DNA from: a virus
DNA: 41,692 bases
Direction: 5' to 3' (one strand)
IMG/VR virus record: IMGVR_UViG_3300021197_001025
Span: 1 to 41,692 of that record
In this document: positions 1 through 41,692 of the stretch, in pieces
Layout of the letters: every line of letters starts with the position of its first letter
Position numbering within the stretch: position 1 is the stretch's first letter
Position numbers and translations under genes: made by a program
Notes under the pieces: model-generated
Database searches by the model: none
Told to the model about the DNA's origin: nothing
Seen by the model: only the letters and a program-made list of their open reading frames with translations

Positions 1-37
1 GCGGGGGAGGGGGGCTTCCGCCCTTACCGCCACCCAT
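1..37 (-). CDS. 5' end of a small Gly/Pro-rich protein, running off the left edge
   Basis: An ATG at 37-35 opens a frame reading MGGGKGGSPPPP before the window ends. A good Shine-Dalgarno (AGAGG) lies 8 bases upstream, just after the acetyltransferase stop. Small virion-associated proteins that begin with a Gly-rich stretch and sit just before the portal are common in podoviruses. The gene entering from the right edge (41561-41692) ends just upstream of the portal and is also rich in Gly/Ser/Pro, so the two are probably the ends of one gene split by opening a circular map. Joined directly, the frames do not agree, so some bases would be missing between the edges. Function unknown. Confidence 0.5.
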   Translation of the reverse strand, partial: MGGGKGGSPPPP

Positions 38-40
38 TAG

Positions 41-490
41 TCAAGCCTCTTCATGTCTAAGTTCCTTTGGAATAAGTCTGCATTCGGATCGCAGGCATCC
101 GTAGATCGCTGCATCGACTACCTGACCATCAGGGAGCCGCCACCCCTCGCGGAGCACGCCTTCACGCTTGAAGCACATGCCCTCGAGCAGTCGTTCGTTC
201 CGCTCATATCCATCGACACACATGGCATTGATGCGATGGCAGCCCATGGTATCGAAAGCGTAGCGGAAGCAGTATTTGTAGAACCCCAGGGCCACCTTGG
301 ACGGGTCGTCGATGGCCAGGTGGATGTTGACCGAGTGCCTGTTCCAGCTCTCGAACACCATGCCCGCCACGATCTTGCCATCATCATCCACGACGCCGAC
401 GGCCTCATAATTCTCGTACCCATCTGGGGCATGAGCTCGTTCCGACACGAAGTCGGCGACTTCGCCTGGTCGATCAATCAGTAGCGGCAT
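41..490 (-). CDS. GNAT-family N-acetyltransferase
   Basis: A 149-residue protein with the typical length and pattern of a single-domain GNAT fold. An N-terminal half has the strand segments VVDDDGKIVAGMVFESW and NIHLAIDD. The C-terminal half, around residues 80-125, has the CHRINAMCVDGYERNERLLE...GVLREG block that usually packs against acetyl-CoA. Members transfer an acetyl group to an amine on a small molecule or protein; the substrate here is unknown. The gene starts inside the end of the 474-674 gene (17-base overlap) and is the last complete early gene before the portal module. Phage GNATs in this position may modify host or phage proteins, but that is inference. Confidence 0.75.
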   Translation of the reverse strand: MPLLIDRPGEVADFVSERAHAPDGYENYEAVGVVDDDGKIVAGMVFESWNRHSVNIHLAIDDPSKVALGFYKYCFRYAFDTMGCHRINAMCVDGYERNERLLEGMCFKREGVLREGWRLPDGQVVDAAIYGCLRSECRLIPKELRHEEA

Positions 491-674
491 CGGGGGCCAG
501 CCTCAGCAGCTCATCGACGATGGATCGCCGGCCGGCCTGGAACACCAGCTCCTGGATTGCCTCGTCGGTGGCAAGCAGGTTCCTGACTACGGGAGGGGGG
601 TTCAGCTCATCAAGTTGTTGGACCAGGTCCTCAGAAAAACGAGGCAGCCGGGTCGGCAGGTCATTCTGTTCCAC
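474..674 (-). CDS. Small conserved podovirus protein of unknown function
   Basis: A 66-residue protein from a GTG start at 674. I chose this start because AAGGGG lies 8 bases upstream, whereas the in-frame ATG at 692 has no Shine-Dalgarno. The sequence has a pattern I associate with short proteins near the portal in T7-like phages: LPRFSEDLVQQLDEL, then a Pro-rich turn, then ELVFQAGRRSIVDELLRL. It is mostly helical and acidic. It overlaps the upstream gene by 14 bases and the downstream acetyltransferase by 17, so it is translationally coupled to both. No biochemical role is known to me. Confidence 0.7.
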   Translation of the reverse strand: MEQNDLPTRLPRFSEDLVQQLDELNPPPVVRNLLATDEAIQELVFQAGRRSIVDELLRLAPDAATD

Positions 675-1110
675 GCAGGAATCCCCTTGCATCAAGCCAG
701 CACTGGAGTCCGCCGGGAGTGGTGATACGCCTGGGCACTGGGATCCCATCTTGCTCGAGGACGTCCTTGACCATGCCCAGGCAGTCGCCAGAGTACGAAA
801 TGAAACCGAACGTCAACCATCGGATGGCGATCCGAGCCCAGGAGGGAGGCGGCATGCCTTCGTACCTGGTGAAATCTACCTCCCGACGCCGGCCCAGGTG
901 GAACGCCATCTGGGGTCGCACCTGGGCGAACGTAACATAGAGCACTCGAGGGATATATCTCGCCCCATCCTCCATCTTGACGTCCAGGACGGCGTGCTCG
1001 TCACCGATTGCAACGTGAGAGCACCAGCTCACGGTCAGAATCCGCACGGCCTTGGCGGTCCAGTGTTTCCTCGTCGAGAAGTAGACTGATATCGAGGGAA
1101 TGTCCTTCAT
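661..1110 (-). CDS. Permuted NlpC/P60-like (papain-fold) protein
   Basis: A 149-residue protein. A conserved His lies in WCSHVAI (about residue 30), an Asp follows in AVLDVKM, and a late Cys sits in SGDCLGMVKDVL (about residue 115), followed by a PRRITTPGGL segment. This His-first, Cys-last order is that of circularly permuted NlpC/P60 (papain-fold) hydrolases, which cleave peptides or amide/thioester bonds. It could be a cell-wall amidase, making it the only enzyme-like lysis candidate in the window, or it could act on another substrate. The ATG at 1110 lies 13 bases after the RNA polymerase stop with only a weak Shine-Dalgarno. No signal peptide is visible. Family assignment is by motif order only. 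Confidence 0.55.
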   Translation of the reverse strand: MKDIPSISVYFSTRKHWTAKAVRILTVSWCSHVAIGDEHAVLDVKMEDGARYIPRVLYVTFAQVRPQMAFHLGRRREVDFTRYEGMPPPSWARIAIRWLTFGFISYSGDCLGMVKDVLEQDGIPVPRRITTPGGLQCWLDARGFLRGTE

Positions 1111-1123
1111 TATCTCGGGCCTT

Positions 1124-3511
1124 TCACGAGAAGAAGTATGTGCTCGACCGCACGCCGTCGATGTCGAGCTGTCCCCTGGCCGGCGGATCGGGCAGGTCCA
1201 CCCCTGGCCAGTGCTCTCGCCAGTACGCGGCGAGCTCGGCAATGGGGTCTCCCTCGTAGAGCTTGACGAACTGCTCCCGTGATATCTCGTTGAGCTCATC
1301 AATATCCTCAGCCAGTGACCAAAAGGAATCGTGGACTGATCCGAACGCCATGCCCCGCCGGCGTGCCTCGGCCCCCGTCATCAGGCAGTGGCTTGCATCT
1401 TGCGAGTGCGTCCAGTTCGCGGTGATCCCCTGGATCTGGCGTGCCAGGTGGACCTCGACCTCATCCATGCGGTACGCCAGCGTGATCCGCTGCATGGCGG
1501 TGCGGATCGTACACTTGCCCCACTTGCGGTACGGCTGGATCACCGGGAACCCTAGCGGCGTCACCCACCGGATCCCCTTCATCGGGTCGTGCTTGCAGAG
1601 AGCTCGGCCTGCCTCCTCGAACCAGGTGAACAGGTCGTTGGCCCGGCCGCACACCTCGCCGATACTGTCCAGGACCAGCCCGCTCAGGTCCCGGCTCATC
1701 GTGAACAGCTTGTCCCGTGGGATCTCGAGCTTCTTTAGCTTGTCCCTGACCTGGTCCCGTGCTCCGACACGGGTGCATCCGTAGACCTTGGTCATGGTTG
1801 GCTGCTTGGCTAGTAGCCGTCCGTGCTGCTCGAGCAGATCGGCGTAGCTGGGGTCCGTGTTCCGTTTGCGTGCCACGATCGCCACGTCCTGGTAGGCGTC
1901 TGCCGGCCAGTCGTCCGGGGTGCTGGGCAGCAGGTTCACCCTCGAGCCGGCGATCTCGCAGTTGGCAGCTGCGGCCAGGTGCTGGAGCCCGTTCAGAGAT
2001 CCGTCGATCTTGCATGGGTACCGCTCGCCCACCTCCGGAAAGACGATGGCCATGGCTACGGCCAGGAACTGCCACGGATCCTCCGCCTGGTGCCACCGGG
2101 TGTCACTCAAGGGATTGCGAGCGACCGACTCGATCATCTCCCGCTCCTGGTCAGCCCACTCCACCCTTTGCGTGAGCGGGACCTTGTCCACGCCCCAGGT
2201 GTTTGCCGCCTCGACCCGCAGCCACCACCTGCCTCGAGGGGTGAGGGGCTTGCCATCAGCAAACAGCAGCAGGCCTCGAGCGCAGTCATTGCTTTGGGGG
2301 TTCAGGTACAGGGGAATCGGGTAGACCCTGGACCGAAAGCAGGCCGAGTGTGGCAGGTGGAACCGGGAGTGCCTCATCTGCCCGGCAAGGGTGAGCCGCT
2401 GGATGAACTCAGCTCGAGCACCTCTTGCCTTGGCGTTTGCCGTGTGTACCTCGTGGGCCTGCCGCTTCCAGTTTTTCAGCAGGGCCGGATCGGCCTCGAT
2501 TGCTGGAGACTTGGGTGGCATTGGTCGATCGCTGGCCGCTGGCATACCCGGCCCCCCCGCCCCAGCCTCCCAAAGGTTCTTCATGACCAGATAGACCAGG
2601 TTGTTCACTGTCCACGCCTGGCCGGAGACCGCATTCAGCCCATCGTAGTAGGCAGTCATGTCCGCCTGCCCGATCGCCTCGGTTTGCTCAGGGGTTGGCT
2701 TGTTCAGCAGTGGGGTCCTGACCTTGACGTACCCGCCGGCGTGCTCGTTCGACCAGGGGTAGGGCTCGACCAGCATCGGCATGTACCTGGGACGCAGGCC
2801 CTGGCGGAAGACATGCCCATCCTCGAGGAGGTCGAACACCTCGGGCACCATGCGGATCACACCCTTCTTCTGGTTGTCCCGCCATTGCTTCTCGTGCACG
2901 AACGAGGGCGAGAACTCCTCTGTGTAGGGCTTGAAGCTGGCTGACTTGACCAGGCAGTTGAGCAGGCTTGAGCCCAGGTGCACCGCCACCTTGCGGTTCC
3001 AGATGTGATTCGTCAGGCTTCGCTTCGCCCACCAGTTGATCCGCTGCGTGTTGAGCCTCTTGAACTTGCGATCTAGGTCCCTCAGCGTGGCGTTGCTGTC
3101 CTTCTTCAGCAGGTCCATGTGGATCTCGGCGATGACTGCGGCCCCGATCGCGTACGCCACCCGTGGCAGGAGATCGCCGTTGGGCTCGGCCATGCACCTG
3201 CTCATCGTGGTGTGGATGACGAGGAACGCCAGCCGATCGGTGTCCAGGGCACATAGGATCGGGGCATACATGCCACGCCCAGGCCCAGGGTCCCCAGTGA
3301 GGCAGGCCTGCCGCTCGAGATTCACGGCGATGGCGAGGGGATCCATCCAATGGACCACCATTCGTTCGGCCGGCTTGAGGCTGGCCCCGTCTTCGCGGGC
3401 GATAGCCTCGTTGGCCAGGCGGCGGTAGCGAGCTGCCCCCCGAGCGATCGCCTCCTCCTCGAGCTTGATTTGATCGGCCAGGATTGACCCGTCAAGCAAT
3501 GCTTCCGTCAC
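1124..3511 (-). CDS. T7-like single-subunit DNA-directed RNA polymerase
   Basis: A 795-residue protein that transcribes phage genes without host subunits. The catalytic blocks of the T7 family are present in order: palm motif A with DGSLNGLQHLAAAA (Asp near residue 501), fingers motif B with KQPTMTKVYG (Lys and Tyr near 568), and motif C with VHDSFW (His-Asp near 725). T7 polymerase is 883 residues, so the N-terminal domain is shorter here. The start is a GTG at 3511 inside the end of the nuclease gene (20-base overlap). The family needs its own short promoters; I see only one weak candidate, upstream of the capsid gene. The gene lies after the recombination cassette rather than at the head of the early region as in T7. 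Confidence 0.96.
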   Translation of the reverse strand: MTEALLDGSILADQIKLEEEAIARGAARYRRLANEAIAREDGASLKPAERMVVHWMDPLAIAVNLERQACLTGDPGPGRGMYAPILCALDTDRLAFLVIHTTMSRCMAEPNGDLLPRVAYAIGAAVIAEIHMDLLKKDSNATLRDLDRKFKRLNTQRINWWAKRSLTNHIWNRKVAVHLGSSLLNCLVKSASFKPYTEEFSPSFVHEKQWRDNQKKGVIRMVPEVFDLLEDGHVFRQGLRPRYMPMLVEPYPWSNEHAGGYVKVRTPLLNKPTPEQTEAIGQADMTAYYDGLNAVSGQAWTVNNLVYLVMKNLWEAGAGGPGMPAASDRPMPPKSPAIEADPALLKNWKRQAHEVHTANAKARGARAEFIQRLTLAGQMRHSRFHLPHSACFRSRVYPIPLYLNPQSNDCARGLLLFADGKPLTPRGRWWLRVEAANTWGVDKVPLTQRVEWADQEREMIESVARNPLSDTRWHQAEDPWQFLAVAMAIVFPEVGERYPCKIDGSLNGLQHLAAAANCEIAGSRVNLLPSTPDDWPADAYQDVAIVARKRNTDPSYADLLEQHGRLLAKQPTMTKVYGCTRVGARDQVRDKLKKLEIPRDKLFTMSRDLSGLVLDSIGEVCGRANDLFTWFEEAGRALCKHDPMKGIRWVTPLGFPVIQPYRKWGKCTIRTAMQRITLAYRMDEVEVHLARQIQGITANWTHSQDASHCLMTGAEARRRGMAFGSVHDSFWSLAEDIDELNEISREQFVKLYEGDPIAELAAYWREHWPGVDLPDPPARGQLDIDGVRSSTYFFS

Positions 3512-3878
3512 TTCCGAACCCCCCCTCGACTACCTCGTAGACCTCGAACTTGTCTCGCTTCCTCTTGACCAGGTAAAGCTGGAGCCGGCCATAGGATCGC
3601 CAGAGTCGTTTGTTCTTCTTGAACACGGGCGTCTCGATGCCCTTGACATCGACGTAGTAAGGGATGCCATCTCGAGGGATGACCAGGAAGTCCGGGATGT
3701 ATTTGTTCTCGGGCACACCGAGCCAGAGCTTGGGCTGCTCGACGTACTCGATAATCAGCCCCGCATCCAGCATCTGCTGAAGCTCGACGGCGTACAGCAT
3801 CTCTGCCTTCGAGGGGTATGTCTTGCCCAGGAACTTCCTCTGGTCAGCGGGTGCTACCCGAAACTTGTTTCGTCTCAT
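3492..3878 (-). CDS. DUF1064-type phage nuclease (PD-(D/E)xK-like)
   Basis: A 128-residue protein matching the pattern of the phage DUF1064 family. It has KTYPSKAEMLYAVEL near residues 20-35 with the first Glu, then YIPDFLVI, then YYVDVKG near residue 75. The Glu, Asp and Asp-x-Lys make a PD-(D/E)xK nuclease active site, expected to cut DNA with a divalent metal. The start is the ATG at 3878, with GGAG 7 bases upstream; a TTG further out lacks such a site. It overlaps the primase end by 35 bases and the polymerase start by 20. Its place between primase and RNA polymerase is where T7-like phages often carry a Holliday-junction endonuclease, so it may resolve recombination or replication intermediates. 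Confidence 0.75.
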   Translation of the reverse strand: MRRNKFRVAPADQRKFLGKTYPSKAEMLYAVELQQMLDAGLIIEYVEQPKLWLGVPENKYIPDFLVIPRDGIPYYVDVKGIETPVFKKNKRLWRSYGRLQLYLVKRKRDKFEVYEVVEGGFGSDGSIA

Positions 3879-4695
3879 CGCCGTGCTCCATGGCTGAGTC
3901 AATCACAATCCGGATCTGCTCGGCGGTCGCACCGCCCTCGATCCAGTCCCTGGCATCCTTGCCTTGCAGGGGTTCGATCACCTTCACGCTAGCACACTGG
4001 CCGGCCAGCTTGTCGGCAAGGGTAGCGGCTCCCTTTCGGCCAGGTGAATCACGGTCGCTCACGATCACGGCCGCCCTGGTACCCACGAACCTCTTGCATA
4101 TATCCGCCGCACCCGTGCAGCTGGGCCGCCCGATGGCAATGAACCCAAGGTTCCACAAGTGCATCGCGTCCGTCGGACCCTCGCCGATCAGAACCTCATC
4201 CGTCTTCATGCCCTTGATCTCGGGGGAGAAGATCCCCTCCTTGCTGCCCTTGATCGCCAGCTTGCGACCCTCCCTGGTTCGCAGCCTGATGCCGACGATC
4301 CGCGTCATGTGGTCACGCATCGGGAACGTCCACGCCTTGTGAGAATGCGACCAGCCTATGCCGAACAGCATGGTCCAAGGCTGTCCGACACCGATGTGCC
4401 CGGCCAGCTCTTCCTCGAGCTCATCATCCAGGTCATCAACGAACTGTTGCTGAGCTGATGTCCAGTCGATGGTGGGCTGGGGCTTAGGGGCAGCCTTCGG
4501 CTTCGGTCGCCATTCGTTTCCCTCGCCGGCGATGAACACGTTGCCTCCGTGCTCGTCACTCTTGACCAGGCGATATCCGGGTGGCGGTTCATCCGTGCGC
4601 ATGCAGCGGATCGCACCGTCAGCGGTGTGCCCACACCAGTCAGGCTTCCCGCACGCGGGGCATGGCTTTGATCGTGTCGCTCTAGACCAGGTCAT
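3844..4695 (-). CDS. DNA primase with zinc-finger and TOPRIM domains
   Basis: A 283-residue protein. The N-terminal zinc-binding segment has Cys12, Cys15, Cys21 and Cys31 with a nearby His. A TOPRIM domain follows, with the conserved Glu in GEGPTDA (about residue 167) and the Asp pair in VSDRDSPG (about 210). This is the primase half of T7 gp4 without a DnaB-type helicase domain; it would make RNA primers for lagging-strand synthesis. The ATG at 4695 is the start because GGAGG lies 6 bases upstream; the earlier in-frame ATG at 4701 would abut that site with no spacing. No replicative helicase or DNA polymerase is encoded next to it. Confidence 0.9.
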   Translation of the reverse strand: MTWSRATRSKPCPACGKPDWCGHTADGAIRCMRTDEPPPGYRLVKSDEHGGNVFIAGEGNEWRPKPKAAPKPQPTIDWTSAQQQFVDDLDDELEEELAGHIGVGQPWTMLFGIGWSHSHKAWTFPMRDHMTRIVGIRLRTREGRKLAIKGSKEGIFSPEIKGMKTDEVLIGEGPTDAMHLWNLGFIAIGRPSCTGAADICKRFVGTRAAVIVSDRDSPGRKGAATLADKLAGQCASVKVIEPLQGKDARDWIEGGATAEQIRIVIDSAMEHGDETKQVSGSTR

Positions 4696-4912
4696 GTCCA
4701 TCCTCCAGCAGTACGGGCGTCTTCTCTCCCGCGTACAGCTGGCGGATGTTGTAGTCGATGTGGTCTAGAGTTTCCTCGAGGTCGAGGCCCTCGTTGAGGA
4801 ACTTCCGTACAAGTCGGGCGTGCGAGTAGATGGCGGTGGCTGGTCGGCCGTGCTGTTGACCGAACCCGACGAGGGCTTCGTCGAGTCCGTCGAAGATGAC
4901 GGCACCTTCCAA
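4682..4912 (-). CDS. Small conserved phage protein, start unclear
   Basis: About 76 residues in a frame different from the helicase. The core IFDGLDEALVGFGQQHGRP, then IYSHARLVRKFL, then DYNIRQLYAGEKTPVLL matches a short phage protein pattern I know from other genomes (DALIG... and GENTP... blocks), function unknown. The best in-frame start is a TTG at 4912 with no clear Shine-Dalgarno; an ATG at 5017 would place it far inside the helicase, and the residues it adds look out of frame. Removing one base at AATGG near 4914 would give a clean ATG start, so a sequencing error or frameshift is possible. It overlaps the helicase end by 148 bases. Confidence 0.6.
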   Translation of the reverse strand: MEGAVIFDGLDEALVGFGQQHGRPATAIYSHARLVRKFLNEGLDLEETLDHIDYNIRQLYAGEKTPVLLEDGHDLV

Positions 4913-6522
4913 CCATTCGCCGCTATCGTGTCGATCTGTTTCGTCGCTTGCTCCTTCGTCAGCGTCGAGCCGTCGATACCGAACCGGACGAGCAGGTCCA
5001 TCTGCTTTAGCGTGCATAGTCCTCGTTGCCTCCTTGCAATGATGTTCTTGATTGCTGCCTGAGCCTGTCTCTTGCTCAGCGTCGAGCCGTCGATCCCGTT
5101 GCGGCTCAGCATATCGAGCTGCTTGTCACTTGGCTGCTCCGTGAACCCAACCGACATCTCTTGCTCGAGCTGGGGCAGCACGCCGAACACGTCGATGGTC
5201 TTCGTTCGGTACTTGGTGCGAGCCTTGAGCTTGGCACGCTTGGCCATGGCCTCGAGCCTAGCCTGCTCTCGCTCCTCGGCGAGCTGTTCGTCTGCCTCCT
5301 CGAGCAGCTCCTCGGGTTTGACCTGGCCCCGGCCTCGAGCCAGCTGCTTCGCCCGCTCCCGTGTCTCTTCCGAGTAGTCACCGCCGAGAATGTCCACGGC
5401 TTGGATCAGGTTGTGCCTGGTTGCGTTGCCAGCGAAGTCCAGGATCAGCACGTTGGGCTTCGAGCTGGCTGCGATCGCAGCACGGCGTGCCTCCGGCGTG
5501 TCGTCCGCGTCATCCACCACCCCAGGTAGGGGCCGGGTGCCTCGGCCGATCATCTGCATCCAGAGGGACTGGCTCTTCGTCGGCCTGGCCAGGACGATGG
5601 CCTCGATGCCTGGGTCGTCGAACCCCTCGGTCAGCACGCCCACGTTGACGAGGATGTCGAACTCGCCAGCAGCAAATGCGTCAAGGCTTTCTTTCCGCTC
5701 GAGCTTCGGCGTCTTGCCGCTGACGAATCGAGCTCGAGGTCGGTCCCGGTTCAGGATCTCAGTGAGCCGGCGGCCACCCTCGACCGAAGCAGCGAACACC
5801 AGGGTGCGGCGATCGGCGGCGAGCTCGAGCGTCGGGCTGGCGATGGCGTGCAGTGCGTACTCCTGCTCCATCAGCTTGGCGAGGTCCTTGGCATTGAGGT
5901 CGCCGGCGGTGGTGCGCACCTGGTCATAGTCCAGGTCCTCGACCTCGACCACCATCTGCTCGAGGGGTACGCACCACCCGTCAGGTATCGCCTTGATGAG
6001 ACTGTAGTCGTAGGCCACGGTGTCGAACGCCTCGCCCAGGGCAGACTTGTCTGTCCGCTTGGGTGTGGCCGTCACGCCCAGCACCTTCAGCTTGTCGTTC
6101 TTCGTGAAGTGGTTGAGCACTCGCATCCAGGTGCTGGCCTTGATGTGGTGGCACTCGTCGAAGATCAGCAGCGAGAACCTGTCGGCGTTGAACTTCTCCA
6201 TCCGCCGGCCGGCGGTCAATGTTTGCACGCTGGCAACGACGATGTCCCCGCTGCTCAGCAGGCTGGTGCTTGCGTGCGAGTCAGCCATCTCGATCTCTGG
6301 GTAGGTGCCAGTGATGAGCTCGATCTTGCTCGCCGCCTGGGTGACGAGCTCCTCACGGTGGGCCACCACCATCACCTTGCCTAGCTTCGCCATGCCCACC
6401 AGCTGCGAGAAGACCACCGTCTTGCCCAGCCCGGTCGCCATGACCAGGAGGGTGGATCGGTTCGTCGTCAGCTCTCTGCATACAGCTCGCAGTGCATCGG
6501 CCTGGTACGGGCGAGGCTTCAT
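4765..6522 (-). CDS. SF2 DEAD/DEAH-type DNA helicase (RadD/type III res-like)
   Basis: A 585-residue ATP-dependent helicase. Motif I is MATGLGKTVV (about residue 30), motif II is DECHH (about 120), motif III is VTATPKR, and motif VI is QMIGRGTRPLPG (about 330). The C-terminus carries two repeats of a GIDGSTLxK block (from MLSRNGIDG and LLVRFGIDG) that end at NGWK. The last 45 or so residues after NGWK are Ser/Thr/Pro-rich and look like an out-of-frame reading of the next gene. The start is the ATG at 6522 in an ATGA overlap with the previous gene. Such helicases act in phage recombination and replication start; this is the only helicase in the window. Confidence 0.88.
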   Translation of the reverse strand: MKPRPYQADALRAVCRELTTNRSTLLVMATGLGKTVVFSQLVGMAKLGKVMVVAHREELVTQAASKIELITGTYPEIEMADSHASTSLLSSGDIVVASVQTLTAGRRMEKFNADRFSLLIFDECHHIKASTWMRVLNHFTKNDKLKVLGVTATPKRTDKSALGEAFDTVAYDYSLIKAIPDGWCVPLEQMVVEVEDLDYDQVRTTAGDLNAKDLAKLMEQEYALHAIASPTLELAADRRTLVFAASVEGGRRLTEILNRDRPRARFVSGKTPKLERKESLDAFAAGEFDILVNVGVLTEGFDDPGIEAIVLARPTKSQSLWMQMIGRGTRPLPGVVDDADDTPEARRAAIAASSKPNVLILDFAGNATRHNLIQAVDILGGDYSEETRERAKQLARGRGQVKPEELLEEADEQLAEEREQARLEAMAKRAKLKARTKYRTKTIDVFGVLPQLEQEMSVGFTEQPSDKQLDMLSRNGIDGSTLSKRQAQAAIKNIIARRQRGLCTLKQMDLLVRFGIDGSTLTKEQATKQIDTIAANGWKVPSSSTDSTKPSSGSVNSTADQPPPSTRTPDLYGSSSTRASTSRKL

Positions 6523-7178
6523 TCGAGCTCTTGTCTCCTCATCTTGAACACTGCGCTCGTCACCTTGCCCAGGCCCTCGCAAGATTCACACCCGCCCGGC
6601 TTGCCGCCGCAGTACGGGCAGGTTTTCGTTGGCTTGGCTGCGTCAAGGGCCTTCGCCACGTTGGCCAGGTGCACGCGGATCCGGTCGATCGGAATCCATG
6701 TGCCGTCAGGCATGGCTCGAGCTTCGATCACGACCTGCTCGAGGGCTCCGACCGCTGCCTTCAGCCCCTTCCAGCTCACCGTTTCGGCGGGCTTGATCTC
6801 TGCCTGGATACGCTTGGCCGTGACGGGGCCGGTCTCGGTGACTGCTTCGATCACCTCGACCGCACGCTCAGGGCTCACGTCTGCCGCCGGCTTCAATGCA
6901 CGGAGCTGCGCTTCGTTCAGCTCGGTGGCAATCTCCGCCGGCAGCAGTGCGTGAACCTCAGCTGCTTGCATCTGCTGGTACATGCGACGGCCTGACTGCT
7001 CGAGCTCGGCCCGGCAGAAGTCGTCCCAGCTGTCGTACTCAAACCGCCAAAGCCTGCGGTCTCTGATTTTTTTCGCCGCTTCAATGCCCTCGAGCATCGC
7101 GTCGAATCCAACCTGGACCTTTGCCTTGAGTGCTTCGTACTCGTCGCGGCTGTCGATCAGCTCGACCTCACCGGACAC
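6519..7178 (-). CDS. Putative DNA-binding protein with C-terminal zinc knuckle
   Basis: A 219-residue protein. The first 80 residues (RRLWRFEYDSWDDFCRAELEQSG then RRMYQQMQAAEVHALL) match a pattern seen in phage and plasmid proteins thought to bind DNA. The middle is helical and has LNEAQLRAL and TAKRIQAEI segments like those in ParB/KorB-type helical regions. The end has two Cys-x-x-Cys pairs, CPYCGG and CESCEG, which should hold one zinc ion. The start is GTG at 7178 with GGAGG 7 bases upstream, overlapping the Gp157-like gene by 11 bases. Lying between Gp157 and the helicase, it belongs to the recombination/replication cassette. The exact role is unknown. Confidence 0.55.
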   Translation of the reverse strand: MSGEVELIDSRDEYEALKAKVQVGFDAMLEGIEAAKKIRDRRLWRFEYDSWDDFCRAELEQSGRRMYQQMQAAEVHALLPAEIATELNEAQLRALKPAADVSPERAVEVIEAVTETGPVTAKRIQAEIKPAETVSWKGLKAAVGALEQVVIEARAMPDGTWIPIDRIRVHLANVAKALDAAKPTKTCPYCGGKPGGCESCEGLGKVTSAVFKMRRQELE

Positions 7179-7677
7179 GGAGGTGCCTCCCCCGTTCCTC
7201 GAACGCAGCGAACTCGAGGGCTACCCCTTCGTCCAGGGACTGGCGGATCTTGTCGGTATCCGGTACGACCTGCGTCTGCTGGAACTCGGGCGGCACCTCG
7301 CCACGGATGGCGATCGGGAGCTTGCCCCCATTCTTGCAGACGGACACGTTGAACGTGTCGGTCTTGATGCGGCCCAGGCCACGCCGAATCATGACGCAGT
7401 GGAGCCGATGCTTCAGTCCCTTCGCCCCGTTGGCGTCGGTCTTTGCCAGGTTGCGGATGCGGTCGGCCTCGGCCATGCGGGCCTGCGACCTGAGCTCGAG
7501 CTCACGGATGAGCTTGCAGTACCGCTCGACCTTGGTGTCGAGCTGGCCGTCGAGCTCCTCGAACCAGAGGTCGATGGTCTGCGCAACCAGGGGATCGGTG
7601 ATGTCACCCTCGGCCTCGGCGAGGATCTTGTCCAGGCTCTCCATGTCCTGGCATATGTCGATGAGCGTCCGTGCCAT
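7168..7677 (-). CDS. Gp157-family phage protein
   Basis: A 169-residue protein with the shape of the siphovirus Gp157 family. A long N-terminal helical region (about residues 20-95) has the usual KVERYCKLIRELE and HRLHCVMIRRG blocks. A short beta segment follows (KTDTFNVSVCKNGGKL), then the PPEF and TDKIRQSL segments and a final RHLRVR strand. Gp157 proteins are found in recombination cassettes of many phages and have been linked to phage resistance in streptococci; the biochemical role is not settled. The ATG at 7677 has AAAGGA 7 bases upstream. It lies just after the annealing-protein gene. Confidence 0.72.
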   Translation of the reverse strand: MARTLIDICQDMESLDKILAEAEGDITDPLVAQTIDLWFEELDGQLDTKVERYCKLIRELELRSQARMAEADRIRNLAKTDANGAKGLKHRLHCVMIRRGLGRIKTDTFNVSVCKNGGKLPIAIRGEVPPEFQQTQVVPDTDKIRQSLDEGVALEFAAFEERGRHLRVR

Positions 7678-7689
7678 CTCTCAGTCCTT

Positions 7690-8391
7690 TCAGAAGGGGG
7701 TTGGTTCAGGGATCTGGTCAGCCGGCGGAGCCGCAACTGCTCGAGCCTTCTTCAGCCAGCGGAGCGGGCGATCGCCGTAGCTGTTGGGCGGGCCGGCGTC
7801 GTACTCGACCTGGTCGCCCTCGCTTGCGGCCTCGCCGACGTTCTTCTTGAACGTGGTCAGCTTGGTGCCGTCGGTCAGGTTGATGGTCCACTTGTCGAAC
7901 GGCTCGCCTTCTCTGTTCGTCAGCTCACGGTGCTCGACCGATGAAACAACCGCCCCGCCCGGCGGGGAGGGAGCAGCCTTTTGAGGGGCTGGTTCCCTAG
8001 AGAGAGAGGGTGCCGGGCGGGGGGCGGAGGAAAGAGATGACTGTTGGTTGACTGCCGACGATACCTCATCGGCGGAGGCGACGTTGTTGCAGGCGTCGTA
8101 GCCTGCGATACCCAGGGCACGGCCGAGTGCACTGGTCTCTGCGTTCTCGAGTGCACTGGTCTGGTTGATGTGGCTCGAGTCGCGGATCTCTTCGGCATGG
8201 CCAGACGCCAGCAGCTCACCCGAATCAGAGTAGACCTCGCAGCGAATGATGACCCTGGTCTCGGTGACCGTGTGGATCGTGTTGTCGATGCGAGCGGTCG
8301 AGTGGTCGTACCTGAAACGGGCGAGCCGACTGGCGACGGCTTCGTACGGCTTGCCCTTGATGTCTTGGATGATTGGCTTCGGAGGTGTCAT
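7690..8391 (-). CDS. Erf/Rad52-like single-strand annealing protein, putative
   Basis: A 233-residue protein. Residues 10-100 hold the block PYEAVASRLARFR, then HAEEIRDSSHINQTSALENAE and TSALGRALGIAGY, a signature seen in phage proteins annotated as ssDNA-annealing or ssDNA-binding (Erf/Sak-like). A Ser/Pro-rich linker (about 115-150) leads to a C-terminal beta-rich segment with KWTINLTDGTKLTTF and EGDQVEYDA, compatible with an OB-fold. It would pair complementary single strands during recombination, working with the neighbouring helicase, Gp157 protein and nuclease. The ATG at 8391 lies 2 bases after the integrase stop, so it is probably cotranscribed from the integrase promoter. Confidence 0.6.
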   Translation of the reverse strand: MTPPKPIIQDIKGKPYEAVASRLARFRYDHSTARIDNTIHTVTETRVIIRCEVYSDSGELLASGHAEEIRDSSHINQTSALENAETSALGRALGIAGYDACNNVASADEVSSAVNQQSSLSSAPRPAPSLSREPAPQKAAPSPPGGAVVSSVEHRELTNREGEPFDKWTINLTDGTKLTTFKKNVGEAASEGDQVEYDAGPPNSYGDRPLRWLKKARAVAAPPADQIPEPTPF

Positions 8392-8393
8392 GT

Positions 8394-9392
8394 CTAGGTT
8401 CCCATGTTGCCGACGTAGTGGTCGGTCGCTGTCTGTTCAGAGTGTCCCAACCACTGGTTCACTGCGGATGCGGGGTGTCCGGCCTTGCGCCAGAGTGTTG
8501 CCCGGTTGCGTCTCATGTCTTGCCAGGTGAAGCGTGCTCGAGGGCTGACCTTCTCGCAGGCTTCCCGCAGGACATGGTGGCCCATGTCGTACGCGGTCGG
8601 AGGCATGGTCAACCACTCCCTGTTCTCCTGCTGGGGAGGGTACCCGTACAGGAAGGGGAGGAACTCGGGCTCGACTCGCACCACCCGCATTCGATTTGTC
8701 TTGTTGCTCCAGACGTCGAGGCTCATGCGGTCCCGATCGAGGAACGGCAGCTTGGCGTCGAAGACTTCCCGCCGTCGCAGGCCCAGGTAGTAGCAGCTGG
8801 CCACGGCCGCTCGCCACTGCACGGTGGGCAGCTGCTCGAGCACGGCCTCGAAGTAGGCCGGGTCGATGTTGACTGGCTTGGGTTCCGTCTTCTTGTGCGT
8901 CGTCTTGAACTGGACAGTGACGGGGTTCTTCTCGAGCAGGTCGTCCGACATCGCAACCTTGAACAGCTGCTTGAGCTCGCGTGCGTACTTGCGAAGCGTG
9001 TTCTCCGCCTTGCCTGCTGCTCGCTGGTGCTCGAGGAACCGTGCCACCTCGGAGCTCGTCACCTTCCGGATGTCGTCGGCCATCTCCTGCTCGAGCGTCA
9101 CCATGAATCGGTGGCCCGTCTTGTGCAGTCGCTCGGGTGCGAGGTTGACCAGGTCGTGCATCGGCACCGCCGGCTCGGCTTCGGAGAGCTCGAGCTCAGC
9201 TACCCAGGCGAGCAGCTTCGCAGTGGCTGCTCGTTCGGTTGTCTTGGTCACGTTGCCCAGGCACTTGCGTCTCGCTCGGATGCGGGTGTCCGGGCGGTAC
9301 CTGCCGTACCAGTACGAGCCCTGCTGGTACAGGGTCGGAGGGGTGGTGGTGTTGTCGGCCAGTGTCGCGGCCAGTTGCATCCAGCTTGGCAT
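8394..9392 (-). CDS. int: Tyrosine-family integrase (site-specific recombinase)
   Basis: A 332-residue tyrosine recombinase that would insert and excise the phage genome. The N-terminal part is an arm/core-binding region (EVARFLEHQRAAGKAENTLR). The catalytic residues are Arg in LGLRRREVF (about 205), a beta-hairpin Lys in KTNRMRVV, box II in FTWQDMRRNRAT (about 289), His in LGHSEQ, and the nucleophile Tyr326 in DHYVG. Box II has Gln where the family usually has His or Lys. The gene has its own sigma70-type promoter (9437-9465) and the repeated CACCTACCAC leader. I could not identify an attP core nearby. Confidence 0.93.
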   Translation of the reverse strand: MPSWMQLAATLADNTTTPPTLYQQGSYWYGRYRPDTRIRARRKCLGNVTKTTERAATAKLLAWVAELELSEAEPAVPMHDLVNLAPERLHKTGHRFMVTLEQEMADDIRKVTSSEVARFLEHQRAAGKAENTLRKYARELKQLFKVAMSDDLLEKNPVTVQFKTTHKKTEPKPVNIDPAYFEAVLEQLPTVQWRAAVASCYYLGLRRREVFDAKLPFLDRDRMSLDVWSNKTNRMRVVRVEPEFLPFLYGYPPQQENREWLTMPPTAYDMGHHVLREACEKVSPRARFTWQDMRRNRATLWRKAGHPASAVNQWLGHSEQTATDHYVGNMGT

Positions 9393-9436
9393 GTCATTGC
9401 TCCCTTGCGTGGTAGGTGAGAGGCTTGGACGTGAGT

Positions 9437-9465
9437 ATCATAACGTGCTTCGGGGCAGTTGGCAA
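9437..9465 (-). promoter_or_regulatory. Sigma70-type promoter of the integrase
   Basis: Minus strand TTGCCA (9465-9460), 17 bases, TATGAT (9442-9437). The leader has CACCTACCAC (9418-9409) and GGGAG before the ATG at 9392, but no clear hairpin. A separate promoter suggests the integrase can be made independently of the upstream genes. Confidence 0.7.
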
Positions 9466-9481
9466 TCGGTGAGCTCGACGT

Positions 9482-10387
9482 TCATGCCGCTGCTCCGAAG
9501 AGCGTCAGCTGCGTGAGCTCGGGCTGGCCTCGCAGCTCGTCGGCCAGAGCTCGAGCGTTCGCCTGGTTGACTGTGCCTCCGGGGTTGACGAGGCCTTGCT
9601 CCTCGCACCACTCGTGCCAGGCGAAGGTGAAGCCGAGTCCCTTGCAGGTCGTTCGCTTGTCGGCGTGCTTGCCGGTCAGCCAGCTGCGTTCCATCTTGAA
9701 CGCTCGCTCGAGCAGGTCAGGGTGCTCGGCCCCGAGCCGGGCGATCTCCCACTTCTGGCTGGCGGGGCAGAACCAGCAAGCACTCTTCTCTGGTACTCGC
9801 AGGCCGGCGGCAGCGATCCGTCGCTTGCACTCCTCGCGGTCCCATCCCCAGTCTTGCAGTGGGTACCACCGCTCGGCCGGGCGGCCGCCGATCGTGGTCT
9901 CGTGCTTGTCAGCTCGAGCTCGTCGCTTGCGGTCGGCGGTGCTGTTGTCGTAGCCGATGACCTGAAGCGGGGGCTCGCCGGCCCAGGCCTCGTCTCGCTC
10001 TGGCCAGGCTCGAGTCAGGTAGGCCTCGATGGTGTCGGCCTTCCACTTGATGGAGCAGCCGTGCCGCTGGAACCCGAAGGCGATGCTCGGCAGAGTCTCG
10101 TTGTCGAGGCAGTTCTGCTCGAGCGTGGTGTAGGTGGTGCCTCGCCGGGTGATGTGGTCGTACCGCTTGACCCTGGTCACGGTCGGGAACCCGACGCTCT
10201 CGAGCCAGCGGTCGAAGTAGTCGAGGTACTCGTAGGTCCAGGGTGCTTCGTTGCCGACGTCGGCGAAGACGATCGCGTCAGGCCGGACGCCGAGGCGGGC
10301 GAGCTCGACCAGGATGGCGGTCGAGTCCACGCCCCCGCCGTAGTTGACGATCAGCTTTCGGCCTAAGTTTCCAGGGGTTTCGTTCAT
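9482..10387 (-). CDS. PP-loop ATPase of the PAPS-reductase/DndC-like family
   Basis: A 301-residue protein with an N-type ATP pyrophosphatase loop, NYGGGVDSTAIL (about residues 15-27), and the PAPS-reductase-like segments VFADVGNEAPWTYEYLDYF and GCSIKWK. A Cys pair in SACWFCPASQKWE (about residue 205) resembles the metal- or thiol-active segment of phage versions. The family adenylates a substrate; members act in sulfate reduction, DNA phosphorothioation (DndC) or nucleobase modification. No Dnd partner is visible, so the substrate is open. The start is the ATG at 10387 with AAGGAG 8 bases upstream. A sigma70-type promoter (10431-10459) and a hairpin at the predicted start point precede it. 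Confidence 0.8.
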   Translation of the reverse strand: MNETPGNLGRKLIVNYGGGVDSTAILVELARLGVRPDAIVFADVGNEAPWTYEYLDYFDRWLESVGFPTVTRVKRYDHITRRGTTYTTLEQNCLDNETLPSIAFGFQRHGCSIKWKADTIEAYLTRAWPERDEAWAGEPPLQVIGYDNSTADRKRRARADKHETTIGGRPAERWYPLQDWGWDREECKRRIAAAGLRVPEKSACWFCPASQKWEIARLGAEHPDLLERAFKMERSWLTGKHADKRTTCKGLGFTFAWHEWCEEQGLVNPGGTVNQANARALADELRGQPELTQLTLFGAAA

Positions 10388-10430
10388 GTCGTTGCTCCTT
10401 GGCAGGCGAGCGGGCCGGTCCCGCACTTGG

Positions 10431-10459
10431 ATCCTACGGTAACCGGCGCAGTATGTCAA
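10431..10459 (-). promoter_or_regulatory. Sigma70-type promoter of the PP-loop gene
   Basis: Minus strand TTGACA (10459-10454), 17 bases, TAGGAT (10436-10431). A GCGGG/CCCGC hairpin (10410-10424) begins at the predicted start point. A variant leader CGCCTGCCAA (10408-10399) and GGAG follow. Confidence 0.75.
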
Positions 10460-10465
10460 CCCCTA

Positions 10466-10651
10466 TCAGCTGCGGTCCTCGAGGGCCTCGTCGATCGCAG
10501 TGAGCACGGCCATGTAGATCGGCACGGGTCGAGGGTCGTCGGTCTCGACCTGGATCATGGCGGCCAGCACTCGAGCCTTGTCTACCACCTCGAGGTGGCG
10601 TGGCGTCTGGATCGCTTCGTACTTGCGGGTGGGTGGGGTGTTCGCGGGCAT
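10466..10651 (-). CDS. Hypothetical early protein, 61 residues
   Basis: A 61-residue protein beginning MPANTPPTRKYEAIQ, with a central helix VVDKARVLAAMIQVE and a second helix IYMAVLTAIDEALED. It is acidic with no membrane segment or metal motif. The ATG at 10651 has AGGAG a few bases upstream (CAGGAGATTCAACATG). A copy of the CACCTACCAC leader element and a 14-bp hairpin (10710-10747) lie upstream, but no sigma70 promoter is visible between it and the previous gene. I do not recognise the family. Confidence 0.65.
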   Translation of the reverse strand: MPANTPPTRKYEAIQTPRHLEVVDKARVLAAMIQVETDDPRPVPIYMAVLTAIDEALEDRS

Positions 10652-10709
10652 GTTGAATCTCCTGGGGTGAGGTGGTACTGTCTGGCCTGCTCCCGTGGTA
10701 GGTGAGCCC

Positions 10710-10747
10710 GATGGGCGGTGCGATGTTACGACGTCGCACCGCCCATC
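10710..10747 (-). promoter_or_regulatory. Perfect 14-bp hairpin across a stop codon, upstream of a leader copy
   Basis: gatgggcggtgcga (10710-10723) and tcgcaccgcccatc (10734-10747) are exact reverse complements with a 10-base loop. The stop of the DUF3846-like gene lies in the loop. No T-run follows, so it is more likely a processing or stability element than a classic terminator. CACCTACCAC (10704-10695) follows. Confidence 0.7.
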
Positions 10748-11166
10748 ATCTTCTGCACTCGCAGCCACTTGTTGAACTGGGCGATGCCGTCGTTGATGAG
10801 CTTGTCGTTGAACAGCACGTTCTGCGTGAGCTTCTCGACCAGGTCATCGGGCACGGCCACGGCATCGCCGGTCTTGGGGTCGGCACGGTACAGGACCATG
10901 TCGCCGGCGAGCGGGGCCGGGTAGTTAGCCAGGGCCATGGCTCGCTGGTTCACTCGGACGGCGGGGCGGATCCCGGTCAGGGCCATGTCGTCATGCCATA
11001 GGTTGAGTCCGCCCACCCCCTCGACCTCGGCGATCGAGAGGTTGGACGTTTCGTCGCAGCCGACGGCGGCGTTCAGGTCTTGGAACCCGCCGACGTACAG
11101 CTTGCGGCACATCTGGATGGGGTCGGCCGGGATGACGAGGGCGAGGGTCGGTGTCGGGTCAGGCAT
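10726..11166 (-). CDS. DUF3846-like hypothetical protein
   Basis: A 146-residue protein whose start, LALVIPADPIQMCRKLYVGGFQDLNAAVG, has the look of the DUF3846 family found in phages and actinobacterial elements. The middle has a short HDDMALTGIRPAVRVNQRAM segment and the end is helical. No catalytic motif is evident. It overlaps the upstream gene by 8 bases. The coding end and stop codon form the right arm of a perfect 14-bp hairpin (10710-10747), so the 3' end of the message may be processed or terminated there. Function unknown. Confidence 0.6.
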   Translation of the reverse strand: MPDPTPTLALVIPADPIQMCRKLYVGGFQDLNAAVGCDETSNLSIAEVEGVGGLNLWHDDMALTGIRPAVRVNQRAMALANYPAPLAGDMVLYRADPKTGDAVAVPDDLVEKLTQNVLFNDKLINDGIAQFNKWLRVQKMMGGATS

Positions 11167-11836
11167 GGGTCGGTTCCTCCTGTGTTGCGAGCTTGAAGTT
11201 CTTGCGGGCGGCGGTGACGTCGTTGGCTTGGCGGCAGGCGTAGCCGTGGCCCTCCTCGTGCGGGGTCCAGTCCACCTGCCCGACCGGCACTTGCAGGTGC
11301 CACTGTGCCTCGATGGGGCCGCTCAGCTCCTCGCACACCCGGCGGCAGGTGGTGTTCTTGCACTCGCCTCGGCTCTCTCGTGTCTCGCCTCGGCTTCGCC
11401 AGGTGTGCCGCTCGGGCACCTCGCCGCACACTGCACACGGTTCGTCGAGGCCGGCAGTCCGCTGGGCGTGGACGTACATCTTGCCGCCGCACACCTTCTC
11501 CCAGTCAGGGCCGGGGCTCGGGTTGTTCTGGGCTCGGTCGCTGTGTGTCTCCTCGACCTGTGCCATCCGTGTCTCGCCGGTCTTGGTGTTGAGCCAGCGG
11601 TCGCAGCTGTAGCCGTAGTCGGTCATGCTGTCGAACCGGGCGAACTGGTAGTCGCTGATCTCCTCATCAACCAGGCACTGGGCAGGGCCGCCGGTGTAGC
11701 TGACGTCCACGCTGCTGCCGCCGGCGAACCTGCTGCTGCGGACGCTGAACTTCTGGCCGGGGAAGCGGGCCTTCAGTCGCTTGCGGACGAGGGCCGCGAC
11801 TTCCTTGGGTTCGATCCATCTGTAGTCTCGAGGCAT
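11159..11836 (-). CDS. LPD29-like domain protein with Cys-rich C-terminus
   Basis: A 225-residue protein. Its first 85 residues (VAALVRKRLKARFPGQKFSV, then RSSRFAGGSSVDVSYTGGP, then FDSMTDYGYSCDRWLN) match the pattern of large polyvalent protein-associated domain 29, a module first described in proteins that phages and conjugative elements send into cells. The rest is rich in Cys and His (CGG, CAVCG, CKNTTCRRVC, a GHGYAC), suggesting one or two zinc sites. The ATG at 11836 follows a sigma70 promoter, a strong hairpin and the CACCTACCAC-GGAG leader. It may be an early host-interaction protein; this is inference from the domain's company elsewhere. Confidence 0.62.
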   Translation of the reverse strand: MPRDYRWIEPKEVAALVRKRLKARFPGQKFSVRSSRFAGGSSVDVSYTGGPAQCLVDEEISDYQFARFDSMTDYGYSCDRWLNTKTGETRMAQVEETHSDRAQNNPSPGPDWEKVCGGKMYVHAQRTAGLDEPCAVCGEVPERHTWRSRGETRESRGECKNTTCRRVCEELSGPIEAQWHLQVPVGQVDWTPHEEGHGYACRQANDVTAARKNFKLATQEEPTHA

Positions 11837-11885
11837 GGTGTGTTCTCCGTGGTAGGTGGTGGGTGCTCCCCGATGGAGCACCCCT

Positions 11886-11914
11886 ATGTTAGCGGGTAGG
11901 TCAGGCCGTGTCAA
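11886..11914 (-). promoter_or_regulatory. Sigma70-type promoter of the LPD29-like gene
   Basis: Minus strand TTGACA (11914-11909), 17 bases, TAACAT (11891-11886). Of 29 bases from -35 to -10, 25 match the 13.2 kb promoter. A 9-bp perfect hairpin (11861-11883) covers the start point, then CACCTACCAC (11858-11849) and GGAG. Confidence 0.85.
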
Positions 11915-12137
11915 CCATCCCGGCCAGGTGTTCTCGCACCTTGATCTCATGCTGCAACATGAGGTGCAGCAGCTGGTGCGTCTGCTTCTCCTTGCCGTCG
12001 GGCATGGTGAAGGCCTTGTCGTGGATGGTCCGCCGGAAGGCGGCGAGGTCGGCGTTGCCGATCGTCTGGATCTTGGCCTCGAGCGTGGCTCTCAGCTTGA
12101 GGTTCTCGTCGTTCAGTCCGGTCAGTTGTCGGGCCAT
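11901..12137 (-). CDS. Hypothetical early protein, 78 residues, helical
   Basis: A 78-residue protein that looks almost entirely helical: LNDENLKLRATLEAKIQTI, then DLAAFRRTIHDKAF, then HQLLHLMLQHEIKVREHL. The first helix has a heptad-like pattern, so it could pair as a coiled coil. The ATG at 12137 has AGGAG 7 bases upstream. The last codons and stop overlap the -35 box of the next promoter (11909-11914). No family recognised. Confidence 0.65.
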   Translation of the reverse strand: MARQLTGLNDENLKLRATLEAKIQTIGNADLAAFRRTIHDKAFTMPDGKEKQTHQLLHLMLQHEIKVREHLAGMVDTA

Positions 12138-12255
12138 CGGTCGTCTCCTGGTTGAGGTACTCGAGCAGTCGTTCGTACTCGAGGCGGGGTAGGTGAGTGA
12201 AGCAGAGTGCGAGCCATGCTTCGGTCGGTGTCGGTCCTCGGCAGTGCTGTCCCAT
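11947..12255 (-). CDS. Hypothetical early protein with a long overlap
   Basis: The ATG at 12255 lies 2 bases after the previous stop. The first 40 or so residues (TEAWLALCFTHLPRLEY, then ERLLEYLNQE) look like genuine helical protein. From about residue 45 the frame runs inside the 12137 gene and becomes Arg/Pro/His-rich, which is typical of an out-of-frame reading. Either the gene really ends with this tail (102 residues) or a short protein lost its stop. Function unknown. Confidence 0.45.
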   Translation of the reverse strand: MGQHCRGPTPTEAWLALCFTHLPRLEYERLLEYLNQETTDGPTTDRTERREPQAESHARGQDPDDRQRRPRRLPADHPRQGLHHARRQGEADAPAAAPHVAA

Positions 12256-12257
12256 GG

Positions 12258-12659
12258 TCAATATCCGTCGTCGAGGCCGGGCTCTTGGGCGATCGCCGGC
12301 TTGGTGAACCAGCTGACTCGACCTCGTCTCAGCTGGATTTCGTTCGCTTCAGTGCCTGGTTGGTGCGGCCCGCACTCGATCTTCACTGGCCCGTCGAAGG
12401 TGCAGTGCTCGAGCACCCGTGCGACGAGTCGCTTCTGGTCCGCCGGGTCGGCGGGCACCGTGCCGTGGCGGTCCGCTTGAGGCGTGGCCGTGGGCGGGTA
12501 GTCGTTGAGCCAGTCCCGCCTGAGTTGCCACTCCCCGCGTCCGCCGACTCCGATGCCGGCAGTCTTCAGGGCGAGTGGTTGGCCGGCGTTGGCGGCGAGC
12601 CAAGCGACCAGTGATGCCTCACGTTCGAGGCCCTCTTGGATGCTGCGTGCTACGTTCAT
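12258..12659 (-). CDS. Hypothetical early protein, 133 residues
   Basis: A 133-residue protein starting MNVARSIQEGLEREASLVAW. A Gly-rich turn follows at about residue 35, then a helical KRLVARVLEHCTFDGPV segment and a beta-like KIECGPHQPG stretch, with an ending VSWFTKPAIAQEPGLDDGY. No known motif. The ATG at 12659 has GGAG 8 bases upstream and lies 2 bases after the previous stop, so it belongs to the run of short genes read from the 13.2 kb promoter. Confidence 0.6.
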   Translation of the reverse strand: MNVARSIQEGLEREASLVAWLAANAGQPLALKTAGIGVGGRGEWQLRRDWLNDYPPTATPQADRHGTVPADPADQKRLVARVLEHCTFDGPVKIECGPHQPGTEANEIQLRRGRVSWFTKPAIAQEPGLDDGY

Positions 12660-12661
12660 GG

Positions 12662-12895
12662 TCAGTGCTCCGTGTTGTCTTCGGGTACGTTCCATCGCAC
12701 TCGCTTGACCAGGCGTGCGTGCCACTTGACCGTGGCGAGTGCGTGTCTCGTGTTGCGTACATGCTCGCCGTCCTGCCGCTTGCAGCTGAGCCAGTAGGCC
12801 GCAGCCGTAGCCATGGCCTGATCGGGCCGGAGCCCGAGGGCTCGAGCGTGTGACTGCTGCACGGTGGCGGCGTCGAGTGCGGTCAGCTTGGTCAT
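12662..12895 (-). CDS. Hypothetical early protein, 77 residues, basic
   Basis: A 77-residue protein with a helical, Ala-rich first half (TVQQSHARALGLRPDQAMATAAA) and a basic second half (RHALATVKWHARLVKRVRW). The net positive charge would suit nucleic-acid binding, but no helix-turn-helix is convincing. The ATG at 12895 makes an ATGA overlap with the upstream gene and has GGAGG 7 bases upstream. Function unknown. Confidence 0.62.
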   Translation of the reverse strand: MTKLTALDAATVQQSHARALGLRPDQAMATAAAYWLSCKRQDGEHVRNTRHALATVKWHARLVKRVRWNVPEDNTEH

Positions 12896-13131
12896 CGGCG
12901 TGCCTCCATTCGCTCGGTCCATCGCAGCTGGGCGAGGAAGAATCGGTACTCTCGGTCGAGCTCGAAGTCTTGGGTCTCCGGGACGCGGGCGGCAGCTCGA
13001 GCGGCGGCTCGCACGAACGCTCGCTGGGCTAGGTCTACCGGGCATGCGTCTTTAGGGCAGAGCAGGTAGCACATGCCGGCTCGCTCGCGTGCGTTCATCT
13101 GGGCGAAGACTTGCTGGAGTGTCTCGGGCAT
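12892..13131 (-). CDS. Hypothetical early protein, 79 residues
   Basis: A 79-residue protein, MPETLQQVFAQMNARERAG then MCYLLCPKDACP, an Arg/Ala helix (AQRAFVRAAARAAARV) and an aromatic end (REYRFFLAQLRW). The three Cys in MCYLLCPKDAC could hold a metal but there is no fourth ligand in view. It is the first gene after the 13.2 kb promoter and carries the hairpin and CACCTACCAC-GGAG leader. Function unknown. Confidence 0.62.
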   Translation of the reverse strand: MPETLQQVFAQMNARERAGMCYLLCPKDACPVDLAQRAFVRAAARAAARVPETQDFELDREYRFFLAQLRWTERMEARR

Positions 13132-13181
13132 CGGTGTTCTCCGTGGTAGGTGATGGTCGGGGCCTGTCCCTGACCGCGTGC

Positions 13182-13210
13182 ATGTTAGCAGGTATGTCAT
13201 CCCGTGTCAA
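13182..13210 (-). promoter_or_regulatory. Sigma70-type promoter, extended -10
   Basis: Minus strand TTGACA (13210-13205), 17 bases, TAACAT (13187-13182) with TGC before it. The -35 overlaps the stop codon of the upstream gene. A hairpin (13155-13175) begins at the predicted start point, then CACCTACCAC (13152-13143) and GGAG. TGACA is repeated 10 bases apart across the -35. Confidence 0.85.
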
Positions 13211-13677
13211 CCCCACAGTGTGCGGGCTGGGGTGTCTCGCTCGGGTCGGGTGTAGTACCTCGTCGGGCTGGCTTCGGCCGGCGTCAGGCCTTGGGCTTCG
13301 ACCTCGGCCAGTCGCTCGAAGGTCCGGCAGTCGCAGGCCATGAGCCAGGTCAGGCCGGGCTCGATCCCTGCCTCGTGGTCCTCGGCGTAGACGTCAGCCT
13401 TGAAGCCGGCCAGCTGGCTCGGGCAGAGGTCTCGAGCCTCGTAGCCCAGCCGCAGCCAGTGCTCGAGCTTCGGACCCCGCACCCGCTCGCAGGTCCAGAA
13501 GCCTGCGTCTTCAGTGGGTGCCACGTCGTACACCATCTGGTGCTCGTGGTGCTTGCCGTGGAAGACGAAGACCTGCCAGCTGCGGGCGGTGTAGCTCAGG
13601 GTCAGGTGCCAACCCTTCGGAGCTTGGAACCACTGGCGGCAGGCGTCGCGGATCTCGGGTAGGTGCGGCCCGGTCAT
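13207..13677 (-). CDS. Hypothetical early protein, 156 residues
   Basis: A 156-residue protein (MTGPHLPEIRDACRQWFQ then WHLTLSYTARSWQVFVFHG) with alternating strands, a WTCERVRGPKLEHWLRLGYEA helix region and a Cys pair in LMACDCRTFERLAEVE. It reads like a compact alpha/beta domain I cannot assign. The ATG at 13677 is in an ATGA overlap with the previous gene and has GAGGAGG 7 bases upstream. A longer frame to 13890 is out-of-frame reading of the 13674-14030 gene. The stop codon overlaps the -35 box of the next promoter. Confidence 0.62.
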   Translation of the reverse strand: MTGPHLPEIRDACRQWFQAPKGWHLTLSYTARSWQVFVFHGKHHEHQMVYDVAPTEDAGFWTCERVRGPKLEHWLRLGYEARDLCPSQLAGFKADVYAEDHEAGIEPGLTWLMACDCRTFERLAEVEAQGLTPAEASPTRYYTRPERDTPARTLWG

Positions 13678-14030
13678 CGCAGGCCCTCCTCTCGGGCGTG
13701 GTCGGTCGCCTCCTCGAAGGTGTCGAAGGGGCCGTGGAGTAGCTCGCAGTCGGTCGGCTGGGCGTTCGGCCGGCAGTAGTAGCCGGTGGAGTCCTTCCAG
13801 ACTTCGTAGGTGCTCGAGGGGCTGGGCGTGTGGTAGTGCTTCGGCTGTTCGTCGAGCACCGTGCATCCGGGGTGGTTGTCGGCTGCCCATGCTCGAGCGT
13901 CGGCTATCGTCGCGTGGGCCGGGCCGGTCGTGTAGGTGACTCCGAACTCCTCCTGCATCTCGAGGACCGAGGCGGTCTGGGGCTGGAGGTAGAAGGCTCG
14001 GCCGTCGTTGGTGGGAAGGAAGGTGGTCAT
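13674..14030 (-). CDS. First early protein, hypothetical, 118 residues
   Basis: A 118-residue protein with two similar alpha/beta halves: VTYTTGPAHATIADARAWAADNHPG and CELLHGPFDTFEEATDHAREEG. Each has a strand followed by a (T/F)(I/F)xxA(R/T)xxA helix, a pattern seen in small SPOR-like or DUF repeats, but I cannot name the family. It is the first gene read from the strongest-looking early promoter (14085-14112), so it would be among the first proteins made after entry. The ATG at 14030 follows an ACGGAG Shine-Dalgarno. Confidence 0.62.
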   Translation of the reverse strand: MTTFLPTNDGRAFYLQPQTASVLEMQEEFGVTYTTGPAHATIADARAWAADNHPGCTVLDEQPKHYHTPSPSSTYEVWKDSTGYYCRPNAQPTDCELLHGPFDTFEEATDHAREEGLR

Positions 14031-14084
14031 GGTCAGGCTCCGTAGAGGGTGGTAGGTGCCGGCCGTCGTTGGCCGTGCACGGTC

Positions 14085-14112
14085 ATCATACCTATCATCG
14101 AACGTATGTCAA
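14085..14112 (-). promoter_or_regulatory. Sigma70-type promoter of the first early gene
   Basis: Minus strand TTGACA (14112-14107), 16 bases, TATGAT (14090-14085). The predicted start is near 14078. A 5-bp hairpin (14060-14075) begins just after it, followed by CACCTACCAC (14058-14049) and ACGGAG before the ATG at 14030. Confidence 0.85.
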
Positions 14113-14266
14113 GCGGTAGGATAGACAATCTCTGAAGATTCCGAAAAAAGCAGGTAGGCCAGGTCAAACCGAAAAGGGCAGGTGGTCCGGTGCATCGGTG
14201 CAGACATGGACGAGCTCGAGCGTTGACGCGGCCGGCCGACGTCCGATAAGCCCATGCCGGTCCTCT

Positions 14267-14283
14267 GAGTCTATGGTAGACTC
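14267..14283. repeat. Perfect dyad, 7-bp arms
   Basis: gagtcta-tgg-tagactc in the main non-coding region. A short spacer and perfect arms suit a protein-binding site. Confidence 0.55.
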
Positions 14284-14362
14284 GGAATGCCGGCTTCCCA
14301 TGCGTTCCGGGCCGGTCGTGTGCTCGGGTTGTGCTCGCAGGAAGGCCGCCCCCCCACCCGGC

Positions 14363-14394
14363 GGGTCCGATAACGCTTGCGGGGTCCGATAACG
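14363..14394. repeat. Two 13-base direct repeats
   Basis: gggtccgataacg occurs at 14363-14375 and 14382-14394 (period 19). A third, partial gtccgataa lies at 14241-14249. Repeats of this kind can be binding sites at an origin or control region. Confidence 0.7.
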
Positions 14395-14465
14395 GGGGGG
14401 CCGGGGGGAGGCTCGGCCGCCCGCGTATAGTCAGAGGGCCAGACAAGTTTTCGCGGTGAACATTC

Positions 14466-14488
14466 CGAGTGAAAAAAGTTTCACTCAC
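14466..14488. repeat. 19-base repeat, copy 1, within a palindrome
   Basis: cgagtgaaaaaagtttcac (14466-14484) is identical to 33043-33061. Here it extends to a perfect dyad gagtgaaa-aaag-tttcactc (14469-14488), 10 bases after the last late gene's stop. It could end late transcription or bind a protein. Confidence 0.8.
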
Positions 14489-14498
14489 TGAGCCACAG

Positions 14499-15032
14499 TT
14501 ATCGAAGGGGTCGGGGGTGGGACCTGTCGATCTCCAGCTTCGGAGTGGCGAAGTCCACGGTCAGGAGGGCTCGAGTGATCTTGGGGTGGGTGTTCCAGCA
14601 CTCATGCTCATGGGATGGGTCGAACATGGCGACACCTCCCTCGACGTGGGGGCAGACGATGTCCTTGGCCCTCATGCCGCAGCCTTCGGGCACCACCAGG
14701 CCCAGGTCGTACCGGAGGACGCCGGGGATGTCCTCCTCGTGCGGGAGGATCTGGGACTCAGGCCCCAGGATGGAGATGGCGGCGTTGACCAGGCACGGAA
14801 CGTCATGCAGGAACCTGGCGAGGCATGGGACCAGCTCGCAGTGGGAGTGGATCCAGTTGCCCTGGTAGCAAAGTCCGAAGACATCCCAGCCACCCTCATA
14901 GCAAACGTCTCTCCCCTTCGGGGACTCCATGAACAGCTCGTCCCTCAGAGCCTCGTATTCGCCGCGTACGGCCTTCCAGTTGTCTGCGAGGGTCTCGGCC
15001 CATTCCGCACCGTTCGGGTCGTAGAACGTCAC
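14499..15032 (-). CDS. Aspartyl/asparaginyl beta-hydroxylase-like 2OG-Fe(II) oxygenase
   Basis: A 177-residue protein resembling the catalytic domain of aspartyl/asparaginyl beta-hydroxylases. Iron-ligand His residues fit QILPHEED (about residue 100) and PSHEHECWN (about 150). Between them are the family's LRYDLGLVVPEGCGMR and GGVAMFD segments, and an Arg after the second His (KITRALLTVDF) suits 2-oxoglutarate binding. The usual MHLGL/YHLGL His is Asp here. Such enzymes hydroxylate a side chain or a lipid; the target is unknown. The start is GTG at 15032 in a GTGA overlap. It is the last late gene, after large terminase. Confidence 0.75.
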   Translation of the reverse strand: MTFYDPNGAEWAETLADNWKAVRGEYEALRDELFMESPKGRDVCYEGGWDVFGLCYQGNWIHSHCELVPCLARFLHDVPCLVNAAISILGPESQILPHEEDIPGVLRYDLGLVVPEGCGMRAKDIVCPHVEGGVAMFDPSHEHECWNTHPKITRALLTVDFATPKLEIDRSHPRPLR

Positions 15033-15568
15033 AGGAGGCGGCCTCGCTGCCCTTCGTATCGAAGCTGGTAGTGCCTCGATCCGGCGAAGGCTCGAGAGTC
15101 TGATGCCAGGTTGCCGTTGGTGGCGTAGATAAACTCGACCGATGGGGCGATCGTGCCTGTCTGGCCGTTGTAGTTCACGAAGGCCTCGTCCCAGGCCGCG
15201 TCCCGCAGGGCCTCGGTGCCGTACTCCCATGCGACTCGAAACAGCTTGGCGTTTCCGCTCGAGACGGTGGTGGCCTGGATGCCGGTGCCGATCTTGTACC
15301 CGTTCGGGAAGATCATCCGAGCGTTCCAGTTGGGGTAGAAGAGCAGGAAGTCGCCGGCAGAGTTCGGATCGACCAGCTGGGTCGGAATGCTCAGCCTCAT
15401 CTCGATCTTCAGCGTCCCGTCTTTTCGGATCGGGGTCGCCCCAGAGATGGCCAGGTTGGCCGAAAGGAACGTGCTTTCGGAGACCAGCGTGTTGTTGGTA
15501 TCGACTTGGGTGGCACTGGTCAGCGAGAGACCGTCAGCCACGAACGTGTAGTTGGTTGCTTGAGGCAT
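15029..15568 (-). CDS. Putative virion or fiber-type protein
   Basis: A 179-residue, beta-rich, Asn/Thr/Ser-rich protein (ATNYTFVADGLSLTSATQVDT, LFYPNWNARMIFPNG, SVEFIYATNG). It looks like a small structural or head/tail-decorating protein, but I cannot match a family. The ATG overlaps the terminase stop in TGATG and has AAGGAGG upstream. It ends in a GTGA overlap with the hydroxylase-like gene, so the three are coupled. Confidence 0.55.
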   Translation of the reverse strand: MPQATNYTFVADGLSLTSATQVDTNNTLVSESTFLSANLAISGATPIRKDGTLKIEMRLSIPTQLVDPNSAGDFLLFYPNWNARMIFPNGYKIGTGIQATTVSSGNAKLFRVAWEYGTEALRDAAWDEAFVNYNGQTGTIAPSVEFIYATNGNLASDSRAFAGSRHYQLRYEGQRGRLL

Positions 15569-17274
15569 CAATCCCTCCTTCGGATCCAGCTGGTGGTTTG
15601 TCGGTTGATCTTGAATGCCGCATAGTGCTCGTCGAGAGCGTCCTCGAGCCACTGGGCTCGGCGGTTGTTGGCGGCGACTTCGGGGTCCATGTTCATGAGC
15701 TCGAGCCATTGGGCGCAGCAGCTGCCCAGGGCGTCGATCTCGTCATCATGCTTCAGGCAGTTCCGTTCCCTGGTCAGCATCGTCCACTGACGCTGTAGGT
15801 CCTGGTTGTGCGCGACGTCAGGGTGGAACACCAGGCGGTGACTGTTGGCCAGGGGCTCGAGGACCGAGATGATCCTGACCTCCTTCTGGCCATGGACTCG
15901 GACGTTCTCGAGGCCGGAGGCCCAGCCGTCGGGGTAGTCAGGCTGCTCGTCGGGCTCGAGAAACATGCCCTGAAGCACGGGCTCGAGCAGTGCGGTGAAC
16001 ATACTCGAGCCGAAGTTGTCTTCGACGTGAATGCGATCGACCCGATGTTCCCGGCAGGCTAGGCAGATCCCTTCGAGGGTCTCCCGCTCGAACCCGCCCT
16101 GGAAAGCCTTGACGGCTTTGACGTACAGGAATCCGTTGAGGTGGGCGACGATTGCCACGGCCGTCTTGTCGGCACCCTTGCCGGACGGGTCGATGAAGGC
16201 GTAGGTCCCGGTGTATTCGACCCACTGATCGCTGAACATGATCGGCGAGTAGAAGCCGTCGCCGGCGAACCCCAGGCTCGGGATCTCCTCGTACCTGGTC
16301 GATCCGCCTCGATCGTTCTTCATTCCCCAGGCGATGGTGAGGGGGGCTCGGTCTCGCTGAACCGGGAAGACGACCAGGTCCTGGAGCTTGAGCGGATACT
16401 TGAGCTCGTCGCCGAGCGTCTGGAGCATCGCGTACTGCATCCCGTAGGTCGATCGACCCTCGGATGCCTGGCGGTCGATGAGCTCCGTGAGGTCGAACCG
16501 TGTGGGCCACACGCTGTCGTCGGGCTGAACCTCGCCTCGATCGAGAGCCTCCTGGAGCTCGGGTGCCAGGTCGGGCGGGGCCGCCCAGTCGCCGCCTGGG
16601 TACTGAGCTGGCCAGGAGCGGAAGGCGTACCCGGCCTCCTCGGCCAGCTTGGTGTAGAGCGACTCGACGTGGTGATTCGTGCCCAGGAAGACGACGTCGC
16701 CACCAGGGATCAAGATGTTGTCGAACTCCTTGACCTCTTCTCGGAGGCGGGTTCGCATGTCTAGAGTCAGGGTCGTCTGCGTCGTCTCGACGTCGTCCGA
16801 GATGATTAGGGTCGCTCGAGACCCGGTGATCTGGCCCGTGATCGACGCCGCCGTGAATGAAGGCGTCCGATCGGACGGGGCCTGCCGGATGTCGAAGTTG
16901 AGGGCGGAATCCCGTTGCCCTGCGATCCGATCGGGCACCATGTGCTGAAGGAACGGGACCTGGCCGATCCACTTCCTCGCCATGTATAGCGAGTCCTTCG
17001 AGTGCTTCTCTGACTTGGAGACCAGGAGGATCCGTTGATTCTGGTCGCGGAACAATCGCCAGATGCAGTACGCGAGCGTCACCCAGGTTTTGGCAGCACC
17101 ACGGAACGCCCGCACGCCTCGACGCTTGGGGCCATGCTGAAGCCACTGGGCGATCTGCCGCTGGTGCGGTGCCGGCGTCGGGAGGTTCACTGCGAGCCAG
17201 AGCTGCTCGAGGAAGTAGTCGAAGTCGTTGGTGAGTCGCTCGAGGTATTCCTCGAGCTGGACTTGGTCACTCAC
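15568..17274 (-). CDS. terL: Terminase large subunit (T7 gp19-like)
   Basis: A 568-residue packaging motor. The ATPase has a Walker A-like RAFRGAAKT (about residue 55-63), ILLVSKSEKHS, and Walker B LIISDDVET (about 156). The C-terminal nuclease domain starts with FIDPSGKGADKTAVAIV (about 356) and includes a second acidic site in IHVEDNFGSSMF. It pumps DNA into the head and cuts it, working with the small terminase and portal. The start is GTG at 17274, overlapping the previous stop (GTGA). Length and motif spacing fit T7-like terminases. Confidence 0.95.
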   Translation of the reverse strand: MSDQVQLEEYLERLTNDFDYFLEQLWLAVNLPTPAPHQRQIAQWLQHGPKRRGVRAFRGAAKTWVTLAYCIWRLFRDQNQRILLVSKSEKHSKDSLYMARKWIGQVPFLQHMVPDRIAGQRDSALNFDIRQAPSDRTPSFTAASITGQITGSRATLIISDDVETTQTTLTLDMRTRLREEVKEFDNILIPGGDVVFLGTNHHVESLYTKLAEEAGYAFRSWPAQYPGGDWAAPPDLAPELQEALDRGEVQPDDSVWPTRFDLTELIDRQASEGRSTYGMQYAMLQTLGDELKYPLKLQDLVVFPVQRDRAPLTIAWGMKNDRGGSTRYEEIPSLGFAGDGFYSPIMFSDQWVEYTGTYAFIDPSGKGADKTAVAIVAHLNGFLYVKAVKAFQGGFERETLEGICLACREHRVDRIHVEDNFGSSMFTALLEPVLQGMFLEPDEQPDYPDGWASGLENVRVHGQKEVRIISVLEPLANSHRLVFHPDVAHNQDLQRQWTMLTRERNCLKHDDEIDALGSCCAQWLELMNMDPEVAANNRRAQWLEDALDEHYAAFKINRQTTSWIRRRD

Positions 17275-17414
17275 TTCTTCCGCTTCTTCTTTGCGGTCTT
17301 GGCGGATGCCTTGAATGCCGCGTCAGTCGGCGCGCCCTTATCGCCCTTCTTCCGCATCTTCTTGCCGGCCTTCTTCTTTGCGTTGATGTTTGCGTAGAGT
17401 CCGCGCTTGGCCAT
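17271..17414 (-). CDS. Small very basic protein, 47 residues
   Basis: A 47-residue protein, MAKRGLYANINAKKKAGKK then MRKKGDKGAPTDAAF and a Lys/Arg-rich tail. More than a third of the residues are Lys or Arg. The pattern (GLYANI, KGAPT, FKASAKTAK) is a recurrent short phage protein near the terminase, function unknown; nucleic-acid or head binding is plausible. The ATG at 17414 follows a GAGGT stretch, and the stop overlaps the terminase GTG start. Confidence 0.75.
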   Translation of the reverse strand: MAKRGLYANINAKKKAGKKMRKKGDKGAPTDAAFKASAKTAKKKRKK

Positions 17415-17417
17415 GTT

Positions 17418-18074
17418 TTACCTCATTGGTTCGAGATAGGGAGTTCCGTCGATCACCACCGCGCATGATATCACGGGCTTGCTTGGGTACTTTGCTGCGT
17501 ATCGCATGGCGGGGTGGCGGATGTCCACCCCGCACCCGACGGCCATGCCCCAGTACGCGCCGGTCTCTCGAGCAATGTATTGGATGCCGGCCACCGAGTG
17601 GACGTGCCCCATGACCGTGCTCTGACCTGCTGCCAGGGCCGCGTTCATGTGCGGATACTTGCCGCCGAACCCTTCGCCGTGGAAGTACCGGACTCCGTCG
17701 ATCGTGACTGACGGGACCCAGTTCCAGGTCGGCGTGTTCCATGCGTCGGCGTACCCCCTGATGAGTGAGTCTGGGATCCCTACTGATCGAGCCTGGCGAA
17801 CGGATCTTTCGTCGTGGTTGCCCACGGTGACGTCTGCATTTGGGAACGAATCATGCCACCAGGCGATCCGTTTGAGGGTCCGCCGGTACTCGGTCTGCGA
17901 GTCAGGAGCTTCGTGATCGGGGTCCCAGCGTCCCCATCGGTGGGCATCGACGATGTCTCCGATGAATACGGTCTTGGTCGTCTTGTGCTTTCGTTGCATT
18001 CGGACGACGTGGGATCGGTACCGGGTGAGGTCGGCCGGGCAGTGGAGGTCGCCGATCACCAGTACCTTCGTCAC
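17418..18074 (-). CDS. Calcineurin-like metallophosphoesterase
   Basis: A 218-residue phosphoesterase with all metal-binding motifs in order: GDLHC (about residue 8), GDIVDAH (about 38), GNHDE (about 85) and GHVHS (about 155). The family uses two metal ions to cleave phosphate esters; substrates range from nucleic acids to phosphoproteins and cannot be told from sequence. The start is GTG at 18074 in a GTGA overlap with the previous gene. Placement between the terminase subunits is common in marine podovirus-type genomes. Confidence 0.88.
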   Translation of the reverse strand: MTKVLVIGDLHCPADLTRYRSHVVRMQRKHKTTKTVFIGDIVDAHRWGRWDPDHEAPDSQTEYRRTLKRIAWWHDSFPNADVTVGNHDERSVRQARSVGIPDSLIRGYADAWNTPTWNWVPSVTIDGVRYFHGEGFGGKYPHMNAALAAGQSTVMGHVHSVAGIQYIARETGAYWGMAVGCGVDIRHPAMRYAAKYPSKPVISCAVVIDGTPYLEPMR

Positions 18075-18301
18075 TTCAGCTCTCTCATCTGCATGATCGA
18101 GCACTTCGGGATCGTGATGACGTAGTCGTAGGTGCTCAGCTCGGGCTTGATGCCTGCCACCAGGACGACGTGCGTGTCCTGGTCCCGAAGCAGCCATCCG
18201 AGGTTTTGGATCCGCTGCGGTTCTGGGATCTCGTGCTCTTCGACGTCTGAGTTGTCTGCCGGCTCAGCACTATCCAGCCACTCGACCAGGACTACCTTCA
18301 T
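18071..18301 (-). CDS. Hypothetical protein, 76 residues
   Basis: A 76-residue protein of alternating strands: MKVVLVEWLDSA, LGWLLRDQDTHVVLVAGI, and YVITIPKCSIMQMREL, with an acidic loop in between. No motif recognised. The ATG at 18301 has GGAGG 6 bases upstream and overlaps the small terminase end by 32 bases. Its stop overlaps the phosphoesterase GTG. Confidence 0.62.
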   Translation of the reverse strand: MKVVLVEWLDSAEPADNSDVEEHEIPEPQRIQNLGWLLRDQDTHVVLVAGIKPELSTYDYVITIPKCSIMQMRELK

Positions 18302-18584
18302 GTGATCCCTCCGTGATGTCATCCATAGGTGGCAGCTGCGGCTGGATGTTCACCCCCCTGGACTGCATCTCGCGGATCAGGGATCCGATCGGGTTCTCAT
18401 CGGTGGCGACGGCGGAAACGCCGGCGTCCTTCAACCGTTGCCGGACCACGTTCAGATCGGCCGCCGAAGCCTGCATTCGGACCGGACCGTCTTGGGTCAT
18501 TATCTCTCGACCGTTGACCAGGACATCCAGAAGAGCCTTGTCGAGCTCGTCGCTGAGCTTCTCGATGGGGGAAGGTGACTTCAT
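18270..18584 (-). CDS. terS: Terminase small subunit (T7 gp18-like), putative
   Basis: A 104-residue protein. It has a helical start (IEKLSDELDKALLDVLVNG) and the block RMQASAADLNVVRQRLKDAG, which is the recurring core of small terminase subunits in T7-like phages (ASAxDLNVIRQxLKDN). It would recognise concatemer DNA and hand it to the large subunit. The ATG at 18584 is in an ATGA overlap with the giant internal virion gene. Confidence 0.75.
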   Translation of the reverse strand: MKSPSPIEKLSDELDKALLDVLVNGREIMTQDGPVRMQASAADLNVVRQRLKDAGVSAVATDENPIGSLIREMQSRGVNIQPQLPPMDDITEGSHEGSPGRVAG

Positions 18585-21500
18585 CGCTTGAATGCCTCCG
18601 GGACCACGGGGAGGTCCGTTGCGCGATACAGCATTCGCAGGATCGCCTGATTCTGGAATGGCAGCATGGTTGCTGCCTTGTAATACGTCTGGTCATCGAC
18701 CTCGCCTGGGCCGGCGACGTCGTACAGGATGTCGCCCATCCGGTCGGCCGTGCTTGCGGTCGGCCCCAAGCCCTGGATGACTGCTCGAGCTCCAGCGTCT
18801 CCGCTGTAGAAGCCTTGGCTGGCACCACCGCCCACCCTGTTGTCGAACAGCACGCCAGGGCTCACTGGAACGCCCAGGGCGTCCGTCAGGCCCCAGGCCC
18901 GAGAGATCGGCCCGCTGAGGCCGGAGTAGACGAAAGCCTTGTACGCCATCCCGGCGGGGTTGGTCTTCCATTCCTCGGCAGACTCGCTCAGCTTCCGCCG
19001 GCCGGACAGATGGTTGGTGATTGCGTCAGTCGTCGCACCCAGGGCCATGTAGGTGGTCAGGTACCAGAGCTGGTACTTCGCCGGCATCTGGCTCATGGGC
19101 AGCATCCGCTGGTGCTGGAACGCCATCATGAACGTCTGGAACTGATTGAGCAGCTTGCCCCAGGTGTTGAAGTTGACCAGGGGGCGGTCGAACGCCCCAG
19201 GAGTCACGACCAGGTGGCGGTTCACTTCATCATCGACTCGAGCTTGAATTGTCTCGAGCAGGTCTCGGGTCGCAACGTCGTTGATGTCCCACTCAGCGAA
19301 ACCGTTGACGAACAGCTTCTTCTCGTTCCTCATGTAGTCGTCGAAGCTCATGACTTCGCGGATCGCTCGGCCGTCTGCCAGCGTCCCCTTTGAGTACGTC
19401 TGGGAATGGAACAGCTCGGCTCGCTCGACGTTCAGCCCTAGCTGGTTGACCTTGGCGAGCTGGTACTTGCTCATGCGGACCTTCTTGAGGGCATCGGCCT
19501 CGCTCATCCCTTCGTCCATGAGCTTCTTGGCTCGGATCATCTTCTTGCTGAGCGTGGTCATCCGCTCGAACGTCAACATGCCGGCGAGCCGCTTGTTGGT
19601 GTTCGTGATCCAGTTCATGCCGCTGAGGTGGCTAGACACTTCGGAAAGCCTGGTAGAGCCGTGCTCGATCATTGCACTCACGACCCTGGCCTTGCCCGCG
19701 CCGTATCCCAGGTCGCGGACATCGAAGTCCATGTCGCTCCGTGCCCTGGTCGTGGTCATGTGGTCGGTCCACAACTGGAACAGCTCGAGATCCTTCCTCG
19801 AGAAGTTCTTCATTAGTCCGATCAGCCTGGGGAACTGGGCAAGCGATCGCGGGTTCTGGAGCAGGTACAGCGTGATCGGAGCCAGGTCGTTGAGCTGAGC
19901 CCAGCCCACGGATCCCAGCTTGTTCATGAAGTTGTATCGCTGCACGGTGCGGCCGAAGAAGCTCAAGAAGCTGTCCGGGTCGCTGATGCCTCGGTTGGGC
20001 ATCTGCCCGGTCATCGCCTGCATTGGAGTGACCAGGTCGCGGCGAGCCTTGGAGTGAGCCGAGGCGATCTTGTTGGCGAGCTCCATGTCGCCGGCTCGTT
20101 CAGCCAGGGCACGCATTCGGTTGAACTGCGTGTCCAGGACATCTGCCAGGTCGTCGGCGGTCTCAACCTTGCGACCGTCACTGGTGCGGTAGTTGTCCCA
20201 GGTCTCGCTGTTCTGCTGGATCGCCCGCCGGACTCCGATGTGGCCGGCCACGTTGTAGTCGTAGCGCATGACCTGGTTCTGGAGCCCGTCATCCAGGAAA
20301 TCCTGGACGGTCGCGTAGTTGATGCCGAGCGATCGCTCTCGCAGCGGGCGAGGGACCGCCTGCATGTGAGCAGCAACCCCGTGTCCTCGCACGGGGTCAC
20401 TGATTGCGTCTCGGATGCTGGTCGCTTGTTCGCGGTACCGCTGCCTCAGTCGGTCGAGGTATTGGGCTCGGAGTCTCTCGTCAAGACTTCCGACAGGGAT
20501 CTTCCGCTGAGGTCGAGGAGATCCTCCAGCATCTCCGTCGGGTCGCGGAGCGAGTGGACTGCCGCTGCGCGGTCGAGGGGCATCCCCTGCTCCATCAGCT
20601 CGATCAGCAGGCGAAACGTCCTCGCCTCGAACTGGTTTCGAGCCAGCGTCTGGAGCCTCTGCACCTCGTCGAGGGGCAGCTGGTAGATCGGGAGTGGTGA
20701 CATCGGGTGATCCCTTCGGTGTTACTTTAGCAGCCATGCTACGGGTTGTCAACCCGTTCTTGAAGACCATGTCAAGAGCGTTGTCATCGAGCCAGGAATC
20801 CGGATCGACGACGTCGAACTTGGCCTTGTTGGTCCTGGGTACGTCAGCGGTGTAGAGCCCCATGCTCTTGAGCTTGACTCGCCGGCCCCCACCAAGGTCC
20901 CAATATCCGCCGTTCTCGTTGACCTCACGCCAGGTTCGAGTCGGGTTGTCTGCGTAGTCGTTGGCAACCATGCCATTCGGAACGTGCCGGCCAGTGTGAA
21001 TCGAGCGAGCACTGAGGCGTTCCATCACCTTCCTGGGCGGCATGTCCACCGTGACGACATGGACGTCGTAGCCCGCGTCTGCGAACTTAGAGATCATCTT
21101 CGAGAGCGTTGCCTGGCTGTCGCCGACCTTCGGAATGATGGCGTTAGACCCGCCTTCGATGACCTGGTCAATCATGCGGTCCAGGATCATCTTGGATTCG
21201 TCGTGCGTTCCGAAAGCCCCCTGATCCTCGAACTCGGGCAGCTTCCGCTTGATGAAGTCGCTGTCCACGATGTAAGCACCCTGGGACGCCTGGATCGAAT
21301 CGGCCATGGTGCTCTTGCCGGCCGCAGCTGGCCCCGTCAGGAACACCACCTGCCGCTCAGCTCGTGGCGTTTCAGCGCGGCCTCCGCCCACCCCCGGCTT
21401 GATGGCATTCTCGTCTCCTTCGACTCGAAGCCCCATCATGTCTTCGACGATCTGGTTGTGAAGCTCCTGCCTTTCAGGAGTGAATGCCCCACTTTCGTCC

Positions 21501-24500
21501 GTGTGTTGCTGCCGCGTCGTTCCGAGTCTCGCGGCGTTTGCCTCAGCCTCAGCTTCGACTCGCATGGTGCGGTTGGTCGCCATCGGCTCCTGGATGTTCC
21601 GAAGCGAGGCCAGGCTCGCCGGTCCGTCGGGGCCGACCAGGACGTCATGCAGGACCTGGTAGGGGTTCAATGGGTCGCCGGTAAACATCGACGGACCATC
21701 ACTGCTCTCGACCCGGATTCTGCTGTTGGCTTCCTTGAGAGCCGTCCGCAGCTTCTTCGGACCCAACGTGTCCAGGGCATGGACGAACGCGGCCACCATC
21801 GGCGTATCGAATCCGACATGGGGCACCTGGGGGATCTGGTTGAAGAAGTAGTCGTCGAACGTCTGCTTGCTTTTCTTCCATTCGCCGTGGGCCAGGAGGG
21901 CCTTCGACCAGGCGTCGTCGATGTACGCCAGTCCGCCGTTGAAATCTGGATGGGCGTTCCTGGCGAAGCCCATTTGGTTCAGTGACATCACGAGCGGCGA
22001 AGCACTCTCCCAGCGATCTCGAGCCTGGGGCTGGGCCTGGGATAGGACTTCGTCTCTGCCGACGCGCTGCCCGAACCGTGGCGTGCCATCAGGCCCGACG
22101 TAGCTGGGAGTCTCGAACTCCTGCATGACTCGAGCTGCCATGAGCGACTGGACGTAGTCCTTGCCCTCGGGGGTGAACTTGTTCCCCTTCGTGTTCCACA
22201 TTCGGGCGAAGTCGTTGTTGTCGATGACCCCGTCGTCTCGCAACCGGATCAGCAAGTCCAGGCCGAAGTCTCCCTGGTCCAGGGCAGCCCGGAAGGTTGT
22301 CTCTTCCTTAGCCTCGTCCAGGTGGCGGTTCAGGAAGGCGAACGTGCCATCAGAAATCTTCTGCGACCTGGCCGCAGCTTCGGAACCCTTTGACTGGGTC
22401 GCGGCAGCTCTGCGGTTTGCTGCGGTAGACATGGAGCCCGGCTCGCCAGGTTCCTTCATCACTCGGACCAGGACTGGCTTCTCGAATCCATCCACGACCT
22501 TGGGGTCAATACCGGCGTCAGATGCTGAGTCTCTCACCGCCTGCTTGAGCTTGACCGCGTCCTCGGGCTTGGCACCGTTGATCCCCTCGTGGATCTGCTG
22601 CATCGCCATGGTTCGGTTTGCACCGGAGTCTGGGTATCCGTCAAGCGTGACGATCGGGGTCCCGTACTCGGTGCTGGTGTCCATGGCAGCGAACCGGCCG
22701 TGGTCAGGGTTGCGGACCATGGCCTGGTTGACTTCCATGCTGTTCGAGCCGCCCGTGGGATCGGCGTAGTCGGCTGCTCGCTCGTTCATGGCTCCGTAGA
22801 CCGGATCTCGAGGGAAGCCGCCCTCGGCCGTTCTGCCGCCGTAGACGTTGTTTGACGGGTTCAGGTCCGGAGCCTCGACGACGGCCCAGTACCCAGGGAT
22901 CGACTCCCCGGTGCCGAACCGGATCACGGTCTCCTTGCCGAATGCGTACCGGACCGGAGCACCTGGGTATCCGCCGGCGGAGATGTCGTCTGGAGCCTTG
23001 AACGGATCGCTTCGGTAGCCACGCAACGGCGCGAGATCCTGGACGGGAGCTCGTTCCATTCCTTCCTCGAGTTGCTTTCGAGCTGCTTCGGCGGCCTCGT
23101 CCAGCGGATCCTTGGGCGGAGCTGCTGGCTCAGGCTCTTCCCTGGGTGCTGGGGCATCGGGCAGATCGTCGGGGTCGCGGTGGCTAGCGAACACGTCGCG
23201 GCCGGCATCGCGGTTCATCTGGCTGGCGATGTCTTCATCGACCTCGAGCTCGTCCACGGTGCGGCCTCGAAGGTCTCGCTCCTCGAGAGCTCGAGCCATG
23301 GTGTCAACGAACACGATCGGGTTGCGGCGGATCTTCTTGGGGTCATAGACCACCGGGAAGTATCGGCCCAGGTTGCCGTTCTCGGCATCCAGGATCCCGG
23401 CCCTGACCAACTGATCGCCCATTCCGTCGAAGTATTTCTCGACCCGGTCAGCGGCCTCGAGGATCAGGGGATGCACGTCCTCGGGCATCTTGACGTCGTA
23501 GCCCATCGCCTTGGCGTGCTTGCGGCGGAGAAAGTCGGTGACGGCACCCTCGAACTCGTCCTGGCCGCCCAGCATCTTGAAGTTGAGCGGCTGCCCGTCG
23601 TAGGTGATCGCTCCCCCTGAGTTCCTGTCCTTCTTGGCTCGCCGGTAGATCCGGTCCAGGTTGGACGTCAGCGATTCGGCTCGCTTCCGCAGCTGCGAGG
23701 TGATGCCCTCGGCTGATGCTCCACGCCTGGCGGTGAACGCCTGGGTGGCGGACTGCTCGGTGATCGTGTGGGCGGAGCCGCTGACCGTGCGGTAGAAGTC
23801 CTCGATGACGGCGACTGCCCTGCCGGCGGTTCTCGCCCCAGGAGTGACGATGCTCTGGGCTCTCGAGTAGAGGCCCGTGATTCCGGAGACGGTTTGGTCT
23901 GCGATCGACCCGTCGAGCTGGCCCTGGGTAGCGATCCGGTTCAGCCTGGCGGAGTTGGAAATCTCAACGACCTGCTCGAGCAGGGTCAGGACTTCCTGGT
24001 CGGGGTGAGCCAAGACCTCGAGCTGCCAGCCTTCGCGGTTTGCCTTGGCAGCCAGCTGACGCAGCTTGACGTTGACGGGGTGCTTGGGGTCTGCCGGCCG
24101 CAGCGGGGCGACGACCTGGCGTCCTTGTAGCTGAACGGGCTCGGGCTGTAGCGGAGAGATAAAAGGCTCAGGCTTTAGCGGAGAATTTGGGACCAAGGGT
24201 TCCGGTGCCAGCATCATGTCCAGGTCAGCCTCGGATTCGTCCAGGCTGGTCTTGATCGTGACGAGCTCAGCAGATTCGTACGGCGTGTCGATGTCGGCTT
24301 CTCGCCGGACGTTCGGGCTGTCAGCGACCGTCTCCATCGCCTTCTGGAGTCGCTTCTCGCGGAACCGCATGAGCTTGTTGCTGGCACCCTTGATCGCAGG
24401 GCGACCGACGAAGTGCCCGATCGGCGGGATCGCTGCACCGAACGCACCGCCCAAGGAGGCCGCGAAGATTTCGTTGTAGGCCCCTTCGATTTCGGTCGAG

Positions 24501-25165
24501 GGGTTGAGCTCGTTCAAAGCCTGCTCGAACGCCAGGTTGCCGGCCGCGCCGACGCCGGCGGTCGCGGCGGTCCTGCCGGCCAGAGCCTTGCCGCCGCCCT
24601 GCAACGCCTTGATTCCGGAGACCCCTTTGTACCCCAGGCGAGCAAGGCCGATGCCGCCGGCCAGGTTGACGGGGTCGCCGATGAGCTGAGCCAACATGCC
24701 CAGGCCTATGTCGAACGCACCGCTCAGGGTGGTGGGATCCATTCGGTAGGCTTCGGCCAGGGCGACGTTGTTCTGTCTTGCGAGGGCCAGGCGATGCTCG
24801 GCCTGCTCGGGGGAGAACGCGAGATCGAACCAGCCCTGCTCGATGGCCAGGCGAACGTCGGGGTTCTCGAGGCTGTACTTGCCTCGGATGTAGTCGTATC
24901 CGTCGAAGCTGAGGTCGCTACCTGGGACCGTGAACGACTGGTGCAGGAACTGGCCGACTGCGCCGGGGAAGCTAGTCAGTGACTGGATCGCCCACCATTC
25001 CGACCAGTTTAGATCGGGGCTGTTGCGGAGCTCGGGCTTGGTGAGCTCCTCTCCGGGGAGCCGCATGATCGGGCTTGGCCCGTTGTATTGGGCGTCGTAC
25101 GCGCCGACCACCATCGCTTCTCTGGCGTTGGGCATGTCCTGCATACTTGCTTGACGAATCGTCAT
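18581..25165 (-). CDS. Giant internal virion/ejection protein with DdrB-ParB and zeta-kinase regions
   Basis: A 2194-residue protein. Residues about 1-740 and 1590-2194 look like a T7 gp16-type ejection protein: long helical, with membrane-like stretches and a conserved C-terminal tail. About 745-1035 (DLNPSNNVYGGRTAEGG, GANRTMAMQQIHEG, MSTAANRRAAATQSK) has the DdrB/ParB-like signature of polyvalent proteins. About 1268-1468 has a zeta-toxin-type kinase with P-loop VVFLTGPAAAGKST, YIVDSDFIK and VTVDMPP. A Pro/Arg/Gly linker (about 1470-1560) follows. These extra parts would be ejected into the cell with the DNA. The start is the ATG at 25165 in an ATGA overlap. An 85-codon gene is nested in the linker. 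Confidence 0.85.
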   Translation of the reverse strand: MTIRQASMQDMPNAREAMVVGAYDAQYNGPSPIMRLPGEELTKPELRNSPDLNWSEWWAIQSLTSFPGAVGQFLHQSFTVPGSDLSFDGYDYIRGKYSLENPDVRLAIEQGWFDLAFSPEQAEHRLALARQNNVALAEAYRMDPTTLSGAFDIGLGMLAQLIGDPVNLAGGIGLARLGYKGVSGIKALQGGGKALAGRTAATAGVGAAGNLAFEQALNELNPSTEIEGAYNEIFAASLGGAFGAAIPPIGHFVGRPAIKGASNKLMRFREKRLQKAMETVADSPNVRREADIDTPYESAELVTIKTSLDESEADLDMMLAPEPLVPNSPLKPEPFISPLQPEPVQLQGRQVVAPLRPADPKHPVNVKLRQLAAKANREGWQLEVLAHPDQEVLTLLEQVVEISNSARLNRIATQGQLDGSIADQTVSGITGLYSRAQSIVTPGARTAGRAVAVIEDFYRTVSGSAHTITEQSATQAFTARRGASAEGITSQLRKRAESLTSNLDRIYRRAKKDRNSGGAITYDGQPLNFKMLGGQDEFEGAVTDFLRRKHAKAMGYDVKMPEDVHPLILEAADRVEKYFDGMGDQLVRAGILDAENGNLGRYFPVVYDPKKIRRNPIVFVDTMARALEERDLRGRTVDELEVDEDIASQMNRDAGRDVFASHRDPDDLPDAPAPREEPEPAAPPKDPLDEAAEAARKQLEEGMERAPVQDLAPLRGYRSDPFKAPDDISAGGYPGAPVRYAFGKETVIRFGTGESIPGYWAVVEAPDLNPSNNVYGGRTAEGGFPRDPVYGAMNERAADYADPTGGSNSMEVNQAMVRNPDHGRFAAMDTSTEYGTPIVTLDGYPDSGANRTMAMQQIHEGINGAKPEDAVKLKQAVRDSASDAGIDPKVVDGFEKPVLVRVMKEPGEPGSMSTAANRRAAATQSKGSEAAARSQKISDGTFAFLNRHLDEAKEETTFRAALDQGDFGLDLLIRLRDDGVIDNNDFARMWNTKGNKFTPEGKDYVQSLMAARVMQEFETPSYVGPDGTPRFGQRVGRDEVLSQAQPQARDRWESASPLVMSLNQMGFARNAHPDFNGGLAYIDDAWSKALLAHGEWKKSKQTFDDYFFNQIPQVPHVGFDTPMVAAFVHALDTLGPKKLRTALKEANSRIRVESSDGPSMFTGDPLNPYQVLHDVLVGPDGPASLASLRNIQEPMATNRTMRVEAEAEANAARLGTTRQQHTDESGAFTPERQELHNQIVEDMMGLRVEGDENAIKPGVGGGRAETPRAERQVVFLTGPAAAGKSTMADSIQASQGAYIVDSDFIKRKLPEFEDQGAFGTHDESKMILDRMIDQVIEGGSNAIIPKVGDSQATLSKMISKFADAGYDVHVVTVDMPPRKVMERLSARSIHTGRHVPNGMVANDYADNPTRTWREVNENGGYWDLGGGRRVKLKSMGLYTADVPRTNKAKFDVVDPDSWLDDNALDMVFKNGLTTRSMAAKVTPKGSPDVTTPDLPAAPRRGAEAPDAGSKPVRGEDVSPADRADGAGDAPRPRSGSPLAPRPDGDAGGSPRPQRKIPVGSLDERLRAQYLDRLRQRYREQATSIRDAISDPVRGHGVAAHMQAVPRPLRERSLGINYATVQDFLDDGLQNQVMRYDYNVAGHIGVRRAIQQNSETWDNYRTSDGRKVETADDLADVLDTQFNRMRALAERAGDMELANKIASAHSKARRDLVTPMQAMTGQMPNRGISDPDSFLSFFGRTVQRYNFMNKLGSVGWAQLNDLAPITLYLLQNPRSLAQFPRLIGLMKNFSRKDLELFQLWTDHMTTTRARSDMDFDVRDLGYGAGKARVVSAMIEHGSTRLSEVSSHLSGMNWITNTNKRLAGMLTFERMTTLSKKMIRAKKLMDEGMSEADALKKVRMSKYQLAKVNQLGLNVERAELFHSQTYSKGTLADGRAIREVMSFDDYMRNEKKLFVNGFAEWDINDVATRDLLETIQARVDDEVNRHLVVTPGAFDRPLVNFNTWGKLLNQFQTFMMAFQHQRMLPMSQMPAKYQLWYLTTYMALGATTDAITNHLSGRRKLSESAEEWKTNPAGMAYKAFVYSGLSGPISRAWGLTDALGVPVSPGVLFDNRVGGGASQGFYSGDAGARAVIQGLGPTASTADRMGDILYDVAGPGEVDDQTYYKAATMLPFQNQAILRMLYRATDLPVVPEAFKR
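20446..20703 (-). CDS. Nested 85-residue gene in another frame of the ejection-protein linker
   Basis: An 85-codon frame fully inside the 18581-25165 gene. Its product reads like a real helical protein: PIYQLPLDEVQRLQTLARNQ, ARTFRLLIELMEQGMPLD, AVHSLRDPTEMLEDLLDL. In contrast the main frame there is Pro/Arg/Gly/Asp low complexity. The codons favour CTC, GAG, GAC and CTG, as in neighbouring genes. AAGGGA lies 7 bases before the ATG. An extended -10 promoter (20724-20752) lies just upstream. It begins right after the zeta-kinase region ends, so an antitoxin or immunity role is a tempting but unproven guess. It could also be a former main-frame segment after paired frameshifts. Confidence 0.5.
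   Translation of the reverse strand: MSPLPIYQLPLDEVQRLQTLARNQFEARTFRLLIELMEQGMPLDRAAAVHSLRDPTEMLEDLLDLSGRSLSEVLTRDSEPNTSTD
20724..20757 (-). promoter_or_regulatory. Candidate extended -10 promoter with a dyad on the -35
   Basis: On the minus strand: TTGACA (20752-20747), 17 bases, TAAAGT (20729-20724), with TGC directly before the -10. The -35 sits in a perfect dyad, acgggtt-gtc-aacccgt on the plus strand (20741-20757). The predicted start is near 20717, 14 bases before the nested ATG. The spacing and the TGC match the early promoters at 11.9 and 13.2 kb. It lies inside coding sequence, so chance cannot be excluded. Confidence 0.45.
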
Positions 25166-27309
25166 GGCATGAACCCCATTCCGCCCTTGGCGTCGGTGCC
25201 GGCGGTGTTGATGTATGTCCGGATCCAACCGTCAGCCTTGCGAGTCTGGGCTGTTCCGTCTGATACGGCGGTTTCTTCTCTGGCGTCAGCGAAGTCGATG
25301 TATTCGCCAGGGCCCAGCAAGTCGTCGCCAAACTGGTCCATCGGGACCCACCCCTCGCCGTTGATTGACGGCCTGGCGGTGAAGTATTCGTCGATCCCAC
25401 GAGACTTCAGTGCGTCGAGGATGATCTGCTGACCGTCTTCCAGGAATCTCTGGTCTGGGTGCAGGCCCATCCGAGGAACGAGGGCCACGTCTCCGTCGCC
25501 GAGCGTGATGCGGTCGTACTCGGCCCCCAGCTGGTGCATGGTCATCTTGGAGGCTTGTTCCCTGACCTGGTCAGGGGAAGCACCTTGCAAACGACGGCCC
25601 ACGATCATGGCGTTCTCGATGAAGTAGCCGGTGGCGGAGGCCATGATTGTCGGGTCCGACACGATGAGATCCGGGCCGAGTATCCATCCGTCAGCACCTG
25701 CGTGCTCTTTCAGGATCCCCATCACATGGTCTCGAACTTCGTTCTCAGGCCTGAACCCGGTGAATCCCAGCACTGGAGCGACGGCATCAATGTCCTTCTG
25801 GGTGTATTCGGGACCTTGGTCGCTGATCGGAGTGGTTCGGACGCGATCGAGGATCTTTTGAAGGCGGTTGTTGTCAACGGTCGGCTGCCCATTCATGTCG
25901 AACAGAACGGACCCTTCGGTGTGACTTCCAATGATTGCAACCAGGTGACGCTCTTGCGGGGTGCTGGCCTGCTCCGCCACGGCAGTGAACGCATTCCGGT
26001 CTGGATGGGCAGCGAGGATGATCATCGTCTGGATGGCGTTGTCGCTGGCGGTTGCATCCCTGGCCATGGCCTGCTGAAGCAAGCCCGTAGCGACCTGGGG
26101 TGCGGGGTACCTCATCGTTCCGAGCAAGATCCCGGCCGCTGCCGGCGATGATCCACCGATGTACCCGGTGTCCGGGTCGTACAGGTTCATGCCGGCCAGG
26201 GCATCGAACTGCGACCTCGAGTCCCCTGGCAGGCCTATGCCCTGCATGGCGTTGAAGGTCCGCAGCTGCTCATCCTTCCGTGTCTTGCCGGCGGTGAACG
26301 ATCCCAGGAGGGTCGATCGCTGGGCAGCCGTCAAACTGAGGATATGGTCCTGGTCGAGGATCTTGGGGTCTGTCAGGAACGCCTGCATGTCTTGCTGGCT
26401 CGAGATCGTGATGGGTTCGCCGTGGACATCCAGCAGATCGAAGCTCGCCTCAGCTCCGGTCTGGAGGGTCGCCAGTCGCTCGTGCAGGTACTGGTAGTAC
26501 GATCGCTGGACTTCGTCCCTGAGATCGCCAATCTTGCCGGCGGGCACCTGGCTCTGGAAGTCTGCCAGGGTTCTCATGCCCCAGGCGGTGCCGATCAGAG
26601 ATTCGACGTGGGGAGTGATGACCTTGTCGAACACGAGGTCGTCGATTCGGGTCTGGTACGCGGCATCCGGCTCGTCGGCCTGCTGCGGGAACATCTCGAT
26701 GATGTCGCCGGAAACGCGGTCGATGTAGTCGGACATAAGTGGCGTCGGGTCGCCGCCCTCTGCAAACAGCCGATCAGCCTGGGCGACCTCGCCGTAGATC
26801 CCCTGGCCCATTGTATCGAGCTGCATGTCCAGGTAGTCCTGACGCCGCTGGAGGCCGCGACCATAGAGGCCACGCTCGACACCAGGCAGCACGCGGTCCA
26901 GGAAGCCCTTGCGGTAGCTGTCAGACTTGCCTTCCAGGTAGGGCGTGAACCGCTCGAGGATCTCGCCGCGAATGGCACCTGAGTCTCGAGCTACGAGCTG
27001 GCCATTCGGCCCCTCTTCCCAGACGCTGATCTCCCAGGCAGGGTCATCAGACTCAATTTCCGTTGCGAACGCCGGCAGCTCCATGGCTCCGGTCTCGACG
27101 CCCAGGCCGACCTCGACGGATCGGATCTCCTTGACCTGGCGGAGTGTTCGCATGGTGGTGGCCAGGCCGATGTTGAGGGCTTGCACGAGCTGGCTCGCGT
27201 TCCCCGGCCGCTGCGATCGCTGGAGGCCGGCCATGCTGGGGCCTCGCATTCCGAGCTGGCTCGCTTCGATGTTTGGAGCCTGGAACCTGCGAGCGTCAAA
27301 TTGGCTCAT
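25162..27309 (-). CDS. Internal virion protein (T7 gp15-like)
   Basis: A 715-residue, mostly helical protein with no membrane segments. It starts MSQFDARRFQAPNIEASQLG and has an N-terminal helix QLVQALNIGLATTMRTLRQV, then long stretches such as FTPYLEGKSDSYRKGFLDRV and QRRQDYLDMQLDTMGQGIYG. Size, composition and position between the gp14-like and gp16-like genes match the middle ejection protein of T7-like phages, which helps form the DNA-conducting channel across the cell envelope. The ATG at 27309 is in an ATGA overlap. Confidence 0.75.
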   Translation of the reverse strand: MSQFDARRFQAPNIEASQLGMRGPSMAGLQRSQRPGNASQLVQALNIGLATTMRTLRQVKEIRSVEVGLGVETGAMELPAFATEIESDDPAWEISVWEEGPNGQLVARDSGAIRGEILERFTPYLEGKSDSYRKGFLDRVLPGVERGLYGRGLQRRQDYLDMQLDTMGQGIYGEVAQADRLFAEGGDPTPLMSDYIDRVSGDIIEMFPQQADEPDAAYQTRIDDLVFDKVITPHVESLIGTAWGMRTLADFQSQVPAGKIGDLRDEVQRSYYQYLHERLATLQTGAEASFDLLDVHGEPITISSQQDMQAFLTDPKILDQDHILSLTAAQRSTLLGSFTAGKTRKDEQLRTFNAMQGIGLPGDSRSQFDALAGMNLYDPDTGYIGGSSPAAAGILLGTMRYPAPQVATGLLQQAMARDATASDNAIQTMIILAAHPDRNAFTAVAEQASTPQERHLVAIIGSHTEGSVLFDMNGQPTVDNNRLQKILDRVRTTPISDQGPEYTQKDIDAVAPVLGFTGFRPENEVRDHVMGILKEHAGADGWILGPDLIVSDPTIMASATGYFIENAMIVGRRLQGASPDQVREQASKMTMHQLGAEYDRITLGDGDVALVPRMGLHPDQRFLEDGQQIILDALKSRGIDEYFTARPSINGEGWVPMDQFGDDLLGPGEYIDFADAREETAVSDGTAQTRKADGWIRTYINTAGTDAKGGMGFMP

Positions 27310-27923
27310 CCGGTTGCTCCAGAGGGGACATACGGGCTCGGCGGTCCCATGCCGCCGACTCCATAAGCCGCAGGATTGATTCCACTGTTAGCTGCTGAGG
27401 TTCCTGTTCCAGCCAGGCTAGCCGCCGAGGCGTAGGTGCCGAACACCAGGGAGAAGGTCTGTGACCCGGTCTGGAATCCTTCCATCATCGGGTTTCGGTA
27501 GTTCATGGCCATGGTGTTGTAGGTGTCCATTTGGGCCATGCCCAGGTTGGACGTTGCGGCTCGCTGCTGGGCGTTTGCTTCCTGGTTCAGCTCCTTCGCA
27601 GCCTGGCCGTAGTTCGCGTCGATCAGGTCCTGGCCGACCGCAGCGGATCCGGAGGTTGTGATGAGCCCAGAGCTGGCGACGGACGCTGCCAGGGACTCGG
27701 TTGCCAAGTGTCTTTCAACGCTGAGCCGACGCTGTTCCCGCTCTTGCTTCTTTGAAAGCTGGGCGGACTCGGCGGCATAGACACCCTCGAGCTGCTGATT
27801 TCGTTCTTCTGCGGCCTTGACGGCCCGCTTATTTGCAGACTTGGCTTCCTCGTAGCTAATTGCCGCAGTGCCGGCAGCGAGGACGGTTGAGATGATGAGA
27901 GCAGCGGTTAGGCCTCCATCCAT
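27306..27923 (-). CDS. Internal virion protein (T7 gp14-like)
   Basis: A 205-residue protein. A hydrophobic N-terminal segment (LTAALIISTVLAAGTAAI) could insert in the membrane. A long Ala/Glu/Gln-rich helical region follows (AVKAAEERNQQLEGVYAAE, LSKKQEREQRRLSVERHLA). The end is Gly/Ala/Ser-rich. This layout fits the smallest ejection protein, which forms an outer-membrane pore in T7. The start is the ATG at 27923 with AAAGGAG 7 bases upstream; a longer upstream frame has no such site. Confidence 0.75.
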   Translation of the reverse strand: MDGGLTAALIISTVLAAGTAAISYEEAKSANKRAVKAAEERNQQLEGVYAAESAQLSKKQEREQRRLSVERHLATESLAASVASSGLITTSGSAAVGQDLIDANYGQAAKELNQEANAQQRAATSNLGMAQMDTYNTMAMNYRNPMMEGFQTGSQTFSLVFGTYASAASLAGTGTSAANSGINPAAYGVGGMGPPSPYVPSGATG

Positions 27924-27936
27924 ATTTAGTCTCCTT

Positions 27937-30534
27937 TCAGAAGCTCGGTGTTGAGAAACGGCCCTGGAGCTCGTAAGCGTTCCACCTGGCGGCGAGTGCG
28001 TCGGTGGACTTGATCTTGATTGCCGTGGTCTTGGCGTTGCATCCAGCGGTGAACTGGAACGGGCCATCGGTCACCTGGGTCGTCGGCCGGGCAGAGAACC
28101 CTTCCTTTTTGGACCTGGTCTGCGCATTGCCGGTGTCGGGAATCAGTTCGACGTCGAAGTTGCCGGTTTCGGTGAAGTCTACGATTACCTTGTCGATGGT
28201 CAGACGGCCCTGCTGGATCGGGTTGCCCTGCTGTTCGCGGAAGAACGGCTCGGTGAGTGTCAGGGAAGAGTTCATCCGATTGCAAGCTATCAGGGTCCCG
28301 CCTCTGTAGTCCCCAGGGGACTGGGTCGATCCGCCATTGACTTGGACCAGGAGCAGGTCAGTGTTGTCGCCGCTTGCAACTCGGATCTTGTTTTCGGCCC
28401 CGGACACGGCCGACGTGGTGAGCATGAATCCTTCTGCGGAGACTCCGGTGGCATCGGCGTATTCGGGTCCAAGAATCACCGCGTCAAACATGGACGCTTT
28501 GAGATTCCTCGAGTTTCCGCCGGTGTCTGTCATCGTGAGCGTGATGTTGGTTCCTGAGCTGGAAAACGCCTGGGTGCCCCCGACTACCTGCTTGTCCGCG
28601 TGCAAGTGCCTGGCGAATCCCGTCCTCTTAGGCCCTTCCTCACCCAGGGAGATCGAGTCAATGTAGAGCCGTTTGCTGTCGCCGGTGTAGTCATTGTCCT
28701 CGAACCGCAAGAGGTACGCAAAGTCGTCGATCACCTTGGTGTCCTGGATCTTGCTGGGGCCATATGTCCACCGCGACCAGGAGCTCTGCTCCCTGCTGTT
28801 CCCAACGTCGTACCAGGTGTATGTGTAGATCGCCGCTCCGGTCGTTGAGAGTGACGTGTCAGTCTCGTATCCGGAGAAGGTGACGGTGTGGCCCGACGCA
28901 ATCTCGCAGGTGTCATACGCCTGCGGAGTCAGCTCGCCGCTCACCAGGTTGGTGAACGACCCGTCCCCGTCAGCGTCTTCCTTCCAGGTGGCAAAAGCAC
29001 TCCATGTCCCAGTGGCTCGACTTTGGTACGTCGATGCAACGATGGACGAGCTCGTGACCTTAGTGGTAACGACCAGGTGGCTCGAGGAGGCTGAGCCGTC
29101 AATCGCTCCGACGTCTTCAGGAATCAGGCCGTCGATTTGCTTGGATACGTCCAGGGCCTTGTTGCCGCCGGCCAGGTCGTCGTAGAAATACTGGAACACA
29201 TTGCTCGAGCCAGCCTTGCGGCCCACCAGGTAAAGGTTGGATCCGAGTGACGTGGGCTGCACCAGCTGCGTCTCGTACCGGGTGCCCGGAGTCAGTGCGG
29301 CGGTGGTGGCCGTCAACGAATCAACGTCCTCAAGAACGTACTGCCGGCCTTGCCTCGTCATGACCAGGAGGCTTCCCTTGAAAGGCACCACGAAGTCAAT
29401 ATCGGCGACGTCGTCGGCCGCAATGGTCAGCTCGATCGGGTCAGCGTCCGAGATTGCTGCCGGCTTCTCGATCCAGAAGTTGAACAGCTCGTCCACTCTC
29501 GAGAACATGAGCGTGTTCCCGGATGCCAGCACGAGTCGGCCCCGGTAGTACGCCATGTCGGCAAGGGTCTCGTTCAGCTTGATCGGCTCGGGTGGCGGGT
29601 TTCTCTTGTCGTTGCCTCGGACGACCGTGAAGTTCTGGTCTCCGCTGACTGGCCGAACTTCGATCATGTCGCCGGTGGCATCCTTGGTCTTCCCGCTGCT
29701 GTTGAGTTCTGTGGCTCCATCGCCAGGGACCAGGTCTTCGCTGATCTCGACGATCACTTCCTTCTGGTTTACCGGCCCCCCGGTGCAAAGAACCTTCCCC
29801 CTGGTGATGGAGTTGAGTTCTCCCAGGTACTGCTGGATGCCGTCGCCTTCATTGCTTTCCTGGAAACGGGAGGCTGGGGCATTGAAGTCGATGTGGTCGA
29901 ACTCTTCTTCTTCGGTCGTCGTGGTGTACCTGACCGTGGTGTTGCCCCGATACTTGAGCCTGAACTCCCCGTTGGTCGCCGTTCCGGAGATCATCTGCTC
30001 CTTGAAGTTCCGCTCGGTCCAGGGGGTCTGGGTCATCTCGAACGTCAGCGGGCTGGTGCTGGTTCTCTTGAGGCTGTGGGGCATCACGGAGGCATCGAGC
30101 TTGTAATCGTGCTCCATCCCCGTAGAAACTTTCCTATTTAGTACAAAAGTGTTGTCTCCGATGGTCAGGAATCGGAAGTCATCCCGTACGGCTCCGCCCA
30201 GGCTCATATAGGTGCTCGACGTGGACTTCATCGTTAGGGCTGCCTTACGGCCGGTTTTGATGTCCACGATCTCGAGCATTCCCTGGCCGTAGACGATCAG
30301 ATACTGCTCGTCGTCGTCTCGTTCGATCCGGTGCAGGCCGTAGGCCCGCCCGCTCTCGGGCACGGATTCCAGCAACGCGACAATCGAGCTGCCTGGACGC
30401 TTGATCGCACCATCTACAATCGAGAAAGCGATGTTCTCCGCGTCTTCGACCTGGGTTTCCGGCCGCATGACCGGAGCTTGCGTGCTGATCCCCTGGGAGA
30501 GCGATCTTGCCCGGAACGTGTAGGGAGATTCCAT
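27937..30534 (-). CDS. Tail nozzle protein (T7 gp12-like) with a G8-like insertion
   Basis: An 865-residue, beta-rich protein matching the tail tubular protein B/nozzle of T7-like phages: an N-terminal block (VEDAENIAFSIVDGAIKRPG, then GRAYGLHRIERDDDEQYLIVY) and a middle with NETLADMAYYRGRLVLASGN and DFVVPFKGSLLVMTRQGRQY. Residues about 508-555 contain ATGTWSAFATWKED then a CEIASGHTVTF, a pattern like a G8 beta module, not usual for this family. The start is the ATG at 30534, one base after the upstream stop. Confidence 0.85.
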   Translation of the reverse strand: MESPYTFRARSLSQGISTQAPVMRPETQVEDAENIAFSIVDGAIKRPGSSIVALLESVPESGRAYGLHRIERDDDEQYLIVYGQGMLEIVDIKTGRKAALTMKSTSSTYMSLGGAVRDDFRFLTIGDNTFVLNRKVSTGMEHDYKLDASVMPHSLKRTSTSPLTFEMTQTPWTERNFKEQMISGTATNGEFRLKYRGNTTVRYTTTTEEEEFDHIDFNAPASRFQESNEGDGIQQYLGELNSITRGKVLCTGGPVNQKEVIVEISEDLVPGDGATELNSSGKTKDATGDMIEVRPVSGDQNFTVVRGNDKRNPPPEPIKLNETLADMAYYRGRLVLASGNTLMFSRVDELFNFWIEKPAAISDADPIELTIAADDVADIDFVVPFKGSLLVMTRQGRQYVLEDVDSLTATTAALTPGTRYETQLVQPTSLGSNLYLVGRKAGSSNVFQYFYDDLAGGNKALDVSKQIDGLIPEDVGAIDGSASSSHLVVTTKVTSSSIVASTYQSRATGTWSAFATWKEDADGDGSFTNLVSGELTPQAYDTCEIASGHTVTFSGYETDTSLSTTGAAIYTYTWYDVGNSREQSSWSRWTYGPSKIQDTKVIDDFAYLLRFEDNDYTGDSKRLYIDSISLGEEGPKRTGFARHLHADKQVVGGTQAFSSSGTNITLTMTDTGGNSRNLKASMFDAVILGPEYADATGVSAEGFMLTTSAVSGAENKIRVASGDNTDLLLVQVNGGSTQSPGDYRGGTLIACNRMNSSLTLTEPFFREQQGNPIQQGRLTIDKVIVDFTETGNFDVELIPDTGNAQTRSKKEGFSARPTTQVTDGPFQFTAGCNAKTTAIKIKSTDALAARWNAYELQGRFSTPSF

Positions 30535-30535
30535 G

Positions 30536-31183
30536 TCATCGGCCCTCGGCCGGTGGCGGCGGGGCACTTCCAAACATGGGGCCAGCGTTCGGAAGGGCTG
30601 ATCGCTTCCTGACTGGGTCGTTTCTCGGGATCCGGGCATCGGCGACCTGCCGTTCCTGGCCGATCATCGCATCCTGCGTCTGAGAACCCTGGAGACGACG
30701 CTGGAACTCCATCGCCGCAGCCTTGACGATGTTCTCACGGAGATGCTCCGAGAGGTCATCCCATGCCATCTTTTGGATGACATCGACCTGGATCGTGTCG
30801 CTTCCGCCCACTGCCGTGCCGGCGTCTGCATCGTAAATCTCCTGGGTGCCGCTGCCCGACGAGCGGAGCCCAAGCGTCCGATGGCCGTCGCTTCCGGTCG
30901 CCTGGACGCCCAGGATGTTCCCGCTGTTCAGTGCCAGGATCTGCGTGGCCGTGGCGGACTTGGCATAGATCATGTTCTCAGGCCACCCCATCGCCTGGGT
31001 GCGGATGTTCGCCCGCTCCAGGAACGAGAGTGCTCGGCCGGCGACCGTGCCGTCGTTTGCCGAGGTCGGTGCGGCGGCAATCGGGAACTCTCCGATCGTC
31101 TCGAGCAGCTCATTGATCGCCTCGATAATCAAGTCGTCAGTGCTGGTATAGCTGCCGTTGGGCAGCGATCTGTTCAGTGCCAT
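30536..31183 (-). CDS. Tail tube adaptor (T7 gp11-like), second copy
   Basis: A 215-residue protein with the fold pattern of T7 gp11 (tail tubular protein A): an early helix IEAINELLETIGEFP, a second helix GRALSFLERANIRTQAMGW, a strand region ILGVQATGSDGHRTLGL, and a C-terminal helix DLSEHLRENIVKAAAMEFQR. Adaptors ring the portal and connect it to the nozzle. The neighbouring gene (31183-31848) has the same layout, so there are two tandem adaptor genes. It starts where the upstream gene stops. Confidence 0.75.
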   Translation of the reverse strand: MALNRSLPNGSYTSTDDLIIEAINELLETIGEFPIAAAPTSANDGTVAGRALSFLERANIRTQAMGWPENMIYAKSATATQILALNSGNILGVQATGSDGHRTLGLRSSGSGTQEIYDADAGTAVGGSDTIQVDVIQKMAWDDLSEHLRENIVKAAAMEFQRRLQGSQTQDAMIGQERQVADARIPRNDPVRKRSALPNAGPMFGSAPPPPAEGR

Positions 31184-31848
31184 CAGTGGTACCCCCGTCG
31201 GCTAGTGTGTGAGAATCGGCCACGGATCGCCGTTGCCTCGCTGGTTGCCAAGATGTTCACGTCGCCCTGATTGATCTGATCCTTGTGCATCAGCATTTCC
31301 TGGCGGCCGACAAGCATGGCCAGCTGCGACTGCATCTCGGGCTGAAACTGGTAAGCCATGTTCACGTCCAGGGCAGTCTTGGCGATGACGTAGTCCATGA
31401 ACGTCTCGGGAATGTAGTCGAATCGGACTCGGTACTGATATTCGACCTTGAGGTCGGAGTCGAAAGTGAAGTCGTTGTCTTTCAGGTTGAACAGCCTGTC
31501 GGTGCCGTTATCGTCCTTCATCACCACCGGGACCTGTCGGCTGCTGCCGACCGTGTCTATCCGCAGAATCTCGCCTGTTCCCCCTGCCGGCGTTGGCAGG
31601 TTCGCCTGGTTCCCGGCGGTCAGAGTCAAAGTGACGTCGGTCTCGGTGTTCCAATACCAGCCCTTTTCCTGGAGCTGCCGTTCGCAGCGATCCAGGAACC
31701 GCTCGACATAGGAGGCGGTGCTGGAGCTCGAGCTGCCCTCGGCGGTATTGGTCTTCTCAACTGGGGATACCCCGCCCGCTGGCTTGGCCTGGTCCATCTT
31801 GCCGACCAGGTTCAGGACGCGGTTTACTGCGTCAGCCTTCGTGGTCAT
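31183..31848 (-). CDS. Tail tube adaptor (T7 gp11-like), first copy
   Basis: A 221-residue protein with the gp11 layout: KADAVNRVLNLVGKMD, then a Ser-rich loop, the helix YVERFLDRCERQLQEKGWYW, the strand run TETDVTLTLTAGNQANLPTP, and the helix PETFMDYVIAKTALDVNMAY. The W-(Y/F)-(W/F)-N-T-E block after the second helix is typical of gp11. The ATG at 31848 is in an ATGA overlap with the small membrane protein gene. See the following gene for the second copy. Confidence 0.8.
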   Translation of the reverse strand: MTTKADAVNRVLNLVGKMDQAKPAGGVSPVEKTNTAEGSSSSSTASYVERFLDRCERQLQEKGWYWNTETDVTLTLTAGNQANLPTPAGGTGEILRIDTVGSSRQVPVVMKDDNGTDRLFNLKDNDFTFDSDLKVEYQYRVRFDYIPETFMDYVIAKTALDVNMAYQFQPEMQSQLAMLVGRQEMLMHKDQINQGDVNILATSEATAIRGRFSHTSRRGYH

Positions 31849-31970
31849 TTGCGCATCTCGCAGTCATCGCAGCCGTGAATGCGGCCAGTGACCCATTTCA
31901 CGCCAGCCTGGACGATTGGAAAAACGACGACCCCGGTGACGAATCCAAGGGCGTAGGTGACGATGCTCAT
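31845..31970 (-). CDS. Small single-pass membrane protein, 41 residues
   Basis: A 41-residue protein with one hydrophobic segment, MSIVTYALGFVTGVVVFPIV, followed by a short charged end with a Cys pair (HGCDDCEMRK). The ATG at 31970 has GAGG 7 bases upstream and the stop overlaps the next ATG. It could be a small holin-like or envelope protein, but size and lack of partners leave that open. Confidence 0.6.
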   Translation of the reverse strand: MSIVTYALGFVTGVVVFPIVQAGVKWVTGRIHGCDDCEMRK

Positions 31971-31979
31971 GTGGATACC

Positions 31980-32621
31980 TCAGTTCGGGGAGATGACAAG
32001 GAGATGGGCCTGGACGACCTTGTTGGTTCCAGAGTGCCCGTGGTCGGTGTTGTGAGTCGGGTAGAGCTTCAGATTTCCGTCGGTGATGACCGTCCTGAAG
32101 AAGAAATCATCCTGGTGCGGGTTAGTCGATCCAGGGTTCAAGCGGACCATGACGATGCCCTTGGCGTTGTCGCCTGCGCCGGTGACTCCGGACGTGAAGT
32201 TGACCTGGATTCCAGAGCTGGCGTCAGCGGCCTCGTTGGCGATGACGGCCACGGTGTCGATTCCAAACCCCGTGCCTGAGATGACACTCAGGTTCGAGAC
32301 GCCTACCGCAGCAGCATTCTGCAACCAGGTGGCAGTGAACTGGAGCACGCCCCCGACCCTCGGGAGTGCCGAGCTCACGGTCCTGGAATCTACGCTGACC
32401 TCATTGGCGTTCAGGGTTCCGGTGCTGGTGAGACCCGTAGCACTGAAAGTGTTGCCGGACCCGATTATGGTCCCGGCCGGCAGTGAGCAGCCAGCGGCAC
32501 TACCGGCGGCCAGATTGGCGTTGGTCGTCAGCGTTATGTCATTATCAGTGGTCACGTCGGATCCGAGCGTGATTGCCGCATCGGTGTTCTTCTGAATCTG
32601 GTTGACCTTCAAGATGCTCAT
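31980..32621 (-). CDS. Virion adhesin/fiber-type protein
   Basis: A 213-residue protein with a start, MSILKVNQIQKNTDAAITLG, common in short tail-fiber or adhesin-type proteins of environmental phages. The middle is Thr/Asn/Gly/Ala-rich and beta-like (TLTTNANLAAGSAAG). The second half looks like a small receptor or attachment domain (IVMVRLNPGSTNPHQDDFFF, LYPTHNTDHGHSGTNKV). It likely attaches to the virion and may bind the host. The ATG at 32621 is in an ATGA overlap with the lipoprotein gene. Confidence 0.6.
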   Translation of the reverse strand: MSILKVNQIQKNTDAAITLGSDVTTDNDITLTTNANLAAGSAAGCSLPAGTIIGSGNTFSATGLTSTGTLNANEVSVDSRTVSSALPRVGGVLQFTATWLQNAAAVGVSNLSVISGTGFGIDTVAVIANEAADASSGIQVNFTSGVTGAGDNAKGIVMVRLNPGSTNPHQDDFFFRTVITDGNLKLYPTHNTDHGHSGTNKVVQAHLLVISPN

Positions 32622-33061
32622 GGGGCAGTCCTCAGCTTTTGGCGGTTATCGAATAGGCCGAACACCCAGAGTCCGGCCAGGCCCAGGACGGCGATGAAGA
32701 CCCAGGTGGAGTAGCGATCCATGAGGATCGGGAACGCGAACGCCGCAGCTCCAGCTGCGATCAGGATGACACTGGTTGACCTGGGCAGGAACGGCATCGC
32801 CCCGCTCAGCAGCAGGGACGCCAGGCCGGCGGCTACCAGGCCGATCCCCAGCCAGCTCGTGCTGCTCGAGACATGCTCGAGAGCCTGGTCCGTGGCCTGG
32901 CGAGCTCCGGCTTGGAGAAGCATGTCTCCGACCTGGATGACCGGGGGCTGAACAGCGTCGATCGGACTCGTGATCTCGGCCTCGAGGCCCTCCGGGGTCT
33001 TGACCTTGATGCTCGAGGTGCATCCGGCCAGGCCCAGGGCCGCGAGTGAAAAAAGTTTCAC
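32618..33061 (-). CDS. Lipoprotein with three predicted membrane segments
   Basis: A 147-residue protein. A short signal with lipobox LAGC puts the lipid-bearing Cys at residue 14. A soluble, partly helical region follows, then three hydrophobic segments at about 70-88, 96-113 and 119-136. A lipoprotein that also has several membrane passes is unusual. It may act in lysis (outer spanin/holin-like) or superinfection exclusion. The start is GTG at 33061 overlapping the previous stop; a 19-base repeat (33043-33061) covers the start. Confidence 0.6.
   Translation of the reverse strand: MKLFSLAALGLAGCTSSIKVKTPEGLEAEITSPIDAVQPPVIQVGDMLLQAGARQATDQALEHVSSSTSWLGIGLVAAGLASLLLSGAMPFLPRSTSVILIAAGAAAFAFPILMDRYSTWVFIAVLGLAGLWVFGLFDNRQKLRTAP
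33043..33061. repeat. 19-base repeat, copy 2
   Basis: cgagtgaaaaaagtttcac, identical to 14466-14484. Here it covers the GTG start of the lipoprotein gene. It contains a gtgaaa/tttcac dyad with a 4-base centre. Confidence 0.8.
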
Positions 33062-33291
33062 GGCTCGAGGCCTTCGTCCGGCGGGGTCGGGTCGTACTCG
33101 ACCGCCTTGAGCGACTCGGCAGATGCCGTCAGGATAGCAGCAGCCGCGATCAATTCGTCGATCAGCATGTCATCGGTCGGAGTTCTGCCCGTGACTTCCT
33201 TGTAGACCATCCCGAGCCGCTGAATGCGACCCGAGATCGTGTTGAGGGCGGTCTCGATCTGTGCGAAATTTTGAATTCTGTCGGATGCCAT
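33058..33291 (-). CDS. Hypothetical protein, 77 residues
   Basis: A 77-residue helical protein: RIQNFAQIETALNTISGRIQ, then LGMVYKEVTG, then LIDELIAAAAILTASAESL, with an acidic end. It has no motif I can name. The ATG has AAGGAA 7 bases upstream and the stop overlaps the lipoprotein start (GTGA). It lies after the fiber gene, so a small chaperone or lysis accessory is possible but unsupported. Confidence 0.6.
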   Translation of the reverse strand: MASDRIQNFAQIETALNTISGRIQRLGMVYKEVTGRTPTDDMLIDELIAAAAILTASAESLKAVEYDPTPPDEGLEP

Positions 33292-33302
33292 CGGACTGTT
33301 CC

Positions 33303-36300
33303 TTATGTGTCATCGGTGTAGTAAAAGTCGAGTTGAATAGTGTCGCCGGCGGAGAACTTAGCGAAAGTGGTGGTCCCGTCGCCGCTGTTGTAGGACCACC
33401 GGAGGTAGAAGGTCGCACCCGATCCCCACGGTTCGTTCGCGCTTGAATCTCCGAAGACGAGTGCCGTGTATTTGTCCGCCGCCGTTCCACTCGCGGAATC
33501 CCAGATGTCGTACTCGCTCCCGCTCGTCGTGTTGCGAAGTCTCGCGTGCTGGAGTTTCGTATCTGCGAAGAAGTCGTTCCCCGATCCGTTGAACGCGCCG
33601 CCGCTCGACGCCTTCATAAGCATGAAGACGTGAACCGCACCCCCTCGAAGCGGTTGGTAGGTGTAGGGTTCCCAGTCCGCTGTCGCTCCAGATTCTGAGA
33701 CGCTTGAGAGGGACAAGTTCGATCCCGATGTCGCCACCAGGGTCGCCGTCAACGTGTACTTCGGAGATGACCAGTCGAACGGGTCGGTCCAGGAATCGGT
33801 CCCGCCTGATCCAGTCGAGCCGCTGTAGTCGTCGAGATGCGCCACGAAGAACGGGAACGTGTCGGTGCCACCGAGACCGAGATATCCGTCGTCATTGTCC
33901 GCGCCGTTCGGCCAAGCGTGCGCGATGTACACCGCTCGGCCAGCGGAAGTTGGAGTCCCTCCCTCCGCCGTTCCGTCGGAGTATCCGTTCCGCTTGTATA
34001 CGCGCCACCCGGCATCGGGACGTCCATGACCACTACTGGCTGCCGTCTCGGAAGACACCCAAACCGCCGCGTATGGCGGGGCTTTCACTTGATGCGCTGG
34101 ACTGCCGTAGTCGCCATTTGGCGCGTAGTTGAACGGGGCAGTCGCGGCACTGTTCGTACCCATTCGTCCGACTGCGATGTAAGCAGAGTCGAGAGGGAAC
34201 TGGTGATCGTAATCACGAATGAATCCGTTCGTGTCCAGTTTCGGAATCAAGAAGGCACCGACCTCATGTGTGTCCCAGTCCGTAGCTGCGGCGTTCGTGG
34301 TGAGCTGCTGGCTGGCACTCTTGGGGGTATCTGAAGAGTTGGAATCAGTTGCCGTCACGGACACGGTGTAGGTGGTCGCGGGATCCGGGAAGGTGATCGA
34401 GGCGTTCGCTGCGGATGCCACGACGGTCGCACTGGGCGAACATGACCAGGCGTAGGTGATCGTGTTCGAGTTTCCGCTCCTGGACACTGAGAAGGACGTT
34501 GCCGTGTCCTCGTTAGCAGTCTGAGGTCCGCTGATCGAGAGCGTTCCAATTGTCGTTTGGGTAGCTGGAGCCTGCGATGCAGTCTTGTTTCCGGCCTGCC
34601 TGGTAGCGGGCGGCATGTTGTTGATCTCGTAGTGCCGGCGAACAAGGCCCGTGGCCTGCCGGCTGCGCAGCTTTGGCGTTCCGCCCAGCATCCGAATCAC
34701 TGTCTGCGTGGGCATCGGGGACCCGATCAGGGCGTGAGGGCCTATGACCAGGGGGGTCTCGGTCCCGCTGACCAGTGTCAGGTAGTCCCAGGCTCCGTCT
34801 CCGGAGGAATCGGCCAGCCGCAGCGTTCCGACGTCTGAAGTGCTGCTCGCCACGGCCAGCTCGGGCTCGTGCTGCGTCCCTATCTCGAGCACCTGCCCGT
34901 TCTCGTACTTCGCAGAGAACACCTGGGTGCCGAGGCGGGAATCCTTGCTGCTGTTGATTGCGGTGACTCTGACCGTTCCAGTGGCACGATCCGCTGCGTT
35001 CTTCGGATCCTGGAGATCGGCGTAGAGGAATGCGTTCCGTTGCAGGTTGTTCGTTGAGGAGAAGAGCGGGACCTGCATCCCGGTGGGGGTGCTGAGCTCT
35101 TGCCCGCTGACGCCCCACTGCGGCCGCCCAATCCAGGACATCGGGGCCATGAACCCGTTGGCGATCGTGGCGATTGAGGAGTCGAATATGGCACCGATGG
35201 CTCCTGCGATGCAGTAGCCCTTGAATCCGCCCTGGGTTCCGTCGTGGTACCGGCGGTCGTCGGTGACGCCGCTCAGGTATGGGAATGGATCGGGCAGGCC
35301 ACACTGCTGGATCGCAGCTTTCCCGTCTGCCGATATCTCCATCGAGGCCTGGCCCGTGGTTATTTGATCTTTATAGATCAAAATCTGGTCAGAACGCCCG
35401 AGTCCCGAAACCTTGGTCCGCTCGACCTTCAGAACCCCCTGGGGAGCGGAGCCGCTGTAGTCCTGGGCCTCGCCCCGGAGCGTGATGTTCGCAGCCTGGC
35501 GGCAAGTCAGGAAGTGGTGCATGACCTCGCGGTTCGAGAGGGCCTTGCGGTAGACGGCGGGGAAAGCAAACTTTCCGGCGAGGGGGAACTGTTTCTCCAG
35601 GGTCGGGGTCGAGCCGCCTCCTGGATCGTAAAACCAGTTGCATCCGCCCATCCAGGCCGTCAGACCGGGGGCCTGGGAGTAGCTGTAGCTCGAGGGGTCC
35701 GTGACTGTCTTGCCCGACCATGCCTGGTTCGATCCGTTCTGGTCGCGGAAGCTGGTGAAGTCGCTGTTGTTGTAGTTGCCTACCTCGCGTCCGTTCCAGA
35801 AGAGCTGGACGTGGCTGGCCGAATGGAACACGGCGACGACGTGCTGCCACTCGGCCGAGCTCGGGTTGCTCGAGCTGGTTGGGTACTTGGTTCGGCCTGG
35901 GTCCGGGCCGGCCTGGTAGAGGGCGTCGTGTCCCTCCCATCCGCCCCAGAACACCACGGGCACGCCGGGGTTTGTGCTGTCATCCTTGAATCCGACGCCC
36001 CAGCATTTCCATCCTGCTCCTGGAACATTGATTGCGGTGTTGGGGGACTCCGGGTTGTTCGGCGGTGCGACCATCAGGGCACACCCTGGCTTTCCGTTGG
36101 CCGTGGGAAACTCGCCTACGTTCGCAGCGGTCGGCTTCGCCCAGCACTCGAGAGTGAACGGGAAACTTTCCACGATCTTGGTGCTGCCAGCGTGCTCAGC
36201 GACGAAGCACGCCTGGGCCTCGAGGCTCCAAGATCCCGGCAGGGCTTCCGGCTTTGGACTGTCATTCGGGTATGTCTGCTGCGCCTTCGTTCGCCTTGCC

Positions 36301-36680
36301 AGGGGGCTGAGGTCTCCGGATTCTCCGTAGAACCCCACGTTCTGACCAGCCAAGGCCGGCACAATCATTCGGCCCCAGTTCAGGGGGCCGCCACTGCTCA
36401 GCCCGAGCTGTGCGCCTTGATATGACGAACCAGTTCCAGGAACGACCATATTGAAGCGGTTGTCGCTAGGCACGCCGCCGTTGGCGAGGTTGTACCTGGG
36501 CATCCACATGGCGTACGCACCGTCGGCCACGCACTTGGCCAGGTAGTCCCGATCATTGATCTCATCCACCCACCGATAGACGGTCGGTTGCCCGTTCGAT
36601 GCGGATACGGACTCGATCCGGCCCCAGAAGCAGGCCGCACCGTTGTCCTCGAGCTTTTGGTGGATGTGTGGAATACCCAT
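33303..36680 (-). CDS. Large tail fiber/adhesin with LamG-like and Ig/PKD-like domains
   Basis: A 1125-residue protein. Residues about 176-393 look like a LamG/concanavalin-type lectin (FTLECWAKP, VVFHSASHVQLFWNG, FPAVYRKALSNREVMHHFL). About 706-797 hold an Ig/PKD-like beta domain (TISGPQTANEDTATSFSVS, TYAWSCSPS, TYTVSVTATDSN). The C-terminal third is Gly/Ser/Thr/Asn-rich and ends with a small jelly-roll-like segment. The lectin-like parts point to sugar binding on the host surface. The start is the ATG at 36680, just after the previous stop; a longer frame only adds out-of-frame residues. Confidence 0.8.
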   Translation of the reverse strand: MGIPHIHQKLEDNGAACFWGRIESVSASNGQPTVYRWVDEINDRDYLAKCVADGAYAMWMPRYNLANGGVPSDNRFNMVVPGTGSSYQGAQLGLSSGGPLNWGRMIVPALAGQNVGFYGESGDLSPLARRTKAQQTYPNDSPKPEALPGSWSLEAQACFVAEHAGSTKIVESFPFTLECWAKPTAANVGEFPTANGKPGCALMVAPPNNPESPNTAINVPGAGWKCWGVGFKDDSTNPGVPVVFWGGWEGHDALYQAGPDPGRTKYPTSSSNPSSAEWQHVVAVFHSASHVQLFWNGREVGNYNNSDFTSFRDQNGSNQAWSGKTVTDPSSYSYSQAPGLTAWMGGCNWFYDPGGGSTPTLEKQFPLAGKFAFPAVYRKALSNREVMHHFLTCRQAANITLRGEAQDYSGSAPQGVLKVERTKVSGLGRSDQILIYKDQITTGQASMEISADGKAAIQQCGLPDPFPYLSGVTDDRRYHDGTQGGFKGYCIAGAIGAIFDSSIATIANGFMAPMSWIGRPQWGVSGQELSTPTGMQVPLFSSTNNLQRNAFLYADLQDPKNAADRATGTVRVTAINSSKDSRLGTQVFSAKYENGQVLEIGTQHEPELAVASSTSDVGTLRLADSSGDGAWDYLTLVSGTETPLVIGPHALIGSPMPTQTVIRMLGGTPKLRSRQATGLVRRHYEINNMPPATRQAGNKTASQAPATQTTIGTLSISGPQTANEDTATSFSVSRSGNSNTITYAWSCSPSATVVASAANASITFPDPATTYTVSVTATDSNSSDTPKSASQQLTTNAAATDWDTHEVGAFLIPKLDTNGFIRDYDHQFPLDSAYIAVGRMGTNSAATAPFNYAPNGDYGSPAHQVKAPPYAAVWVSSETAASSGHGRPDAGWRVYKRNGYSDGTAEGGTPTSAGRAVYIAHAWPNGADNDDGYLGLGGTDTFPFFVAHLDDYSGSTGSGGTDSWTDPFDWSSPKYTLTATLVATSGSNLSLSSVSESGATADWEPYTYQPLRGGAVHVFMLMKASSGGAFNGSGNDFFADTKLQHARLRNTTSGSEYDIWDSASGTAADKYTALVFGDSSANEPWGSGATFYLRWSYNSGDGTTTFAKFSAGDTIQLDFYYTDDT

Positions 36681-36681
36681 A

Positions 36682-37176
36682 TCAGAACATTGACACCGCA
36701 GTAACGAGCTTGGTGCTTTCCCCGGTGCCGCCGAGGTCATGAGCTCGAACTTCCAGGCGATCCGCACCCTCCAGGTCGCAGGTGATGCTGGCGGTCTCGC
36801 CGGCGATGCCTGAGATAATCCGGACGGACTCGTCGCCGTCGTTCAGGGCGATCGTATCGACCAGGTAGCAGGTCTGGTTGATCGGGGCACCAGACAGGCC
36901 CTGGGTGGCTCCACCCGTGAGGGCGAACTTGCCGATCAGGGTAGGCAACCAGTGGCCAGGACCAAACTGGGACCACCCGTAGAGCGAAACGCTGGCGGTG
37001 AGGTTGTCGTTGCTAGTTGCGAACACCAGCTTCGCCAGGTTCCTGTCCCGTGTGATGTAGACGTTGGTCTCATTCTTCGGATCGGTTGCCGTGATGGCCG
37101 GCTGGGCATGGTCGGAGGTCTGTTCTCCGATCATCTGCCAGTGCCGGGTGTTGGTCGAGAGCTGTACCTGGGGCAT
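36682..37176 (-). CDS. Hypothetical virion-associated protein, 164 residues
   Basis: A 164-residue, beta-rich protein (QLSTNTRHWQMIGEQTS, ASVSLYGWSQFGPGHW, IISGIAGETASITCDLEG). It looks like a compact structural domain, perhaps a fiber accessory or decoration protein; no family recognised. The ATG at 37176 directly follows the upstream stop with AAGGAA 8 bases away. It precedes the fiber gene and lies after the membrane/coiled-coil gene. Confidence 0.6.
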   Translation of the reverse strand: MPQVQLSTNTRHWQMIGEQTSDHAQPAITATDPKNETNVYITRDRNLAKLVFATSNDNLTASVSLYGWSQFGPGHWLPTLIGKFALTGGATQGLSGAPINQTCYLVDTIALNDGDESVRIISGIAGETASITCDLEGADRLEVRAHDLGGTGESTKLVTAVSMF

Positions 37177-37401
37177 CTATCTAGTTCCTTTTTCGAGCCT
37201 GGCTTCGAGGCTCTCGAGGTCGCGGGTGAGACGCTCGAGTTGGGACTGCTGGTACTCGAGTCGGATGGAGTGCTCTGTGAGCTTGCGATCATGGTGCTGG
37301 TAGCTGGCCAGCGTTGCAATGAGCAGGGTTGCTGCCACGCTTAGGATACCAGTCCAATCGCGGCCACTGAGCTTCACTACGTTGTTGGGCTGCTGAGTCA
37401 T
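37177..37401 (-). CDS. Membrane-anchored coiled-coil protein (holin/spanin-like candidate)
   Basis: A 74-residue protein with one N-terminal membrane segment, ILSVAATLLIATLASY (about 19-34), and a long coiled coil after it (LTEHSIRLEYQQSQLERLTR, then DLESLEARLEKGTR). This layout resembles an inner-membrane spanin or a small holin accessory, so a lysis role is possible. The ATG at 37401 is preferred because GAGGG lies 7 bases upstream; a TTG at 37407 is the other option. It is the first gene after the capsid terminator. Confidence 0.65.
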   Translation of the reverse strand: MTQQPNNVVKLSGRDWTGILSVAATLLIATLASYQHHDRKLTEHSIRLEYQQSQLERLTRDLESLEARLEKGTR

Positions 37402-37417
37402 TCCCAATCCCTCAATG

Positions 37418-37449
37418 AAAAAGGCGGAGGGGATTGCTCCCCTCCGCCC
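37418..37449 (-). terminator. Rho-independent terminator after the capsid gene
   Basis: A perfect 10-bp stem (ggcggagggg at 37423-37432, cccctccgcc at 37439-37448) with a 6-base loop. On the minus strand it is followed by five T (37422-37418). It lies 18 bases after the capsid stop, like T-phi after gene 10 in T7, and would set off capsid mRNA from the downstream tail genes. Confidence 0.9.
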
Positions 37450-37466
37450 TTGGTCCCAAGGCGAAA

Positions 37467-38615
37467 TCAGGTCGTGACGCCAATGATGCCGGCAGTCCAG
37501 GGGCAGAGCACGTCGGCTCCGACCATGATCTGCGACTTCATGAACTTGGTGTTCCGACGCTCGTCGTCCTGGATCACGCTGCGGATACCCGCTGCCTGAA
37601 CCATTCCGATCGAGGCCGCACCCTCGGACGCACCGCAGAGAGCCAGGGCAGCCGGGACTGCGTTCGCCTGGGCCTCGGTCAGAGTGAAGCTGCCGTCGTT
37701 GGCATCGTCACCGGAGGCGTCAAGCCCGCTCGCGGTGTAGTCGTACTTGGTGTCCGGGTCGCCGGCGTTGTTGATCGGTGTCGCACTTGCCGTCGGCAGG
37801 TGGTTGGTGACGATCAGGTTGAACCCCTCGAGCACGCCGACGATTCGACGGTTGAGGTCTCCAGGCACCGAGGTGACATCCTTGGAGTAGATGTTACCTG
37901 CGGGTGCCGACGCTGACGACGCACCGAGCGACGTCGCCTCATGGCGAAGGATCGTTCGGATGTGCGGGGGAATGAACAGGTACCGACCGTCCTCGGGGAC
38001 GTTGTCCTCGTCGAACTTCTGGGCGAGCTCTGCAACCTTGTCGCGGAACGCGCCGGATCCGGTCGAACTGTTCGCAAACGCTGAGGTGATGCTGGCGGGG
38101 ACGGACGAGCCGGCACCGACACCATCGTCAACGAATACCCGCTTGCCGCCGTTGTGAATGCCAGGAGCGGCAGCAGTCTGGGCGGCACGGAGTCCGACGA
38201 TCGCCAGCTTCTTGTCCATGTCGATCGCCAGGGCTCGGCCGAGCTTGGTGGCGAACGGGGCCAGGACGTCGTAGTGGGAGATGTTGAGATCGTTGAACGG
38301 GACATCAATGTGACTGACCAGGATGTCGTCCACGCGGACGACGCCTTCGGTCATCTTGATCGTTCCGTCAACCATCAACTCGCCGGGATTGTGGTAGGCG
38401 GCCGTGGGGTCGTCGCCCATGATGGGCCACTGGGCCTCGTGTCCGCCGGTCAGGACCTTGGTGGCCATGATGTTTCCGGTGTTGTCAAAGAACACGGTCT
38501 TAGCCGTGAACGCTTCGTAGACCTGGCCGCTGAAAATCTTCAGGGCGAGGGCGCGGTCGTCTCCAGTTGCATTCTTCTGGAGGATCCGCGTGGGGACTGT
38601 GTCGCCAAGTGCCAT
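37467..38615 (-). CDS. Major capsid protein (T7 gp10A-like)
   Basis: A 382-residue capsid protein of the HK97 fold as seen in T7-like phages. It starts MALGDTVPTRILQKNATGDD and has the typical E-loop/arm region (VYEAFTAKTVFF, KVLTGGHEAQWPIMGD) and the block VRVDDILVSHIDVPFNDLNIS. The long helix region includes ATKLGRALAIDMDKKLAIVG. It assembles into the icosahedral shell over the scaffold. The ATG at 38615 has GGAG upstream, and a terminator follows the gene. A possible phage promoter lies at 38621-38645. Confidence 0.93.
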   Translation of the reverse strand: MALGDTVPTRILQKNATGDDRALALKIFSGQVYEAFTAKTVFFDNTGNIMATKVLTGGHEAQWPIMGDDPTAAYHNPGELMVDGTIKMTEGVVRVDDILVSHIDVPFNDLNISHYDVLAPFATKLGRALAIDMDKKLAIVGLRAAQTAAAPGIHNGGKRVFVDDGVGAGSSVPASITSAFANSSTGSGAFRDKVAELAQKFDEDNVPEDGRYLFIPPHIRTILRHEATSLGASSASAPAGNIYSKDVTSVPGDLNRRIVGVLEGFNLIVTNHLPTASATPINNAGDPDTKYDYTASGLDASGDDANDGSFTLTEAQANAVPAALALCGASEGAASIGMVQAAGIRSVIQDDERRNTKFMKSQIMVGADVLCPWTAGIIGVTT

Positions 38616-38620
38616 GTGAT

Positions 38621-38645
38621 GGCTCCGTTTTTGTGTCGTTACTTA
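38621..38645 (-). promoter_or_regulatory. Possible phage RNA polymerase promoter before the capsid gene
   Basis: In the 39-base gap before the capsid gene the minus strand reads TAAGTAACGACACAAAAACGG. It resembles a T7 class III promoter core (TAATACGACTCACTATAGGG), sharing TAA.TA.CGAC.CA and a G-rich end. I see no second copy in the window, so this is weak. A capsid-specific promoter would pair with the terminator at 37418-37449. Confidence 0.25.
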
Positions 38646-38654
38646 GGGGCGAGG

Positions 38655-39056
38655 TCAGTCAGCTCCAGACGGTGTCCCCGGCGGAGATTTTCCGGTATCG
38701 GGGGCGTCGTTCGCGTTCATCGTCGCGGTCTTGGAAGCAGCACGTCGCCGCTTCCTGGTTTCGGCGGGCTTGAGTTTGGCGAGCTCGGCTTCGAGCTGCT
38801 CAATCTTTTCCGCCTGAGTCTTCGTGGTTGCCTTCAAGGCTTGCGCGCTGTCAATGTCAACGGGGCGGTCCTTGTGCTTCTCGATCACCTTGCGGGCTGC
38901 ATCCGTCAGGTTCCAGCTGGTCGCGTGGTCGATACCCTTCTTGGTCAGCGTGTCATGCAGTGACGCGCAGTGCTCGCCGTCCTGGCTTGAGAAGCGAATC
39001 TCGCATCGCATCTTTTGGAGCTGGTCAAACATTTCCTTGGTCATAAGTGGGGGCAT
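38655..39056 (-). CDS. Hypothetical structural-module protein with coiled coil
   Basis: A 133-residue protein. The first half has a compact domain (LQKMRCEIRFSSQDGEHCA then WNLTDAARKVIEKHKDR). A short coiled coil follows (TQAEKIEQLEAELAKLK), then a basic, disordered tail (AETRKRRRAASKT). It lies between scaffold and capsid, so a head-assembly role is likely, possibly a decoration or scaffold partner. The ATG at 39056 overlaps the scaffold stop (TGATG) with AAGGAG 7 bases upstream. Confidence 0.6.
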   Translation of the reverse strand: MPPLMTKEMFDQLQKMRCEIRFSSQDGEHCASLHDTLTKKGIDHATSWNLTDAARKVIEKHKDRPVDIDSAQALKATTKTQAEKIEQLEAELAKLKPAETRKRRRAASKTATMNANDAPDTGKSPPGTPSGAD

Positions 39057-39976
39057 CAACCGACTCCTTCAAGGAGGTGCTGCGGGGTGCGGGCGAGCTT
39101 GGCTTTAGTCTCGTCCGACATGAACCCGTTGTTCCTGGCAGCTTCAAACGCCATCAGGACCTCACGGGTCGTGGTGAATCCCGCCGGCTCGGGCGGTGCC
39201 ACTTCGGTGGCGTCCATCAATGGCCGCGACTGGATCGTTCCAGCTGCCGAGGACTGATCGAACATCATTTCCTTCAGGGCTGACTGCCAGGTGCGGGGAT
39301 CCGCGAGTCTCTGGTTCAGCTGCTCCTGCTGGTGGGGGGTGTAGTTGTTTGCTGCCCACTGATACAGGTTCTGGAGCTGATCTTCCCCTCCGACCAGGGT
39401 CTTGGCCTGGGTCAGCATCTGCTGCTGGGTGTTGTTCTCGGCCTGCACCATCGAATACTGGCCAGCCACGAATGTATCAACGACCTGGCGGGAGTACCCG
39501 ATCTGCTTCAGCGATTCGTACTGCTCATCGGTCAGCTTGCCCTGGTTTTCCCACTGCTCGGCAAGCATCTTGCCGTCCAGGCTCGCGGCCTCGAGCACGC
39601 CGGCGATATCCCGATCGGCGAACGGTCCGTGCTTCTCGATTTGGAAGGCGGTTTCTTCTTCGGAGGTGCGGGCGTCCTGCTGGCTCAGCTCGGTGATCTT
39701 CCGCTGGGCTTCCTGGTAGGCCTTCTCGAGATCCTCGACGGTCTCGTACTTGCCGGCGAGCTTGGCCTGCTCGGCCTTTGTGGCCTCCTCAGCAGCTGCC
39801 TGCCGTGCCTCGTCCTGGTCGGGGAAGCTGGCTTCTGCCGTGCCGTCGCCGATGACCTGCACGTTTTCGGGTGCGGTAGCACCCTCTGGCACCTCGAGCC
39901 CGTCGATCGGGCTGTTGTGCTGCTCAGGCTTGATCGGTGCGGTGACTGGTGGTAGCCCCGTGGCTTCTTCACTCAT
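39056..39976 (-). CDS. Scaffolding (capsid assembly) protein
   Basis: A 306-residue, acidic, helix-rich protein with no membrane segment or enzyme motif. It has a disordered N-terminus, then an Ala/Glu/Gln-rich helical middle (AAEEATKAEQAKLAGKYETV, DLEKAYQEAQRKITELSQQ) and a basic C-terminal segment that in this family contacts the capsid. Position between portal and capsid and composition match T7 gp9-like scaffolds. It overlaps the portal end by 8 bases. Confidence 0.85.
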   Translation of the reverse strand: MSEEATGLPPVTAPIKPEQHNSPIDGLEVPEGATAPENVQVIGDGTAEASFPDQDEARQAAAEEATKAEQAKLAGKYETVEDLEKAYQEAQRKITELSQQDARTSEEETAFQIEKHGPFADRDIAGVLEAASLDGKMLAEQWENQGKLTDEQYESLKQIGYSRQVVDTFVAGQYSMVQAENNTQQQMLTQAKTLVGGEDQLQNLYQWAANNYTPHQQEQLNQRLADPRTWQSALKEMMFDQSSAAGTIQSRPLMDATEVAPPEPAGFTTTREVLMAFEAARNNGFMSDETKAKLARTPQHLLEGVG

Positions 39977-41561
39977 TGGTTAGCTCCTGCTGTGCGCGGG
40001 CTTGCTCGGTGTTTCCGATGACGTCCACGGCTTTGCCCGCCGCCTGCTGCGCCATCTGCTGCTGCATTGCTGCCTGTTGTTCTTGCTGCAACTGCTCGGG
40101 GGATTTGAGCAGACCTGGCTCATAAACGCCAGCCTGACGCATCAGAAGATCGACCAGGACAGTGGTATCTACGCGCTGCATGACCTCGGGGCCGAGCTGT
40201 GTCATCATCTGAAGCACCTGCATCATGCGTCCGCCGTCTGCTTCTCGAGACAAGGCGGCGATGCCCGTGAGGGTCTCGATCTCGACCGTGTCGTCGGGGA
40301 TGGCCGGCAGGATTCGGTCCCTCTTCATCTGGAACATGAGCCTCTCGACCAGGGGGACCTGCTGGGAGTCGGCGATTGGAGCGAACACCCCACCCAGGGC
40401 ACCCTCGAGTTCCGACGCTACCCGCTGAACCTGGAATGCAGTGACCCGCTCGCCTTGAGGGGTAGCTTCTGATTCCATGAGCATGACCGTGGCCAGGTCC
40501 TTACGAATCGAGTCCCTGGTGTTGGCCGTGACCTGGAAGTCGGCCAGCTTGTCGGCCCGAAGCAGGCTCACGTCTGTGACCTGGCCGCTCTGGACCCTGG
40601 CCTGGATGACGGAGCCGGTGGGCTGGGCCAGGTCCTGGGGCCGGACCTGGGAGTTGTAGTCAACGCAGAACAGCTGCTTGGATGCCGTGGCCGAGAAGTC
40701 CAGGAGGCTCATCGTGAGCTCATTCATGGATCGGATGTCGCCCAGGTTGAGCTCGACCAGGCCCCGGCCATAGCTTTCGCCTGGTGCCAGCTCGTAGGCC
40801 GTCGCCATGTAGGGGGAGACGGCGTCCTCGCTCATGCGAATCACATGGCCACACATTTCCTGCTCGATCACCCATCGCTGGGTGACTGGATTCCACTCGC
40901 AGAGCGTGTAGAGATCCTCGAGCCGGTCGCTCGGGTACTTGTCAGCCATGTCTTCCCGACGCATTTGGCAAGCCTCGAGCTCAGCATCGGTCAGCGTCAT
41001 CGGGTCGATCTGCTCGACAATGGCGTGGCAGAGAACGTCTCCAGAACTGTCCCTCTTGGTGCAGTATTGATCTCGACGGAACACCTTGATCCGGTAGTCG
41101 TCAGTCAGCTGCTCGAGCACGTCTCCCGTGACCAGGAGCTGCGTCAGGGCCTGCCGTTTCCTGGTCCGGAACCCCGAACGCCTGCGGTTGCCGCCTCGGG
41201 ATCCGGTGTAGGCAGACTCGAGCGTGGCCTGCATGGTCATTTCTTGCAGGAACAGGGCCTGCTCGATCTGCTGCTTGGCCGCCGCGTCCACGGTCTCGTC
41301 GTACTCGAGCTGCGAGGCCATGCGAAGGGCGAAGAAGGGCCGACCAGGGGGGTAGAGGGCGAGGAGCAGTCGGCCCTCTAGGTTGGTGATCCCCCTGGCG
41401 GCGAGGCTTGAGAACGGTTCGGGCAGCGTGTCGCCGTCCGCCATCCCATCAGGTGGAAGGACCCAGGGCTTCGTGAGGCTCGAGCAAAATCGAGCCCGGT
41501 CAAGCAGCGTCTGCCGCTTGCTGTTCAAACTTGTGTAGAAGCTCTTGATCCTGCCGTTCAT
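39969..41561 (-). CDS. Portal protein (T7 gp8-like head-tail connector)
   Basis: A 530-residue portal protein, the 12-mer ring at the head vertex through which DNA enters and leaves. Characteristic segments include FSSLAARGITNLEGRLLLALYP, LTQLLVTGDVLEQLTDDYRI, YGRGLVELNLGDIRSMNELT and ATPQGERVTAFQVQRVASEL. A Gln-rich tail (LQQEQQAAMQQQMAQQAAG) is usual. The ATG at 41561 sits in a TGATG overlap with the previous gene. Confidence 0.93.
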   Translation of the reverse strand: MNGRIKSFYTSLNSKRQTLLDRARFCSSLTKPWVLPPDGMADGDTLPEPFSSLAARGITNLEGRLLLALYPPGRPFFALRMASQLEYDETVDAAAKQQIEQALFLQEMTMQATLESAYTGSRGGNRRRSGFRTRKRQALTQLLVTGDVLEQLTDDYRIKVFRRDQYCTKRDSSGDVLCHAIVEQIDPMTLTDAELEACQMRREDMADKYPSDRLEDLYTLCEWNPVTQRWVIEQEMCGHVIRMSEDAVSPYMATAYELAPGESYGRGLVELNLGDIRSMNELTMSLLDFSATASKQLFCVDYNSQVRPQDLAQPTGSVIQARVQSGQVTDVSLLRADKLADFQVTANTRDSIRKDLATVMLMESEATPQGERVTAFQVQRVASELEGALGGVFAPIADSQQVPLVERLMFQMKRDRILPAIPDDTVEIETLTGIAALSREADGGRMMQVLQMMTQLGPEVMQRVDTTVLVDLLMRQAGVYEPGLLKSPEQLQQEQQAAMQQQMAQQAAGKAVDVIGNTEQARAQQELTNE

Positions 41562-41692
41562 CAACCGCCTCCGCTGTAAGGGCCAGCACCAGAGGCCGGC
41601 TTCGGGATCACCAGCGACCTGGCGGAACCCTTCCGACGCTTGCCAGTCTTGGCGGATGCGTCAGCGGATCCCTCCTCGAAGGGGTTGTCCTC
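41561..41692 (-). CDS. 3' end of a small Ser/Gly/Lys-rich protein entering from the right edge
   Basis: The last 43 residues of a gene that begins beyond the window: EDNPFEEGSADASAKTGKRR, then KGSARSLVIPKPASGAGPYS. It has no start within the window. The stop overlaps the portal ATG (TGATG). It is probably the end of the gene beginning at 37 if the map is circular. Confidence 0.7.
   Translation of the reverse strand, partial: EDNPFEEGSADASAKTGKRRKGSARSLVIPKPASGAGPYSGGG

Follow-up and report, generated by a model that had tools for sequence, protein, structure and literature searches.

The window (the whole stretch of viral DNA analysed here, 41,692 nucleotides of IMG/VR record IMGVR_UViG_3300021197_001025) belongs to a podovirus, a virus of bacteria, whose minus-strand early genes have leaders with a short common motif (Table 1). 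The motif, CACCTACCAC, which an earlier note had placed in five early-gene leaders, does occur there in five exact copies against 0.07 expected from dinucleotide shuffles (five or more copies in 0 of 100 shuffles), all on the minus strand, all in leaders within 9409-14058, and none elsewhere in the window; the variant described at a sixth site is likewise real. A promoter of the phage single-subunit RNA polymerase (gene 1124-3511) was rejected as an identity for the motif, no copy being found before the late, structural genes. The core is taken to be CTACCAC, because the first CAC of the 14058 copy belongs to a hairpin. The arrangement CTACCAC-N0-12-GGAG-N4-10-ATG is found four times in the window (0.02 expected), the order motif, GGAG, ATG being confined to the coding strand, and a motif-free search of the window ranked CTACCAC and its overlapping 7-mers first before GGAG..ATG on that strand. 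The Shine-Dalgarno sequence that had been noted close behind the motif is there at most sites, but not at 10704, where GGGAG comes after the motif but the start-adjacent Shine-Dalgarno sequence lies about 40 nt further downstream, and some 45-55 nt separate the motif from the start codon.

Table 1. Early genes of the window and the features of their leaders
Feature	Position	Strand	Remarks
Gene	13674..14030	-	early; no function assigned
Sigma70-like promoter	14085..14112	-	TTGACA-16-TATGAT
Leader hairpin	14056..14080	-	z -3.3; includes first CAC of motif
CACCTACCAC copy 1	14049..14058	-	core CTACCAC 14049-14055; GGAG 7 nt on; leader of gene 13674-14030
Gene	12892..13131	-	early; no function assigned
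Sigma70-like promoter	13182..13210	-	TTGACA-17-TAACAT
Leader hairpin	13155..13175	-	z -2.0; L011 retains the stem, both sides of one pair having changed (T-A to C-G)
CACCTACCAC copy 2	13143..13152	-	abuts GGAG; leader of gene 12892-13131
Gene	11159..11836	-	early; LPD29 domain
Sigma70-like promoter	11886..11914	-	TTGACA-17-TAACAT
Leader hairpin	11861..11883	-	z -4.4; identical in L011
CACCTACCAC copy 3	11849..11858	-	abuts GGAG; leader of gene 11159-11836
Gene	10434..10652	-	small, early; no function assigned
Stop-codon hairpin	10710..10747	-	z -5.7; retained in L011 with one two-sided change
CACCTACCAC copy 4	10695..10704	-	after strong stop-codon hairpin; no promoter
PAPS-reductase-like gene	9482..10387	-	
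Sigma70-like promoter	10431..10459	-	TTGACA-17-TAGGAT
Weak leader hairpin	10410..10424	-	z -0.7
Decayed sixth copy, CGCCTGCCAA	10399..10408	-	leader of PAPS-reductase-like gene; CGCCTACCAC (intact) in L011
Tyrosine integrase gene	8394..9392	-	
Sigma70-like promoter	9437..9465	-	TTGCCA-17-TATGAT
CACCTACCAC copy 5	9409..9418	-	leader of integrase gene; no hairpin

Sigma70-like sites number seven in the early region against 1.0 expected. A promoter of this kind is present at five of the six motif sites and a hairpin at five, and four sites have both, as had been claimed; in these four leaders the stem begins 3-7 nt past the -10 box, and therefore at or just beside the expected transcript start. 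The hairpins, as also described, differ in sequence from site to site. That at 13155..13175 has lost one outer pair in the relative L011, and the stop-codon hairpin has a counterpart of unrelated sequence in another virus, L322; a hairpin was sought and not found at the 9418 site, and Rfam covariance models at the gathering score gave no match in the window. The cassette of promoter, hairpin, motif and ribosome-binding site proposed in the earlier note is not the unit that is conserved, since one of the six leaders has no promoter and another has no hairpin. Upstream hairpins are equally strong in control leaders (p 0.64) and many motif leaders in other phage records have none, on which grounds a constant association of hairpin and motif was rejected; 14 of 53 motif sites in eight phage records lie 30 nt or less from an upstream stop codon, and the motif therefore does not require a promoter. 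The element conserved across phages is CTACCAC with the Shine-Dalgarno sequence, the 7-mer usually abutting GGAG ahead of the start codon, and promoter and hairpin are separable from it. The accompanying claim, that these leaders are not just promoters, holds: the leader motif is conserved, and promoters alone are insufficient to explain it.

Conservation in relatives, a check that had been proposed for the motif, was found: L011 (88-91% DNA identity) has all of the sites, a more distant relative (68% terminase identity) has the motif in some leaders, and the distant relatives L008 and L010 do not have it. Leaders of the CTACCACGGAG type occur in at least 18 viral records, with up to 16 copies per record; some of these phages have another terminase and share no detectable protein with the window podovirus. 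There are four such leaders in the window, five in the record of L011, three in that of L322, and nine, six, six, 16, six and five in the phage records G015, G021, G036, G039, G201 and G175, whereas a reversed-pattern control gave none in any of these nine. CTACCAC is first or joint first among 7-mers before ribosome-binding-site-like positions in seven further phage records, and stands at 1 of 794 such positions in 80 unrelated viral loci. A first scan of viral sequences returned 104 matches against at least 120 in a control scan, a number that by itself is not persuasive; support comes from leader position (27 of 70 versus 7 of 77 in the control) and multiplicity (7 of 80 motif loci, but 0 of 80 ascertainment-matched control loci, have at least two leader copies). 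Comparison of the early region (megablast) and the other motif phages (blastn) with INPHARED gave no match, a 32-nt leader query matched only coding sequence, not a leader, in Gordonia phage RiverRaider, and the motif is missing from Paracoccus phage Pkon1, which among named phages gave the best relative of the G021 portal protein. Neither blastp nor profiles of 338 families detected a protein common to the podovirus set and the other motif-phage set, the best matches between them being weak and inconsistent; therefore no phage-encoded reader for both sets could be pinpointed.

The sampled bacterial chromosomes hardly use the motif. All six loose matches in a Pseudaminobacter genome (4.8 Mb) lie inside a prophage and none outside it, and the strict pattern has no match in 114 other alphaproteobacterial genomes; a collection of cellular genomes yielded 34 scattered strict-pattern matches with no lineage prominent, of which at least two sit in phage-like loci also present in IMG/VR. 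For these genomes, an extended ribosome-binding site of the host was rejected on these counts (none outside the prophage, none in the 114 genomes). The occurrence of the tag before genes of unrelated phages, and hardly before sampled bacterial genes, suggests a phage-specific translation signal.

The motif is predicted to be unpaired in the leader RNA (0.77 and 0.72, versus 0.49 in other leaders). The Shine-Dalgarno sequence has no greater predicted accessibility in motif leaders, so the idea that the motif frees it is unsupported in silico. Given the established anti-Shine-Dalgarno sequence, CTACCAC is unable to extend pairing with the 16S rRNA 3' end; pairing with 16S rRNA is also unsupported on a direct look, one full 16S locus having no GTGGTAG and at best 7-of-8 matches with G-U.

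What the leader motif does we infer from where and on which strand it lies, its distance from GGAG, its many copies in phages without detectable common proteins, its absence from the tested host chromosomes and its predicted single-strandedness. Because of these properties, and with a little more belief than doubt, CTACCAC beside the Shine-Dalgarno sequence is interpreted as a phage start-associated sequence acting in mRNA on translation initiation. In the window the tag would serve early, non-structural genes. A trans-acting factor may read the unpaired CUACCAC and favour initiation on phage messages; candidate readers would be a widely conserved component or small RNA of the host, or else a phage-encoded factor missed by the protein comparisons. 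The predicted promoters would make the motif genes first in short early transcripts, and a second, separable feature is the hairpin, which lies at the predicted 5' end and probably protects the mRNA. A broader and rather doubtful proposition is that CUACCAC-GGAG is a phage-wide translation address, converged on or exchanged by unrelated tailed phages; if true, such a tag would let ribosomes or a conserved bacterial factor distinguish phage from host messages.

Start-associated sequences (SAS) were recognised in 2011 in cluster K mycobacteriophages and still lack a mechanism, and CTACCAC is a second, different tag of this kind. The cluster K SAS and ESAS are likewise short, asymmetric, multi-copy sequences in a single orientation before the starts of non-structural genes. 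Many one-orientation copies by non-structural starts are found in the window family; in the other motif phages copies also precede starts, the division into structural and non-structural genes being only partly annotated there. In both systems conservation extends past the Shine-Dalgarno sequence, and the cluster K consensus is absent from the host genome, as the window motif nearly is from the sampled genomes. About half of the cluster K SAS have an upstream element holding a SigA-like promoter and an inverted repeat. The consensus sequences differ (GGGATAGGAGCCC versus CTACCACGGAG) by more than two mismatches, and the cluster K SAS contains the Shine-Dalgarno sequence with conserved flanks on both sides, whereas the window motif has its extra conservation upstream. 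ESAS repeats have a common consensus and no support from RNA pairing, whereas the window hairpins have site-specific sequences, two with one compensatory change each, and no 17-bp inverted repeat with a common consensus, such as lies upstream in about half of the cluster K leaders, is found in the window. Unlike the cluster K SAS, the window-type tag is common to phages without detectable common proteins, and the hosts differ too. In Microbacterium phages of cluster EF (SAS/ESAS) and cluster EC (an 18-bp leader motif), selected genes likewise have conserved repeats of fixed orientation at their ribosome-binding sites or upstream of them, but with other sequences (GGGAAAGGACCCC; TAGaCTATaGGTgTaAgC), each within one actinobacterial phage cluster (PMC7302621). 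A second tag, together with its lack of use by sampled chromosomes, narrows the search for a reader to a conserved bacterial component or an unrecognised phage factor, and the motif prophage in a cultured strain, Pseudaminobacter salicylatoxidans DSM 6986, opens that question to experiment.

Counting against an RNA-level reading are the spacing at 10704, the absence of the motif from L008 and L010, the lack of a detected protein common to both phage sets, and the unchanged accessibility of the Shine-Dalgarno sequence; a DNA site of fixed orientation close to start codons would, moreover, give a similar picture. It is unlikely that the motif is an operator or stoperator of the kind found in L5-type mycobacteriophages, at which a phage regulator on the asymmetric double-stranded site, downstream of promoters and between genes, would block initiation or elongation. 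The copies are indeed asymmetric, transcription-oriented, multiple and placed in short gaps between early genes, all of which is true of L5 stoperators too (PMC9283540), and the motif carriers are integrase-bearing or prophage elements. L5-type stoperators, on the other hand, are 13-bp sites bound by the repressor as DNA, with no Shine-Dalgarno junction described (PMC9283540), whereas most copies of the motif abut GGAG exactly, in unrelated phages; a common 7-bp site would require unrelated repressors of equal specificity, no common protein being found, and promoter-proximal palindromes (GTAACC..GGTTAC in G021, TGACAAA..TTTGTCA in G015) are better candidates for operators.

It is also unlikely that the start-associated sequence works by composition, as a translational enhancer or standby stretch rich in C and A and devoid of G, possibly a small-RNA target, with no dedicated phage factor. 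The motif is G-free, predicted to be unpaired and upstream of the Shine-Dalgarno sequence, and ACA motifs, which are unpaired C/A-rich elements directly upstream of it, enhance translation and are GcvB targets (PMC3879156). Those, however, are loosely placed repeated trinucleotides of host genes with no set 7-mer (PMC3879156), while a composition effect would not require different lineages to have exactly the same 7-mer, the Shine-Dalgarno sequence is not freed, and the sampled host genomes make no use of the motif. Highly improbable, finally, is that the motif is a passenger of promoter-hairpin-leader cassettes moved as units by recombination, as the PeSLs cited in PMC4503421 are described, which likewise join an early promoter to an intergenic stem-loop but are shuffling cassettes of T4-type myoviruses: hairpin and promoter sequences vary by site and are absent at many motif sites, and gene 12258-12659, gained or lost between the window and L011, does not have the motif, although in the window the PAPS-reductase-like gene, whose leader has a promoter and hairpin as well as the motif, does lie between two genes that are adjacent in L322.

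All recognised genes of the window, a temperate-looking podovirus record in IMG/VR, lie on the minus strand (see table). T7-type phages keep their early genes at the position corresponding to the interval between terminase and integrase, and from this T7-like position together with sigma70-like promoters we infer that the window genes of this interval are early. One open frame, which matches minor-head, ATPase and kinase-like proteins weakly, is unusually large for a podovirus record of 42 kb.

Features of the window and its relatives L011 (close), L322 (more distant), L008 and L010 (distant), with hairpin z-scores at motif sites
Record	Feature	Position	Strand	Remark
Window	single-subunit RNA polymerase	1124-3511	minus	
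Window	integrase	8394-9392	minus	
Window	PAPS-reductase-like gene	9482-10387		
Window	aspartyl/asparaginyl beta-hydroxylase gene	14499-15230	minus	adjoins terminase
Window	T7-type terminase	15568-17274	minus	
Window	open frame	18581-25228	minus	2215 residues
Window	head-tail connector	39969-41564	minus	
Window	motif	14058	minus	z -3.3
Window	motif	13152	minus	z -2.0
Window	motif	11858	minus	z -4.4
Window	motif	10704	minus	z -5.7
Window	motif, decayed copy	10408	minus	z -0.7
Window	motif	9418	minus	
L322	motif leader	14192		behind promoter
L322	motif leader	16429		orthologous stop-codon hairpin site; stem sequence unrelated
L322	motif leader	17709		immediately past integrase stop
Window	ATGTCTGCACCGATG(C/T)ACC.. 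block	14170-14212	minus	
L011	same block	287-330		
L322	same block	12515		
L008	same block	3336		
L010	same block	9531		
Window	TTATCGGAC	14249, 14373, 14392	minus	
L010	TTATCGGAC or GTCCGATAA	9429, 9452, 9490		
L008	TTATCGGAC or GTCCGATAA	3225		

The five copies of CACCTACCAC that the earlier note placed in early leaders are all present, with none elsewhere in the window (0.07 expected; none of 100 shuffles reached five), and CTACCAC with its overlapping 7-mers ranks first in a de novo ranking of 7-mers 5' of GGAG..ATG on the coding strand. The accompanying promoters and hairpins match their earlier description, with two clarifications: site 10704 has a hairpin and no promoter, and site 9418 a promoter and no hairpin. 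Where a leader has both elements (four cases), the stem starts 3-7 nt past the -10 box, consistent with a hairpin at the transcript 5' end. The PAPS-reductase-like gene has a promoter and leader of its own and sits, moron-like, between two genes that are adjacent in L322.

The expectation that the motif would recur in related phages holds for L011 (88-91% DNA identity), which keeps every site, with CGCCTACCACGGAG where the window reads CGCCTGCCAAGGAG, and for L322 (terminase 68% identical), in which at least three leaders retain CCTACCAC or CTACCAC; the motif is absent from L008 and L010. Between the window and L011, both strands of the stem change together once at 13152 (T-A to C-G) and once at 10704; at 13152 a mismatch is also mended and a pair lost, and no stem difference is seen at 11858 or 10408. 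This comparison lends modest support to an RNA structure.

When viral contigs were scanned for CACCTACCACGGAG, 104 stretches matched; the motif lay at the proper distance 5' of ATG in 27 of the 70 distinct stretches examined, whereas the reversed motif with GGAG did so in 7 of 77 (Fisher p 2.6e-5). Two further scans and whole-record counts of CTACCAC-GGAG-ATG found multi-copy viral records: G039 (16 copies), G015 (9), G018 (7), G021, G036 and G201 (6 each, two overlapping in G201), G037, G175 and G182 (5 each), G042, G186 and G203 (4 each), and G011, G038 and G179 (3 each), alongside the window (4) and the records of L011 (5) and L322 (3). The reversed pattern had no copy in any of these 18 records, which represent fewer than 18 lineages (G021, G036 and G042 are related, as are G015 and G018). 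Because the records were selected via the motif itself, a matched control was needed: at least two leader copies occurred in 7 of 80 motif-scan loci and 0 of 80 control-scan loci.

All-against-all protein comparison of eight records gave two sets, the podovirus set (window, L011, L322) and another (G015, G021, G036, G039, G042), with no protein link between them at E 1e-5 and no convincing link in profiles of 338 families; the sets therefore have the tag in common and no detectable common reader. Among the other records, most carry a Terminase_6C large terminase (17 of 22 searched), which the window lacks. Repeated palindromes 5' of motif genes, GTAACC..GGTTAC in G021 (locus L376) and TGACAAA..TTTGTCA in G015 (locus L276), resemble repressor operators and differ between phages.

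The G021 matches correspond, coordinate for coordinate, to contig C10 of the Pseudaminobacter salicylatoxidans genome (4.8 Mb), where all six loose matches fall within the G021-equivalent stretch, and 114 other alphaproteobacterial genomes contain no strict match; the tag is therefore no host ribosome-binding-site habit, at least in the genomes sampled, from which the window's host may differ. Two Pseudonocardia genomes (loci L290 and L302) present a rare cellular case, a CACCTACCACGGAG leader before apparently the same gene.

The placement of the tag directly 5' of GGAG and its use at genes whose upstream gap is too short for a promoter (at 14 of 53 sites a stop codon lies no more than 30 nt upstream) point to an action in translation. 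The 16S 3' end (anti-Shine-Dalgarno) offers nothing complementary to the bases 5' of GGAG, so pairing with it leaves them unexplained. The motif is predicted to be unpaired (0.77 and 0.72 versus 0.49 in other leaders), but predicted exposure of the Shine-Dalgarno (0.31 and 0.24) does not exceed that in the same phages' other leaders (0.36 and 0.38), which makes recognition by some factor the simpler reading: a putative factor would recognise the unpaired tag next to GGAG and act on translation. The main rival is a site for a DNA-binding repressor, as at the stoperators of L5-type mycobacteriophages, which would produce a similar pattern, but the tag abuts GGAG exactly even in unrelated phages whose promoter palindromes differ, which argues against it. 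The predicted exposure of the Shine-Dalgarno, being no greater in motif leaders, also speaks against a role merely as an insulator.

The closest known systems are the start-associated sequences (SAS/ESAS) of cluster K mycobacteriophages (PMC3203893, PMC11373665, PMC12699233), the SAS of Microbacterium cluster EF and the leader motif of cluster EC (PMC7302621). Judged by its anatomy, the tag would work like the cluster K SAS, but it has neither the sequence nor the shared inverted repeat of that family and so does not belong to it. The ten open-licence papers whose full text matched CTACCACGGAG were all, by title, on other subjects, and prior description elsewhere is possible.

The short ATGTCTGCACCGATG(C/T)ACC.. 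block, 5' of the first early gene, is retained even in relatives without the leader motif; it may encode a leader peptide (MSAPM..) or serve as an attachment site or operator. TTATCGGAC recurs in the non-coding control region that precedes the early genes, and it or its reverse complement, GTCCGATAA, is found in L010 and L008.

Follow-up and report, generated by a model that had tools for sequence, protein, structure and literature searches.

A small gene of 85 codons is almost certainly overprinted in the +1 frame of a giant open reading frame (ORF) in the window, by which we mean the whole 41,692-nt stretch of viral DNA that was analysed. Zeta kinases are toxins kept in check by small antitoxins, and a small gene directly after a zeta kinase is found in otherwise unrelated viruses. 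We consider it rather probable that the nested gene encodes an antitoxin or immunity partner of the kinase, which would be the best fit because the gene accompanies the kinase domain and directly follows it.

The 41.7-kb window belongs to a T7-like phage of the temperate type, possessing its own RNA polymerase and an integrase, together with genes for a helicase, a connector, a capsid, tail proteins and a terminase. The giant ORF is placed between the tail genes and the terminase. The features of the phage and of its giant gene that matter here are the following:

1124-3511, minus strand: single-subunit RNA polymerase, about 29% identical to the polymerases of cultured phages
7168-7677, minus strand: Mu Gam-like protein
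8394-9392, minus strand: integrase
18581-25228, minus strand: giant ORF that hosts the nested ORF, 2215 aa from TTG or 2194 aa from ATG
20972-21367, minus strand: Zeta_toxin (PF06414) kinase domain of the giant ORF (Pfam E = 6e-14; Walker A motif GPAAAGKST)
22457-22909, minus strand: ddrB-ParB domain of the giant ORF (Pfam E = 4e-10)

The early region also carries a PAPS-reductase-like protein (9482-10459, minus strand), a gene with the polyvalent-associated domain LPD29 (11159-11950, minus strand) and an aspartyl/asparaginyl beta-hydroxylase-like protein (14499-15230, minus strand). Two adjacent genes elsewhere in the window (31183-31848 and 30536-31183, minus strand) both match the tail protein family phrog_446, so a tail gene may have been duplicated in tandem.

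The kinase domain of the giant protein has both the fold and the Walker A motif of zeta kinases, and PF06414 scores above its cut-off in the window as well as in the diverged relative L019 (Walker A motifs GPAAAGKST and GNAASGKSS, respectively). The C-terminal 620 residues are about 22% identical to large proteins of Vibrio and Pelagibacter phages, and one weak match is named as a putative internal virion protein. Because ddrB-ParB and Zeta_toxin are joined in one ORF of 2215 aa, and because of the matches to large phage proteins, we regard the product as an ejection-type polyvalent protein in the sense that PMC5512222 gives to the term. Gene position and the weak matches suggest a virion protein that enters the host by ejection.

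The nested ORF lies entirely within the giant ORF, in the linker after the kinase domain, and has start signals of its own:

20446-20703, minus strand: nested gene of 85 aa in the +1 frame of the giant ORF, ATG start (product MSPLPIYQLPLDEVQRLQ...TSTD)
20711-20717, minus strand: Shine-Dalgarno-like GAAGGGA, 7 nt before the ATG
20724-20752, minus strand: sigma-70-type promoter of the nested gene (TTGACA, 17 bases, TAAAGT, with TGC before the -10)
20741-20757, unstranded: perfect 7-bp dyad over the -35 (ACGGGTT-GAC-AACCCGT)

The original prediction had placed an 85-codon frame at these coordinates, out of frame with the 2194-residue protein and starting just after the zeta-kinase region, and this holds: the ORF stands directly behind the domain at 20972-21367. 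Its claim of codon usage like that of the neighbouring genes is borne out too, as the nested frame scores a log-likelihood of +0.404 per codon, within the normal in-frame range of the phage, while 421 other +1-frame windows average -0.466 (sd 0.127, maximum 0.066) and none of them reaches the nested score. When all large genes of the window were scanned, the nested ORF was the only true alternate-frame outlier; three alternate frames with a higher codon score proved to be real genes with misset ends or overlapping starts, and hence are not nested genes. The main frame of the giant protein is of low complexity across the nested ORF, rich in Pro, Arg, Gly and Asp, just as had been described. A complete ORF in another frame with its own start signals, and a coding signature joined to selection on the nested frame, are two marks of an overprinted gene, and both are found here.

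The promoter boxes are present as claimed (TTGACA, 17 bases, TGC-TAAAGT), and they form the single best TTGACA/TATAAT match of the 6.6-kb giant gene. The Shine-Dalgarno sequence lies at the right distance, 7 bases before the ATG, and a transcript start is predicted near 20717. Among 300 synonymous-codon shuffles, none had an equal promoter at that place. The perfect dyad does exist, but two of the seven bases of its left arm are mismatched in the close relatives L001/L002, and it was looked for in the diverged relatives L015 and L019 and is absent there. Given this lack of conservation the dyad is probably without function; regulation through it is rejected, and the description of the promoter as regulated-looking is therefore unsupported.

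Two promoters of the same class precede early genes:

11886-11916, minus strand: early promoter, identical to the one at 13182 in 27 of 31 bases, followed by a Shine-Dalgarno sequence and an ATG
13182-13212, minus strand: early promoter (GGTTGACA...CTGCTAACAT), followed by a Shine-Dalgarno sequence and an ATG

They are near-identical 31-nt repeats (GGTTGACACGG...GCTAACAT). When the window was searched with these two, the nested promoter ranked third and fourth, and when the nested promoter of L002 was used as the query, the two early promoters were the next-best sites (21/31 and 20/31, followed by 18). The nested promoter thus looks like a member of the host-polymerase class of this phage and not like a late promoter. 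With such a host-type promoter of its own, the nested gene could be transcribed by the host RNA polymerase without the T7-like polymerase, that is, in a lysogen or just after DNA entry. Further TTGACA sites occur in the window at 10431-10459 and 14085-14112, each followed by a Shine-Dalgarno sequence and an ATG. An internal promoter serving a C-terminal fragment of the giant protein was also considered and is less likely, since some 350 bases separate the predicted transcript start from the first in-frame ATG, which has no clear Shine-Dalgarno sequence.

The closest relatives, L001 and L002, are IMG/VR contigs that differ at 9 of 8039 bases and were counted as a single relative. The suggested comparison with relatives favours a gene, as the nested ORF has the same length there and its product is 79% identical. 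Both promoter hexamers and the Shine-Dalgarno sequence are unchanged, and from where the spacer ends up to base 24 of the nested gene there is no difference. Per opportunity, changes that alter the main frame but leave the nested product the same exceed main-silent changes (ratio 2.0 in the nested region, 0.19 elsewhere; p = 2.5e-5), an excess confined to the nested region of the giant gene; this ratio mainly shows that the main frame is relaxed. The direct preference for nested-silent changes in the region, however, reaches only p ~0.06 for the window and L002, which would not be proof of coding if this pair stood alone.

Among the diverged relatives, L015 and L019 are 55-56% identical to the window phage in the C-terminal domain and keep the kinase domain, of which the L015 contig covers only the end. 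Each has a +1-frame ORF in the same linker. That of L015 has 73 codons and follows a perfect TTGACA-17-TATAAT and GAGGAAGG; that of L019 has 75 codons and follows TTGACG-17-TATACT and AAGGAGG. In the window, L002, L015 and L019 alike, no other site in the entire giant ORF scores as well as the nested promoter, which stands 19-20 nt before the ATG, and the nested ORF is one of the alternate-frame ORFs with the highest scores in its gene. The codon signal of the nested ORFs is weaker in L015 and L019 than in the window; L015 is AT-richer than the window, yet has the same promoter placement. Five lineages in which no kinase was detected (L013/L014/L016, L017, L020, L024/L025 and L026/L027) show no promoter and nested ORF at that place. 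The kinase carriers may be one clade, so that the co-occurrence may reflect a single gain. No nested gene was found in PSS2 and L008, although each has a large ORF with a zeta domain, so the association of kinase and nested gene is not universal. Integrases are present in the window and in L019, and none was seen in two records that lack the kinase, L025 (42 kb) and L026 (36 kb). Peptide patterns for the nested protein and for the C-terminal domain, run against about 85,000 genomes of bacteria and archaea, recovered no prophage carrying either. Two plasmid homologues of the zeta domain are annotated as 'zeta toxin family protein', and the one examined is a standalone gene.

Haloarchaeal tailed viruses came up when the kinase domain was used as the query; in them the annotated zeta-toxin protein runs on past the kinase. 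Four cultured ones, of which HCTV-1 and HVTV-1 have known laboratory hosts, have an unannotated nested gene in the +1 frame right after the zeta domain:

HCTV-5 (L028), 4764-4916: nested gene
HVTV-1 (L031), 4761-4898: nested gene
HCTV-1 (L032), 4755-4874: nested gene
HCTV-16 (L033), 4755-4874: nested gene

The codon scores of these ORFs range from 0.35 to 0.67, the next ORF reaching at most -0.18, and the main frame over the nested gene is rich in Arg and Gly. They encode the conserved acidic peptides APERPPPDASAEEIQEWMDESFSYALAEG and MPERPGPDATAAEIAEWMEEDFGEAVAEG. Substitutions fall preferentially where they are silent in the nested frame: between HCTV-5 and HVTV-1, nested-silent changes stand at 12/66 vs 3/112 for main-silent ones, and between HCTV-1 and HCTV-16 at 5/55 vs 0/97. 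For nested-frame selection the archaeal pairs give p = 5e-4 and p = 0.005, and pooling them with the window and L002 (three comparisons) gives p = 2.4e-5. A TATA box and a Shine-Dalgarno sequence precede the nested gene in HCTV-1 and HCTV-16, and TATAAATA and GGAG lie upstream of the ATG in HCTV-1. In all eight haloarchaeal virus records matched, annotation shows nothing under the match but a single 'zeta toxin' protein, which illustrates how nested genes escape standard annotation.

The same neighbourhood recurs without nesting in Mycobacterium phage Phrappuccino, where the C-terminus of gp57 is a zeta domain and a separate gene of 90 aa comes directly after it:

Phrappuccino gp58 (L034), 5271-5543: 90 aa, with an N-terminus (ERPQTYREAADWF) that resembles the archaeal nested products (ERPGPDATAAEIAEWM)

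A short motif common to L019, the archaeal products and gp58, and loosely to the window product, was spotted post hoc and is no more than a lead; profile comparison gives it no support.

As to the products themselves, no similarity is detectable among those of the window, L015 and L019 (shuffle tests, p = 0.07-0.9), and homology among them is rejected on these values. Profile comparisons of the three with the archaeal set found no relationship, and searches of known families, antitoxin families and folds gave no match for any of the three. For the L019 product a four-helix structure is predicted, of fair confidence even though no alignment was used (pLDDT 86). The window product is likewise predicted to be helical, at low confidence, and this low-confidence model has weak matches to helix-turn-helix-like structures.

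That the ORF and its promoter are chance products of GC-rich DNA seems very unlikely to us. Long alternate ORFs are indeed common in GC-rich genes (178 ORFs of at least 80 aa), and the single close relative pair carries the modest selection signal described above. Against this, independent lineages, the AT-richer L015 among them, repeat the pattern of codon scores, promoter position and 19-20 nt spacing, and nested-frame selection is seen in the archaeal viruses. If the gene is real, it might nevertheless have nothing to do with the kinase and encode a lysogeny-expressed or early host-takeover protein, for instance a small regulator, with the linker simply serving as coding room. We hold this to be possible, though clearly less probable than a partner of the kinase. 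The host-type promoter, the integrases of the window and L019, the helix-turn-helix-like matches of the window model and the unrelated appearance of the products in three lineages would all be in keeping with it. However, that model is of low confidence, the nested ORF is missing where the kinase is missing, and a small gene directly follows the zeta domain in the archaeal viruses, as a separate gene does in the mycobacteriophage.

The linkage to the kinase would equally be expected if the nested product were a chaperone or assembly partner, holding the kinase folded or silent until packaging, and not an antidote; Arc1, the antitoxin of the AvrRxo1 kinase, was itself initially described as a chaperone (PMC4938570). 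We think this improbable, as an early or host-type promoter class poorly suits a factor that is needed together with the late structural proteins. The original prediction had guessed at an antitoxin, an immunity factor or a lysogeny-expressed protein. Its core, a separate gene beside a zeta kinase, is well supported by codons, conservation, promoter class and recurring layout, but the antitoxin role is one that we infer, the product having no family match.

Taken as a whole, an overprinted gene acting as an antidote to the kinase is the explanation we favour, and we judge it reasonably likely. On this reading the gene is overprinted, in the +1 frame, in a flexible linker behind the zeta-like kinase of a giant ejection-type polyvalent protein. 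Read most simply, the toxin of a toxin-antitoxin pair may have become a domain of an ejected protein, while the linker kept its antitoxin gene out of frame or was the place where that gene arose. The virion would bring the kinase into the newly infected cell, where it would act; the nested gene, transcribed and translated from the incoming genome before the late genes, would then switch the kinase off, most likely through binding and neutralisation by its small helical product. Cells with a resident prophage would be immune to the kinase that superinfecting relatives bring in. More tentatively, the layout may be a recurrent one across domains of life, in which phages and archaeal viruses build zeta-like kinases into ejected polyvalent proteins and encode the antitoxin in an overprinted +1-frame gene under its own domain-appropriate promoter.

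If true, the toxin would travel as protein and the antidote only as DNA, so that a cell destroying the incoming DNA would keep the toxin without the antidote, while a lysogen would be immune. This would explain how a phage injects a toxic enzyme and still makes use of the cell. If the nested genes are antitoxins, ejected phage effectors bring hidden antidotes with them, and the layout would offer a simple route to the partner genes of orphan toxin domains.

Several known systems share parts of this arrangement. As in epsilon/zeta and PezAT (PF06414), a zeta-family kinase adjoins a small gene whose product is predicted to be helical or acidic. In contrast to both, the kinase here is a domain of a giant phage protein and the small gene lies downstream, out of frame within the same ORF; no similarity of the small gene to epsilon, PezA or other known zeta antitoxins was found. 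The best-ranked NCBIfam family for the kinases of the window and L019 is XopAJ/AvrRxo1 (NF041405), with 28 and 15 bits, respectively, far under the family cut-off of 300 bits. In AvrRxo1:Arc1 the antitoxin gene also lies downstream of the kinase (PMC4938570), but Arc1 is a separate gene of 98 aa and not nested. Its motif KExFD(x25-27)(Y/L)ExxYY is absent from the nested products, although the downstream small gene exists.

Polyvalent proteins of phages and conjugative elements are described, in the available part of PMC5512222, as very large, with effector-like domains, and as thought to enter the cell with the DNA. The giant protein resembles them in its size and in joining ddrB-ParB with effector-like domains, but that part of the paper mentions no overlapping or nested partner gene, and the word 'overlap' does not occur in the paper. 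The temperate T7-like phages LUZ100, Pasto and HTVC019P have their own RNA polymerase and integrase and use host-type promoters for early and lysogeny genes, as far as the available part of PMC10134795 describes them. The window phage agrees with them in all three respects and differs in that no nested gene within a virion protein is reported in that part. Its RNA polymerase also sets it apart from this group, sharing only about 29% identity with cultured phages.

Rz1 is a small gene wholly inside Rz, in the +1 frame and with its own translation start, and its product is a lysis lipoprotein produced together with Rz. The nested gene is of the same build, but has its own host-type promoter and is placed after the toxin domain of a virion-type protein; the nested genes of HCTV-1 and HCTV-16 differ from Rz1 in having an archaeal TATA promoter. 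Overprinted genes occur in viruses (PMC8227390), and the nested gene resembles these in being read from a second frame of a larger gene.
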